Part shown: positions 1-51,194 of the stretch, one piece after another | How positions within the stretch are numbered: position 1 is the first letter of the stretch | Layout of the letters: every line of letters begins with the position of its first letter | Source of the DNA: Myxococcales bacterium | GTDB lineage: Bacteria; Myxococcota_A; Polyangia; Fen-1088 | Assembly: GCA_025350815.1 (NCBI GenBank) | Contig: JANXXE010000086.1 | Location: 1-51,194 of the forward strand | Length of the DNA: 51,194 nt | Direction: 5' to 3' | The notes under the pieces: generated by a model | Database searches by the model: none | Told to the model about the DNA's origin: nothing | Seen by the model: the letters and a program-made list of their open reading frames with translations, nothing else | Position numbers and translations under genes: made by a program

Positions 1-4
1 GGGA

Positions 5-1030
5 ATGGGATACCTCGATGCCACAACCGCCATTACCCCGGCGGATGCGGCGGGCCTGATCGAGATGTACGGCGGAAACCTGGGGACGAAGTTTCGGCCG
101 GTGGTTAATGCGGATCCGGGGCCGACCAGTGTGCTGAACACCTCGTTACGCGCTGGCGCCGCGCCGGTGCGTATTAACGGGACGCCCTCCCTCTCGGACG
201 GTCCGGAAGGCGTTGCGTTGTTTGCGAGAGGCGATGACAATAAATTGTACTTCCAGTCGAGAGCGCAGAATGCGGTGGTGGGCGCGCCGCTGGGAGACTG
301 GACGCGGATCGATAGCCCCCGCGCATTTGATGGGTCGCCGAGTGTGATTTGGTTTGGAAAACAGTGGGGTCTCGTCGCGGAGTCGGCGAACTCGGTCTTT
401 GTGTTGCTGATAGACATCACTGGAAAGGTCGTACAGGAGTTCGCCCTTGGTCGGCCCATGGTGGCCGGAGCACTCGGCCGGCCGACACTCGCGAATATGC
501 TGGACGGGATCAACGTGTTTGTTCGGATAGGTGGAGGTATCTATCAGAGCCCATCATTGAATCCCGCCTGGATAGCGCTGGACAATCCCTCCGCATTTGT
601 TGCGACCGGATCGGTTTCTCCGCTCGTTCTTCCGGGCGGTGGCTTTGAAATTGTCGCGGCCGGGGCGGCCGACCGATTGATCTATGTTAGAAGCAGCGCG
701 GGTGTTTGGAATGTGGCTCCAGATAGTCCCGTTGTGACCGCTGACACCTCGCCAGTCGCGGTCTCTCTGCTGTCGTCGGGCGTTGGAATGCGTATCGTGG
801 CCATAACGTCAAATCCAGCGCCCAGGGTGGTTGTGGCAAAGAGGGTTCGTTTTGGTCTTGCCACGTCCTGGACCCGGTTCGACGATCTTGGCGGTGTCCC
901 CCTTAAGGGCAAGTCACCGGCTATCGGCCCGAACGGAAGGTTTGTTGCAATTACCATGAGCGACTACCTGCCGGTTGGTCCGGGAGGCGCGGTACCCGGT
1001 GCTGGCGTGTGGCTCAAGCAGTTGTGGTGA
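5..1030 (+). CDS. beta-propeller-like protein, probably 5'-truncated by the window edge
   Basis: The visible 341 residues contain about five or six loosely repeated blocks of some 50 residues, with hydrophobic strands and Gly/Asp turns (for example VALFARGDDNKLYF, FEIVAAGAADRLIYV and RIVAITSN). This resembles PLL/tachylectin-like beta-propellers. No signal peptide or catalytic motif is visible. The frame is already open at base 2, so the ATG at 5 may be internal and the true start may lie outside the window. GC looks clearly lower than in genes after 5 kb, as in its neighbour, which suggests accessory origin. The fold is inferred from repeat texture only; the reading frame itself is secure. 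Confidence 0.6.
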   Translation: MGYLDATTAITPADAAGLIEMYGGNLGTKFRPVVNADPGPTSVLNTSLRAGAAPVRINGTPSLSDGPEGVALFARGDDNKLYFQSRAQNAVVGAPLGDWTRIDSPRAFDGSPSVIWFGKQWGLVAESANSVFVLLIDITGKVVQEFALGRPMVAGALGRPTLANMLDGINVFVRIGGGIYQSPSLNPAWIALDNPSAFVATGSVSPLVLPGGGFEIVAAGAADRLIYVRSSAGVWNVAPDSPVVTADTSPVAVSLLSSGVGMRIVAITSNPAPRVVVAKRVRFGLATSWTRFDDLGGVPLKGKSPAIGPNGRFVAITMSDYLPVGPGGAVPGAGVWLKQLW

Positions 1031-1311
1031 CCTGAGAGCTTTCCTCACCGAAGGCGTTTGTGTCGAGTTGCGCCTGTTACCTGATTCGGGTTCGGTGAGG
1101 GCGAGGCACTGTCGATGCTGTCTCGACGGCGGGGACGCCGGTATTTCTATGCGGCCTTGCGTGACCCCCGCTACGCGGCTCCGTTCACGATGAAACGATC
1201 CTGGCGTTCATTTCGATGGCCGAAATGCGCATTCTGTCTACTGCGTGAGCCGCTGACCGCCGTTACCCACATTGCGCGACGGCTGGATGTCCTCCGTGTT
1301 AGGAGAGCCCG
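1031..1311. other. intergenic region with an inverted repeat, no gene seen
   Basis: This gap of 281 bases separates the propeller gene from the FGE-like gene. Short open frames cross it on both strands but none has a recognisable motif or good start signal. The only structure seen is a 10-bp inverted repeat, listed separately. The last bases carry an AGGAGA ribosome-binding site for the next gene. Confidence 0.6.
1043..1100. repeat. 10-bp perfect inverted repeat
   Basis: CCTCACCGAA at 1043-1052 is the exact reverse complement of TTCGGTGAGG at 1091-1100, with 38 bases between the arms. It lies just after the stop of the first gene. No T-tract follows, so a classical terminator is unlikely. 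It could be an operator or a loose hairpin. Confidence 0.5.
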
Positions 1312-2166
1312 ATGTCTTTTGTGTGGCGATGTTTTTCGGTGACCGTGTCGCTGTTGCTGGCGCGACCCGATGCGGTTGTCCCCACGTCTGGTCGCCTTGC
1401 TGAGATGATTACAATACCGGCAGGGACGTTTATCATGGGCAGCAACGAAGATGCAGCCAACGAACGACCCCAGCATGCGGTCCATGTGGCGAAGTTCCAG
1501 ATGGCCAAATATGAGACAACCCGCGGAGAATACCGCAGGTTCATCATGGCCGGTGGCTACCAACAGCGGCGCCACTGGTCGAACGCAGGTTGGAAATGGA
1601 AGATCAAAAAGTCCCAAACCGAACCGGTTTCCTGGCAACCCAGTCAAAATTGGGGAAGCGGTTTTTTTGTCCAGACCGACCAGCACCCCGTTGTGGGGGT
1701 TTCCTACTATGAGGCCGAAGCGTATTGCCGCTGGGCGGGCGGCAGGCTTCCCACCGAAGCCGAATGGGAGAAAGCGGCCCGATGGACAGGGAGCCATGCC
1801 AACGTTTACCCGTGGGGCGACACCTGGGACGATGAAAAATGCAACAACTGGAAAGACAGCAACGACGCGGGTGGCGGAATCAAAAAATATCAAACGGCCC
1901 CCGTCGGTAGTTATCCGACCGGGGCAAGTCCCTACGGCTGCCAGGACATGGCCGGCAATGTCATGGAATGGACAGCGGATTGGTACCGCAGCTATAAAGG
2001 CAGCATCCCCGTTGTCGACCATACGGGCACCCACAGGGTGTTTCGCGGGGGCGGTTGGAACTCGTACGGCGCGGCAGATGCCGAGGCCGGTCGCGCGAGC
2101 TTCCGGCTGAACTACAGTCCCGGGAACGGTTGGTACGGAGGCGCTGGTTTTCGCATCGCCCGATGA
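1312..2166 (+). CDS. SUMF1/FGE-sulfatase-domain protein lacking the catalytic cysteines
   Basis: A signal-like hydrophobic N-terminus (residues 1-20) precedes a formylglycine-generating-enzyme fold. Family landmarks are IPAGTFIMGS, the HPVVGVSYYEAEAYCRW region, LPTEAEWEKAAR, YPWGD, DMAGNVMEWTADWY, FRGGGWNS and a terminal GFRIAR. In true FGEs two cysteines near the C-terminus carry out catalysis; here the matching stretch reads GRASFRLNYSPGN with no cysteine. It is therefore probably not a sulfatase activator and more likely a binding or structural member of the family. The ATG follows an AGGAGA Shine-Dalgarno. GC is lower than the window average. Family assignment is secure, function unknown. 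Confidence 0.88.
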   Translation: MSFVWRCFSVTVSLLLARPDAVVPTSGRLAEMITIPAGTFIMGSNEDAANERPQHAVHVAKFQMAKYETTRGEYRRFIMAGGYQQRRHWSNAGWKWKIKKSQTEPVSWQPSQNWGSGFFVQTDQHPVVGVSYYEAEAYCRWAGGRLPTEAEWEKAARWTGSHANVYPWGDTWDDEKCNNWKDSNDAGGGIKKYQTAPVGSYPTGASPYGCQDMAGNVMEWTADWYRSYKGSIPVVDHTGTHRVFRGGGWNSYGAADAEAGRASFRLNYSPGNGWYGGAGFRIAR

Positions 2167-2250
2167 GGGGCCGCGCAGCGACTTTCGGCTCGGTGGTGTA
2201 CTTGCGGCTGAGGCAGTACAGCCCCGGCCGAAGGTTTGGTCGGCGTCCCG

Positions 2251-2288
2251 CCATTGTTCCGCCCATTGTTCCGCCCATTGTTCCGCCC
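2251..2288. repeat. tandem repeat, 12-bp unit x3
   Basis: The unit CCATTGTTCCGC occurs three times head to tail (2251-2262, 2263-2274, 2275-2286) with two bases of a fourth. It lies between the FGE-like gene and the tRNA in a gap without a credible gene. A GC palindrome CCGCCCGGGCGG overlaps its end. Confidence 0.9.
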
Positions 2289-2336
2289 GGGCGGGCACCC
2301 ATTGGACTGACCTTGGACCACCCGGCTGTCTCTCGA

Positions 2337-2380
2337 GGGGAAAAAACAGCCGGGGAAAAAACAGCCGGGGAAAAAACAGA
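2337..2380. repeat. tandem repeat, 15-bp unit x3, abutting the tRNA 3' end
   Basis: The unit GGGGAAAAAACAGCC is present at 2337-2351 and 2352-2366, with a third copy from 2367 that diverges in its last two bases where it meets the tRNA at 2381. Read with the tRNA (minus strand), each unit supplies a T6 tract. CCCGGCTG at 2321-2328 is the reverse complement of CAGCCGGG in the units, so alternative hairpins are possible. The array may serve as the tRNA's transcription end, which is not proven. Confidence 0.88.
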
Positions 2381-2466
2381 GGAGAGAGTGGGAGTCGAAC
2401 CCACGTTGGACTTGCGCCCAAACCTGATTTCGAATCAGGCGCTTTCGGCCACTCAGCCATCTCTCC
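2381..2466 (-). tRNA. tRNA-Ser (anticodon CGA)
   Basis: The minus strand folds into a type II tRNA: acceptor GGAGAGA/TCTCTCC, a D arm closed by GCT/AGC, anticodon stem CCTGA/TCAGG with loop TTCGAAA (anticodon CGA, reading UCG), a long variable arm TTGGGC-GCAA-GTCCAA, and T arm GTGGG/CCCAC around TTCGACT. No CCA is encoded. The base after the acceptor stem (position 73) is U, where bacterial tRNA-Ser normally has G. The 3' end directly meets a tandem repeat. The cloverleaf is complete, so the gene may function, but the discriminator is abnormal. Confidence 0.93.
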
Positions 2467-2476
2467 GTTAATACTT

Positions 2477-2668
2477 TCAGCTACTTGCGAACCTTCTTCG
2501 GACCCCTCCAAGTCCATTGTTCCGGACGGCTTTTTGCGGACGCTTCGGCGCGAGCAACAAAGTCTTCTTTCTGGAAAATCGGTGACCTGCGAAGGTATGC
2601 CGCGTCGCCTGGTACCACGTCAAGCGCAGCCCGAGGGAATCGAGCACAGGGTGCAATGCGTCGCGGAG
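2477..2668 (-). pseudogene. tyrosine recombinase (integrase) C-terminal remnant
   Basis: Translation of the minus strand gives LRDALHPVLDSLGLRL followed by TWYQATRHTFAG. TWYQATRHTFAS is the box II region (catalytic Arg) of a common bacterial integrase subfamily. After this motif the sequence no longer matches: the expected GHSS...Y..HL segment with the tyrosine nucleophile is missing and the frame soon ends. It is therefore a short decayed fragment. It lies 10 bases from tRNA-Ser, a usual integrase target, and supports a scar of an integrated element. Identification rests on one motif. Confidence 0.55.
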
Positions 2669-2703
2669 GCAGCAGCGTGTCGATGCCGGGCAGCCCGTCC
2701 ATC

Positions 2704-3588
2704 TCAGCCCTCGATCGCGGCGCGGTTTTTCTGGAACATCGTGCCGATGAAGTCCGTCACGGCACGAACACGCGGTGTCCGATTCGTCTCGGTGTGCGTG
2801 ACCAGGAACATGTCGCACTTCGCGTAGCCCAGCGTCTCCACGCGCGCCAGCGTCGGCTCCGGATCGCCCAGTAGACAGGGCACTGCGCAAAGACCCAGGC
2901 CCGCGGTCGCCGCTCCGATCAGTGCCTCCGGATCGTTCGCGCGAAACGCGATCCGCCCGCCGCGCGCGGGGTCGCGCATCCACTCGAAGCCGGGCATCCC
3001 TCCCAGCGTTTCGTAGACCAGCACGTCGTGGCCGTCGAGCGCTTCGGGGCAGCGCGGCCGCCCGCGGCGAGCCAGGTACAACCTCGACGCGTAGACGCAG
3101 CCGCCGAGCGGAACCAGCTTCCGCGACGCGAGCGACTTGTGCGTGGGCCGGACGTTCCGGATCGCGACGTCCGCCTCGCGCTGGGCGAGGTTCAGGATTT
3201 GGTTGGTGCCGACCAGCTGGACGTCCAGGTCTGGGTATTGCGCCTTCAGCTCCGGCAGCGCCGGGATGATGAACCGCGCGGCCAGCCACTGCGGCGCTGT
3301 GAGGCGTACCGATCCGCGCGGGCGCGCGTCGCCCCCTGTCGAAAGCCGATCCTGCAGCGAGCCGATCGCCGCGTCGACGCGCTCGGCGGCGCTGATCGCC
3401 TCGCGACCCGCATCGGTGATCACCAGGCCCGCCGGCCTGCGCTCGACGACCTTCACGCCAAGCGCCTTCTCGAGCGCGGCCAGGCGCCGGCTCGCAGTCG
3501 CCTTGGTGACTTTCAGCTCTTTCGCCGCGCGCGCCAGCGAGCCGTGACGGTGAACCGCCAGGAGGTACCGGAGGTCGTTCCAGTCCAT
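2704..3588 (-). CDS. LysR-family transcriptional regulator
   Basis: The 294-residue length is typical of LysR regulators. Residues 1-60 form the winged helix-turn-helix (MDWNDLRYLLAVHRHGSLARAA, then KATASRRLAALEKALG). The remainder is the effector-binding domain (SVRLTAPQWLAARFIIPALP, ADVAIRN, GLGLCAVPCLLGD). The ATG before Asp-Trp-Asn-Asp is chosen because it opens the canonical fold; an upstream extension would run into the divergent promoter. A divergently transcribed 91-codon gene starts 144 bases away, the usual layout for a LysR target. The effector is unknown. Confidence 0.93.
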   Translation of the reverse strand: MDWNDLRYLLAVHRHGSLARAAKELKVTKATASRRLAALEKALGVKVVERRPAGLVITDAGREAISAAERVDAAIGSLQDRLSTGGDARPRGSVRLTAPQWLAARFIIPALPELKAQYPDLDVQLVGTNQILNLAQREADVAIRNVRPTHKSLASRKLVPLGGCVYASRLYLARRGRPRCPEALDGHDVLVYETLGGMPGFEWMRDPARGGRIAFRANDPEALIGAATAGLGLCAVPCLLGDPEPTLARVETLGYAKCDMFLVTHTETNRTPRVRAVTDFIGTMFQKNRAAIEG

Positions 3589-3732
3589 GCGCCCGCCATG
3601 ATTGCACGACGGCCGGCCCGTTACGTTTTTCGCACCCTCGGGTTGCGCAATCAGTGTCTGCCGCGCGGCGGGCGGCCAGCGTATTCCTGGTCGTGTGGAG
3701 GCACGGTGCTTCCCGAGAAAGGACGACGACCA

Positions 3733-4008
3733 ATGGCACTCATCATTCACTTCACTCCCAAGGGCATGGACGAAAAAAAGTACGCGGAGGTCTTGCGCCG
3801 CCTGCAGGCAGCGGGCGCGGGCGCGCCGGCCGGCCGGCTGCACCACACCTGCTACGGTGACAAGAAGGGGCTTCTGGTGACGGACGTTTTCGACACGCAG
3901 GCGAACTTCGAGGCTTTCGGCAAGGTGCTGGTGCCGATCCTCATGGAGATGGGCGTCGACGTCGGGCGCCCCGAGCCGATCGAGGTCCACAACATCATTC
4001 GCGGGTGA
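3733..4008 (+). CDS. small conserved protein, possibly ABM/dimeric alpha-beta barrel type
   Basis: This 91-residue protein starts with MALIIHFTPKGMDEKKYAEV and contains a central TDVFDTQANFEAFGK strand-helix. Size and pattern suggest the ferredoxin-like fold of antibiotic-biosynthesis-monooxygenase-type proteins, but no catalytic residue can be named. A purine-rich GAGAAAGGACGACG precedes the ATG. It is divergent from the LysR gene and is its most likely regulatory target. Function unknown. Confidence 0.75.
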   Translation: MALIIHFTPKGMDEKKYAEVLRRLQAAGAGAPAGRLHHTCYGDKKGLLVTDVFDTQANFEAFGKVLVPILMEMGVDVGRPEPIEVHNIIRG

Positions 4009-4060
4009 GGAGGCCCGGATCGGTCTTGCCGCACCCCTACGGGCGAGCTAGGTTTCGTCC

Positions 4061-5062
4061 GTGGAGGACATGCGGGTCGAGGCTCTTGTCTCAAGGACCA
4101 CGACGGAGGAAGTCGCGGCAGCCGTGCTCGAAAGTGTCGGCTGTCCGATGGGGTGCAATGCGGCTGATGAAGCGGTTGCCACCGGTCGGGATCGCCTTCA
4201 TGGGTTGCCCGGCACCTTTCGGGTCGTTCGCTGCGGGCGCTGCGGTCTCATACGAACATCGCCCCGCCCGACCATTCAAACGATAGGCGCCTACTATCCA
4301 GAAGCGTACGGTCCATATGCGGCTCGCGCGAACGAGGGCAAAGAAACGCACGGCTTTTTCGCACGCTTGGCCGTGGCACTGCGCCTCGACGGTACGCGGC
4401 AGCTCGTCCCTCGAATGCGACCCGGGGCGGCGCTTGAGATCGGTTGTTCCACGGGGGACTTCATGCGGAAGCTGCGGCGACGGGGCTGGCATGTCGAGGG
4501 CATCGAGCCCTCTGCGCAAGCAGCAGGGCGCGCGAGGGCGGCCGGGTTCAATGTGCATACCGGTCCGCTTGAAACAGCCCCGGAGCCCGATCGACCTTTT
4601 GACCTCATCACCGCTTCGCACGCCCTGGAGCATCTGCACGATCCTCTAGAGGCCATGCGCCGTCTTCGCGCTTGGGCCAAGCCAGGTGCCTGGCTGACAT
4701 GCGCGGTACCAAATGCCGGCTCATGGCTGTTTAGTCAGTTCCGCGATGCTTGGTACGACATCGACCTGCCTCGACACTTGTTCCATTTCACTCCGGAGAC
4801 CCTCAGTGCGATGCTGGGTCGAGCCGGCTGGCGGGTGGTCCGTGTCCGAACGCAACCCACGCTGAACGGCCTCATGGGATCGCTTGGATACAGGCTGGAA
4901 GACCGCAGCGCCGGCCGAAGCGGTATTGCGGAAGCCCTTCTTCGCTTTCCGGAAAGCCCGTCCGTGCTGAAAAAATTTACGCTGCCGCTGTGGTTTTTTC
5001 TTCTTGCGTCTGGGCAGACTGGTCGGATGGTTGTCTGGGCACGTGCCGACCAGCCCATGTAG
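4061..5062 (+). CDS. class I SAM-dependent methyltransferase with N-terminal Cys pairs
   Basis: The 333-residue protein has two cysteine pairs near the N-terminus (C28/C32 in CPMGC, C58/C61 in CGRC) that look like a zinc site. A Rossmann methyltransferase domain follows: motif I ALEIGCSTGDF (about 124-134), an acidic post-I loop (EGIEPS), and FDLITASHALEHLHDP (about 175-190), in the style of methyltransferases acting on envelope sugars or small molecules. The C-terminus carries a hydrophobic stretch (LPLWFFLLA). The start is GTG; an ATG three codons on is also possible. The substrate cannot be read from the sequence. Confidence 0.85.
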   Translation: MEDMRVEALVSRTTTEEVAAAVLESVGCPMGCNAADEAVATGRDRLHGLPGTFRVVRCGRCGLIRTSPRPTIQTIGAYYPEAYGPYAARANEGKETHGFFARLAVALRLDGTRQLVPRMRPGAALEIGCSTGDFMRKLRRRGWHVEGIEPSAQAAGRARAAGFNVHTGPLETAPEPDRPFDLITASHALEHLHDPLEAMRRLRAWAKPGAWLTCAVPNAGSWLFSQFRDAWYDIDLPRHLFHFTPETLSAMLGRAGWRVVRVRTQPTLNGLMGSLGYRLEDRSAGRSGIAEALLRFPESPSVLKKFTLPLWFFLLASGQTGRMVVWARADQPM

Positions 5063-5248
5063 ATCGCCAAGAAGCTAGGAAGCGAATGCCGGGCCACCGT
5101 CGGTGGCGACAGCGAGTTGGGCGTACGCGGGGCAGAGGGCTCAGCGAAAGTCGCGAACGTCTCGTCCGTCCGCCTTGGTGTATGGGCATGAAACAGAAGT
5201 AGTCATTCGAGCCGCGCGGAAACCGGTATACCTTGCCGCAGAACACTC

Positions 5249-6244
5249 ATGAACGGCGTCCCGTCCTCGCCGCATAGCCGCGTTCGCGCCCTGTTTCTGC
5301 TGGTCGCCGTCGCTGGCTGCGTGCCGCCCTTGCCCGCCTTGCGGCCCGAACGCGCGCTGGTCCGCGATGTCGCCCGCGTGGTCGAGGTGCGGGGCGGGGT
5401 GGGGTGGCTGGTGGACGAGCTGGAGCTGCAGGCGGTGCTGCCCGATGCGATGAAGTCGGCCTGCCAGGTGGCGGACGGGGGACGGGTCGCGTCGCTGTTG
5501 TGGCTGGATCAGGAGATCACGCGGCAGGGGGGCGACGTCGAGAAGCTTTGGCGCGACCGGGGCAAGGACATCGCCAAGGTCTCGGATTTGCTGTTGCTGA
5601 CCCGCGTGCGGCTGGTGTTGCGGCGGGCGGACGAATGGGTGCGGCAGGGGCGGTGTCCGTTCTGGCTGGAGCCGGCACCGAAATTCAGCGGCGTGCAGAC
5701 GCAGGGCCATCGACTGATCTTCACCATCGAGGGCGGCGGTCGCTTTACCGAGGAGTTTGCCCTGGGCACGGTTCGCTACGGCGGCGGCGGCTCGGGCCGG
5801 CTGCTGGTCGGTTACGGCCTGGGCGAGACGTGGGCGGTGTCGACCGGCGGCGAGTTCGGCGGCGGGGCCCTGTTCACGAACCTGGCGCTTGGCCAGCAGT
5901 CCGAATTCCCGCAGCTGGTCGCCGAGGTGGCCGCGCCCGTCGTGGTTCGCTGGCAGTATGGGCTGACGGCACACGCCGAGGTCGAAGCGGGGCCGATGGG
6001 CTACATCGACCGCGGCAGCGCCGATCCGACGACCGGCCGGGTCAAGGCCAACTTCAACTGGGGACTGCGCCTGGGCGCTGCGATAGGCGGCACCTACCTG
6101 CGTCTGCAGCGCGGCTTCATCCCCAAGTTTGCCCTGGCCGTCACCGTCGACATCCTGCCCGCGATTGATGGCAAGCCCGGATTGACCCAGATCGGAATCG
6201 GCGCGCGCACGGGCGTCGATTTTTCGCGCTGGTTCGGCTTTTAG
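5249..6244 (+). CDS. lipoprotein, probable outer-membrane protein of unknown function
   Basis: Residues 1-25 form a lipoprotein signal peptide with lipobox VAGC just before a PPLPAL stretch. The mature part (about 300 residues) begins with helical segments and then shows alternating hydrophobic strands with many Gly (GGGRFTEEFALGTVRYGG, LGLRLGAA-type strands) ending in FSRWFGF with a terminal Phe, which resembles outer-membrane beta structure. It is preceded by 186 bases without an obvious gene. Its stop overlaps the convergent SGNH pseudogene by four bases. No family recognised. Confidence 0.72.
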   Translation: MNGVPSSPHSRVRALFLLVAVAGCVPPLPALRPERALVRDVARVVEVRGGVGWLVDELELQAVLPDAMKSACQVADGGRVASLLWLDQEITRQGGDVEKLWRDRGKDIAKVSDLLLLTRVRLVLRRADEWVRQGRCPFWLEPAPKFSGVQTQGHRLIFTIEGGGRFTEEFALGTVRYGGGGSGRLLVGYGLGETWAVSTGGEFGGGALFTNLALGQQSEFPQLVAEVAAPVVVRWQYGLTAHAEVEAGPMGYIDRGSADPTTGRVKANFNWGLRLGAAIGGTYLRLQRGFIPKFALAVTVDILPAIDGKPGLTQIGIGARTGVDFSRWFGF

Positions 6245-7446
6245 CGCAGCCGTTCCGTGATCAGGGCCGCCAGGCCCAGCGCCAGTTCCCGCGAGCCCTT
6301 GTCGGTGTAGTGGACGTCGTCGAAAAAGTATTCCAGCGATTTGGGCAGGCTCTTGGCGGCGTCGTAAAGATCAACCTTTTGTTCGGCCGCCACCGCCCGG
6401 GTGACTTCGTTATACGCGTTCATCGCCTGGGCCATGGCTTCTTCGCGGTAGACGGTCTGGCCGCGCAGGCGCATCCAGTGCCATTCCTTCATCTGCGGAT
6501 CGATGGTGCTTTGCCAGCTGTCAGGCTGGGTCATCAGAATCAGCCGGAAGTGATTGGCGCTGGCGATGCCGGCCAGGGTCTGCGCGTTGATGCGGAATGG
6601 TGGCAGGTTGGTCTTCGGGATCTCGTCGGAGACAGGCTTGGATTTGCGAAGCGCGACCTTTTCTTTCAGGTTCGTCGTGCCAGTGACTTCTTCAAGGATG
6701 CGCTTTTCGTCCTTCTTGGTCTCAAGGGCGTGCGCGGCGGTGAAGATGCGGCGGGGGATCTGGAATTAGCTCAGCAGAAATTTCGCCAGATCGGCACGAC
6801 TGTAGTGCACCTGGCGGGGCTCGATGTAGTGCAGATAGTCAGCGCCTGACATGCCGGCGGTCAGATCATTGCAGCCTTGCAGCACGATGACCATGTCAGG
6901 CTGAAGGTAGACCAGTCGATGCACCAGCATGGCGATGTGGTCGTAGCTGCGGTCGCCCACCTTGCCCGCGTTGTAGACCTTGACGACCCTGGTGGGGCCC
7001 AGCTTCCGCGCCAGTTCCTCCTGCAAAACGCGCGAGGTCACGGTGGCGTCGTCGTTGGGCATCTGGATCGTCGTGCTGCCGCCGATCATGAAGATCCGGT
7101 ATTCGTTCGCCGGTTTTGGCTGGACCAGGGGGTCGCCCCGGAACCCCATGTTGTTCATGGTGAACTGGATCGTGCCCTTCAAAGTGGGCAGGCCGTCCTC
7201 GATGCGCAACTTGGTTGAATAGTGCGGCTCGTACGACGACGGGATGTATGAGCCGCCCTTTTTGATCGTCTTGTACGCCGCGTAGGGATCGGCGAAGGGC
7301 ATGAACTTATTCAGGAACAGTTCAGCCACCACCAGGCACAGGGCCGCACCCACCGTCAATGCCAGCAGGCCGCGAAGCAGGCCCCCGCCCGCCGCCGCCT
7401 TGTCTGCCGTATCCGCATCTCGCGTATCCGCGCCTCGGTCTGCCAT
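6241..7446 (-). pseudogene. membrane-anchored SGNH/GDSL hydrolase interrupted by an in-frame TAA
   Basis: Read from the ATG at 7446, the frame encodes a transmembrane anchor (about residues 20-45) and an SGNH domain with block I IGGST and block III GCND. Codon 227 (bases 6768-6766) is TAA, after LAKFLLS. The same frame then continues without another stop to 6241, and the second part holds the expected C-terminal Asp-x-His block (FFDDVHYTDKGS). No frameshift is needed: one nonsense codon splits a gene of about 401 codons. The first half lacks the Asp-His part of the active site. A GTG at 7497 is an alternative upstream start. It is a recent pseudogene, a strain variant or a base-call error. 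Confidence 0.85.
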
Positions 7447-7552
7447 GTCTTTGCCTTTGGCCTTTGCGATCGCCGCCGCGTGCCCGCCTCGGCGCACGGC
7501 ACAGTAAGACAGTCGCGCGGCCTTTTCAATGATGGCCCCCGCGTGGATGGCC

Positions 7553-7568
7553 CGCGCATGATTGCGCG
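7553..7568. repeat. short perfect hairpin in a divergent promoter region
   Basis: CGCGCA-TGAT-TGCGCG forms a 6-bp stem with a 4-base loop. It lies in the 215-base gap between the divergent SGNH gene and the ComEC-like hydrolase. It could be an operator; no T-tract follows in either direction. Confidence 0.35.
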
Positions 7569-7661
7569 CACTTTGCCCCGGGGCCGGTCGATACCGCGGC
7601 GTGCGTGCAAGCGCGATCGGTTTTATTGCCTGCTGGGCCGCGGTGGCCGTAGCGTCGGATC

Positions 7662-8507
7662 ATGCTGCGCACGATCCTGGTGGCTGTCATCCTGGCCGGA
7701 CTGCCGGGCAGCGCCTGGGCCAAGACGGCAGTCTCCGAGCTGCGGGTCGATTTCATTTCGGTCGGGCAGGGCGACGCAAGCCTCATCACCGGGCCTGGCG
7801 GCAAGCGGGTTCTCATCGATGGCGGGCCAAGTCCGGCGGGACCGGCGTTGGCCGCCTTCGTTTGCCGTCGCGGGGGTGGCCCGGTCGATCTGGTTCTTTT
7901 GACCCACCGCCACGCCGATCACCTGGGTGGACTGGCGTCCGTGATCGCGGACTGCGGCGCGCGCCTGTTCATGGACGCGCCCTTTCCCCATCCCAGCCCT
8001 GGCTACGCGGCCCTGTTGCGCCTGATCGCCGGGCGGCACATTCCCGTGCGCCAGGCCGAAACGGGGCGGGTGATCGATATGGGCGGTGGGGCGCGGTTGA
8101 CCTTGCTGGGGCCGCCGCAGCCGGCGATCACCGGATCGCGGTCGGACGTCAACAGCAACAGCGTCGTGGCGCGGCTGGATTTCGGGTCGGTCAGCGTGCT
8201 GTTCGCGGCGGACGCCGAATCACCGACCGAGGCGTGGTTGCTGGCGTCGGGCGCGGACGTGCGCGCGACGGTGCTGAAGGTTCCGCACCACGGCAGCCGG
8301 TATTCGTCGACGCCGCGCTTTTTGCAGGCGGTACGGCCCGAGGTGGCCGTGGTCAGCGCCGGGACCGGCAACGACTATGGCCATCCGGCCCCGCCGACCT
8401 TGCAGCGTCTGGCAAAGATCGGCGCGCGGATCTTTCGCACGGATACCGACGGGCACGTGGCCCTGACGACCGACGGGCAGCATTATCAGATGGGGACCAA
8501 ACGATGA
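7662..8507 (+). CDS. secreted ComEC-like metallo-beta-lactamase-fold hydrolase
   Basis: A signal peptide (about 1-20, ending near SAWA) precedes a 260-residue metallo-beta-lactamase domain of the ComEC/Rec2 C-terminal type. Features are FISVGQGDASLI, VLIDGGP, the metal motif THRHADHLGG (His82 onward), NSNSVVARLDFGSVSVLFAADAE, and VLKVPHHGSRYSS. In ComEC this domain is proposed to degrade or process DNA or other phosphoesters; here it stands alone without competence membrane helices and is exported. The stop overlaps the start of a DUF3006-like gene by four bases, a pairing seen in other bacteria. The true substrate is unknown. Confidence 0.9.
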   Translation: MLRTILVAVILAGLPGSAWAKTAVSELRVDFISVGQGDASLITGPGGKRVLIDGGPSPAGPALAAFVCRRGGGPVDLVLLTHRHADHLGGLASVIADCGARLFMDAPFPHPSPGYAALLRLIAGRHIPVRQAETGRVIDMGGGARLTLLGPPQPAITGSRSDVNSNSVVARLDFGSVSVLFAADAESPTEAWLLASGADVRATVLKVPHHGSRYSSTPRFLQAVRPEVAVVSAGTGNDYGHPAPPTLQRLAKIGARIFRTDTDGHVALTTDGQHYQMGTKR

Positions 8508-8734
8508 AAACAAAACCTGCGAATGTCTTCGTGGATGCCATCCTCGGCCACACCGCCCGTCTCATGTTTGGGCAGATCACCTTCGACATGCCGGCGCAGC
8601 TTCTGCCGCGGGACGCGCGCGAGGGCAGCTGGCTGCGCCTGCTGGTCGAAATCATCCCGCCACCTCCCGACGGCACGGACGATCTGCGCCGCAAGCTGGG
8701 CAAGGCCGACCCCGGCGGCGACATCAAGCTTTAG
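8504..8734 (+). CDS. DUF3006-like small protein
   Basis: The 76-residue protein reads FVDAILGHTARLMFG, then DMPAQLLPRDAREGSWLRL. This matches the DUF3006 pattern (a variable Asp-Arg-like start, then a P-x-x-LLP-x-x-x-x-EG core). DUF3006 proteins are often encoded directly after a free-standing ComEC-like hydrolase. The ATG overlaps the hydrolase stop (ATGA), so translation is probably coupled. There is no signal peptide, although the partner is exported. Function unknown. Confidence 0.75.
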   Translation: MKTKPANVFVDAILGHTARLMFGQITFDMPAQLLPRDAREGSWLRLLVEIIPPPPDGTDDLRRKLGKADPGGDIKL

Positions 8735-8740
8735 TGCCGG

Positions 8741-9658
8741 TCAGATGTAATACAGCCAGTCCGGGCGCGGCTCGCCGGGGCCGCGCAGGATCTTGTTGAA
8801 CGCGGCCTGAAGCTGCTGGGTCACGGGGCCGGGCTTGCCGGTGCCGATGATGCGGCCGTCAATTTCGCGCACGGGGGCTATCTCTGTCGCCGTTCCGGTC
8901 AGGAAGACCTCGCTTGCGGCGTACAGCATGTCGCGCGTGAAGGACTGCTCGACGATGTCGAGGCCCGCCTCGCGCGCCAACACCAGCACGCTGTCGCGCG
9001 TGATGCCGGCCAGGATCGCCATCTCCAGAGGCGGTGTGTACAGGCGGCCGCGGTAGACCATGAAGACGTTCTCGGCCGACGCCTCGGCCACGCGACCGTC
9101 GCTGTCCAGCATGATGGCTTCCTCGAAACCCAGACGCTGCGATTCGCGCTTGGCCAGGATCGAATTGACGTACTGGCCCGAGATTTTCCCCTTGCTCATG
9201 GTGGTGTTGAGGTGGCCACGCACGAAGGACGAGATATGCGCCCGGATGCCGTCGCGCGCGCCGTCGTCGCCCAATAATGGGCTCCACGGGAAGGTCAGAA
9301 TGGCGGTCTCGGTCGGATTGTCGCGGGCGCCGAGGCCCAGCTGGCCCGAGCCCACGAAGGCAATGGGACGCAGGTACGCCTCGGGGTGGTTGTTGGCGCG
9401 CAGGGTCTCGGCGCAGCCGACTTCCAGTTGCTGCGCTGTAAAGGGGATCTCCATGGCGCAGATCTTCGCCGACTCGAACAGGCGCTCGATGTGCTCGTGC
9501 AGGCGGAAGACGGCGCTGCGGCCGTCGTGGCGCTTGTAGCAGCGGATGCCTTCGAACGCCGCGATCCCGTAATGCAGGGTGAACGCCCCCACGTGCGTCT
9601 TCGCTTCCGCGAACGGAACCAACTTGCCATTTACCCAGGTGAACTCGGCCTTGATCAT
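8741..9658 (-). CDS. ilvE: branched-chain amino acid aminotransferase
   Basis: The 305-residue fold-type IV PLP aminotransferase interconverts Leu, Ile and Val with their 2-oxo acids using glutamate/2-oxoglutarate. Evidence: WVNGKLVPFAEAKTHVGAF, the LHYGIAAFEGIRCY motif, RLHEHIERLFESAKI, RGHLNTTMSKGKISGQY carrying the PLP lysine region, and GRVAEASAENVFMV. The ATG at 9658 overlaps the upstream gene's stop by four bases, so the pair is co-transcribed and probably coupled. Length is normal for bacterial IlvE. Confidence 0.96.
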   Translation of the reverse strand: MIKAEFTWVNGKLVPFAEAKTHVGAFTLHYGIAAFEGIRCYKRHDGRSAVFRLHEHIERLFESAKICAMEIPFTAQQLEVGCAETLRANNHPEAYLRPIAFVGSGQLGLGARDNPTETAILTFPWSPLLGDDGARDGIRAHISSFVRGHLNTTMSKGKISGQYVNSILAKRESQRLGFEEAIMLDSDGRVAEASAENVFMVYRGRLYTPPLEMAILAGITRDSVLVLAREAGLDIVEQSFTRDMLYAASEVFLTGTATEIAPVREIDGRIIGTGKPGPVTQQLQAAFNKILRGPGEPRPDWLYYI

Positions 9659-11649
9659 GTCTGTCCTCGTAACCGTCGGATTTCTTCCTCGATGTCGGTC
9701 AGCCCCGGGTTCAGCCCCAGGGCCATTTCGAATTCTCCAATCGCCTGGTCGGGGCGTCCCGTCTCGGCGAAGAACCGGCCCAGCGACACCCGCACCCAGG
9801 GGCTGTCGGGGTCGAGTCCGATCGCGTGGCGCAGGGCGGCCTGTCCCGCGTCGATGGCGGCGATGTCGGCGGGGGCCGCGCGAAACAGCGCCCAACCGAG
9901 CGCGCCGTGGTAGCTCGCCTGCCCCGGCGACAGCAGCGTCGCCTGACGGAAGGCCTCGACCGCCTCGCGGTAGCGCCGCGCACGCAGGTGTTCGACGCCC
10001 GTGTAATAGACCTGTTCGGCGGCGGCGGACGACGCTTCTTGCACCGCCACGGGCGCGGTTTCGTCCTCGCGTCCGGCCCGCTCGCGATCAAGCTGCTGCA
10101 GGTATTTCCGGCGGCGTCCGGCATCACGTAGGGTGGTTTGCGCCTCGCCCAGTCGGTCGAAAATTTTCAGTGCCACGCCGCGAACATCGTCGGTGCGCGC
10201 GCGAAAGCGATCGGGATGGTACTCGCGCGCTAGTTGTTCGTACGCCTGGTCGACCTCGCCCGCATCGGCTGTCGTTGTGGTCCCGAGTGCGATGAAATGC
10301 GTCTGCCTACGCATGGTTTCAAGCACCGCGGTCAGTTCTTCGACGGTTTTCTGATCTGCGGACCGCCCGAGGGGGTGCTCGCCAGTCCCCTCCCGGCGTT
10401 GTTTGGCTTCGTCGGCGACACGCTTGGCAGCCGTGCGGGCCGGCTCGACCATGCCCGCCTCGGACATCGCGGCCAGCAGCAGGCGCGCCCGGTCGGTGGT
10501 AATGGACGTTGAGCCCAGCAGGCTTTCCAGGCGTTTTGTGCCGTCGATGCTGTCGATGAATCTCAGCTCGGCCGCATCGCGCGTGATCCCCTGCAGCCGT
10601 TTCAATGGGTCGCGACTTGGCACCACATAGTGGCCGAGCAGGGGTTCGAGCGCCGCGGCCAGTCGCAGGGCATCGTAGTGGCGGCGAATGCCTTCCAGAA
10701 TCAGCGAGGCCGGGGTCTTCTCCAGCCGCACGGGCTCGCCGGCCGGCTCGTCGCCGTCGGTGAAGGTGAACGTGCCGCTGCGCCAGGAGAACAGCTCGTA
10801 AAGCTTGGCCTCCATCTGTGAGACCAGCGCGCGCGATAGGTTGTAGGGCGACAGCGCGCCCATCTCGACCAGCAGGCTGCCCTGCTGCTTCTTTTCCTGC
10901 TCCATCCGCCGAAGGGATTCGTCAAGCGCGCCTTTGCTGATCAGTTTTTCGCTGAGCAAGATTTGGCCCAGACATTCGACCAACACGTTCGAGCGAACGG
11001 ACACCGGGTAGCCCTCGCGAAAATAGACGATCTTCTTGATGGCCTCGCGCACCAGCAGCAGCGAGCCGGTGCGGCGCTGGGCGTAGAAGCGCTGCAGCAG
11101 CCGGGCAAACGGTTGCCTGGTCAGCGATCCGCGCGTGTCACCGTCGCGGACCGAAAGGTGACGGGCGGCCTGCTCGACCTCGCGCCGTTCGCGTCGCTGG
11201 GTCGCGTCGGTCAGGGCGGCCACGGGCGGGGGCGGTACCGGATAATCTGGGACCGAGGCGTGCGGGTCCGCTGGCCGCGGGGGCACGGTTTCCAGCACCG
11301 CGGCCAGCAAGCTGTCGAGGTCTAGCGGGGTCGAGAAATAGTGGGCGGGGGCGAAGCGGCGGCGGGCCTCGCTGCTGTGGCTGGCGCCGGAGAACTTGCT
11401 GGCGACGAAGAAGATGGGGATCTTCCGCGTGTCCGCTTCTTTGCGGATCGCTATTGCGACGGAGAAACCGCTGCCGTCCGTGAGGCTGGTGTCGACGACC
11501 ACGGCGTCCGGGGGCCGCACCAGCAGGCTGCGCCGGGCCCAGGCGGCCTCGGTTTCCGCCGATAGCTCATAGCTGGCCTCGCCGAGCGTGCTGCCGATCC
11601 GCTGCTGGAGGTCGGGGTCGCTTTCGACGACCAGCACGTAGGGAGGCAT
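9655..11649 (-). CDS. receiver / DUF4388-like / J-domain / TPR fusion protein
   Basis: The 664-residue protein has four parts. Residues 1-125 form a CheY-like receiver with acidic residues near 9-13 and Asp53 as likely phospho-acceptor (VVVDTSLTDGSG); the usual C-terminal Lys-Pro reads Thr-Pro (FSTPLD). Residues about 170-400 resemble PatA/DUF4388 modules (LLQRFYAQRRTGSLLL, IVYFREGYPVSVRS). A J domain with HPD (EYHPDRF, about 476) follows, then C-terminal TPRs (GVEHLRARRYREAVEAF; GRPDQAIGEFEMALGLNPG). Such fusions occur in myxobacteria-like genomes and suggest a signalling or DnaK-recruiting scaffold. There is no output DNA-binding domain. It lies upstream of ilvE with a 4-base overlap and is divergent from glmU. 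Confidence 0.88.
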   Translation of the reverse strand: MPPYVLVVESDPDLQQRIGSTLGEASYELSAETEAAWARRSLLVRPPDAVVVDTSLTDGSGFSVAIAIRKEADTRKIPIFFVASKFSGASHSSEARRRFAPAHYFSTPLDLDSLLAAVLETVPPRPADPHASVPDYPVPPPPVAALTDATQRRERREVEQAARHLSVRDGDTRGSLTRQPFARLLQRFYAQRRTGSLLLVREAIKKIVYFREGYPVSVRSNVLVECLGQILLSEKLISKGALDESLRRMEQEKKQQGSLLVEMGALSPYNLSRALVSQMEAKLYELFSWRSGTFTFTDGDEPAGEPVRLEKTPASLILEGIRRHYDALRLAAALEPLLGHYVVPSRDPLKRLQGITRDAAELRFIDSIDGTKRLESLLGSTSITTDRARLLLAAMSEAGMVEPARTAAKRVADEAKQRREGTGEHPLGRSADQKTVEELTAVLETMRRQTHFIALGTTTTADAGEVDQAYEQLAREYHPDRFRARTDDVRGVALKIFDRLGEAQTTLRDAGRRRKYLQQLDRERAGREDETAPVAVQEASSAAAEQVYYTGVEHLRARRYREAVEAFRQATLLSPGQASYHGALGWALFRAAPADIAAIDAGQAALRHAIGLDPDSPWVRVSLGRFFAETGRPDQAIGEFEMALGLNPGLTDIEEEIRRLRGQT

Positions 11650-11752
11650 GGGGGGGCATTTATACCGCAAAACCCACCGGCAGGCCGGACCGGGCGACGA
11701 CGGGCGTTCACCGCGCACCCTGCGGGGGATCTGTCGGGTAAGATGCCCACCG

Positions 11753-13246
11753 ATGTCCGTCAAAGCGTCCGCAGAATCCCGTGGTGGGGCCGGCAAGAAG
11801 GCGCGCCCGCTGGCCTGTCTTATTTTGGCCGCCGGCAAGGGCACGCGCATGAATTCGGCGCGGGTCAAGGTGCTGCATCCGTTGCTGGGCATGCCCCTTG
11901 TCTCGTACCCGGTGGAACTGGCGCAGGTGCTGGGCGCGTCGCCCATCGTGGCGGTCCTCGGGCATCAACGGGCCGAGGTCGAACAGGTTTTGGTTGCCCG
12001 GCACGGGGCGGGGGCGGTGACTGTCGCTGAACAGGCCGAGCAGCGCGGGACGGGTCACGCAACGCGGGTGGGCCTCGGGCCGCTGTCGCGATTCGAGGGA
12101 ATCGTACTGATTCTGTCCGGCGACGTGCCGCTTTTGCGGAAGGAGACCTTGCGCGCCCTGGTGGCCAAGGCCCGCGCCACGGGCGGTCTGGCGGTGCTGA
12201 CGGCGACGGTGCCGGATGCCACGGGTTATGGCCGGATCGTGCGCGACAGCGCGGGGCGTGTACAGAAGATCGTCGAGCAGAGGGACGCGACGGCGGCCGA
12301 ACGAACAATCAACGAGGTGAACGCGGGGGTCTATGCGGCGCCCGCTGATTTCCTGCGCAAGGCGACGGCGCGCCTGTCGCCGAAGAATGCGCAAGGTGAA
12401 CTGTATCTGACCGACGTCGTGGCGCGGGCGGCGGCGACGATTGGTGCGGCGGCCGTGGCAGTGGACGCAGGGGAGACGTCCGGCATCAACGATCGCCGCC
12501 AGTTGGCTGCGGCCGAGATCGTCATGCGCGGGCGCATCAACGCGCGCTGGATGGAACATGCATCGTTCCGCGATCCGGCGTCGACGGTGGTCGAACCGGG
12601 CGTGATCATCGGTGCCGACGTCGAGATCGGGCGCAACGTTTCGCTGCGCGGCCGCACGGTCATCGGCGCCGGTGTCCGCATCGATGACGGCGTCATCCTG
12701 ACCGATACGGACGTGGGCGCGGGCGCGGAGATAAAGCCCTACTGCGTCGCCACCGAGGCGAAGATCGGCCCCAGCGCCAAGATCGGGCCCTTCGCGCATC
12801 TGCGGCCTGGCACCGATCTGGGGCCGGAGGTGCACATCGGAAACTTCGTCGAGACCAAGAAGGCGCGCCTCGGACGCGGCAGCAAGGCCAACCACCTGAC
12901 GTACCTGGGCGACGTGATCGTCGGCGACAAGGTGAATGTCGGCGCCGGGACCATCACCTGCAACTACAACGGATATGAGAAGACCCAGACCATCATCGAG
13001 GACGGCGCCTTCATCGGGTCCGATTCGCAACTGGTGGCCCCGGTGCGCATCGGCAAACGCGCCATCGTGGCGGCGGGCGCGACCATCACGCGTGACGTAC
13101 CGGACGGGGCGCTGGCCATCACGCGTGCCGACCAGAAGCACGTCGCAGGTTACGCCGACCGGGTGGCCGCGCGTTACCAGGCCAGACGTCCCGCCGCCCC
13201 GACAAGTTCTCCCGCCAAGCCAAGTTCCCCCGCCAAGCAAGGTTGA
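11753..13246 (+). CDS. glmU: bifunctional GlcNAc-1-phosphate uridylyltransferase / GlcN-1-phosphate acetyltransferase
   Basis: GlmU makes UDP-GlcNAc for peptidoglycan and LPS. Residues about 20-250 form the pyrophosphorylase domain: LAAGKGTRMNSARVKVLHPL nucleotide-binding loop, EQRGTGHA, LSGDVPLL and NEVNAGVYA. The C-terminal half is a left-handed beta-helix acetyltransferase with hexapeptide repeats and the conserved HIGNFVETKKARLG, NHLTYLGD, GAGTITCNYNGYEK and FIGSD motifs. Length 497, with about 17 extra N-terminal residues and a Pro/Ser/Lys tail. The ATG at 11753 is the first in frame that fits the family. Confidence 0.97.
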   Translation: MSVKASAESRGGAGKKARPLACLILAAGKGTRMNSARVKVLHPLLGMPLVSYPVELAQVLGASPIVAVLGHQRAEVEQVLVARHGAGAVTVAEQAEQRGTGHATRVGLGPLSRFEGIVLILSGDVPLLRKETLRALVAKARATGGLAVLTATVPDATGYGRIVRDSAGRVQKIVEQRDATAAERTINEVNAGVYAAPADFLRKATARLSPKNAQGELYLTDVVARAAATIGAAAVAVDAGETSGINDRRQLAAAEIVMRGRINARWMEHASFRDPASTVVEPGVIIGADVEIGRNVSLRGRTVIGAGVRIDDGVILTDTDVGAGAEIKPYCVATEAKIGPSAKIGPFAHLRPGTDLGPEVHIGNFVETKKARLGRGSKANHLTYLGDVIVGDKVNVGAGTITCNYNGYEKTQTIIEDGAFIGSDSQLVAPVRIGKRAIVAAGATITRDVPDGALAITRADQKHVAGYADRVAARYQARRPAAPTSSPAKPSSPAKQG

Positions 13247-13302
13247 CTGGCAACATTGACTGACCGGGTTCGCGCCTAGATTATCCTCACCAGGGAGGTT
13301 CC

Positions 13303-13656
13303 ATGCCCACGTCCGTGAAGGCTTTCTTCGATCAACGAGTGCCCGATGTTCTGCGCAAGAGTCCGGAAAAGGCCAAGGAGGTCGCGGCCATCTACCTTTT
13401 CAAGATCAGCGGGCCCGACGGCGGGACGTGGACGGCGGATCTGGCGGGTGCGCCGCCGACCTGCATTGCGGGCACCGGGGCAACCCCCCAGTGCACGATC
13501 GAGGCGACCGACGACGATTTTCGCGCCATGATAGACGGGGGCATGCAGGCGGCGATGCAGCTGTTTTTCAGCGGAAAACTGAAGATCGCGGGCGATCCCA
13601 ACCTGGCAACCAAGTTGTCCAAGCTGCTGCAGATGGGCGCGTCCGGCGCCAACTGA
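13303..13656 (+). CDS. SCP2 sterol-carrier-domain protein
   Basis: The 117-residue single-domain protein matches the SCP2 lipid-binding fold: VAAIYLFKISGPDGGTWTADL, then CTIEATDDDFRAMIDGGMQAAMQLFFSGKLKIAGD and a final LSKLLQ. The pattern (acidic CTIEATDDDF, then KLKIAGDPNLA) is typical. A strong AGGGAGG ribosome-binding site precedes the ATG. It follows glmU by 56 bases and is convergent with a lipoprotein gene. It probably binds a lipid or acyl ligand; no partner is implied by the neighbours. Confidence 0.9.
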   Translation: MPTSVKAFFDQRVPDVLRKSPEKAKEVAAIYLFKISGPDGGTWTADLAGAPPTCIAGTGATPQCTIEATDDDFRAMIDGGMQAAMQLFFSGKLKIAGDPNLATKLSKLLQMGASGAN

Positions 13657-13665
13657 GGCGCTGGA

Positions 13666-14121
13666 TCAGGGGCGCGGGCCCGAGCGGCGCAACGAGAAGA
13701 CGCCGTAAACTTCCTCCGGGCCACGGATGAGGCGCAGGTCGATGCGGTTGTCGGCGAACAGCGAGACCACGGTCAGGTAGGGGCTTTCCCCCGTCGGTTG
13801 CACGTAACCGAGGTACGAGCGAAGGGGATCGCCGTCGATGCGCATCTCACCGAGGGCATCGCCTGCGGCGTATCGAATCGGGGCGAAGGCAGCAGCGGTG
13901 GCGGTGCCCGGCAGTTGCACGGACAGCTCGATCTGCGAGCGCGTCACGGCCCCGACGGTGGCGCGCAGGACCGCGTCGTGGCCGAAGCCCTGCTGCTGCG
14001 CGGGATCGGGCGAGACGGGCCCCTGCCAGGTGCCCGAAAATTGGCCCAGGGCTTCGCAGCCCGCGGCCCATACCAGCAACGCGACCGCGGGCAGCGCCCG
14101 GCGGGCTAGAGAAATTCGCAC
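13666..14121 (-). CDS. small lipoprotein, unknown function
   Basis: The 151-residue protein begins with a basic N-terminus, a hydrophobic stretch and lipobox AAGC. The mature part starts EALGQFSGTWQGPV, a lipocalin-like opening that is common in small lipoproteins. The start codon is GTG and overlaps the end of ppnP by 16 bases, so the two are co-transcribed. No catalytic motif is visible. Confidence 0.75.
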   Translation of the reverse strand: MRISLARRALPAVALLVWAAGCEALGQFSGTWQGPVSPDPAQQQGFGHDAVLRATVGAVTRSQIELSVQLPGTATAAAFAPIRYAAGDALGEMRIDGDPLRSYLGYVQPTGESPYLTVVSLFADNRIDLRLIRGPEEVYGVFSLRRSGPRP

Positions 14122-14393
14122 AGGTAGGCCGATGGTTCCAGACTGCGAACGTCGAATCCGCTTTTGGCGGCCACCTCGAACGCGGTGCCGGCCGGGTAGC
14201 CGCGCCAGTCGGCGCCCTGACCGATGCGGGCGAAGATCTCGCCGCTGACGACCGTCATGCGTTCGGCCGCGTCGGTGTTGAAGTGGTATTCGCCGGGGGC
14301 GATGACCCCGACGGTCATGCGCCGGCCCAGTCGTTCGAATCCAACGCTGACGACCCGGCCCTCGAAATAGGTGTTGTGCTTGAGCGCGCTCAT
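14106..14393 (-). CDS. ppnP: pyrimidine/purine nucleoside phosphorylase
   Basis: This is a PpnP (former DUF1255) cupin of 95 residues, which splits nucleosides by phosphorolysis. Signatures: NTYFEGRVVSVGFE, GVIAPGEYHFNTDAAERMTVVSGE, FEVAAKSGFDV and a terminal YLCEFL. The ATG at 14393 is used; another in-frame ATG three codons upstream is possible. It lies 44 bases after the Cys/Met-metabolism gene and overlaps the next lipoprotein gene. Family match is strong over the whole length. Confidence 0.93.
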   Translation of the reverse strand: MSALKHNTYFEGRVVSVGFERLGRRMTVGVIAPGEYHFNTDAAERMTVVSGEIFARIGQGADWRGYPAGTAFEVAAKSGFDVRSLEPSAYLCEFL

Positions 14394-14437
14394 GTCGCGC
14401 ATACTAGCAAAAGCCGGATGTGAACGCCGGACGCCGA

Positions 14438-15709
14438 TCAGATGGCGTCGAGCGCCGTCTTGAAATCGGACAGCAGATCGCGCCAGTCTTCGACGCCCAC
14501 CGAGATGCGAATCAGCGCGTCGCTGACGTTGGTGCGGCTGAGTTCATCGGGCGACATTTCGGAATGCGTGGTTGTCGCCGGGTGGCAGGCCAGCGTCTCG
14601 ACGCCGCCCAGGCTGACGGCGTTGCGGGCTATGCGCAGGCGGCGCAGGAAATCGAAGGCGACCCGCTTGCCGCCGTGCACTTCGAAGGAAAATATCGCGC
14701 CGGGAAAGCGGCACTGCAGGTCGCGGATGCGGATCTGTTCGGGATCCTCGAACAGCGTCGGGTAGATCATGCGGGCGATCTTGGGGTGGTTGGCGAGGGC
14801 CTCGGCGATGCGCTGCGCGTTCTTGCTCTGCCGGCTCATGCGCAGCTCGACGGTGGGCAGGCGGCTGTCCAGCATCCAGCATTCGTCGGGCTGAAGGATG
14901 TTGCCGAGGATGGCGCGTGTACCGCGCAGGCTGGTGATGAGATCGGGGTCGCGTCCCAGGATCACGCCGCCAAGCATGTCGCTGTTGCCGGCCAGATACT
15001 TCGTCGCCGAGTACAACACCAGGTCGGCGCGGTGGCCGAGGGGATGCTGAAAGCAGGGCCCGAGAAAAGTGTTGTCGACGGCGACCAGGGGATGGTCGGC
15101 GCGCGCCTGCGCGGCCTGTGCGGCGGACGCGATGTCGCACATGACCAGCGTCGGGTTGGAAGGCGTTTCAAGGAAGACCAGGCGCAGGTTCGGCGTGGTC
15201 GCGATGGCGGCGCGCATCCCGGCGGTGTCACCGGCGCCAACGCCAATCGCCTTCATGCCCAGCGGCTCCAGCATCTGGTGGATGAGGTGCTGGGTACCGC
15301 CGTAGATGGGCGTGCTGTAGATGAAGGCCGAGCCGGGCGGGCACAACGTGAAGAACAGCGTCGAGATGGCGGCCATGCCCGAATTGAAAACGGCGGCCGC
15401 CTGCGCGCCCGGTTCCAGCGGCACGATTTGATCTTCGAGGATCTCGGCGTTGGGGTGCGACAGTCGCGAATAGATGAGGTCGACGTTTTCCCCCTCGGCG
15501 GGGCGCGAGCGGCCGAGCGCAATCGCGAAGGCGCGTTCGGCGGCTTCCGGGCTTGAGAACACATAGGTCGACGAGCGGAACACCGCGGGGCGGGCCGAGC
15601 CGACGGACAGGCGCGGGTCGAATCCCCGGGTCAGCACGGCGGTGCCGGGTCGCACGGCGGATCCGGGGCGGACGACGTACGGCGTCTTGGTGCGGTGATA
15701 GGGCGCCAT
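14438..15709 (-). CDS. Cys/Met-metabolism PLP enzyme (cystathionine gamma-synthase / methionine gamma-lyase family)
   Basis: The 423-residue fold-type I PLP enzyme shows YSRLSHPNAEILEDQIVPLE, AAVFNSGMAAIST, YSTPIYGGTQHL, VFLETPSNPTL, AVDNTFLGP, and the Schiff-base lysine in LVLYSATKYLAGNSD. Substitutions around the core place it in the broad transsulfuration/lyase family, but substrate (cystathionine, homocysteine or methionine) cannot be decided from motifs. The ATG at 15709 is preferred over a GTG two codons upstream. ppnP and a lipoprotein gene follow on the same strand. Confidence 0.92.
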   Translation of the reverse strand: MAPYHRTKTPYVVRPGSAVRPGTAVLTRGFDPRLSVGSARPAVFRSSTYVFSSPEAAERAFAIALGRSRPAEGENVDLIYSRLSHPNAEILEDQIVPLEPGAQAAAVFNSGMAAISTLFFTLCPPGSAFIYSTPIYGGTQHLIHQMLEPLGMKAIGVGAGDTAGMRAAIATTPNLRLVFLETPSNPTLVMCDIASAAQAAQARADHPLVAVDNTFLGPCFQHPLGHRADLVLYSATKYLAGNSDMLGGVILGRDPDLITSLRGTRAILGNILQPDECWMLDSRLPTVELRMSRQSKNAQRIAEALANHPKIARMIYPTLFEDPEQIRIRDLQCRFPGAIFSFEVHGGKRVAFDFLRRLRIARNAVSLGGVETLACHPATTTHSEMSPDELSRTNVSDALIRISVGVEDWRDLLSDFKTALDAI

Positions 15710-15776
15710 ATGCACCAGCGTGGGCCGTTTTCCCGATCAGTCAAGAGTCTCGGCTGCGCTGTGTCGGCTGCGCTGG

Positions 15777-17561
15777 ATGGTAGAAGACGCCATGGCCGCC
15801 ATCGCAGTCGCCCTTGCGATCGCCCTGCGGGTGGGTTGGGTGTTGGGCGTGCCCACGCGCCCCGTCGGGGATTTCGCCATGTACTGGGAATCGGCGGCGC
15901 ATCTGGTGGCGCACGGCCGACTGGATGCCGAATTCGTCTATATGCCGGGTCATGTTTTTCTGCTGGCGGCGGTGCAGGTCCTGGGTGGGGGCCTGCTGGC
16001 GGCCAAAATCGTCGGGGCCGTCGCAGCCGGCCTGGGCGCCGGATTGATCTACGGAATTACAGCGCGGCTGTGGGACGCGCGCGCGGCGATCGCAGCGTCG
16101 GTGCTGTATGCGCTGTGGCCGGCCGGGATCGCGGTCTCGAGCGTGACCGGAACAGATATGCCGGCCGCGGTGGCGCTGCTGGGGGCTATCTACTGTCTGG
16201 TCCGCTGGGGCGACAACCCCCGCGTTTTCGGCGCGGCGATGGGTCTTGGGGCGTACCTGCGTGCTGTGGCGTTGCCGCTGACGATGGCTGGCGCGTTCTT
16301 CTACTGGTCGTGCGGTCTTCCCTTTCGCGTCGTCGTCCGGCGGACGGTGTTGGCGTGCGCCGCTGCGGCGCTGGTGCTGTCGCCCTGGATCGTCCGCAAC
16401 CGTCTTCGCTATGGTGAATGGTTCGCCACCGACAGCCACGGTGGCCTGACAGCGCTGGTGGGTGCGAATCCCAACAGCGAGGGAACCTACTCGCGCTCGC
16501 TGAATCTAATCTTCCACCGGGTCACCGGATACACCTTGCTGGCCGAACCCCATCGGGACGCGGATCGCGCCGCCTATGTGCTGGCCCGGGACTGGACGCG
16601 CTTCGAGCCGGCGTACGCCGCGGGTCTGGTCATCAAGAAGGGCGAGCGCCTGCTCGACAACGAGCGCGGGCTTCTGTACTGGCCGCTGTATCGCGCGGGG
16701 GTGCTGGACGATGCGCGGCGGGCGTGGTTCGTGCGGTGGCGTGGGGCGATCGAAAACGTCGTCGACCTGTTCTGGTGTGGCCTGGTCGTGGCGGGCGTCG
16801 CGGGTCTGGGCATTGCGGTGGCCCGTCGTCGGTGGGTGGCCCTGGCCCTGCTGCCCCATCAAATGGTGCTGGTTGCCATTTACGCGCTGTACTTTGCCGA
16901 GGTTCGCTATCACTTGCCGATTGCCGCCCTGCTGTTTCCAAGCGCCGGCGGCGCCGTGGTGTGGCTGTGCGATCGCGTGAAAGTATTTGCGGTGGCACCG
17001 TCGGTGGTACCGGGCGTGCGGCGTGAGGCGCTGGTGGCGGGCGCATGCGTGACGGCCATCTTCGTCGGCTGGCCGCTGGTGCTGGCGTGCGGCGCGGGCT
17101 TGCGGGCGCGACACCGATTTGCGGTTCACGTCTGCCAGATCGCTGGCCAGGCGCGCGCGTGCCAGTGGCGGTCCTGGGCGGGTGCCGACCTGCGTGGTGT
17201 TCACGACGGCGTGGGGCTGGCGCTGACGGGCGATCGCAGCGGAACGGCAATTCTGGAACTGCCGCTGCCGGCCGGTACATACGAGCTGCAGTCGCGGGTC
17301 GACCTTGCGCCGATTCCCCCGATCGATCGCGTTCCGTCGGGCGAGGTTGCGCTGTTCACCGGGGCGCAGGAACCTTTTGCCCACGTGCCGCTTGCCGCCC
17401 TCGATGACGCCAGCCGACGGGGCACGACGGTGCCGCTTGCAGGAACCGTCACGCACGCAGGGGGAACCTTGCGGTTGTCGCTGGCAATAACCGGCACGCC
17501 TGTGCCCGCGCCGACCCGCGTCTGGCTCGTCGATCTCCGTATAATCCCGGCCGGCCCATGA
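15777..17561 (+). CDS. GT-C type integral membrane glycosyltransferase-like protein
   Basis: About ten predicted transmembrane segments fill residues 1-430, followed by a soluble domain of about 160 residues rich in beta strands. The first loop after TM1 holds an Asp in RPVGDFAMYW, the usual place of the catalytic Asp of GT-C/PMT/ArnT-like transferases that use lipid-linked sugars. YMPGHVFLLAAVQ and SVTGTDMPAA also fit. The ATG at 15777 is chosen; a GTG at 15720 is upstream in frame. The stop overlaps the LanB start (ATGA), tying the two genes together. Donor and acceptor unknown. Confidence 0.75.
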   Translation: MVEDAMAAIAVALAIALRVGWVLGVPTRPVGDFAMYWESAAHLVAHGRLDAEFVYMPGHVFLLAAVQVLGGGLLAAKIVGAVAAGLGAGLIYGITARLWDARAAIAASVLYALWPAGIAVSSVTGTDMPAAVALLGAIYCLVRWGDNPRVFGAAMGLGAYLRAVALPLTMAGAFFYWSCGLPFRVVVRRTVLACAAAALVLSPWIVRNRLRYGEWFATDSHGGLTALVGANPNSEGTYSRSLNLIFHRVTGYTLLAEPHRDADRAAYVLARDWTRFEPAYAAGLVIKKGERLLDNERGLLYWPLYRAGVLDDARRAWFVRWRGAIENVVDLFWCGLVVAGVAGLGIAVARRRWVALALLPHQMVLVAIYALYFAEVRYHLPIAALLFPSAGGAVVWLCDRVKVFAVAPSVVPGVRREALVAGACVTAIFVGWPLVLACGAGLRARHRFAVHVCQIAGQARACQWRSWAGADLRGVHDGVGLALTGDRSGTAILELPLPAGTYELQSRVDLAPIPPIDRVPSGEVALFTGAQEPFAHVPLAALDDASRRGTTVPLAGTVTHAGGTLRLSLAITGTPVPAPTRVWLVDLRIIPAGP

Positions 17562-20500
17562 GCATTCGCGTCCTGTCTAACGTTTTGTTTCGGGCACCGT
17601 TGTTGCCGGCGCGCGATCTGCGGCGGGCCGCGGCATCGCTGCTGGGATCGCCGATCGGTCGGTCGGCCCTGGCGCTTGGCAGCCCCGATCTGATGGACAG
17701 CCTGTCGTCGTCGCTTTTGAAGGGCGAGGCGCGCGATGCGGCGGCGCGGGCGCTGTCTCGCTACGGGCGACGGGCGGCGTTCCGACCGACGCCCACGGGC
17801 CTGCTGGCCGGCGTGACGATGGGGACACTGGGGCCGCGCACCCGCATCGCCACCGGCACCCCGGTTCCCCACCTGGTGCCGTCGTGGGGGCGCCTGGCCG
17901 TGTTGTCGCGGGCCTTGGTCGACGAGCCCGCCATTCGTGGGCAGGTGCGGCTGCGGGTGGCGCCGTCGCTGCTGGCGCGTGAATCGTCGGTCATGTGGCT
18001 GGCGCACGATGGAATGGGCGAACTGGTTACGCGGGTCGCCGAACCCGATCCCGCCCTCGGGGCATTGCTGGCGGCCCTGCAGGATTGGTGTCCCTGGGCC
18101 GAGGCGCGGCATGTGCTGCTGGCCGAAGAACAGGATGCCGGCGACGACGACGCCGGCGCTGACGAATACCTCTCAATGCTGGTGGACCAGGGTTTGCTGC
18201 ACGACGATCTGTGTCCGCCGCTGATCTGTGCCTCGCCGCTTTCGTGGATGTGCGCGCGCCTGGCGGCCCTGTCGCCGGACAGGGACGGGATCGTCGCGCA
18301 GGCGCAGGCGGCCTTGGGCGCAACGGCCGAGGCGTGCGCGCGTGGGCATGTGGGCGACGCCGAGAAAGCCCTTTTGCAACTTCCCGAGGGCCCGGCGTCG
18401 CATGACGTTCCCAATTTGCATGGCGTCCTCGTGCACCACTGCGCCCGCCCGCCGCAGCTATCCCGGCCAGCGGTCGAGCGCGCGGCGGCTTTGGCGCCGA
18501 TCCTGTTTCGTCTGCAGCAGGCGCTGTCGCCCCCGGCTGCGGAACGTGCTCTTGGCACGGAACTGCTTGCCCGCCTCGACGGCAATGCGGAAATCTTCGG
18601 CGCGGGCGCCTTTGACCTCGGCAGCCTGGCCGCGGGCGAGTACGGACACGCCATCGGCGAGCTTGACGACCAGCCGTCCACAGAAACAGCGGATGTCCAT
18701 GTCGTGGCGTGGCTTGCCGGCGCGCTGCTGGCGGGTGCGCGTGGGGGCCGGGCGCAAATTGATCTGGATGCCGCGGCGCTGGATGCGCTGCTGCCAGAGA
18801 TCGAGGCACCGCCGAGCTTCGAGTTGGTGTTGTCACCGGCGCGCGAGCCGCCGCGCGCTGCCCCGGGCACCGATTGGTTGCTGGGCCTGCATGCCCCCGC
18901 CGGTGCTAGCCTCGGACGATTCGCAGAGGCGCTGGGCGCCCCGCTGGCGGCCGCGCTTGGTGAGATTGTGGAGGGCGAGGCCGCGGCGCGCCCGGGTGAA
19001 AGCGCCGTCGATGTGGCGTTCGCGGCGTCGTGGGGCCTGGCCGATCTGTGCGTCCACCCGCCCGTTCGCAATCACGCGCTGGCGCTGACCAGCTGGAGCG
19101 ACGGGCCGACGATCCGTCCGGCGGATATGGAGGTGGTGGTGGATCCGGCCGCCGCAGAACCGATTTCGCTGCGCCTGTCCGACGGCGCGCCGCTGCGCCC
19201 AAGTCCCCTGCACCGCGTGCGATCGACGACGGTGCCCGCGGGCTTGCATCGCCTGCTGGCCGGGTGGTCGTTTGCCCGTCAGCACGCGCCGTGGGCGTTG
19301 TCCTGGGGGCCGCTTGGCGCCTGGTCCCGACTGCCGCGCGTGGCGATCGACGGATTTGTGATCGCCCCCGCCAGCTGGCGCATACCGGACAAGGCCAGTC
19401 TCACGCGGCCGGGGTTCCTGGCGCACTGGCGCCGCGACGAGGGGATCCCCGCGGCGATCCAGATCGGTGAGGGCGACGAGTTGCTGTACGTCGATCTGAC
19501 CGTGCCCGGCGCCGCAGCCGACCTGGCCCGTCACGCGGAAGGCCGCGCCTGGGAAATCTGGCCACCGCTTGACCGCACGGTGGATGAAGGCGGCCGTCGC
19601 ATCGAGGCGGTGGTTGTGGCCGTGGACCTCCCCGACGGGGACGCAGGTGAGGCCCGGCACGCGGCTATCCAGGCGATCCGGCGCGCGCGGCCGGTGCCAC
19701 CCCCCTTGCGCCAGCCGCCCGCCGCGGGCTGGATCACGTTCAAGATCTACGGCGCGGCCGAGCGCCAGGATCTGGTGCTGCACGACAGTCTCGCCCCGGC
19801 GCTGCGGGCCGCGCAGACCAAGGGCGCGATCGATGCGTGGTTTTTCGTGCGCTATGTCGAGCCCGGCGACGCCGGCCGTCACCACTTGCGCCTGCGTGTC
19901 CACGGGACATCGGTCCGGCCGACGCTGGCGCTGGCGGATTTCGTGCTCAAGGCGCTGCAGCCGTCGCGGGCCGCAGGTGATGTGGTGGCGGTGGAGGTCG
20001 GCGGCTACCAGCGTGAAACTGCTCGCTACGGCGGGGCGGCGACGATGTTGCTGGTCGAACGCCTGTTCGAGCTGGACAGCGACCTCGTGCTGGCCCTGCT
20101 GGCCGTCGAGGCGGCGTCGACCGAGCCACCGGTCGCGGATCGGCGCGAGTTGCTGGTGCGTTCGTTCGACGCGTTGACCGAAGGCCTGGGGCTGTCGGCG
20201 CAAGCGCGGCTGGAACTGGCCGGCCGGCGCCGGCATGCGTTCGCCTTCAGCGCGGGTGAAGACACCGCGGCACTTTCCGCCGACTACCGGGGCCGCAGCC
20301 GGCGGTTGATGGCGTTGCTTTCTGGCGCGACAGAGTCGGACACACCCGACGAATTCACGGCCGCGCTTAAGGCTTACGGGACGGCCGTGCGCGATCTCAT
20401 CGCGACGAGCGCCGTCGCCCTTCGGGCCGCGGTCACGGATGTCTTGCCGGCCGTCTTGCACATGAACGCCGTCCGCCTGTGCGGGCCGGACGCCGAGGAA

Positions 20501-20575
20501 GAGAGCGCGGCCTTCGTGCTGTGGCAGCGAACGCTGGAAAGCCTGGCCGCGCGCCGCCGTGGAAGGCGTACGTGA
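17558..20575 (+). CDS. full-length lantibiotic dehydratase (LanB)
   Basis: The 1005-residue protein has both LanB halves. The N-terminal glutamylation domain shows FRAPLLPARDL and R76-PTPTGLLAG, matching the R-T/P-PfG motif. The C-terminal elimination domain shows W761-FFVRYVEPG, H775-HLRLRVHG, Y817-QRETARYGG and H968-MNAVRLCG, which match the NisB eliminase residues. Known LanBs use glutamyl-tRNA to dehydrate Ser/Thr in a precursor peptide. No LanC, transporter, protease or convincing precursor is seen nearby. It is coupled to the GT-C gene by a 4-base overlap. Catalytic motifs look intact, so it is probably active; substrate unknown. Confidence 0.92.
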   Translation: MSIRVLSNVLFRAPLLPARDLRRAAASLLGSPIGRSALALGSPDLMDSLSSSLLKGEARDAAARALSRYGRRAAFRPTPTGLLAGVTMGTLGPRTRIATGTPVPHLVPSWGRLAVLSRALVDEPAIRGQVRLRVAPSLLARESSVMWLAHDGMGELVTRVAEPDPALGALLAALQDWCPWAEARHVLLAEEQDAGDDDAGADEYLSMLVDQGLLHDDLCPPLICASPLSWMCARLAALSPDRDGIVAQAQAALGATAEACARGHVGDAEKALLQLPEGPASHDVPNLHGVLVHHCARPPQLSRPAVERAAALAPILFRLQQALSPPAAERALGTELLARLDGNAEIFGAGAFDLGSLAAGEYGHAIGELDDQPSTETADVHVVAWLAGALLAGARGGRAQIDLDAAALDALLPEIEAPPSFELVLSPAREPPRAAPGTDWLLGLHAPAGASLGRFAEALGAPLAAALGEIVEGEAAARPGESAVDVAFAASWGLADLCVHPPVRNHALALTSWSDGPTIRPADMEVVVDPAAAEPISLRLSDGAPLRPSPLHRVRSTTVPAGLHRLLAGWSFARQHAPWALSWGPLGAWSRLPRVAIDGFVIAPASWRIPDKASLTRPGFLAHWRRDEGIPAAIQIGEGDELLYVDLTVPGAAADLARHAEGRAWEIWPPLDRTVDEGGRRIEAVVVAVDLPDGDAGEARHAAIQAIRRARPVPPPLRQPPAAGWITFKIYGAAERQDLVLHDSLAPALRAAQTKGAIDAWFFVRYVEPGDAGRHHLRLRVHGTSVRPTLALADFVLKALQPSRAAGDVVAVEVGGYQRETARYGGAATMLLVERLFELDSDLVLALLAVEAASTEPPVADRRELLVRSFDALTEGLGLSAQARLELAGRRRHAFAFSAGEDTAALSADYRGRSRRLMALLSGATESDTPDEFTAALKAYGTAVRDLIATSAVALRAAVTDVLPAVLHMNAVRLCGPDAEEESAAFVLWQRTLESLAARRRGRRT

Positions 20576-20588
20576 TAGGGTTTGTTGG

Positions 20589-21290
20589 ATGCGCTCAACC
20601 AGATTGATTTTCGCGCTGGCTCTGGTTTTCCTGTGCAAATGGCGGGTGACCGTCGCCGCTCCGGCGCCCGGCTTCGACGATGAGATCCTCGCCTTCGAGG
20701 CAGCCGATCGCAGCGCGGCGCCACCCAAGGGCGCCATCCTTTTCGTGGGCAGCTCCAGCATTCGTCGCTGGACGACGCTTGCCAAGGATTTCCCCGAGCA
20801 CGTGGTCATCAACCGGGGCTTTGGCGGCTCGGAGGTTGCGGATTCGGTGCGTCTCGCAAATCGGATTGTGATTCCCTACGCGCCCCGCCTGATCGTTTTC
20901 TACGCGGGCGGCAACGACATCAATGCGGGCAAGACGCCCACGCAGGTGGCGGCCGATTTTCAGGCATTCGTGGTGGCGATCCACACCCAGCTGCCGGCGA
21001 CGCGGATCGCCTACGTTTCGATCGCGCCCAACCCGGCGCGCTGGGCGCAGGTCGACAAGGTCCGCGAGGCGAACCGACTCATTGCTGCCGCTGTCGCCAA
21101 GAACCAGAAGCTGGTCTTCATCAATGTCTTTCCGCAGATGCTGGGCGCCGACGGATTGCCGCTGCCGGGGATCTTCATCGACGATCGCTTGCACATGAAC
21201 GAAGCCGGCTACGCCCTGTGGGTCCGCATCATCAAGCCGTACCTGGGCCCGCCGGACATTGCGGGCAAGCACTTGCCCGTCAAGAACTGA
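20589..21290 (+). CDS. secreted SGNH/GDSL hydrolase
   Basis: The 233-residue protein has an N-terminal signal sequence (about 1-24) and the four SGNH blocks: FVGSSSIRRW (nucleophile Ser near 55), NRGFGGSEVADS, YAGGNDINAG (N109) and FIDDRLHMNEAGY with the Asp/His pair. It looks like an acyl- or acetylhydrolase working outside the cytoplasm. The ATG at 20589 lies 13 bases after the LanB stop, so it is part of the same operon; a GTG overlapping lanB is also possible. The last 11 bases overlap a convergent gene. Confidence 0.88.
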   Translation: MRSTRLIFALALVFLCKWRVTVAAPAPGFDDEILAFEAADRSAAPPKGAILFVGSSSIRRWTTLAKDFPEHVVINRGFGGSEVADSVRLANRIVIPYAPRLIVFYAGGNDINAGKTPTQVAADFQAFVVAIHTQLPATRIAYVSIAPNPARWAQVDKVREANRLIAAAVAKNQKLVFINVFPQMLGADGLPLPGIFIDDRLHMNEAGYALWVRIIKPYLGPPDIAGKHLPVKN

Positions 21291-22146
21291 GGGCGGACGG
21301 ACCGCTGGTGGCTGGCGCGAACCACGACAGCCCCTCGCAGGTCGCCGCCTCGCCCCGCCTGGTCAACACGAAGGCGTTGTGGGACGACAGGCCCAGGCGC
21401 TCGCCCCACGCGCGCAACCGGTGCAGGCCGAAGCCATAGCCAGAATACAGCGGCAGCAGCAGCACCTTACGTACGTCGAAACCGGCCGCGCGAAACTCGT
21501 CCGTCCAGGGTCGCGCGCCGAACCCGCGCCATTCGCTGAGGTGTCCCGAAAATTCGCCGTGGACGCGTGGAATCGCCTCGCGCAGGACAGTTCGCAGCGA
21601 CAGTTCCCAGTTGCGTTGATCGCTCCAGCGCTGGCCCACGGCCACCTGTTGCGCCGGCTGTTTGCGTGGCCGGGTAAGCCATCCGAGGGCGAGATCCAGG
21701 CCGCCCAGCAGCAGGTGCAGATAATAAAACATCAACTGCAACGTCTTCCACGTGCGCGACGGCATGATATGCAACATCACGCCGCCGGGCCGCAGACAGC
21801 GGTGCATCTGCGCCAGTGCCGCGGGTCGTGCGCGGATGTGTTCGAGGACGCTGGAGCTGAAGATGAAATCGAAGCTGCCATTTGCGAAAGGCAATGAGGT
21901 CGCGTCGCAAACAAGGCGCCGCAAAACCGGCGCGGTGGTGGTGCCGGTGGCCAGGCGCGGCCGATACGAATCGGTGGTCACGAACGAGCGGCAGTACGGC
22001 ACCAGCAGGGAACCCAGGAAGCCGTCACCGCCGCCGATCTCCAGCCCATCGCCAAGGCTGTTTTCGGGGACGCCATCAAACACCCATGCGAATTCCCGGC
22101 GCCGCTGTTTCGTTCGCGCCAGCGGCCAGGGCTCTCGGATTTGCAT
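21280..22146 (-). CDS. class I SAM-dependent methyltransferase
   Basis: The 288-residue protein carries motif I GLEIGGGDGFLGS, LVCDATSLPFANGSFDFIFSSSVLEHI (motifs II-III) and LRPGGVMLHIMPS, which define a type 11 methyltransferase. A hydrophobic segment (LMFYYLHLLLGGLDLAL) suggests membrane association or a lipid substrate. The ATG at 22146 is the natural start. It converges with the SGNH hydrolase of the lanB operon and is divergent from a YqaB-like gene. The acceptor is unknown. Confidence 0.88.
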   Translation of the reverse strand: MQIREPWPLARTKQRRREFAWVFDGVPENSLGDGLEIGGGDGFLGSLLVPYCRSFVTTDSYRPRLATGTTTAPVLRRLVCDATSLPFANGSFDFIFSSSVLEHIRARPAALAQMHRCLRPGGVMLHIMPSRTWKTLQLMFYYLHLLLGGLDLALGWLTRPRKQPAQQVAVGQRWSDQRNWELSLRTVLREAIPRVHGEFSGHLSEWRGFGARPWTDEFRAAGFDVRKVLLLPLYSGYGFGLHRLRAWGERLGLSSHNAFVLTRRGEAATCEGLSWFAPATSGPSALSS

Positions 22147-22248
22147 ACACGACAAATTTATCTGGCGTGTACCAGTCAGGCAAGGCGGCGACAGACAAGC
22201 CATCGCGCGTTTCCTGGCCGCCTGGTAGAAGCGTCGGCAGGAAGTTCG

Positions 22249-22809
22249 ATGAATCTTTCGGCGACCGAGGCACTGATTTTCGACTGTGACGGGACGTTGG
22301 CCGACACCATGCCCGCGCACTACCGCGCCTGGCTGCAGGTGCTCAAGCCGTTTGACGTTCCGTTTGCCGAGGACAAGTTCTACAGCCTGGGTGGCCGCCC
22401 CACGGTTGAGATCGCACGGCTGTTGCTGGGCGACAGCGCGGATCTCCACCAGATCGTGCGCGCCAAGGAAAAGGCCTTCGTCGACCAGATTGATCAGGTC
22501 GTGGCCATCGAAAAAGTGGTGCGCGTGGCGCGCGAGCGACGGAACGACACACCGATGGCGGTGGCTTCGGGCGGCCTGCGGCGCGTTGTGGAGATGACTC
22601 TGCGGCACATTGGCGTCCTCGATTGGTTCCCGGTCATCGTCTCGGCCGAGGACACGGCCCGCCACAAGCCCGAGCCCGACGTCTTCCTTGAGGCCGCCCG
22701 CCGTCTCGGGGTGAAGCCCGAAGGTTGCGTGGTCTACGAGGACACGGATCTCGGTGTCGAGGCCGCCCGGCGGGCCGGCATGCGCTTTGTCGATATCCGG
22801 GTGCTGTGA
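22249..22809 (+). CDS. yqaB: HAD-family sugar phosphatase, YqaB-like
   Basis: The 186-residue HAD protein has nucleophile motif FDCDGTLADT (D12, D14), motif II Ser in AVASGG, the motif III Lys in RHKPEPDVF, and motif IV VVYEDTDLGVEAARRAG. Length and the closing AGMRFVDIRVL closely resemble E. coli YqaB, a fructose-1-phosphate phosphatase of the beta-phosphoglucomutase subfamily. The stop overlaps the GTG start of the EamA transporter (GTGA). Substrate is inferred from resemblance only. Confidence 0.85.
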   Translation: MNLSATEALIFDCDGTLADTMPAHYRAWLQVLKPFDVPFAEDKFYSLGGRPTVEIARLLLGDSADLHQIVRAKEKAFVDQIDQVVAIEKVVRVARERRNDTPMAVASGGLRRVVEMTLRHIGVLDWFPVIVSAEDTARHKPEPDVFLEAARRLGVKPEGCVVYEDTDLGVEAARRAGMRFVDIRVL

Positions 22810-23726
22810 CCGACAGCGGCTCGCCCCCACCCCGTCGAGCGAAGCTGGCGCTCGCGCTTGCCGCCGTCTATCTCATCTGGGGCTCTACCTACCTTGCCAT
22901 TCGCTGGATGGTCGCCGATGTCCCGTCCTTCGTCGGTGGCGGGATTCGCTATGGCACGGCGGGCATCGCCTTCTACGTCATCGGCCGAACCTTCGGGGGC
23001 CAGCCGGCCACGCGGGCCGAGCTGCGCAATGTGGCCATTGTCGGGTTTTGCTTTCTCGGCGTGTCGAACGGGCTGGTCGGTCTCGCCTCGCGTCGGCTGC
23101 CGTCGTCGCTGACCGCGCTCATTCTCGCCGTCATGCCGCTGTGGGTGGCATTGTTGCAGGCGCTGCGGCCCCGGGGCGTCAAGCCGTCCTCGCAAGCGAC
23201 CGTTGGACTTGTGGCGGGCTTTATCGGAACCGGCATTCTCGTGTGGCGCACTGGTGGCTCCCAGGCCGCCGTGGATCGGGCGGGCGTCCTCATGTTGACG
23301 CTCGCGGCGCTGGTTTGGGCGGCCGCCTCGCTGTTTGCCCAGAACGCCGCGCGCCCGAAAAGCTGGCCCGTCTCGGCAGGTCTCGAGATGATGATTGGCG
23401 GTGGCGCGCAACTGCTGTTCGCTGCCACGCGCGGCGATTTCGCGCGGGTCATCGCGTCGCCGCCGGGCTCTCGTGCCGTGTGGGCCCTCGCGTATCTCAT
23501 CGTCATCGGCTCGTTTGGCTACGGCGCATTTTCCTGGCTGGTCCGCAACGCCTCGCCGGCCCTGGCCGCCACCTACGGCTACGTCAACCCGCTGGTGGCC
23601 GTCACCCTGGGCGCGTTGCTGGGGGGCGAGGCTCTCGGTCCGCGCATCTTTCTGGGCGGCTCTGTGATCGTGGCGTCGGTTTTTCTGGTCAGCACGGCCC
23701 GCCCGCGCGCCGTTCAGTCGTCCTGA
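22806..23726 (+). CDS. EamA/DMT-family transporter, YedA-like
   Basis: The 306-residue protein shows ten transmembrane segments in two EamA repeats. The opening AAVYLIWGSTYLAIRWMV and the RLPSSLTALILAVMPLWVALL segment are typical of the YedA/RhaT branch of drug/metabolite transporters. The GTG start overlaps the YqaB-like stop by four bases. The last 13 bases overlap the convergent Na/Pi transporter gene. It probably exports a small metabolite across the inner membrane. Confidence 0.92.
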   Translation: MTDSGSPPPRRAKLALALAAVYLIWGSTYLAIRWMVADVPSFVGGGIRYGTAGIAFYVIGRTFGGQPATRAELRNVAIVGFCFLGVSNGLVGLASRRLPSSLTALILAVMPLWVALLQALRPRGVKPSSQATVGLVAGFIGTGILVWRTGGSQAAVDRAGVLMLTLAALVWAAASLFAQNAARPKSWPVSAGLEMMIGGGAQLLFAATRGDFARVIASPPGSRAVWALAYLIVIGSFGYGAFSWLVRNASPALAATYGYVNPLVAVTLGALLGGEALGPRIFLGGSVIVASVFLVSTARPRAVQSS

Positions 23727-25780
23727 TCGATATCGGCGGCCAGCGCCTCGGACAGGCGGTACACGTGATTGCCGACGCTTTCGTAGGCATTCACCAGATC
23801 GGTCGCGCCCAGCCGGTAGGCGATCGCGTCGCCGTTCTGCCCGTCGGGCCCCTCTTTGAGCAGCGCGTGGCGCGCTTCGGATTCCATCGCGTTCAGGCGG
23901 ATTTCGCGGCTGCGGGCCTCTTCGATGTCGGGCGCGTCCCCCGTTTCGAGAAACCGGACCAGCGCCAAAATGCCTTCCAGCAGAAGATCGTGCAGCGCCT
24001 TGACGGTGGCCTCATCGCGTTCGGGCATCTGCCACGCTTCCCCCGCTGGCACAAGCGCCATGCGTTTCTCGGTGCCGCGGTCCACGTGCCGCAACAGATC
24101 TTCAAGCGATCGCTGCAACTGCACCACCGATACCGCCGCCTGGCGCAATTTGGCCAGGCCCGCCTCTTCCGATTTCGTGCGGATCGCGCCGGCGAACAAC
24201 GCCTCGATCTCACCCCGGGTATCGGCCAGCGTGTGTTCGCTTCGCCGGCCACTGTCCCGGTGACCTGTCAGACACAGATCGCGAATGCCGACCAGCGCCG
24301 TCCGGTGATTCTGCAGCACGCGCGCCAGGCCCGCCCTCAGGGCGTCGATGCCGGTCTGTCCCGAAAGTGCCGGAGGAATCGTCACCGCCCGCCGGGGCGC
24401 CAGACTTTGCAGCAACTTGGTGGTGGGCGGCAGCAGTGCGGCCAGCAAGACCGTGACCGCCAGCTGTGACAGTGCGAAAGCCGCGAACAGGTGCGTGCCG
24501 ATGTTCGACGGCACCTTCGGCTGTACCGGCAGCAAGGTGTTGGCAGCCGTCGCCCACAGCCCGACGGTTGCGGCCAGAAACACCGTCCCGACCAGCGCCA
24601 GCGCGATGTGCGTGCGGGCCATGCGCCGCGCGTCCACCCCGAAGGGCCACGCCACGACGATGGTGGCCAGCGCCGCACCCAGCCCCGTGCCGGCCAGAAT
24701 GGCGAGCGCGCCCTGTACGTCGATGCGGCCACTGGCCTGCGCCACGCTGAGTACAAGGACGTAGACCGGCGCCGGCCCTTGCAGCGCCAGCGCCAACACG
24801 ACACCCAGCGCCGCACACGCCATCAATCCCAGAACGTTATCGGCGCGCAGGTGGTCGAGATAAGGAACCATCTCGGGATCGGTTACCAGGGGCTGCAAGC
24901 CGTCGCGCAGCATGTACAGGCCGTAGAACAGCAAGCCGCACCCGAGGACAATCTTGCCGAGGGATTCGCTGCGTCGGTCGATCGCCAGGGTCAACCAGAT
25001 GACCCCGATGCCGACCACCAGCAGACCTTCCCTGGTCGAGGCCAGTACCATCGCCGACGGGGCAACCGCCGCCCCGAGCTGCGCGCCCAGCAAAACCGCG
25101 ACACCGGGAATCACGGCCAGCAGATGCGATTCGACCAGACCGACGACCAATCCGGCGGCCGTGGTGGTGAACTGCGTGATGCCCCCCACCAGCACCCCGA
25201 GGGCAACGGCGGCCGGCGTCCGTCGACCGATGCGTGTCAGGAAGGACCGACTGCGCTGGCCCGTGTAGGATCGGCTGCCGCCCGACATCGTTCTTAGACC
25301 GAAGACCAGCAGCGCCAGGCCCCCTATGACCGTGCGCAGTTGCTTGCGCCGGTCGAGCGGCTTGATGCGTAAATCGTAGGGCTTGCTGCGCTTGTCGTCG
25401 TCGGCGCCCTGTTGTACGCGGATCTTGTTTCGACCTGGTTTAACTGTCTTGGGGATGCGAATCGTCAGGCGGTCGCCGCGCTGCTGAATGACGGGCGCTT
25501 CTTCCTTGCCGCTGAGGAACGCCCTGACCGGTGCCCGATTGGACGGATCCGCGCCCAAGAAATGGATTTCGACTGCGCTGCCGGGCGTGGGCTCACCGGG
25601 GGCGATCTCTAGAATCTCAAGTTTGCCGTCCGTTGTCACGGGCGTCGGCGATGCAGCGGGCGGGATGGCGCCGCCCTCGTCGTCGTCTCCACCGACCAGC
25701 AGGTACGCCGCGACCAAAGCAACGGACAGCCCCCACGCCAGCGTCGGTCGCCAGCGTCGATTCTGGCGGCGTTCAGCCAT
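23714..25780 (-). CDS. Na/Pi cotransporter family protein with N-terminal IPT-like and C-terminal PhoU-like domains
   Basis: The 688-residue protein has an N-terminal transmembrane anchor (about 15-35), an extracytoplasmic IPT/TIG-like beta domain (about 50-140), then two NptA-type repeats with GGITQFTTTAAG, GAQLGAAVAPSA, LQGPAPVYVL and GTGLGAALATIVVA. The C-terminal 200 residues are helical and PhoU-like. It should move phosphate across the inner membrane. The start overlaps the VTC gene by 8 bases and it is the last gene of the five-gene phosphate operon. The extra N-terminal beta domain is unusual for the family. Confidence 0.88.
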   Translation of the reverse strand: MAERRQNRRWRPTLAWGLSVALVAAYLLVGGDDDEGGAIPPAASPTPVTTDGKLEILEIAPGEPTPGSAVEIHFLGADPSNRAPVRAFLSGKEEAPVIQQRGDRLTIRIPKTVKPGRNKIRVQQGADDDKRSKPYDLRIKPLDRRKQLRTVIGGLALLVFGLRTMSGGSRSYTGQRSRSFLTRIGRRTPAAVALGVLVGGITQFTTTAAGLVVGLVESHLLAVIPGVAVLLGAQLGAAVAPSAMVLASTREGLLVVGIGVIWLTLAIDRRSESLGKIVLGCGLLFYGLYMLRDGLQPLVTDPEMVPYLDHLRADNVLGLMACAALGVVLALALQGPAPVYVLVLSVAQASGRIDVQGALAILAGTGLGAALATIVVAWPFGVDARRMARTHIALALVGTVFLAATVGLWATAANTLLPVQPKVPSNIGTHLFAAFALSQLAVTVLLAALLPPTTKLLQSLAPRRAVTIPPALSGQTGIDALRAGLARVLQNHRTALVGIRDLCLTGHRDSGRRSEHTLADTRGEIEALFAGAIRTKSEEAGLAKLRQAAVSVVQLQRSLEDLLRHVDRGTEKRMALVPAGEAWQMPERDEATVKALHDLLLEGILALVRFLETGDAPDIEEARSREIRLNAMESEARHALLKEGPDGQNGDAIAYRLGATDLVNAYESVGNHVYRLSEALAADIDQDD

Positions 25781-26642
25781 GGACAGCCCGCGAGGCTTGC
25801 TCGAACTTGCTGAAAGTGTTTCGCACAGCCCCGATCTGCAACAGCAGGTCCGCAAGCCACGGCGGCGTCGCGGCGCGGGTCTTCACCTCCAGGATGGCGC
25901 CCGGTGCAGCGCCTCGGGGCGGCCCCAGGGTCTCGCGTAGCAACGCGTGGTTGCGCTGCCACAGATCGACGGGCGGCGCATAAAATTCGATGCCCACATC
26001 CAGGGTGACGCGCAGGCTGCCGTCCTGGTCCTGCCAGGGCAGGCGCCGGTAGTTCACCAGACAGTCGGCCCGCAGCGGTTCGTCGTAGCGCCCGCAATAG
26101 GCGGCGATTTCGCGCAGGACCGCCTCGCCATCCAGACCGTACAGCGGACGCTGAATGTCGATCATCTCGGGCGTGACGAGCCCCGTGGCGAAGAAGGCCG
26201 GAACGTCGCGCTTCGGAATGCCGATGCGCCGCTTGCCGGTCTTTGCGCCGTCCCGAAACTTCAGTTCTAGCCACAGCACGGGTTGAAAGCGAACCATCTG
26301 CATGGGATTGGTCGCAAGCTCAGCCAGCGACGGGTGTAGATCGTAGTATTCCTTCGCGCGCATCTTCAGGTTGTGCTGGGCGTCGCTGACGCTGGCCTGG
26401 TACTGGTGCCGCGAGGCCGTGTCGAAATAGATGGTGGTCACGAAGTGCCGGGGCCGCGGCAGCTTGTTGGCGCCATCGCCCGTGAATCGGTGGTGCGGCA
26501 GGTGCTCGGACATGGCGGCCGCGAACAACGGGACCTTGTCGGACGCGACCGTATACTTCGCCTCATCGCGTTCCGAGGTCATCCGGTCATCGGCATCCCC
26601 GGCGGCCTGGGCCGCACCCCCACCGGGGCGCTGCGCGGTCAT
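25773..26642 (-). CDS. VTC-domain polyphosphate polymerase-like protein
   Basis: The 289-residue protein matches the VTC catalytic tunnel fold: E27-AKY near the start, YFDT (72-75), K93-MRAKEYY, LELK (125-128), basic K137-RR, Y198-RR, a D215 strand, ILEVK (250-254) and a closing FSKFEQA. In yeast Vtc4 this fold makes polyphosphate from ATP; bacterial forms are less studied. No SPX domain or transmembrane segment is present, so it is probably cytoplasmic. It overlaps the Na/Pi transporter downstream (8 bases) and the lipoprotein upstream (4 bases), supporting a phosphate/polyphosphate role. Confidence 0.9.
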   Translation of the reverse strand: MTAQRPGGGAAQAAGDADDRMTSERDEAKYTVASDKVPLFAAAMSEHLPHHRFTGDGANKLPRPRHFVTTIYFDTASRHQYQASVSDAQHNLKMRAKEYYDLHPSLAELATNPMQMVRFQPVLWLELKFRDGAKTGKRRIGIPKRDVPAFFATGLVTPEMIDIQRPLYGLDGEAVLREIAAYCGRYDEPLRADCLVNYRRLPWQDQDGSLRVTLDVGIEFYAPPVDLWQRNHALLRETLGPPRGAAPGAILEVKTRAATPPWLADLLLQIGAVRNTFSKFEQASRAVHG

Positions 26643-27433
26643 TTGATCGTGAATGCGGTCAGCTCTTCCTTCTGACCGCCGACCTCCAGAACCTTACCGA
26701 CGCCGCGCGCGTACCAGAAGGCCTTGGTCGTGGCCGTGCCGGCTGCGCCCAGGCTGTGGCTGACCTTGATGCACTTGAAGGTACCGGCCGGCACGGTGAC
26801 CGATTCGTCGACGGCCAAGACCTGCCAAGACTGGACCTGCGTCGTGGATTTGACGGCGGCGGCGCCCAGCTGAATGAATTCCTTGTAGGTCTCGGTCCAC
26901 TTGGCGTTCAGCACGGTGTGCGCGGCGCTTTCGTCGAACTTCGTGCGGTAAGGCTCCCACCAGTCGTTTTCGGTCACGACGTCGGTACCCGACTTGAAGG
27001 ATCGCTCGTACATATTGCCGATCACGATTCCGCCCGCGTTGGGCAGCTCGATGGCCTCCAACCAACCGACGGTCTTGTCGGCCTTGTCTTTCATTGTGGT
27101 GTGGCGATACGCCATGTGCGCAGCGTTGGCGCCCCCCGGGACCAGTTCCTTGGCATCGATGGTGATCACCTTGGTGGAGACGCCTTTGATCGGATCGGTG
27201 ACCTTGTAGGTCCAGGAGCTGCCAATGGTCAGGGGGTAGTAGGGCCCGCTCAATATGGCCGCGTCCGTTGGCATGGCCGCGTCCGTTGACGGAACGTTGG
27301 CGGGTGTGGTCCCTCCGCTGGCGCCCCCGCCACAGCCGGCGATTGCGACAAGCAATCCCACTGCGAAGCCGGTTGCCCCCATGCCCGTCCGCCGCCTGCA
27401 AGTCCTGCCGTCGACGAGTGCCCGTGTTGCCAT
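26639..27433 (-). CDS. lipoprotein of the phosphate operon, unknown function
   Basis: The 264-residue protein has a long signal peptide with lipobox AIAGC followed by a Gly/Ser/Thr linker. The mature part contains YYPLTIGSSWTYKV, a motif common in secreted all-beta lipoproteins, and ends GQKEELTAFTIK. A duplicated 18-base unit encodes the AAMPTDAA segment of the linker. It sits between the kinase-like and VTC genes (gap 6, overlap 4), so it belongs to the same transcript. It may act in the periplasm or on the outer membrane; no enzyme motif seen. Confidence 0.78.
   Translation of the reverse strand: MATRALVDGRTCRRRTGMGATGFAVGLLVAIAGCGGGASGGTTPANVPSTDAAMPTDAAILSGPYYPLTIGSSWTYKVTDPIKGVSTKVITIDAKELVPGGANAAHMAYRHTTMKDKADKTVGWLEAIELPNAGGIVIGNMYERSFKSGTDVVTENDWWEPYRTKFDESAAHTVLNAKWTETYKEFIQLGAAAVKSTTQVQSWQVLAVDESVTVPAGTFKCIKVSHSLGAAGTATTKAFWYARGVGKVLEVGGQKEELTAFTIK
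27255..27290. repeat. 18-bp tandem duplication inside the lipoprotein gene
   Basis: The unit at 27255-27272 is repeated at 27273-27290 with one mismatch. Being a multiple of three it keeps the frame and duplicates a short linker segment after the lipobox. It is a plausible slippage site. Confidence 0.8.
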
Positions 27434-27439
27434 GACCTT

Positions 27440-29146
27440 CTATCTTATACCAACATCGCCCCCCTCGGGGTTCAGGTTGGCGCCTAACGCAATTGCCGAG
27501 GCGTGCTTGAGTACCGAGATGTTTTCGGGATAACGCCGCAACTGGCGCTCGACCAGCTTGCGCCCGCGCTCGCTCGCCGCCAACGGACCCAGGCTCTTGA
27601 CCACCGTGGATGGCCACAGGTCCGCGTATTGTTCGCGCAGCCGCCAGGCGCGGCTGCCGTCGAGTCCGATGATCGAGTTGACGACTTCTTTGCAAATCTC
27701 CACCATCTTTTCGCGCATCTGCCACGCCCGCGCGTCGTCGGATTCGGTGATGGTCTCGAACACCGCCTTGGGCGCCCGTTCGAGGTAACGTTCGCGCCAC
27801 TTCCAGCTTCGATCGCTGGTCATCCCCACCAACGAGGCGATCACAGACACGGGGGCGTACTCGCGGGCGACTTTTCGCAGCTCCCACGCGCGGTCGTCGT
27901 CCAGCATCGCGATCGACTTGCACAGTACCCGGGCGTTCAGGTACTCCGCGATCCGCGGTCCCAGCCCGGCCAGCCACGTCTCCCGCATCTGCCAGGCGCG
28001 CGCCGAAGGGATCGTCGACACCGACGCCACCACGACATCTCCGTGGTCCGCGGACAGGCGCTCCCGCAGTTCCCAGGCTTCGTCGGTGTCGGCGGTGTCC
28101 AGCGAGTTCATGACCTCGACCGGCACCACGGTCACCAGGGCCTTGCGCAGCGCCACGGCTTGCGGGTCCAGGCGGGCCAGGCCCGACAGCGATCGCGCCA
28201 CCCGGACCGGCACCTGCGTCGACAGGGTTTGGCGCAGCTGCCAGCTTGCGGCATCCGTCAGACCTGAAATGCCCGTGGCGATGACGTCGGGGGACTTGTT
28301 GGCGTATGCGCGGCGCCGCTCATCGACGCTGGGTCCAAATAGACCGCTTAGCAGGTAGGCCGCGACGTGGGGCTCGCGCTCGGCGCGCCGGTCAACCATT
28401 TCCAGGAAGGCGCGCAGGGCGTGCGCGGGCTCGGACAGCGTCGATGTCGTTCGGTGTGGCGCCGTGATTTCGTCACGACGCAGGCGTTCGATCGCGGGAC
28501 CGGCCCCGGCGCGCGCGACGTCCTGTAGTAGTTGGAACACCCGTTCGACGGTGGCGTCCAGATTCTGATCGTTGTCGATGATGACCCAGCGTGCGGGATC
28601 GCGCGCGGCGATTTCGCGATAGCCCGCGCGAAAGCGTTGCTGCATGCCGACCCCCGACAGGCCCTTGCGCGAAGGTGGCCGATTGTCCGGGGCCAAGATC
28701 TTGGCCACCCGACGGCGCGCGCGCGCGATATGTGGATCGATGTCGATGAGGACGACGATGTCGGGCACCAGGCCGCCGGCCGCCGCGTCCAGAACGGGGC
28801 GTACGTACGCTTCTGGAAGGCCTCGACCAAACCGACCCAGAACCTCCGCGCTGTAAAGAAATCGATCAGCGATCACGACGTCCGACTTGCCCAGGGCCGG
28901 CCGGGTCATTTCGTCCAGCAACTGCACGTCGCGTGTGACGTAAAGAAAGAATTCGGCGTGCGGCGTCAGATCAAGATTGCGCGCGTCGCGGCCGAACTCG
29001 CGTATCGCCTGCGTGACGGGCGAGGCGAACTTGCCCCCTTCACGCAGATGTTCGACCGACAAGCCTGTCTCGCGCAGCCTGTGCGCCACCCGGTTCGACA
29101 CGGTTGTCTTGCCGCTGCCATCGATGCCTTCGAATACGACGAACAT
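27440..29146 (-). CDS. thymidylate-kinase-like P-loop kinase fused to a C-terminal ~27-residue repeat array
   Basis: Residues 1-215 form a Tmk-type kinase: FEGIDGSGKTT P-loop, LREGGKF in place of TREPGG, D94-RFLYS and VLIDIDPHIARARRR. The TMP-contact stretch that reads S-x-x-AYQ in standard Tmk reads SAEVLG here, so the substrate may differ from dTMP. Residues about 290-540 hold some nine repeats with [AS]W-x-[LMK]R near 302, 358, 385, 421, 448, 475 and 501, mostly 27 apart, predicted helical and HEAT-like. The gene overlaps the porin stop by one base and precedes the lipoprotein by 6 bases. A standard Tmk has about 210 residues. Confidence 0.85.
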   Translation of the reverse strand: MFVVFEGIDGSGKTTVSNRVAHRLRETGLSVEHLREGGKFASPVTQAIREFGRDARNLDLTPHAEFFLYVTRDVQLLDEMTRPALGKSDVVIADRFLYSAEVLGRFGRGLPEAYVRPVLDAAAGGLVPDIVVLIDIDPHIARARRRVAKILAPDNRPPSRKGLSGVGMQQRFRAGYREIAARDPARWVIIDNDQNLDATVERVFQLLQDVARAGAGPAIERLRRDEITAPHRTTSTLSEPAHALRAFLEMVDRRAEREPHVAAYLLSGLFGPSVDERRRAYANKSPDVIATGISGLTDAASWQLRQTLSTQVPVRVARSLSGLARLDPQAVALRKALVTVVPVEVMNSLDTADTDEAWELRERLSADHGDVVVASVSTIPSARAWQMRETWLAGLGPRIAEYLNARVLCKSIAMLDDDRAWELRKVAREYAPVSVIASLVGMTSDRSWKWRERYLERAPKAVFETITESDDARAWQMREKMVEICKEVVNSIIGLDGSRAWRLREQYADLWPSTVVKSLGPLAASERGRKLVERQLRRYPENISVLKHASAIALGANLNPEGGDVGIR

Positions 29147-30264
29147 TAGAATGCCGCTCCCGCTTGAAGGACCACTGCCTTGTGGTCGGTGATTGTGGTG
29201 TCTCCCGCGAACAACTGCGAAAGGATTCCGCTTGGCCGCTGGGCCAACTCGACCTGCAGGGTCAGACGGGCCCGTCGCCAGTAGCCGACGTTGACGCCCA
29301 CAAAACCTTCGGTGACGACGTCATCCGGATTCCCCGTGTCGGCATCAAGCGCGCCCAGGGTCACGAAGGGTTCAACGTAAACCTGCCCCGCCGACAGACC
29401 GCCGTGCCGCCAGGCGACGATGGCCCGCGCCGTTGCGAACGTGGCGTCGTAGCGGCGGTCGAAATCGGGGCCGTACCACGACGATCCGGCCATGCCTTCA
29501 GCCCAGACGCGCAGCCCGTGGGTCGCGAAGGGCAGGTCCAGTTTCATGTCGCCCCCGAATAACCAGAAGTGCGCGATGGCGCCAAGAATCTTGGCGGTCC
29601 GGCGTTCGACAAAGCCCGCCAGCCGGACGGGTCCGGGTGTCACCGAGATACGAATGGCGGTGTTCTGGCTGTCGGTCGATTCCCCCTTGAGGTAGGCGCC
29701 GCCCATCTCGGGGTTGGAGGCCTGAAAGGCACCGATGGTCACGGCGGGATCCAGTTTCCCGCCGCCGCGCACCTGTGCGATCGCCCCGGGCCGTCGCCCG
29801 GCCACCGCGAGGCGGTTCAGCAGCAGGTCATGCAGCACCCCTCGATTGGCCATGGGCAGCGTCCAGGCCGATTCCATCTCGATGATCGAGATCGGCATCT
29901 TGAACTGACCGAAGCGCGCCACAAAGTGCCGGCTTTCGGCCTCGGCGTAGACATCGTTCGCGCGGGGCTTGCCCGCCAGTTCGAGCTCCAGTGTCAGGGC
30001 CAGCCAGCTCATCGCCTGGTAGTCGACGCCCAGACGCGCGCTGGCCAGTGCCAGGTCGACGGCCTGGTGTGGCGCCGAAGCGGTGCCATCGATCGGTTCA
30101 GATTCGTCGCTGACGTACCCAGCCTGCGCGAACAGGCGCCCATGGATGGTCAGGGGGGATTCCGGCGCGTCGTCGGCCCCGGCGAAACGGGTCCCCAGCG
30201 GCGACGTCAGGACCGCGGAGCACAGCACGCATCGTCGAAGGGAACGTCGAAGGGAACGTCGCAT
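29146..30264 (-). CDS. phosphate-selective porin (OprO/OprP)-like outer-membrane protein
   Basis: The 372-residue protein starts with a basic signal sequence and continues with porin-like alternating strands: LTIHGRLFAQAGYVSD, RLGVDYQAMSWLALTLELEL, VARFGQFKMPIS, and VLHDLLLNRLAVAGRRPGA, ending in a terminal Phe (AGAAF). The GQFKMPIS and following segment fit the OprO/OprP family. The ATG at 30264 is selected; a longer frame begins at 30312. It is the first gene of the phosphate operon, with its stop sharing one base with the kinase start. Specificity for phosphate or polyphosphate is inferred from family and context. Confidence 0.8.
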   Translation of the reverse strand: MRRSLRRSLRRCVLCSAVLTSPLGTRFAGADDAPESPLTIHGRLFAQAGYVSDESEPIDGTASAPHQAVDLALASARLGVDYQAMSWLALTLELELAGKPRANDVYAEAESRHFVARFGQFKMPISIIEMESAWTLPMANRGVLHDLLLNRLAVAGRRPGAIAQVRGGGKLDPAVTIGAFQASNPEMGGAYLKGESTDSQNTAIRISVTPGPVRLAGFVERRTAKILGAIAHFWLFGGDMKLDLPFATHGLRVWAEGMAGSSWYGPDFDRRYDATFATARAIVAWRHGGLSAGQVYVEPFVTLGALDADTGNPDDVVTEGFVGVNVGYWRRARLTLQVELAQRPSGILSQLFAGDTTITDHKAVVLQAGAAF

Positions 30265-30323
30265 CTGTTTTCCGGGTGGGGCGTCGCTGACGCAGGCGCC
30301 TTTCCGCGCCACCGCATGCTACA

Positions 30324-30358
30324 CGCAGCAAGCGCGAACCGGCAAGGCGCTTGCTGCG
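30324..30358. repeat. perfect 12-bp inverted repeat between the phosphate and molybdenum operons
   Basis: CGCAGCAAGCGC (30324-30335) and GCGCTTGCTGCG (30347-30358) are exact reverse complements with an 11-base loop. It lies in the 154-base gap between the divergent porin and MocA-like genes, 60 bases from the porin start. Neither side has a T-tract. It may be an operator or an mRNA leader hairpin. Confidence 0.7.
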
Positions 30359-30418
30359 CGCTTGCGGTGTCTTGGCCGGTCCCTTGTCGGCCTCCAACAG
30401 CGCTGCCATGATCTGTTC

Positions 30419-31036
30419 GTGGTTCCAGCGGTGGTTCCCGTTATTCTGGCGGCCGGGGCGTCGTCGCGCATGGGGCGCCCGAAGGCGTTGCTTGATTTCG
30501 ACGGCCGTTGCAGCCTGGAACTTGTGCTGGCGGCGTGCCGGGTCGCTGGGCTTGGGCCACCGGTGATTGTCGTGAGTCCGTCTTGCCACGCGCTGATGGA
30601 AAGGGTCGCGTCCGCCGGGATCGTGGCCAGTATCGTGGTCAACGACCACCCCGAACGGGGTCAGACGTCGTCGCTGCAAACCGGGCTGCGGCACCTGCCA
30701 CCGGCGGACGCTTTCCTGATCTTCCCCGTCGACTACGTGCTGGTCGAATCCGTCGACGTCAGCGCCGTGATCGATGCGTTTTGCCGGCCCGGGCCGCGGC
30801 GCCCCCCCATCGTCATTCCGTCGTGGCGCAACCGACGTGGCCATCCCGTGCTGGTGGATTTGGCGCTGCGGGCGGAATTTCTCGCGCTAACACAAGGCGC
30901 ATCGGCCCGCACAGTTATCGACGCCCACGCGGCCGAAATCGCGTACGTGCAGGCCTCCTGCGACAGTGTGCTCCAGGACATGGACACGCCCGGGGACTAC
31001 CGGTGCTGCCTGGATCGCTTGCGGCAACGGGGCTAA
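30419..31036 (+). CDS. mocA: MobA/MocA-like nucleotidyltransferase (probable molybdenum cofactor cytidylyltransferase)
   Basis: The protein (about 205 residues) opens PVILAAGASSRMGRPKALL, the nucleotide-binding loop of MobA-like transferases, and continues with HPERGQTSSLQTGL, FPVDYVLVE, RRGHPVLVD and DMDTPGDY, as in MocA. MocA adds CMP to molybdopterin for xanthine-dehydrogenase-family enzymes. XdhC and three subunits of such an enzyme lie directly downstream, supporting this role. The start is uncertain: GTG at 30419 or 30431. Confidence 0.85.
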   Translation: MVPAVVPVILAAGASSRMGRPKALLDFDGRCSLELVLAACRVAGLGPPVIVVSPSCHALMERVASAGIVASIVVNDHPERGQTSSLQTGLRHLPPADAFLIFPVDYVLVESVDVSAVIDAFCRPGPRRPPIVIPSWRNRRGHPVLVDLALRAEFLALTQGASARTVIDAHAAEIAYVQASCDSVLQDMDTPGDYRCCLDRLRQRG

Positions 31037-31048
31037 GCTGCCGGCGCG

Positions 31049-31915
31049 ATGGAGGTCTCGCGCAAGGTCATGCGTCGCGCGTCCGAACTGCTGGACGATG
31101 GCGTGTGTTTTGCCTTGTGCACGGTCGTGGGCGCGCGCGGCAGCGTTCCCGGCAAATCCGGGGCGAAGATGATCGTGCTGCCGGACGGCTCGCAGTTCGG
31201 CACGGTCGGCGGCGCGGGGCTGGAAGAAAAAACCAAGGCCCTTGGCCGTCAGTGCCTGGTCGATCGCAGGGGCGGCACGTTCAAATTCGATCTGGCCCAT
31301 CACCGCCCGGGCGCTCTCGATAGCCTGTGCGGCGGTTCGGTGGAGATCTTGGTGGAATATATGGGTGCTGTTCCGCATGTCCTGATTTGCGGCGGCGGTC
31401 ACGTGGGTCTCGAGGTTGCGCGCCTGTGCGAGCAACTCGAATATATCCATTCGGTTTTGGATGACCGCCCGGAATTTTCGGCGCGCACGCGGTTCCCCGG
31501 GGCCCGGCATTTGTTCACGGCGCGGCCCGAGGATTTCTTCCCCGCCAACGATCTGCGCGCCTATTCGCACGTCATCGTGGTGGGCTATTCGCACCGGGTC
31601 GACACCGAGGCCCTGTTCCACTGCGTGCAGGGTTGCCGTGGCTACATTGGCCTCATGTGCAGCCGGCTCAAGCGCCACGAAATGTTCGAGCGCCTGCGCG
31701 CCCGCGGCGTCACGGATGCCGACCTTGCGCGCGTGGAAGCGCCGGTCGGCGCGATGATCGGCGCCGAGACGCCAGCGGAAATCGCAGTTTCGATCCTCGG
31801 GGGCATCATCCGGCACCACAAAGGGGTCGCGGCCGAAAATCAGGGAGATCACATCGATGGCCAGCAAGACAAAATCCAAGACATCAAGCCGTTCCGGCAG
31901 CGCCAAGGCAGTTAG
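31049..31915 (+). CDS. XdhC/CoxI-family molybdenum-cofactor insertion protein
   Basis: The 288-residue protein has the XdhC N-terminal motif ALCTVVGARGSVPGKSGAKM, GTVGGAGLE, and a Rossmann-like C-terminal domain beginning VLICGGGHVGLEVARL, then HVIVVGYSHRVD and YIGLMCSRLK. This family (XdhC, PaoD in E. coli) binds the molybdenum cofactor and sulfurates and inserts it into the enzyme. The last 59 bases overlap the start of the FeS-subunit gene in another frame. A 12-base gap to the MocA-like gene supports one operon. Confidence 0.93.
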   Translation: MEVSRKVMRRASELLDDGVCFALCTVVGARGSVPGKSGAKMIVLPDGSQFGTVGGAGLEEKTKALGRQCLVDRRGGTFKFDLAHHRPGALDSLCGGSVEILVEYMGAVPHVLICGGGHVGLEVARLCEQLEYIHSVLDDRPEFSARTRFPGARHLFTARPEDFFPANDLRAYSHVIVVGYSHRVDTEALFHCVQGCRGYIGLMCSRLKRHEMFERLRARGVTDADLARVEAPVGAMIGAETPAEIAVSILGGIIRHHKGVAAENQGDHIDGQQDKIQDIKPFRQRQGS

Positions 31916-32504
31916 TCGCAAGGGCCCGACGGGCCTTAGCCGGCGCGGCTTCATGCAAGGGGTCGGCGTCGCCGGCGGCGTGGCCCTGGTCGCGACGGAA
32001 GATGCACGGGCGGCAGCCGCACCGAAGACGCGCGGGCCCAAACGCGCGCCCGTCACGCTGAACGTGAACGGCAAGGATCGCACGGTGACCATCGAACCAC
32101 GGGTCACCTTGTTGCGGGCGCTGCGCAACCACATGGATCTGACCGGTGCGAAAGAGGGCTGCGATCGCGGCGGGTGCGGCGCCTGCAGTGTGCAGGTCGA
32201 CGGCGCGCTGGTGGCGTCGTGCATGATGCTGGCCGTGGATGCCGTCGGCAAGAAGGTGCTGACCATCGAGGGCCTGGCCAAGGGCGACCAGCTGCACCCG
32301 ATTCAAGAAGCGTTCGTGAAGCACGATGCCCTGCAATGCGGGTTCTGCACGCCCGGCATGGTCATGGCGTGCAAGGCGCTGCTTGACGGCAACAAGAATC
32401 CCACGCTGGCGCAGATCAAGAAGGGGCTGTCCGGCAACATCTGCCGCTGCGGCACGTACACCCGCATCTTCGCCGCCGTCGACACCGCGGCCAAACAGGT
32501 CTGA
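31857..32504 (+). CDS. yagT: Tat-exported 2Fe-2S subunit of xanthine dehydrogenase-family enzyme (YagT/PaoA-like)
   Basis: The 215-residue protein starts with a twin-arginine signal (SRRGFMQG, then a hydrophobic core). The N-terminal ferredoxin cluster motif is GCDRGGCGACSVQVDGALVASC; the second, helical cluster shows QCGFCTPGM and ICRCGTY. The Tat signal on this subunit is a mark of the periplasmic PaoABC/YagTSR type. It shares 59 bases with xdhC. Electrons pass from the Mo site through its two clusters to FAD. Confidence 0.94.
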   Translation: MASKTKSKTSSRSGSAKAVSRKGPTGLSRRGFMQGVGVAGGVALVATEDARAAAAPKTRGPKRAPVTLNVNGKDRTVTIEPRVTLLRALRNHMDLTGAKEGCDRGGCGACSVQVDGALVASCMMLAVDAVGKKVLTIEGLAKGDQLHPIQEAFVKHDALQCGFCTPGMVMACKALLDGNKNPTLAQIKKGLSGNICRCGTYTRIFAAVDTAAKQV

Positions 32505-32515
32505 GGAGAACGCCC

Positions 32516-34738
32516 ATGCCCAAGATCAAGACCAAGGTCGGGTTTCGCGGTCACACCAAGGACATCGACGTCGACATTCCGGAAGGCGAGCCGGCGCCCT
32601 GGGGCGCGGACGCACAGCTCAAGCACGTGGGCACGGACATCCCGCGCATCGACGGTGTCCTCAAGGTCAGCGGGCGCGCCAAATACACCTACGATCAACA
32701 CCCGCCCGGCATGCTGTGGGCCAAGATGCTGCACTCGCCCTGGGGCGCGGCCGCCATCAAGTCGCTGGATGTCGACGCGGCGCGGGCCGCAGCGGGCGTC
32801 AAGGGTGTCTATCTGTTCAAGGACAAGGGCCGTCCGTTACGCTACCACGGCGACGAGATCCTGGCGATTGCAGCCGAAAGCGAGGAAGAGGCCGAGGACG
32901 CCTTGCTGGCGGTGAAGATCGAGTACGACCGCAAGCCCGTGGTGACCACCGTCGAGGCCGCGTTGTTGCCCGGTGCCGCACTGGTGTTCGAGGGCGAGCA
33001 GAATCTGAAGCCCGACAAACCCGCCGGTGACAAGGACAAGGTCGCCGCCGCCATCGCCAAGGCCGACAAGATCGTGCAGGCCACGTACACCACGCAGGTG
33101 CAGACGCATTCGTCGCTGGAAACGCACGGCGCGCTGGCGATGTTCGGCAAGGATGGCACCCTGACGGTCTATTGCAGCACGCAGGCCACCTTCAACGTGA
33201 AGGGCGAGGCCGTGCATGCCTCGGGCCTGACCGACGACAAGGTGCGTGTGCTGGCCGAGATGGTCGGCGGCGGTTTCGGCAGCAAGATGTCGCTGGCGCC
33301 GTCGGGCAAAGCGGCGATTGAGCTGGCCAAGCAAACCAAACGTCCGGTGAAATTGATGCTGTCGCGCGAGGGCGAACATCTGACCGGCGGCAACCGGCCG
33401 TCGTCGGTCCAGTCGATGAAGGCGGGCGTGGCCAAGGACGGCAAGATCCTGGGCTTCATGCTGGAAAGCCACGGCTCGGGCGGCGTCACCGGTGGGGCCG
33501 GCGTGGCCAACCCGGTCATTTACCAGGTCGGCGAAAAGCACAAGAGCGGCGGATCTGTTTACACAAACGCTGGCCCCGCGGCCGCCATGCGCGCGCCCGG
33601 GCACCCGCAGGGGATCTTCGCGCTCGACAGTTTTCTCGACGAGTTGGCGCACGCCATCGGCATGGATCCGCTGGAGCTGCGTCGCAAGAACACCGAGGAC
33701 GAGGTGTATCTGGCGCAGTGGGAGCTGGGCGCGGCGAAAATCGGCTGGAAGGAACGCCGTAACAAAATCCCGGGCGCAGGCGCGGGGACGGTCAAGCGGG
33801 GCATCGGCATGGCGTCGTCGCTGTGGCGGCAGATGGGGGGCCCCGGGACCGAGGTCGACGTCGTCATCCACAGGGACGGCACGGTCGAGGCCAAGAACGG
33901 CGCGCAGGACATCGGAACCGGCACGCGCACCTTGATGGCGACCATCGTCGCGGAGGAGCTGGGCCTGTCGCCGTCGCAGATCAAGATCTCGCTGGGCGAC
34001 ACGCGCTGGCCAATCGGGCCGGCCTCGGGCGGGTCAAAGACGGCGCCGTCGATTGGGCCGGCCGCGCGTACGGGCGCCTACCAGGCCAAGCTGAAGCTGC
34101 TGGCGCTGGCGTCCGCCAGGCTGAAGGTGCCCGTCGCTGACCTGCGAATGGAGGGCGGTCTGGTTGCGGGCCGCGGGCAGCGGTTGACCTTCGCCGAGGC
34201 GTGCGCGCTTATCGACAAGAAGGACGGGGCACTGACGGTGCGGGGCGTGCGGGCCAAGAATTACGACGCCTACACGACGACCTCCCACGGCTGCATGTTT
34301 GCCGAGGTCGAGGTCGACACGGAATCCGGTGCCGTGCGCCCCATCAAGCTGGTCACGGTGCAGGACGCCGGCCGCATCATCGACAAGCTGCTGTTCGAAA
34401 GTCAGATGATAGGCGGCGCCATTCAGGGGATCTCCTACACGCTGCACGAACAACGCCTGCTGGATCCGCACTACGGCGTGCAAATGAACGCGGACATGTC
34501 GACCTACAAGATTGCAGGTCCGATGGAGATGCCCGAGATCGTGCCCATCGCGTTCGACGTGTCCAACGCCGGTAACAACTGCGGAATGATGGGCGTCGGC
34601 GAGCCGCCCAATATCCCGACGGCCGCCGCCATCGGCAACGCCATCTTCAACGCCACCGGGGCGCGCGTGCGATCCCTGCCCATAACGCCGGACCGTATGC
34701 TGGCCGCGCTTGGCGCCCGCCCCAGCAGGAGGATCTAA
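32516..34738 (+). CDS. yagR: molybdopterin-binding catalytic subunit, xanthine dehydrogenase family (YagR/PaoC-like)
   Basis: The 740-residue large subunit shows VGTDIPRIDGVLKVSGRAKYTYD at the start, MVGGGFGSKM, MRAPGHPQGIFALDSFLDELA, ELRRKN, AQDIGTGTRTLMA and the C-terminal MMGVGEPPNIPTAAAIGNA with the conserved catalytic Glu. This is the Mo-binding part that oxidises aldehydes or purines. It lacks fused FeS/FAD domains, which are separate genes here. Spacing is 11 bases from the FeS gene. Substrate unresolved; aldehyde oxidation is the most likely by similarity to PaoC. Confidence 0.94.
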   Translation: MPKIKTKVGFRGHTKDIDVDIPEGEPAPWGADAQLKHVGTDIPRIDGVLKVSGRAKYTYDQHPPGMLWAKMLHSPWGAAAIKSLDVDAARAAAGVKGVYLFKDKGRPLRYHGDEILAIAAESEEEAEDALLAVKIEYDRKPVVTTVEAALLPGAALVFEGEQNLKPDKPAGDKDKVAAAIAKADKIVQATYTTQVQTHSSLETHGALAMFGKDGTLTVYCSTQATFNVKGEAVHASGLTDDKVRVLAEMVGGGFGSKMSLAPSGKAAIELAKQTKRPVKLMLSREGEHLTGGNRPSSVQSMKAGVAKDGKILGFMLESHGSGGVTGGAGVANPVIYQVGEKHKSGGSVYTNAGPAAAMRAPGHPQGIFALDSFLDELAHAIGMDPLELRRKNTEDEVYLAQWELGAAKIGWKERRNKIPGAGAGTVKRGIGMASSLWRQMGGPGTEVDVVIHRDGTVEAKNGAQDIGTGTRTLMATIVAEELGLSPSQIKISLGDTRWPIGPASGGSKTAPSIGPAARTGAYQAKLKLLALASARLKVPVADLRMEGGLVAGRGQRLTFAEACALIDKKDGALTVRGVRAKNYDAYTTTSHGCMFAEVEVDTESGAVRPIKLVTVQDAGRIIDKLLFESQMIGGAIQGISYTLHEQRLLDPHYGVQMNADMSTYKIAGPMEMPEIVPIAFDVSNAGNNCGMMGVGEPPNIPTAAAIGNAIFNATGARVRSLPITPDRMLAALGARPSRRI

Positions 34739-34741
34739 GTC

Positions 34742-35725
34742 ATGCGCAATTTCAGCTACGTCATGCCGCAGACCATCGAGGCCGCATCGATCGCGGCGGC
34801 CCAGAAGAACAGTGTTCTCAAGGCCGGCGGGATCGATTTGCTGGATTTAATGAAAGGCGATCTGGTCCGGCCCGACCATCTGGTGAACCTTCTATCCGTC
34901 GGCAGTCCGGCGTTGCGCGAGGTAGCGGTCAAGGACGACGGGTTGCACATCGGTGCCCTGGTGACGCTGGCGCAGCTGGCGGCCAGTTCCACCGTTCCGT
35001 CGGTGCTGGCGCATGCGGCATCCGTGGCGGCCACGCCGCAGATTCGCAACGTGGCAACGGTCGGGGGCAACATCGCCCAGCGCCCGCGTTGCTGGTACTT
35101 CCGCAGCGCCACCTTCAACTGCGCGCGCAAGGGCGGTAACACCTGCTTTGCGCAGGAAGGCGACAACCGCTACCACGCGCTGTTCGACAACGGCGACTGC
35201 GCGGTCGTGCAGGCGTCCAGCACGGCGTCGCCCCTGGTGGCACTGGGCGCGACGGTGGTCACCAACAGACGCCGGATTGCGGCTGGTGAATTCTTCGTGC
35301 CGACGTCCGTCGACATCACGAAAGAACACGTGCTGGGCGAAGGGGAAATCATTAGCGAGATTTTCATCCCCGCATCCGCCCGCGCCCTGAAGGCCGCCTA
35401 CCGCGAGGCGGGCGAACGCGAATCCAACGACTGGGCTCTGGTGTCAGCGACGGTGGCACTGGATTTCGACGGCGCACTTGTGAAGACCGCGCGGGTCGTA
35501 CTGGGCGCTGTGGCGGCGGTGCCGTATCGGGTGATTTCGGTCGAGGAGGCCTTGCGGGGCAAACCCATCACAGCCGCAAACGCAGCACGCGCGGCCGAAG
35601 GCGCTTTCGCAAAGGCGAAACCCTTCGCGTTGAACACCTACAAGGTGTCGCTGGGCAAGACCATCCTCAAGCGCGCCATTCTTGCGGCCGCGGGTCAGCC
35701 CGAACTTTCAACGGCGGGAGGTTAG
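34742..35725 (+). CDS. yagS: FAD-binding subunit, xanthine dehydrogenase family (YagS/PaoB-like)
   Basis: The 327-residue subunit has LKAGGIDLLDLMKGD (FAD site), IGALVTLAQLA, ATPQIRNVATVGGNIAQR and, like PaoB, an inserted cysteine segment (RPRCWYF, FNCARKGGNTC, NGDC) with four Cys that can hold an extra 4Fe-4S cluster. It overlaps nothing but starts three bases after the Mo subunit stop. FAD passes electrons to a final acceptor. Gene order FeS-Mo-FAD differs from E. coli paoABC. Confidence 0.93.
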   Translation: MRNFSYVMPQTIEAASIAAAQKNSVLKAGGIDLLDLMKGDLVRPDHLVNLLSVGSPALREVAVKDDGLHIGALVTLAQLAASSTVPSVLAHAASVAATPQIRNVATVGGNIAQRPRCWYFRSATFNCARKGGNTCFAQEGDNRYHALFDNGDCAVVQASSTASPLVALGATVVTNRRRIAAGEFFVPTSVDITKEHVLGEGEIISEIFIPASARALKAAYREAGERESNDWALVSATVALDFDGALVKTARVVLGAVAAVPYRVISVEEALRGKPITAANAARAAEGAFAKAKPFALNTYKVSLGKTILKRAILAAAGQPELSTAGG

Positions 35726-35727
35726 TC

Positions 35728-36027
35728 ATGGCCACGTCCAGCAACCGCGGACCCAAGTCCAGCGCCCACACACCGTCGGTGCGCGACGGACTGTGCCGCT
35801 ACATCCGCAGCAAGGGCATGGTCGTCAACATCGACGAGGATCCCGCGCAGGATAACAGCTTCGTCGCGCGCTACATGGCCGCCGACCCGAACGCACTGCC
35901 CTACGACGCCACGATCTGGTGGTGCACGATGACGTCCAAATCGATGGGTCCCGACGACGGCCCCTGCAACCGCGAACGCTGCATCGCCGGCCGCGGCTGC
36001 TACGTGGCCGAACTGACGACCAGCTGA
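35728..36027 (+). CDS. small five-cysteine protein at the end of the molybdenum operon
   Basis: The 99-residue protein has Cys at 23, 66, 80, 85 and 91, the last three as C-x4-C-x5-C, plus a WWC motif. The pattern suggests a metal or FeS site. No signal peptide is visible. It starts two bases after the FAD-subunit stop, so it belongs to the operon and may assist the enzyme or accept electrons. No known family recognised. Confidence 0.8.
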   Translation: MATSSNRGPKSSAHTPSVRDGLCRYIRSKGMVVNIDEDPAQDNSFVARYMAADPNALPYDATIWWCTMTSKSMGPDDGPCNRERCIAGRGCYVAELTTS

Positions 36028-36042
36028 ATCGAGGCGGCCGAC

Positions 36043-37080
36043 CTACCGGGCGCCGGCCGCGATGTCCTTCGCCGCCTTGGCGATGTCCGCGCGCGCCTGC
36101 ATGTAATTTCCCACCGCCACCAGGAATTCAGTCAAGTCGTCGGCCTTCTTGCCCTTGCGCGATTTCTTGCCGCAGCTTTCCCAGGCGCGTAGCTGACGGG
36201 CCTCTTCCTCGTAAAATCGGGTCTGTGACAGCTTCCATGTCTTCGACGGCACGCCCTTCGGATCGATGTCGGTCAGCAGCGTGCCGCACACGTTGCGCAC
36301 GCGGGTCATGAACGCGACAGCGTCTTTCTTGTAACAAGTGTCGGCCAGGAATTCGAGCATGGCCTGCGTGTTCTTCATCTCGGCCAGTCCCGGCACCGCA
36401 CAATGCATGAACTTCTCGAATGCAATTCCGGGTGGCGTCGGGGCGCCGCCCGCGTGCCAGGCATTGCCCGCCTCCTGGATCAGGGCGTCGACGTCCTTGA
36501 CCCCCTGGCGTCCCTTGATCTTCTCGGCGTAATCCTCGACCCCCGCGCGCAGGCCCTTGAGGCTGATCCGGTATTTTTCCAGCGGTGCCGCGAACGCCGC
36601 CGGCGCGTCGGCAAAGCCGCCAAATGCCTGCTCGGCGCGCTCGGCCTTGGGCACGCATTCGGTGACGAGGTGTTCGGAGAACGTCTTTTGCTGCGTGAAG
36701 TAGGCGCTTTCGATGCGCTGCTGAATCTGGTTGGCGGTGGAGAACATGTTGATTTCCACCTCGCTCGACATGACGCAGTTCCAGAAGGAACCGGTCTCGC
36801 GCTTGTCCTGATCGGCCCAGCGATCGAAAAATGCCAGCGTCTCCTGTGCGGCGCTGTTCTTGCGGCGATCCTGCATCAGCTTGTAGCCGACCAGGCCGAT
36901 CGCCAGCAGGCCGACCGCCACGTAGATTGTTCGCGTGCGTTTGGCAGTGGCCGCCCTGCTGGCCATCAGGCGCGCATATTCGTCGTTGGCACCGCCGCCG
37001 CCCGCCAGGGGCGCGCCGCACTTCGAGCAACTGGGGAAGCTTGGCAGATTGTGATGCCCGCACTTGGGACAGGGGATCAT
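36043..37080 (-). CDS. zinc-ribbon membrane protein, unknown function
   Basis: The 345-residue protein begins with a zinc ribbon (C4-x2-C7, C18-x2-C21: CPKCG...CSKCG), then one transmembrane segment (about 50-67) and a 270-residue helical domain with several Cys (FWNCVMSS, VTECVPKAE, MHCAVPG, NVCGTLL). The C-terminal domain is probably extracytoplasmic, where paired Cys could form disulfides. It follows ctpA by 9 bases, so it ends the ftsEX-ctpA transcript. Function not known. Confidence 0.8.
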   Translation of the reverse strand: MIPCPKCGHHNLPSFPSCSKCGAPLAGGGGANDEYARLMASRAATAKRTRTIYVAVGLLAIGLVGYKLMQDRRKNSAAQETLAFFDRWADQDKRETGSFWNCVMSSEVEINMFSTANQIQQRIESAYFTQQKTFSEHLVTECVPKAERAEQAFGGFADAPAAFAAPLEKYRISLKGLRAGVEDYAEKIKGRQGVKDVDALIQEAGNAWHAGGAPTPPGIAFEKFMHCAVPGLAEMKNTQAMLEFLADTCYKKDAVAFMTRVRNVCGTLLTDIDPKGVPSKTWKLSQTRFYEEEARQLRAWESCGKKSRKGKKADDLTEFLVAVGNYMQARADIAKAAKDIAAGAR

Positions 37081-37089
37081 GGGCGCCTC

Positions 37090-38373
37090 CTAGTTTTTTG
37101 TGCCGGAGTGTTTGGAAAATACCGCCCATGACTTCAAATAGTCGAGCGCCATCTGCAACTGATAGTCGCCCAGGCGTTGCTGCTCGATCGCCTTTTCACC
37201 CTGCGCATTCTTCAGGTGGCGCTCGTAGTTGCGCTCGCGCAGGGTATCGCCGTCGCCCAGATCCGGTGATGGCGCGACCGCGTCGACCAGGATGTTCGGG
37301 ACCAGCCCCTGTGTCTGAATGGAACGGCCGCTCGGCGTGTAGTACAGCGACACCGTCAGCTTCAGGCCGCAGGGCTTGGGCCCGCAACCGTCGACGGTCA
37401 TCACCGTTTGCACAGATCCCTTACCAAAGGTCGGCGTGCCCAGCAGCAGGGCGCGTTGGTGATCTTGCAGCGCCCCCGCGACGATCTCGGCGGCGGACGC
37501 CGTGGCCCCGTCGACCAGCACGATCATGGGGAAGCCACTCCAGGTGCCGCGGCTGTGCGCCATTTGGCGATCCATCTCGCGGCCGCCCTTGCCCACGGTC
37601 CGCACGATCAGCCCCTCGCTGATGAACCGGTCCGCAACCTTCACGCCCTGGTCCAAAAGGCCCCCCGGGTTGCGCCGCAGGTCCAGCACCAGGCCGCGCA
37701 GGCCCCCCTTGGCGTCGGCCTTCTTCTTGATGTCTTCCAGCGCTTCCACCAGTTTCGCGTCGGTGTTCGACGAAAAGATACGCAACTTCACAAAGCCGTA
37801 GCCGTCCTCCAGCATCCGGCCCTCGACGGTCTTGACCTCGAATTTCTCGCGTTTGATTCGGACGGTGATTTCTTTGCCCCGTCGGTCCAGCGTCAACACC
37901 ACCTCGCTGCCCGACGGTCCCTGGATGCGGTTCACGGCGTCCTCGAATTCGCCCACCTCCGCACCGTCGATCTTCACAATCAAATCGCCCGGTTCGATGC
38001 CCGCGCGCGCCGCTGGCGAGCCGTCGATGGGTGACACCACCACCAGGCCGCGCTTCTTCTTTTCGAGATCGATGCCGATGCCCGTTATTTCGGCGTCGCC
38101 CTCGGTCTCCCGGCGCAGCCGGTCGTATTCCTCGGGATCCATGAAGCGTGAATGCGGATCCAGCGTGTCGGTCAGGCCGCGCGCGGCGCCGTACATCAGG
38201 TCGGCCTCCGACACGTTTTCGACGTAGTTGTTCTCGATATACGACAGCACCTTGGCGAACACGTTCAGCTTCTTGTACGGGTCGAAGCGCCCGGCCAGTA
38301 GTGGCCGGCTGAACACCACGCCCGCGGCGAAGCTTGCCGCCACGAACAGCGCCAGGACCCAGATGCGTCTCAT
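37090..38373 (-). CDS. ctpA: S41-family carboxyl-terminal processing protease
   Basis: The 427-residue protein has a signal anchor (1-22), a YIENNYVENV region, a PDZ domain (GIGIDLEKKKRGLVVVSP, AGIEPGDLIVKIDG) and an S41 protease core. The catalytic Ser is in DGATASAAEIVAGAL and the Lys in GTPTFGKGSVQ. CtpA-type proteases trim periplasmic proteins, including cell-wall hydrolase regulators. It lies 8 bases after the EnvC-like gene; ftsE-ftsX-envC-ctpA is a recurring order in bacteria. Confidence 0.95.
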   Translation of the reverse strand: MRRIWVLALFVAASFAAGVVFSRPLLAGRFDPYKKLNVFAKVLSYIENNYVENVSEADLMYGAARGLTDTLDPHSRFMDPEEYDRLRRETEGDAEITGIGIDLEKKKRGLVVVSPIDGSPAARAGIEPGDLIVKIDGAEVGEFEDAVNRIQGPSGSEVVLTLDRRGKEITVRIKREKFEVKTVEGRMLEDGYGFVKLRIFSSNTDAKLVEALEDIKKKADAKGGLRGLVLDLRRNPGGLLDQGVKVADRFISEGLIVRTVGKGGREMDRQMAHSRGTWSGFPMIVLVDGATASAAEIVAGALQDHQRALLLGTPTFGKGSVQTVMTVDGCGPKPCGLKLTVSLYYTPSGRSIQTQGLVPNILVDAVAPSPDLGDGDTLRERNYERHLKNAQGEKAIEQQRLGDYQLQMALDYLKSWAVFSKHSGTKN

Positions 38374-38381
38374 GGCGGGGA

Positions 38382-39119
38382 TTATAGTGCCTGTCGCGGA
38401 TCGACGCTGGTCCGATCCCGCCACAGCTCGAAGCCGACCACAGCCGCCCCGTCAAGGGTGCGCCCGGCCACGCCGAGAATCTGGCCGCCGGGAACCACCG
38501 TCCCCTCGCTGACGGCGGTCTGCCGCAGCCCCGACAGGATGCTGACCCAACCGGACGCGTGCTCGACGACGATCGCAAAGCCCCCTTGTGGCAAGGGGGC
38601 GACGCGCCGGACGGTTCCGGCCTCGATGGCCCGGACAGGTTCGTTCATGCGCGTGAGGATATTGACCCCGTCATGCCGAAATTCGGCCCCGGTCGCCGGA
38701 TCGCGCCGCAGCTGCCGTGCGCCCACGATGGTGCCGGCGACCGGGCGCGTGAAGTGCAGCGTCGCCGTTGCAGCCGAGGTCGGGGCCGGCCCGCGCCGGC
38801 GCAGCGTCTCTTCTACGGCCTCGCGTTCCGCCCGCACGTGCGCCAGTTCCTCCTTGTTGAGCCGCGCCTCCAGCAAGCTGCGCCCGACAACCGCCAGGGC
38901 CAGATCCACCGCCTGCGCATCGTCCCGCCGCTGGCTGGCGTTCGCCATGAAACCCAGTTGTCGTCGTCGGACCAGGCGATAGGCCGCCCAGGCCTGGTGT
39001 CGCGACAGGTTCGCAGCCGTCGCCCAGTGTTCCGCCAGGATCTTTTCTCGCTCGCGCATCTTGTCGACGACAGGCTCTGCGGCCAGCAGGAGGCACAGTC
39101 CGACGACCGCGCTAAGCAC
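38382..39119 (-). CDS. EnvC-like LytM/M23 factor with degenerate metal site
   Basis: The protein of about 245 residues has an N-terminal signal-like stretch (AVVGLCLLLAAEP), a helical region that could form the coiled coil of EnvC, and a C-terminal M23/LytM domain: FTRPVAGTIVGARQL, FRHDGVNIL, and VVEHASGWVSILSGL. Active M23 enzymes have H-x3-D and H-x-H; here the Asp is Asn and the second His is missing, as in EnvC/NlpD activators, which stimulate amidases rather than cut. The GTG at 39119 overlaps ftsX by 8 bases; position after ftsEX supports an EnvC role. Confidence 0.82.
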   Translation of the reverse strand: MLSAVVGLCLLLAAEPVVDKMREREKILAEHWATAANLSRHQAWAAYRLVRRRQLGFMANASQRRDDAQAVDLALAVVGRSLLEARLNKEELAHVRAEREAVEETLRRRGPAPTSAATATLHFTRPVAGTIVGARQLRRDPATGAEFRHDGVNILTRMNEPVRAIEAGTVRRVAPLPQGGFAIVVEHASGWVSILSGLRQTAVSEGTVVPGGQILGVAGRTLDGAAVVGFELWRDRTSVDPRQAL

Positions 39120-40014
39120 TTCGCGGTCCTCCCGGCGGGGTCGTATAACGCCCCGAAAGCCAGCCGGCACCCAGCGCCACCAGCAGGCCGATCAGCAATT
39201 CCCCGACGTGTAACGTGGGCGCGTGGACCGTCGGCAAGTTCGAAAATGGGCGCAAGGCCGCCCCCACGACACTGCGGAACAGCGCGGACGTTGCGGCAAG
39301 TCCAACGGCACAACCCCCGGCGGCTGCTGCGGCGCCCAGTATCGCGGCGGGCAGGCGAATGCCGGCGGGTGTCGCACCGAGAAGCGACAGCGTCTCGGCC
39401 AGTTCCCGTCGCTGTCCCCGACCCTTGCCGAGCGACCACACCAGCGCGGCCAGTCCCGCAATCGCCGCCAGGACGAAGATCAGCTGCCCCAACCAGCGGG
39501 CCAGATTCACCCACGACATCAGGCGGGCCAACCCACTTTCCATGGCGTCGACCTCGGCGATGCCGCCCAGCTTGCGCAGCCGCGCCGCCAGCTCGGACGC
39601 GCGTGCGGGCAGATTCTCCGACGGCAACAGCGCCACTTCCAAAGACCGCGGCAGAAACCCGTCCTCGAGACCATCAAGCAACACGTTGGCGTTGCCCAGC
39701 GATTCGACCTCGCCGCGCAGGCGTCGCAGGGCTTCGTCGGATTCGACCTTCTTGACCGCCCGGATGCCCGGCAGTCGGCGCAGGATGTCGGCGATGGCCT
39801 CCACTTTGGCCGGGCTCGCGTCGTCGCGCAGGTAGGCAATCACATGCAGGTCTTGCTCGATGAGGGGTGCAAGCTCGGCGGCGGCGCGGGTTCCCAGCAC
39901 GGCGGCCGCCGCGAGTGCCGCGAGTGCCGCGAAGGCCGCGAGCAGGGCGCACAGGCTGCTGCCGTGGCGACGAGCTTCGCGACGTGTGCGGCGCAGGACC
40001 CAGGTCGCTGTCAT
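39112..40014 (-). CDS. ftsX: cell division protein FtsX
   Basis: The 300-residue protein has four transmembrane segments: one after the basic N-terminus, then a periplasmic domain (LIEQDLHVIAYLRDD, VKKVESDEALRRLRGE) typical of FtsX, and three in the C-terminal half (LIFVLAAIAGLAALVW, LPAAILGAAAAAGG, LLIGLLVALGAGW). FtsX transmits FtsE state to a periplasmic hydrolase activator. It starts with a 4-base overlap with ftsE and is followed by the EnvC-like gene. Confidence 0.92.
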   Translation of the reverse strand: MTATWVLRRTRREARRHGSSLCALLAAFAALAALAAAAVLGTRAAAELAPLIEQDLHVIAYLRDDASPAKVEAIADILRRLPGIRAVKKVESDEALRRLRGEVESLGNANVLLDGLEDGFLPRSLEVALLPSENLPARASELAARLRKLGGIAEVDAMESGLARLMSWVNLARWLGQLIFVLAAIAGLAALVWSLGKGRGQRRELAETLSLLGATPAGIRLPAAILGAAAAAGGCAVGLAATSALFRSVVGAALRPFSNLPTVHAPTLHVGELLIGLLVALGAGWLSGRYTTPPGGPRSA

Positions 40015-40787
40015 CGCCGGCTCTTGGCGTCGGGACGCCCGTCGATGGTGGCGGCGACATCGCCTGCGGGCGGGGCGGGAAAGCGCCGCGTGGTCGTGCT
40101 GGCGCCGACAAGGGCGATGCTGGGCGCGCCGCCGACGATGCGGCCGTCTTGCAGTTGGATACGACGGCCCTGACCGCGCGACAAAGCCTCCATGAAGGCG
40201 CTGTCGGTCGAGGCGCACAAGACGGCGGCACCGGCGTCGCGCGCAAAACGAATGGCCGCAGCGGCGCGCTCGCGATCGCCGGGATCCAGGCTGACGGTGG
40301 GATCATCGAGGATGATCAGCGGGGGCGTTCCGACCAGCGCGCGCGCCAGCGCCACCAGTCGCCGCTCTCCCGCGGATAGCTTTCCGATGACGGTGTCGGC
40401 GCTGGCCGCAACCCCGGTCAACGCCAAAGCCTGACGGGCCTCCCGGTCCGCGGCGCCGACGCTTTCCCCCCGCACCGCCAGGGCCAGCATGACGTTTTCG
40501 AGAGCGGTCTCCTGACGAATCAGCGGCGGCTCGGGCGGCAGGTAGCCTATATTTCGCCGCACAAAAGGCAGCGACGACGGTTGCAGCGCCACGATGTTGC
40601 GCCCGCCGACGCTGACAGACCCCGCCGTCGGGCGAAGCGCGCCTGCCGCGACAGCCAGCAACGTGGTCTTTCCGGCGCCGCGGGGGCCATAAACGATGAC
40701 CGTCTCGCCCCCTTGCAGCGCAAAGGTGACGTGATCCAGCAGCACGCGCCCGTCTCGCCGCAGACAGACGCCCTCAAGCGCTAGCAC
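40011..40787 (-). CDS. ftsE: FtsE-like ABC ATPase with altered catalytic motifs
   Basis: The 258-residue ABC protein has Walker A GPRGAGKT (34-41) and signature LSAGE (137-141). Other ATPase motifs deviate: the Q-loop reads GYLPPEPPLI where FtsE has FQDHHLL, Walker B is LIILDD (the catalytic Glu is Asp162), and the H-loop is ASTD instead of ATHD. A 35-residue C-terminal tail is extra. The start is GTG. Position before ftsX identifies it as FtsE; the changes suggest weak or absent ATP hydrolysis. Confidence 0.85.
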   Translation of the reverse strand: MLALEGVCLRRDGRVLLDHVTFALQGGETVIVYGPRGAGKTTLLAVAAGALRPTAGSVSVGGRNIVALQPSSLPFVRRNIGYLPPEPPLIRQETALENVMLALAVRGESVGAADREARQALALTGVAASADTVIGKLSAGERRLVALARALVGTPPLIILDDPTVSLDPGDRERAAAAIRFARDAGAAVLCASTDSAFMEALSRGQGRRIQLQDGRIVGGAPSIALVGASTTTRRFPAPPAGDVAATIDGRPDAKSRR

Positions 40788-40908
40788 CGACCCATCTTAA
40801 GGGCGCCGGCGGTAGTTACTCAATTTCTCGATTGCGTCTGCGGCGGACCCCAACTAGAAGGGGCGCCAGACCGGCGTCAGGCCGAGTGTAGTGTAGTGCC
40901 ATGACTTG

Positions 40909-40917
40909 CTTTCCACA
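40909..40917 (+). promoter_or_regulatory. weak DnaA-box-like sequence
   Basis: CTTTCCACA differs from TTATCCACA at two positions. It shares the CCACAGG core with the sequence at 40965. Low evidence on its own. Confidence 0.25.
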
Positions 40918-40964
40918 GGGGGTTGATGGGGACAAGTCAGCGCACAGGTTGGCGATTTCGCAAT

Positions 40965-40973
40965 TCATCCACA
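40965..40973 (+). promoter_or_regulatory. DnaA-box-like sequence
   Basis: TCATCCACA differs from the DnaA box TTATCCACA at one position. It lies 23 bases before the first NrdR box. DnaA is known to act at nrd promoters in E. coli, so the location is suggestive. Confidence 0.35.
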
Positions 40974-40995
40974 GGTTTCTCGACAATTCACATAC

Positions 40996-41011
40996 ACACA
41001 ATATATAGTGT
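40996..41011. promoter_or_regulatory. NrdR box 1
   Basis: ACACAATATATAGTGT fits the NrdR consensus acaCWATATWTWGtgt. The flanks extend the palindrome (CACAC...GTGTG). It is 32 bases from box 2, about three helical turns, which is the classic NrdR arrangement. Confidence 0.92.
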
Positions 41012-41027
41012 GTGACACTGTCGTGAA

Positions 41028-41043
41028 ACACCATATACAGTGT
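41028..41043. promoter_or_regulatory. NrdR box 2
   Basis: ACACCATATACAGTGT matches the NrdR consensus with two deviations from the ideal W positions. It ends six bases before a TTGACA element, where NrdR binding would hinder RNA polymerase. Confidence 0.9.
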
Positions 41044-41049
41044 TTTTTA

Positions 41050-41080
41050 TTGACAACTGGGGTCGTCATGAGACCTATTA
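41050..41080 (+). promoter_or_regulatory. putative nrdJ promoter
   Basis: TTGACA at 41050-41055 equals the sigma-70 -35 consensus. At 17-18 bases distance lies ACCTATTA, a weak -10. The NrdR boxes lie immediately upstream of the -35. The -10 call is tentative. Confidence 0.5.
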
Positions 41081-41183
41081 GGGGCCGCTTTTGTCTTGCC
41101 GCGCCAGGGGTTTTTGGGAATTCGGCGGACAGGAACGACGAGGGGGCCGTTGAAAAATTTCGATTCCGGAGGAGGGACTGCTG

Positions 41184-44177
41184 ATGCTTGAGAAGCAGGA
41201 AGTAAAGCGAAACAGGGGTGGTCGGGCGACCGGGGCCGAGTCACGCGCGCACGGACAGCCCGATGCGTCAAGGACTCGCAGGAAGACCCAGTCCGGGCAG
41301 GCTGTCCCGGGCGAGAAGGTCACCGAAAGACTGGGGATGTCGGTCGAGCGGTATTTCACCCGCGTCGGCGACGACGGATATGCCGGTGTCCAGTGGGAGG
41401 CGCGCACCGCCAGCATCAGCGGCGAAAACGGCAAGATGGTGTTCGAGCAGCGCGATGTCGAGGTTCCCGTCGCGTGGAGCCAGACCGCGACGAACGTCGT
41501 CGTACAGAAATACTTCCGCGGCATGATGGGCTCGCCCGAGCGCGAGAACTCGGTCCGCCAGCTCATCAACCGCGTGGCCGACACGATCACGAACTGGGGG
41601 ATGAAGGACGGCTACTTCGCCAGCGCGGAAGCGGCCGAGACCTACCGGGCCGAGCTCAAGCATCTGCTGGTGCAGCAGAAAATGTCGTTCAATTCGCCGG
41701 TGTGGTTCAACGTCGGCGTCGAGGCCGAGCCGCAGTGTTCGGCGTGTTTCATCAACAGCGTCGAGGACACCATGGATTCGATCCTGGGCCTGGCCAAGAC
41801 CGAGGGCATGCTGTTCAAGTACGGCTCGGGCACGGGCACCAACCTGTCCCCGCTTCGTTCTTCGCGCGAATACCTGAACGGCGGCGGCACGGCGTCGGGG
41901 CCGGTCAGCTTCATGAAGGGCTTCGACGCCTTTGCCGGCGTGATCAAGTCGGGCGGCAAGACCCGCCGCGCCGCCAAGATGGTCATCCTGAACGTCGACC
42001 ACCCCGATGTGGAAGACTTCATCTGGTGCAAGGCCAAAGAAGAGAAGAAAGCCTGGTCGCTGATCGACGCCGGCTACGACGGTTCCTTCGACGGCGAAGC
42101 GTACAAGTCCGTCTTCTTCCAGAACTCCAATAACTCGGTGCGTGTCACCGACGACTTCATGGAAGCCGTGCAGAAGGATCGCGACTTCACCACCCGCGCC
42201 GTGCGTGACGGCCGGCCGGTGCAGACCTTCAAGGCCCGCGATCTGTGGCGTGCGATCGGTCAGGCCGCCTGGGAATGCGGCGATCCGGGGCTGCAGTTCG
42301 ACACCACAGTGAATGCCTGGCACACGTCGGCAAACACCGCCCGCATCAACGCGTCCAACCCGTGTTCGGAGTACATGTACCTCGATGACTCGGCTTGCAA
42401 CCTGGCGTCGCTGAACCTGCGCAAGTTCGAGACGACCGGCGGCGGATTCGATGTCGAGGCCTTCAAGAAGGCGGTCGAGATCACCATCCTTGGCCAGGAA
42501 ATAATCGTCGGGAACGCGAAGTACCCCTCGAAGCCGATCGAGGCGAACTCGCACCGCTTCCGGCCGCTGGGTCTGGGCTACGCGAACCTCGGCTCGTTGT
42601 TGATGTCGCGCGGCCTGCCCTATGACTCGGCGCCGGCGCGGGCCTGGTGTGGCGCCATCACCGCATTGATGACGGGCTGGGCGTACCGCACCAGCGCCGC
42701 CATCGCGCGTGACGTGACGGGGCCCTTCGACGGATACCCCGAAAACGAGCAGCCGTTCCTGGGTGTCATGAAGAAACACCGCCACCACGTCGACAAGATA
42801 GACAGCGCCTACGTGCCGGCCGTCCTGATGTCGGGCGCGCGCGACGCCTGGGACGACGCCATTCGCGTGGGCACCGAGCATGGCTTCCGCAACGGCCAGG
42901 CCACCGTGCTGGCACCGACGGGCACCATTGGCTTCATGATGGACTGCGATACCACCGGAATTGAGCCGGACATCGCGCTTATAAAGTACAAGCGGCTGGT
43001 CGGCGGCGGCATGATCAAGATCGTCAACAACACCACCGAGCAGGCGCTGAATCGGCTTGGGTACGACGACAGCCGCGTCAAAGGCATCGTCGAATATATC
43101 GATCGCGAGGAGACCATCGAAGGGGCGCCGGGGCTGGACGACAGCCACCTGCCCGTCTTCGATTGCGCCTTCCGCGCTGCGAACGGGACGCGATCCATTC
43201 ATTTCCAGGGGCACATCCGGATGATGGCGGCGGCGCAGCCGTTCATCTCGGGTGCGATCTCGAAGACGGTGAACCTGCCGGCGGACTCGACGGTCGAGGA
43301 CGTGCAGGAAGCCTATATGGAGTCCTGGAAACAGGGCATCAAGGCCGTGGCCATCTACCGCGACGGGTGCAAGCGGACGCAGCCGCTGTCGACCAGCAAG
43401 GTGGATCCCGGGCTGGGCAAGTCAAACGCGGCGGGCGCGCTGGCCGCCGCGGCCCTGGTCAGTGCGGGTGGTCCGCCACCGGTGGTGCGGCGCAAGCTGC
43501 CCGACGAGCGGCGTTCCGTCACGCACAAGTTCTCGGTGGCGGGCCACGAGGGATATGTCCATGTGGGTCTGTACGAAAGCGGGCAGCCGGGCGAGATCTT
43601 CGTTCGCATGGCGAAGGAGGGCTCGACCATTTCGGGCCTGATGGACAGCTTCGCGACCGCCATATCGCTGGCCTTGCAGCACGGCGTTCCCCTGAAGCTG
43701 CTGGTGGACAAGTTCTCGCGCACGCGCTTCGAGCCGGCCGGCTTCACCGGCAATCCCGAGGTGCCGCGCGCGACATCGATCATGGACTACCTGTTCCGCT
43801 GGTTGGGCTCGAAGTTCGTGCGCGAGGCGCCGGCAGAGGCCACCTCCGAAATCGATGCTTCCGGCGATCTCAAGCGGGTGGTCGAGGCGCCGAACTCGAC
43901 GGCGGTTTCGGCAAGCGCGCCGTCTGTGGTGGTGGTGGATGTCAGCGCGGCCGTGACGACCAATGGTCACAAGACCAACAGCCATCACGCAAATGGCAAT
44001 GGCCACAGCAACGGCAACGGCAACGGAAAAACCAACGGTGGGGTCACGGGGCGCACGGCCTACAACTTCATCGCGCGCACGGATGCACCGACCTGTGCCG
44101 AATGCGGATCCATCATGATCCCCAACGGCAGCTGCCACAAGTGCATCAACTGCGGCACGACCAGCGGCTGTAGCTAA
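41184..44177 (+). CDS. nrdJ: adenosylcobalamin-dependent (class II) ribonucleotide reductase
   Basis: The 997-residue NrdJ reduces ribonucleotides using a cobalamin radical. Evidence: SVERYFTRVG and MSFNSPVWFNVG near the start, QCSACFINSVEDTMDSI, the active-site NPCSEYMYLDDSACNLASLNL (N-x-C-x-E), PTGTIGFMMDCDTTGIEPD, and a C-terminal CAECGSIM...CHKCINCGTTSGCS zinc/redox tail. About 50 basic N-terminal residues precede the usual start, and an Asn/Gly/His linker (about 930-960) precedes the tail. A strong GGAGGAGGG supports the ATG at 41184. Regulation by NrdR is likely from the upstream boxes. Confidence 0.97.
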   Translation: MLEKQEVKRNRGGRATGAESRAHGQPDASRTRRKTQSGQAVPGEKVTERLGMSVERYFTRVGDDGYAGVQWEARTASISGENGKMVFEQRDVEVPVAWSQTATNVVVQKYFRGMMGSPERENSVRQLINRVADTITNWGMKDGYFASAEAAETYRAELKHLLVQQKMSFNSPVWFNVGVEAEPQCSACFINSVEDTMDSILGLAKTEGMLFKYGSGTGTNLSPLRSSREYLNGGGTASGPVSFMKGFDAFAGVIKSGGKTRRAAKMVILNVDHPDVEDFIWCKAKEEKKAWSLIDAGYDGSFDGEAYKSVFFQNSNNSVRVTDDFMEAVQKDRDFTTRAVRDGRPVQTFKARDLWRAIGQAAWECGDPGLQFDTTVNAWHTSANTARINASNPCSEYMYLDDSACNLASLNLRKFETTGGGFDVEAFKKAVEITILGQEIIVGNAKYPSKPIEANSHRFRPLGLGYANLGSLLMSRGLPYDSAPARAWCGAITALMTGWAYRTSAAIARDVTGPFDGYPENEQPFLGVMKKHRHHVDKIDSAYVPAVLMSGARDAWDDAIRVGTEHGFRNGQATVLAPTGTIGFMMDCDTTGIEPDIALIKYKRLVGGGMIKIVNNTTEQALNRLGYDDSRVKGIVEYIDREETIEGAPGLDDSHLPVFDCAFRAANGTRSIHFQGHIRMMAAAQPFISGAISKTVNLPADSTVEDVQEAYMESWKQGIKAVAIYRDGCKRTQPLSTSKVDPGLGKSNAAGALAAAALVSAGGPPPVVRRKLPDERRSVTHKFSVAGHEGYVHVGLYESGQPGEIFVRMAKEGSTISGLMDSFATAISLALQHGVPLKLLVDKFSRTRFEPAGFTGNPEVPRATSIMDYLFRWLGSKFVREAPAEATSEIDASGDLKRVVEAPNSTAVSASAPSVVVVDVSAAVTTNGHKTNSHHANGNGHSNGNGNGKTNGGVTGRTAYNFIARTDAPTCAECGSIMIPNGSCHKCINCGTTSGCS

Positions 44178-44183
44178 AGCCGT

Positions 44184-44209
44184 CCGGTCGGGCTTCGCGC
44201 CCGGGCCGG
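44184..44209 (+). terminator. strong GC hairpin after nrdJ, possible terminator or attenuator
   Basis: CCGG-T-CGGGC-TTCGC-GCCCG-GG-CCGG forms a stable hairpin 6 bases after the nrdJ stop. Only a short, broken T stretch (CTGTGTTT) follows, so termination is uncertain. It lies between nrdJ and the CobU-like gene and may reduce read-through. Confidence 0.4.
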
Positions 44210-44229
44210 GCTGTGTTTAGTATCCGGGC

Positions 44230-44754
44230 ATGTACACGTTCGTGACGGGTGGATACCGTTCGGGGCGCACCAACTATGCGCTCCGGCGGGCGTCTGAACT
44301 CGGGCCTCCGCCCTGGCTGTACGTGTCGGCCGGGGCGGAGACGGACGACGCCATTCGCAAGCGGATCGAGCGCCACCGTCGAGACACCGAGGCCATCTGG
44401 CGCACGGGCACGATGGCGCGAAAGCTGGATAGCCTGATCGAGCCAGCGACTCTCGACGGGTGCGGCTCGGTGGTCTTCGACGGTGTGGGCAGCTGGCTTG
44501 GGGCGGCGCTGGCTGCAGGCCCCAGCCTGTCGGACGCCGCGATTCTCGACGAGGTGGACGCCTTCGTGGATCGTCTGTACCGACTGGCGATGCCTGCCGT
44601 CGTGGTGTCGACGGAAATGGGCCTCGGTGGTCCGCCCCTCGATCCGGATTTGCAGCGTTTTGCCAAGCTGGTCAGCAGTGCGAACCAGATTTTCGCGCGA
44701 CAGGCGGCGGACATGGTCCTGATGGTCAGCGGCGTTCCCATCCGGGTGCGGTAG
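44230..44754 (+). CDS. cobU: CobU-like adenosylcobinamide kinase/guanylyltransferase with P-loop Lys to Arg
   Basis: The 174-residue protein matches CobU: GGYRSGRTNYAL (P-loop), ERHRRDTEAIWRTG with His49 (guanylylation His), VVSTEMGLGGPP, and SSANQIFARQAADMVLMVSGVP. CobU phosphorylates adenosylcobinamide and adds GMP. In the P-loop the invariant Lys (GG-x-RSGKS) is Arg13, so kinase activity may be lost or altered while the guanylyl part stays. Downstream of nrdJ (52 bases), which needs the same cofactor. Confidence 0.88.
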   Translation: MYTFVTGGYRSGRTNYALRRASELGPPPWLYVSAGAETDDAIRKRIERHRRDTEAIWRTGTMARKLDSLIEPATLDGCGSVVFDGVGSWLGAALAAGPSLSDAAILDEVDAFVDRLYRLAMPAVVVSTEMGLGGPPLDPDLQRFAKLVSSANQIFARQAADMVLMVSGVPIRVR

Positions 44755-44765
44755 GGCGCATTTCC

Positions 44766-45404
44766 ATGCCCCTTGTCCGCAAATCCTTTCCCGTCGGACC
44801 GCTGTCCTGCAACTGCAGCATCATCGCTTGCCCAGAAACAAAGGAAGGCCTTGTCGTCGATCCCGGCGGCGACGCGCCCAAGATCCTGGCCGAATTGGCG
44901 CGCCTGGGGGTTACCGCGGTGACGTTGGTCCACACGCACGCGCATTTCGATCACGTTCTGGGCACCAAGGAGGTCGCCCAGCAAACCGGCGCCGAGACAG
45001 CGCTACACAAGGACGACCGGTGGCTGTACGACAACGTGCAGATGCAGGCCGGAATGTTCGGGATGACGGCCGAGCCCACGGTGCCGCCGACGATCGAGCT
45101 TGTCGGTGGGGAACGGCTGTCCTTCGGCCGCCGCGAGGCAAACGTGTTGCACACGCCCGGTCACACGCCCGGATCGTCGTGTTTTTACGTCCAGCACGCA
45201 GATGAGGCGCCGATTCTTTTTGCCGGCGACACCTTGTTCGCGGGATCGATTGGCCGCACGGATCTGTGGGGCGGATCGTTCGATCAGTTGATCCAGTCGA
45301 TTCGTGGGGAAATCCTGTCCCTGCCTGACAACACGCTGGTGATTCCGGGGCACGGGCCAAATACCAGCGTCGGGGCCGAGCGCGCCGACAATCCTTACCT
45401 TTGA
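44766..45404 (+). CDS. glyoxalase II-like metallo-hydrolase (YcbL type)
   Basis: The 212-residue metallo-beta-lactamase-fold protein has VVDPGGDA, the metal motif THAHFDHVLG, HTPGHTPGS, LFAGDTLFAGSIGRTDL and IPGHGP, typical of the short YcbL/GloB-like hydrolases of thioesters. No signal peptide, so cytoplasmic. It starts 11 bases after cobU, likely co-transcribed. Probable role in thioester detoxification; exact substrate uncertain. Confidence 0.92.
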   Translation: MPLVRKSFPVGPLSCNCSIIACPETKEGLVVDPGGDAPKILAELARLGVTAVTLVHTHAHFDHVLGTKEVAQQTGAETALHKDDRWLYDNVQMQAGMFGMTAEPTVPPTIELVGGERLSFGRREANVLHTPGHTPGSSCFYVQHADEAPILFAGDTLFAGSIGRTDLWGGSFDQLIQSIRGEILSLPDNTLVIPGHGPNTSVGAERADNPYL

Positions 45405-45512
45405 ACCGCGCCGTGGCGCCCAGGCCAGGGGGCGATCCCGGGCATCGGTACGAAGCGGCACCGCGGCGTCTTGATTGACACCGACTTTCATTTCGGAGTT
45501 ACTACCCGCCCT

Positions 45513-45833
45513 ATGTCGACGGCTGGAGACGATGCTGATCTAAAAAGGCTGGCCCGGTCTCGCTGGAGGGTCGCGCTGGGGCTGACGGCGGTCATGCTGT
45601 TCGTGTACTTCGGTTTCATCTTGCTGACCGCGTTCAACAAGGGCGCCATGGGTCAGACACTGGTGCCCGGGTTGTCGTGGGGCATTCTGCTGGGGGCGAT
45701 CGTCATCGTCACTGCGTTCGTCCTGACGGGCCTGTACGTCCGGTGGGCGAACAATCACTACGATCCCGAACTGCGCGCCATCCAGAAGCGGGCGTTTGCA
45801 GCCGATGCCGAATCGCCGGGGGGCCACTCGTGA
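45513..45833 (+). CDS. DUF485 membrane protein, partner of ActP
   Basis: The protein of about 106 residues has two transmembrane segments (VALGLTAVMLFVYFGFILLT and GILLGAIVIVTAFVLTGLY) and ends WANNHYDPELRAIQ, the DUF485 signature. Such proteins are encoded just before acetate permease genes, as here, with a GTGA overlap. The ATG at 45513 is chosen; a TTG at 45471 is less likely. Confidence 0.9.
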   Translation: MSTAGDDADLKRLARSRWRVALGLTAVMLFVYFGFILLTAFNKGAMGQTLVPGLSWGILLGAIVIVTAFVLTGLYVRWANNHYDPELRAIQKRAFAADAESPGGHS

Positions 45834-47395
45834 ACGCCGCGGCAGTCGTCCAGACCTCGCTTGGCAAGCCGAATGCGGTCGCCACCTCGTTCTTTTTCCT
45901 GTTCGTGCTCGTGACGCTGTCGATCACCTACTGGGCAGCCCGACGCACGAAGACCACATCTGAATTTTTCGCGGCCGCCAGTCGCATCACCGCAGGCCAG
46001 AACGGTCTGGCGCTGGCCGGCGACTATATGAGCGCCGCCAGCTTCCTCGGCATTGCGGGCCTGGTTTCGCTGTCGGGTTTCGACGGTCTTATCTATTCAG
46101 TCGGCTTTCTGGTCGGCTGGCCGCTGGTCATGTTCCTGGTGGCCGAGCCGCTGCGTAATCTGGGCAAGTACACCTTTTCCGACGTCGTGGCCGCCCGCCT
46201 GCGGCAACGGCCCATTCGTATCGCTGCCGCGCTGGGCTCGTTGTCGGTGGTCAGTTTCTATTTGATTGCGCAGATGGTGGGCGCCGGAAACCTGATCAAG
46301 ACCTTGTTCGGACTGTCGTTCGAGACGGCGGTCATCGTGGTCGGCAGCGTGATGATTCTGTACGTGCTGTTCGGTGGCATGATCGCGACGACCTGGGTGC
46401 AAATCGTCAAGGCGCTGTTGCTGCTGTCCGGCGCGACGCTGCTGGCGGTCATGGTGTTGTCGAAGTTCGACTTTTCTCCGCTGAAGTTGTTCGCCGAGGC
46501 GGCGCGGGTCAACGGCGCGGGGATGCTGGCCCCGGGCAAGCAAGTGGCCAATCCCATCGACGCCTGCTCGCTGGGTCTGGCGTTGATGCTGGGCACCGCC
46601 GGGTTGCCGCACATCCTCATGCGTTTTTATACCGTGCCCGACGCGCAGGCGGCCCGCCGCTCGGTCTTCTATGCGACGGGGATCATCGGGTTCTTCTACC
46701 TGGTGACGTTCATCCTGGGTTTCGGTGCCTCGGTCCTGGTGGGGCAAAAGGCCATCGTGTCGATCGACAAGGGCGGCAACATGGCGGCCTTGCTGCTGGC
46801 CGAGGTGGTCGGTGGGCACGGCCTGATGGGTTTCATATCGGCGGTGGCTTTCGCGACCATTCTGGCCGTGGTCGCCGGTCTCACGCTGTCGGGGGCGGCC
46901 GCGCTGTCGCACGATCTGTGGGTGTCGGTGGTGCGCAAGGGCGACGCGCCCGAAAGCGAACAGCTTCTGGTGGCCCGGGTGGCGACAGGCGGTCTTGGTG
47001 TGCTGGCCGTGGTGCTGGGCATCAGCTTCAAGGGACAGAATGTGGCGTTCATGGTGGGCCTGGCCTTCGCCATCGCCGCCAGCGCCAATTTCCCGGCCCT
47101 GGTGATGTCGCTGCTGTGGCGTCGGTTCACGACCGCGGGTGCGGTGGCCAGCATGGTCGTGGGCAACGTGTCGTCGGTGCTGTTGATCGCTCTGTCATCG
47201 ACCGTGCAGGTGGACATTCTGCACAAATCGGCCGCCATCTTTCCGCTGAAGAACCCCGGCATCGTCAGCGTGCCACTGGCGTTCATCGTCGGTGCTCTGG
47301 TGTCGGTGCTGGCGCCGGCGAAAGCCGATCAGGACAAGTTCGAAGAGATCCAGCGGCGGACAATTTTGGGGGCGAAGCCCGCCGCGCAGAAATAG
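45830..47395 (+). CDS. actP: cation/acetate symporter
   Basis: The 521-residue protein has about 13 transmembrane segments and SSS-family motifs: ITYWAARRTKTTSEFFAAASRITAGQNG, LAGDYMSAASFLGI, GAGNLIKTLFGL, GTAGLPHILMRFYTVPDA, and NFPALVMSLLWRRF. It matches ActP, taking up acetate or short carboxylates with Na+. The GTG start overlaps the DUF485 stop, and the pair is a standard unit. The C-terminal tail is short and basic. Confidence 0.95.
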   Translation: MNAAAVVQTSLGKPNAVATSFFFLFVLVTLSITYWAARRTKTTSEFFAAASRITAGQNGLALAGDYMSAASFLGIAGLVSLSGFDGLIYSVGFLVGWPLVMFLVAEPLRNLGKYTFSDVVAARLRQRPIRIAAALGSLSVVSFYLIAQMVGAGNLIKTLFGLSFETAVIVVGSVMILYVLFGGMIATTWVQIVKALLLLSGATLLAVMVLSKFDFSPLKLFAEAARVNGAGMLAPGKQVANPIDACSLGLALMLGTAGLPHILMRFYTVPDAQAARRSVFYATGIIGFFYLVTFILGFGASVLVGQKAIVSIDKGGNMAALLLAEVVGGHGLMGFISAVAFATILAVVAGLTLSGAAALSHDLWVSVVRKGDAPESEQLLVARVATGGLGVLAVVLGISFKGQNVAFMVGLAFAIAASANFPALVMSLLWRRFTTAGAVASMVVGNVSSVLLIALSSTVQVDILHKSAAIFPLKNPGIVSVPLAFIVGALVSVLAPAKADQDKFEEIQRRTILGAKPAAQK

Positions 47396-47423
47396 CCCCG
47401 CAGCTTTGATGGGGAGGTCTGGT

Positions 47424-48473
47424 ATGCGTCTTGTGTGTGGCTTCGTTCTTCTGGTGATGCTGGCCGCACACGGTGCCGCGCACGCGGGCGCCGCGGACCA
47501 CAAGCTGGACATCTACTGGGTCGACGTCGAGGGCGGCGGGGCGACGCTGATCGTGACGCCGGCGGGCGAGTCGGTGTTGATCGATGCGGGCAATCCGGGG
47601 CCGCGCGACGCGGGTCGGATTCACAAGGCGGCGACCGAGGTCGCGGGCCTCAAGAAGATCGATCACCTGATAGTCACGCACTATCACATTGACCATTTTG
47701 GCGGCGTGGCCGATCTGGCGGCGCTGATGCCCATCGGCACGTTGTACGAAAACGGAATCGAATCCGCCGCCGCAGCCGAGAAGGCCAGTCCAGCCCTGGC
47801 CCCCTACCGCGCGGCAAAGGTCGGCAAGCGCGTCACCGTGATGCCGGGGCAGGAAGTCCCCCTTTTGCAGGCGCGCGGCGCCGCCGTCACCAAAATTCGT
47901 TTCGTTGGCGCCCGACAGACGTTCCCGACGCCGAAGGGCGCGCAGGCCAACCTGGCGGCCACCTGCAAGGCCAATCAGCCGAAGGGGCCTGACATTTCGG
48001 ACAACGCCAACAGCGTCGTCATGCTGCTGGAACAGGGGCCCTTTCGTTTCTTCGACGGGGGCGACCTGACCTGGAACATGGAAAGCGATCTGGTGTGCCC
48101 GACGGATCGCGTGGGGCCCGTGGACGTCTACCAGACGGATCACCATGGCCTCGAAGCCAGCAACAACCCGACGCTGGTGAACACCTTGCGCCCGACGGTG
48201 GCGATCTTCAACAACGGCCCCAAGAAGGGCGGCGAGGCGCACGCCTTCGACGTCGTGAAGGCCGTGCCATCAGTCAAGGCCATCTACCAATTGCACCGCA
48301 ACGTCCGCACGGACGCCGCGCACAACACCGACGAGGCGCTGACGGCCAACAAGGACGAGGCGTGCACCGGTCAGTTCATCAAGATGTCGGTCGAGCCCGC
48401 CGGCGCGCGCTTCTCCGTGGCGGTACCCGCGACCGGGCACGACAAGACCTACCAGACCCAGCGGCGCAAATGA
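47424..48473 (+). CDS. secreted metallo-beta-lactamase-fold hydrolase (ComEC-like)
   Basis: The 349-residue protein has a signal peptide (1-22, ending AHA) and a ComEC/Rec2-type hydrolase domain: IYWVDVEGGGATLIVTPAGES, VLIDAGNPG, THYHIDHFGG (metal site), DNANSVVMLLEQG, and TDHHGLEASNNP. GGAGGTCT is a good ribosome-binding site before the ATG at 47424. The stop overlaps the sppA start by four bases (ATGA). It is a second secreted member of this family in the window (also 7662), but without a DUF3006 partner. Confidence 0.9.
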   Translation: MRLVCGFVLLVMLAAHGAAHAGAADHKLDIYWVDVEGGGATLIVTPAGESVLIDAGNPGPRDAGRIHKAATEVAGLKKIDHLIVTHYHIDHFGGVADLAALMPIGTLYENGIESAAAAEKASPALAPYRAAKVGKRVTVMPGQEVPLLQARGAAVTKIRFVGARQTFPTPKGAQANLAATCKANQPKGPDISDNANSVVMLLEQGPFRFFDGGDLTWNMESDLVCPTDRVGPVDVYQTDHHGLEASNNPTLVNTLRPTVAIFNNGPKKGGEAHAFDVVKAVPSVKAIYQLHRNVRTDAAHNTDEALTANKDEACTGQFIKMSVEPAGARFSVAVPATGHDKTYQTQRRK

Positions 48474-51013
48474 GCCAGGCTTCGCACCGGCACCTTGTCG
48501 CATCTTCGTGGGCCGTTGCCATCGCGGCGTTGCCCGCCGTGGCCCTGGCAGTATCGCCGACCGCGGGCGTCTTGATGCCTGCCGGCTCGGTCGCTGGCGA
48601 CGCAGACGCCACGGCCGTCGAGCTGAACCCCGGCCAGGTGGGTCTTGCTGACGGTCCGGGCAGCGCACTGGTCATCGATCACTGGGACCGATCTGTCGCC
48701 CGCCCGGGCCGGGGCGCCGCGCTGCTGCTGAACGCCCCGCTGTTTGCCGGCTCATCGCTGGGCCTGGGCTGGCACTGGCTGCGGCCGACGGTGTTTGGGC
48801 AGCCGGGGGCGTATTCGAAGTCGCAGCTTGCGTTCGGTCAACGTCTGACGCGCGGCCTCGGCGTCGGCGTTTCCTGGGACCACGTTTTCGGCTCTCGCTA
48901 TGCGGGGCTGGACAGCTACGCCCTTGGTCTTGGCTGGCGACCGCATTCCTTCGTGGCGCTGGGGGCGGCCGTGCACGATGTGGGCCGGCCAGTGACGGTG
49001 GACAGCAACGTCGCCCTGCCGCGGCGCTGGGATGTCGATCTGGCACTGCGTTGGCCGGGTACGGATGTTGTCGAGCTGGGCCTGGGCGCCCACATCACCG
49101 CCGCCACCGTGGAAGCGCCGCAGGTCGTTGCGCCCCACATTCGGTTTTCTGCGCGCCTCATGCGTGGCCTGCGCGTCTTCGGCACCTTCGAGCGCGCGCG
49201 TTCCGACGTCGAGATGCGCGTCGGTTACCAGACCGCCGTCGGCCTGGCCGTGGATCTGGACCACCTGGGGCTGTCAGTCACGGGGCTGGGCGGCTGGTCG
49301 CAGTACGATTCCGGTGTGCCCACGACGTCCGATGGCTCGGGGCCGGGCAGCAGTTTCGTATTGCGCACGTCGCACACGCGTCGCCCGGCGCTGGTGTCGT
49401 CCAGCTACGTCGCGCGCGTCACGCTGTCCGAGATCGAGGACGACCGCGCCTTTGTCGACCTGATCGTGCGTCTGCGCCGCCTTGCCGAAGATCGCTCGGT
49501 CGCAGGCGTGTTGCTGAAACTCGACGGCCTGGAGCTGGGCATGGGCCGGGTCGAAGAGGTGCGCGAGCTGATTGCGCACATCCGACGCACCAAACCCGTG
49601 TTTGCGTTTCTGTCGGGCCCGTCGACGCGCGAGTACTACCTGGCCAGCGCCTGCACCGGCATCGCCCTGCACCCGGCTGGCGGCCTGTTGCTGGGGGGGC
49701 TGTCCCAGACGGTCACCTTCTACAAGGGCGCCATGGACAAGGTCGGAGTTGACCTGCAACTGGTGCGCATTGCCGAATACAAGGGCGCGATGGAGCCCTT
49801 CGTAATGACCGAAAACACCGAGCCGGTGCGACAGAACCGCGAGGCGCTGCTGGACGACGATTTCGGCCGGCTGGTCGCCGCCATTGCCCGCGACAGGAAA
49901 CAGCAGGGCCTGACCGAATCCGGCGTGCGGACCCTGATAGACCGCGGTCTGTTCACGCCGCCCGAAGCCAAGGCGGCGCACCTCACGGATGCCGTCACCG
50001 ACGACGACGAAATAGAAACGTTCATCGGTCAGGCGATGGGTCGCAAGCTGCCTGTGCGCGAGGCCGACAACGCCCCCTTCGCGCCGCGGTCGTGGCGGCC
50101 GGGTCGGGTCGCGGTCATCCTGGTCGACGGCGCGATCATGGACGGCAAGGTGCCGACATCCCCCTTTGGCGCAACCGGCATGTCGTGGTCGGACAGCATC
50201 ATCGAATCGCTGGAACAGGCGCAGCGGGACAGCTCGGTCAAGGCCATCGTCCTGCGCGTGAACAGCCCGGGCGGCTCGGCCTTTGGCTCGGATCGCATCG
50301 CCCGCGCGGTGGCGAAGGTGCGCAAGGCCGGCAAGCCCGTCGTTGTGTCGATGGGCGACTTCGCCGCCTCGGGCGGTTACTACATCGCCGCCCCCGCCGA
50401 CGAGATCTACGCGACGCCGTCGACGCTGACCGGCTCGATCGGAATCTTCACGTACAAGGCCGACATCAACGGATTGATGGAGAAGGTGGGCCTTTCCGAG
50501 GAGACCTCGAAGCGCGGCGAACACGCCGACAGGTTCTCGCTGTTTCGGCCGTGGACGGACGAGGAAGTGCGACAGGCCTCGGACCAGATTCACAGCATGT
50601 ACCAGCTGTTCCTGGACACCGTCGCCCAGGGTCGATCGCGGCGGGGCATAACCGCCGCCCGCGCGGATGAATTGGGCCGTGGGCATGTGTGGACCGGCGC
50701 GCAGGCCATGGGCAATGGTCTGGTGGACAGGCTGGGGGGCCTGGCCGACGCCGTCGAAGATGCGGCCGGCCGCGGCCATGTGCAGCTGGGGCCGGGGGGG
50801 TTGCCCGAGATGGTGGTCTTGCCGCCGCCTGCCCCCGCGGGCCTGCGGGCGCTGGCGGGTGTGTCGGCAGAGGCGCTGCTGTCGCCGGCACCGACGACGC
50901 CGCCCAGATTGCCGTCCTACGGTCGTGCGGCCGCGCGCTTGCTGGCGCCCTTGCTGTTTGGTCGCGGCACCGGAATCGAGGCCCGGCTGCCCTACGATCT
51001 GGAAATCCGCTGA
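48470..51013 (+). CDS. sppA: signal peptide peptidase SppA (S49) with N-terminal barrel-like domain
   Basis: The 847-residue protein starts with a signal sequence, then about 280 residues of alternating Gly-rich strands (GLGWHWLRPTVFG, GLGVGVSWDHVFG, GLGAHITAATVE) that resemble an outer-membrane or PorV-like barrel. From about 310 two S49 domains follow, with Lys438 (EYKGAMEPF) and Ser634 (GDFAASGGYYIA) as the likely catalytic dyad; their spacing is close to the E. coli K209-S409 distance. Bacterial SppA normally has a membrane anchor, not this domain. The ATG overlaps the upstream stop, so the two are coupled. Confidence 0.92.
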   Translation: MSQASHRHLVASSWAVAIAALPAVALAVSPTAGVLMPAGSVAGDADATAVELNPGQVGLADGPGSALVIDHWDRSVARPGRGAALLLNAPLFAGSSLGLGWHWLRPTVFGQPGAYSKSQLAFGQRLTRGLGVGVSWDHVFGSRYAGLDSYALGLGWRPHSFVALGAAVHDVGRPVTVDSNVALPRRWDVDLALRWPGTDVVELGLGAHITAATVEAPQVVAPHIRFSARLMRGLRVFGTFERARSDVEMRVGYQTAVGLAVDLDHLGLSVTGLGGWSQYDSGVPTTSDGSGPGSSFVLRTSHTRRPALVSSSYVARVTLSEIEDDRAFVDLIVRLRRLAEDRSVAGVLLKLDGLELGMGRVEEVRELIAHIRRTKPVFAFLSGPSTREYYLASACTGIALHPAGGLLLGGLSQTVTFYKGAMDKVGVDLQLVRIAEYKGAMEPFVMTENTEPVRQNREALLDDDFGRLVAAIARDRKQQGLTESGVRTLIDRGLFTPPEAKAAHLTDAVTDDDEIETFIGQAMGRKLPVREADNAPFAPRSWRPGRVAVILVDGAIMDGKVPTSPFGATGMSWSDSIIESLEQAQRDSSVKAIVLRVNSPGGSAFGSDRIARAVAKVRKAGKPVVVSMGDFAASGGYYIAAPADEIYATPSTLTGSIGIFTYKADINGLMEKVGLSEETSKRGEHADRFSLFRPWTDEEVRQASDQIHSMYQLFLDTVAQGRSRRGITAARADELGRGHVWTGAQAMGNGLVDRLGGLADAVEDAAGRGHVQLGPGGLPEMVVLPPPAPAGLRALAGVSAEALLSPAPTTPPRLPSYGRAAARLLAPLLFGRGTGIEARLPYDLEIR

Positions 51014-51041
51014 TTTCCGCGGCCGTGGTAAAAAAGAAGCC

Positions 51042-51194
51042 GTGGATCTGGAACTGACGCCCGAGCAGACGCTGATTCGCGACACCGCGCGCGAGCTGGC
51101 GGCCAGGGAAATCCTGCCCAAGGCGGCCGAGATCGACAAGCAGCACCGTTTCCCGCGCGAGATCATTGCCCGCCTGGGTGAGCTTGGCATGCTG
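51042..51194 (+). CDS. acyl-CoA dehydrogenase N-terminus, cut by the window end
   Basis: From GTG at 51042 the frame stays open to the window end and reads VDLELTPEQTLIRDTARELA, then REILPKAAEIDKQ and FPREIIARLGELGML. This is the usual N-terminal helical opening of acyl-CoA dehydrogenases. It lies 28 bases after sppA. Only 51 codons are visible, so catalytic residues cannot be checked. Confidence 0.9.
   Translation, partial: MDLELTPEQTLIRDTARELAAREILPKAAEIDKQHRFPREIIARLGELGML

Follow-up and report, generated by a model that had tools for sequence, protein, structure and literature searches.

A five-gene operon and its proteins

The stretch of DNA analysed here (51,194 nucleotides from a draft genome of the Myxococcales, hereafter the window) carries five minus-strand genes at 23714-30264, which encode a porin, a thymidylate kinase (Tmk)-like kinase with a repeat domain, a lipoprotein, a VTC polyphosphate (polyP) polymerase and a Na/Pi-type membrane protein (NaPi). 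From the 5' end of the operon, the features are:

30265..30430, no strand: presumed promoter region separating the operon from the divergent gene at 30431, assigned by position only
29146..30264, minus strand: porin of the outer membrane, phosphate-selective O/P type (Porin_O_P), 372 aa when read from ATG, assigned from its relatives' PF07396 matches
27440..29146, minus strand: Tmk-derived P-loop kinase (residues 1-~210) with alpha-solenoid (~240-555) (PF02223, E=2.3e-22; AlphaFold2)
26639..27433, minus strand: lipoprotein, DUF3108-like (PF21347, E=3.5e-7)
25773..26642, minus strand: VTC-type (TTM) polyphosphate polymerase, soluble (PF09359, E=2.3e-22)
23714..25780, minus strand: Na/Pi-cotransporter-type membrane protein (PF02690, E=4.9e-21; NF037997)

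The porin and kinase genes overlap by 1 base (TAATG), the kinase and lipoprotein genes are separated by 6, and the lipoprotein/VTC and VTC/NaPi junctions are overlaps of 4 (ATGA) and 8 bases (ATGGCTGA). Junctions of +1, -6, +4 and +8 (overlap positive) had been claimed in a first-pass annotation of this DNA, and the stops, starts and strand agree exactly. Third-codon-position GC is 0.79-0.83 in each of the five genes. A convergent EamA gene overlaps the NaPi stop on the 3' side and the divergent gene at 30431 lies on the 5' side, so the operon is limited to these five genes. Given the tight junctions and the order kept in relatives, the earlier proposal of one transcript with coupled translation is supported: this is a single conserved, probably co-translated operon. 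Elsewhere in the window, the divergent genes at 30431-35725 appear to form a molybdenum hydroxylase set (MobA-like, XdhC-like, and iron-sulfur, molybdenum and FAD subunits), and 17558-20575 encodes a 1005-aa protein resembling a LanB-type lantibiotic dehydratase, both being impressions from sequence.

The porin has a signal-peptide-like ATG start, with an alternative upstream GTG possible at 30312. Its identity follows from that of its cluster relatives, since Porin_O_P (PF07396) is matched by 9 of the 12 aligned cluster porins (best E=1.9e-11). The window porin itself has no Pfam match. A porin recurs beside the kinase gene in 13 of the 19 genomes that carry the kinase. The lipoprotein has the lipobox IAGC, and its Cys34 is invariant in an alignment of 11 relatives.

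The claim of a VTC polymerase is supported, with a PF09359 score of 80.2 bits (cut-off 23) and intact tunnel residues. The Vtc4 tunnel residues (K, RxR/K, ExK, KxR, YxR, RxTxD, ExK, SKF) are conserved in the cluster VTCs, the first Lys being Arg in some divergent members of the DUF4956 type. A profile built from 14 cluster VTCs finds yeast Vtc4 (3G3Q) at E=1e-19, with basic and acidic tunnel residues aligned; the profile was needed for this match, and a single VTC sequence found nothing in the PDB. The TTM polymerase domain and its tunnel residues are thus shared with the yeast VTC complex (Vtc4, PF09359; 3G3Q, 7YTJ), whereas the bacterial VTC, soluble and encoded separately, has neither an SPX domain nor a transmembrane domain of its own (hydropathy shows no transmembrane helix in the window protein), and the bacterial set has a likely membrane partner, NaPi or DUF4956, plus the kinase. 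Yeast VTC couples polyP synthesis to a transmembrane channel (PMC9911596); since it pushes polyP across a membrane, a separate membrane partner would by analogy be expected for a soluble VTC. The source genome holds three VTC copies. Those outside the operon (G000:C203, locus L041; G000:C121, locus L042) are 72-79% identical to the operon VTC and lie near CotH kinase genes, directly adjacent in L041, and their sequences suggest recent duplication and partner exchange.

NaPi scores 60.4 bits against the Na/Pi symporter model NF037997 (cut-off 50) and has about 7 hydrophobic segments by hydropathy. It consists of an N-terminal transmembrane anchor, a segment of ~100 residues, a PF02690 core and PhoU-like C-terminal helices. 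Of its earlier description as a Na/Pi-PhoU protein, the PF02690 core is confirmed, but the PhoU match in the window protein is sub-threshold (E=0.06). The core and PhoU-like tail are common to the Na/Pi cotransporter family (NF037997, SLC34-like); the N-terminal anchored extra segment and a changed second motif set NaPi apart. The family has two QSSS Pi-binding motifs. Motif 1 is retained as TQFTTTA, a Q-x-T/S-T variant, and at motif 2 QSSS is lost: five of six members have QGP[AG]P there (QGPAP in the window) and the sixth has QGAGV. DUF4956, which has 2-3 hydrophobic segments in a simple hydropathy scan, takes the place of NaPi in some clusters; the two were never seen in one operon or cluster, and clusters with either have one such membrane partner each. 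DUF4956 is a membrane protein that accompanies bacterial VTC in other bacteria (PMC7112168).

These features bear on the envelope uptake-to-storage pathway that had been suggested for the operon, in which the porin would admit Pi, NaPi import it, VTC store it as polyP and the kinase supply nucleotide. The Porin_O_P relatives and the PF02690 core agree with such a pathway, as do the PhoBR-like, Pst and PiT surroundings of two related clusters (L034, L035). The loss of the second Pi-binding motif and the exchange of NaPi for DUF4956, no known transporter, go against it, as does the sub-threshold PhoU match, and we consider it unlikely. Alternatively, the main function may be polyP synthesis coupled to translocation from the cytosol, placing polyP in the periplasm or at the surface; NaPi or DUF4956 would be the channel and the porin and lipoprotein the envelope part, by analogy with the yeast VTC complex filling the vacuole. 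A window VTC without a transmembrane helix, the single membrane partner per NaPi or DUF4956 cluster, the membrane channel tied to synthesis in yeast (PMC9911596) and the CotH-VTC-DUF4956 sets accompanying surface polysaccharide loci of Gram-positives (PMC7112168) favour this; the predicted cytosolic location of the kinase counts against it. As the main function it seems to us rather improbable, and it overlaps the polyP-module reading preferred below. Since the second QSSS is lost, DUF4956 can be swapped in and a soluble VTC would need a membrane partner if it works like yeast VTC, polyP translocation or export is no less plausible than Pi uptake.

A Tmk-like kinase with a rebuilt pocket

The window kinase scores above the cut-off of the NCBIfam dTMP kinase model. 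A confident AlphaFold2 model was obtained (pLDDT 92.3, pTM 0.90), in which residues 1-~210 have the Tmk fold (TM 0.89 to 4edh by fold comparison), and the top matches of a viral fold search with the kinase were dTMP/deoxynucleotide kinases only. The C-terminus is an alpha-solenoid whose repeats, each a pair of helices, have a period of 27 residues and carry the motif D-x-x-R-A-W-x-L-R-E. No Pfam family convincingly covers the solenoid of any of the 18 members, and no PDB chain matched it at E<=0.001.

The 18 fusion kinases were compared residue by residue with 24 ordinary Tmks from related genomes. K13 (the P-loop Lys), D94 and R95 (the DR motif) and R144 are kept in 18/18. The Phe, Arg and Tyr-Gln positions of Tmk, which contact thymine, are conserved in 24/24 ordinary enzymes; among the fusion kinases Phe has become Tyr in 16/18, the base-binding Arg is Asp or Glu in all 18, and of the Tyr-Gln pair Tyr is mostly Leu and Gln is mostly Gly or Ala, otherwise Ser or Cys. 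The lid is also longer, with R160-K161-x-L163-x-G165 (RKxLxG) invariant in the 18 members, and the lid stretch has an average net charge of +8.7, compared with +1.0 in ordinary Tmks. Fold, P-loop and DR motif are therefore common to the fusion kinase and dTMP kinase (Tmk, PF02223, TIGR00041), which differ in the dTMP contacts, the long basic lid and the C-terminal solenoid. With the thymine contacts replaced, a basic RKxLxG lid and a solenoid added, an ordinary thymidylate kinase was rejected as an identity for this protein. A separate, normal tmk is present in the genome beside the fusion kinase.

As judged from these residues, the fusion kinase is probably an active enzyme whose acceptor is not dTMP but something more anionic, which accords with the earlier description of a modified kinase of unclear substrate; the rebuilt pocket is found in 18 members. 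By one account, PPK2 and the thymidylate kinases go back to a common P-loop ancestor and PPK2 grips polyP via Lys and Arg residues of its lid (PMC8776046), which makes polyP the leading candidate substrate of the fusion kinase. The likeness to PPK2 (PF03976), at the sequence level, lies in a Tmk-related P-loop kinase with a Lys/Arg-rich lid and a link to polyP; the differences are the solenoid and the Tmk-type motifs. PF03976 was matched by only 1 of the 18 kinases (E=0.005), the window kinase giving no match, and the proteins score as Tmk-type, so the fusion kinase is not a PPK2 by sequence.

The kinase might instead be a nucleoside-monophosphate kinase of altered base specificity that recycles AMP/ADP, or modifies an unrelated nucleotide, as the energy supply of the operon. 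It retains the Tmk fold and the phosphoryl-transfer residues, but the basic lid and invariant RKxLxG are unlike the ordinary Tmks compared, and the gene is associated with VTC, not with nucleotide metabolism; we regard such a role as a minor possibility.

Two further observations concern these sequences. The ordinary dTMP kinases of this Myxococcota class (L043:394-1005 and 23 others) have the P-loop GSGTTT/GAGTTT, with Lys replaced by Thr in 23/24 of those sampled, unlike the fusion kinase, which keeps the P-loop Lys. The kinase gene of genome G011 (L037:9659-11350) is frameshifted near residue 396-407, by sequencing error or decay.

Distribution, gene order and partner exchange

A protein search of 59 relatives found orthologues of the fusion kinase, full-length or split, in six, with a separate ordinary tmk in most of the 59. 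A profile of the C-terminal part of the kinase matched in 9 of 379 Myxococcota genomes. Beyond the Myxococcota, the distribution is based on a pattern scan of 84,980 species (kinase alignment from residue 36), which returned 13 loci, 12 of them in Myxococcota; the single Ignavibacteria match (L072), at 26% identity and in the Tmk part only, was not counted as a member. With each genome counted once there are 19 carriers, all Myxococcota, including cultured Archangium and Corallococcus.

The five-gene order of the window, POR-KIN-LIP-VTC-NaPi (POR, porin; KIN, kinase; LIP, lipoprotein), is found again in two further families of the class (L056, L057) whose kinases are 54% and 31% identical to that of the window. 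Related orders occur in further genomes: POR-KIN-VTC-NaPi (L059), VTC-NaPi-KIN (L034, L035), CotH-VTC-POR-KIN-DUF4956 in Archangium violaceum (L061) and two Corallococcus (L064, L068), VTC-KIN-DUF4956-LIP (L037, L069), POR-VTC-KIN-DUF4956 (L070, and L039 with LIP following), POR-KIN-DUF4956-LIP (L060) and KIN-POR-LIP (L036). POR-KIN-LIP spans a contig break in L038/L040 and is accompanied by a divergent DUF4956 gene in L058, where LIP-VTC-NaPi lies on another contig of the same genome (L075). VTC is within the kinase cluster in 13 of 19 carrier genomes, contig ends cutting some of the others, and on a different contig from the kinase in G025, G057 and G386. Genes lying far apart in relatives, which had been set beforehand as the outcome that would speak against the operon, were not seen in most carriers.

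Chance gene grouping, or general envelope-stress co-regulation, might be read from the differing orders and the members missing in some genomes. The same five-gene order at 31% kinase identity, the repeated re-association on the trees and the Fisher p=9e-6 described below speak against it; we consider it very improbable, and chance grouping was rejected as contradicted by the conserved order.

Two kinds of neighbour were observed near some clusters. The VTC-NaPi-KIN genes in L034:5579-20000 and L035:5606-19901 sit in a phosphate/arsenic island, in which an ArsD match was tested in L034 and the ArsA-, Acr3-, PiT-, DUF47-, PhoB/PhoR- and PstS/PstC-like genes were named from their sequence starts and by similarity. 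A protein of ~560-627 aa, one half of which is PPDK_N (ATP-binding dikinase), precedes the kinase in L036:4429-6312, L062:5950-7830 and L063:881-2563 (Kofleriaceae-type), and is a possible further phosphotransferase partner of the kinase.

Across the 379 Myxococcota genomes, VTC is present in 9/9 kinase carriers and 173/370 others (Fisher p=0.0012), and within the class of the window in 9/9 carriers and 23/96 others (Fisher p=9e-6); PPK1 is missing from 5/9 carriers and 13/96 others of the class (p=0.007). The tests treat genomes as independent, which overstates their significance. Of the 11 carriers surveyed, five have PPK1 as well, so the system does not simply stand in for PPK1. Neither PPK1 nor PPK2 was found in the source draft genome or in five other kinase carriers, and gaps in metagenome-assembled genomes may explain some of these absences. 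The NaPi/DUF4956 label changes at least four times on the kinase tree, one of the four hinging on G386, which has both partners at separate loci, and once on the VTC tree; the kinase has therefore joined different VTC modules. To judge from the two trees, the VTC type and its membrane partner travel together and the kinase moves between them.

A candidate polyphosphate module

Taken at the level of sequence, the gene set suggests a so far undescribed way for bacteria to make or use polyP. The components (VTC, Tmk, Na/Pi and CotH-VTC-DUF4956 sets, the last in PMC7112168) are each already known separately. The bacterial accessory set of CotH, polyphosphate polymerase and DUF4956, which for example adjoins Gram-positive pel genes (PMC7112168), likewise places VTC and a membrane protein in one operon, and CotH and DUF4956 share the cluster with the kinase in Archangium and Corallococcus. 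The kinase clusters add the Tmk-solenoid kinase, porin and lipoprotein, and the window operon lacks CotH and has NaPi in place of DUF4956. The first-pass annotation knew of no described system of this composition, and we found no Tmk-VTC system, Tmk-solenoid fusion or five-gene set in the literature searched, which was mostly open-access, so that novelty is provisional.

Our preferred reading, which we give roughly even chances of being correct, is a conserved accessory polyP module of Myxococcota whose kinase acts on polyP or on the nucleotide of VTC. We infer polyP as the kinase substrate, and likewise the membrane coupling and the direction of transport. The cytosolic VTC/TTM polymerase would make polyP from ATP beside an inner-membrane partner, the NaPi-type protein with PhoU-like helices here and DUF4956 in sister clusters. 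The solenoid may hold the kinase to VTC or to the membrane protein, and the kinase would move phosphoryl groups between nucleotide and polyP, as PPK2 does, or regenerate the nucleotide used by VTC. The porin and lipoprotein would serve phosphate or short polyphosphate at the outer membrane and in the periplasm. The PiT-, PhoBR-, Pst-like and ars genes beside two clusters support a polyP module, whereas the Tmk-type rather than PPK2 score counts against a polyP kinase. More speculatively, the Tmk-solenoid proteins could be a further polyP kinase family, derived from Tmk separately from PPK2, that serves as a dedicated VTC partner exchangeable between NaPi and DUF4956 modules and gives PPK-less myxobacteria a polyP metabolism of their own; we think this possible, though more probably wrong than right.

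The role of bacterial VTC is hardly studied, and where these proteins turn up in the open literature searched, they mostly stand beside CotH and DUF4956 and are uncharacterised. In the gene set described here, VTC shares an operon with phosphate-type transport proteins and has an enzyme partner that can be tested, in myxobacteria that can be cultured. Should the kinase prove to act on polyP, Tmk would have given rise to a second P-loop lineage of polyP kinases, and polyP may still be made and used in genomes that lack detectable PPK1 or PPK2.
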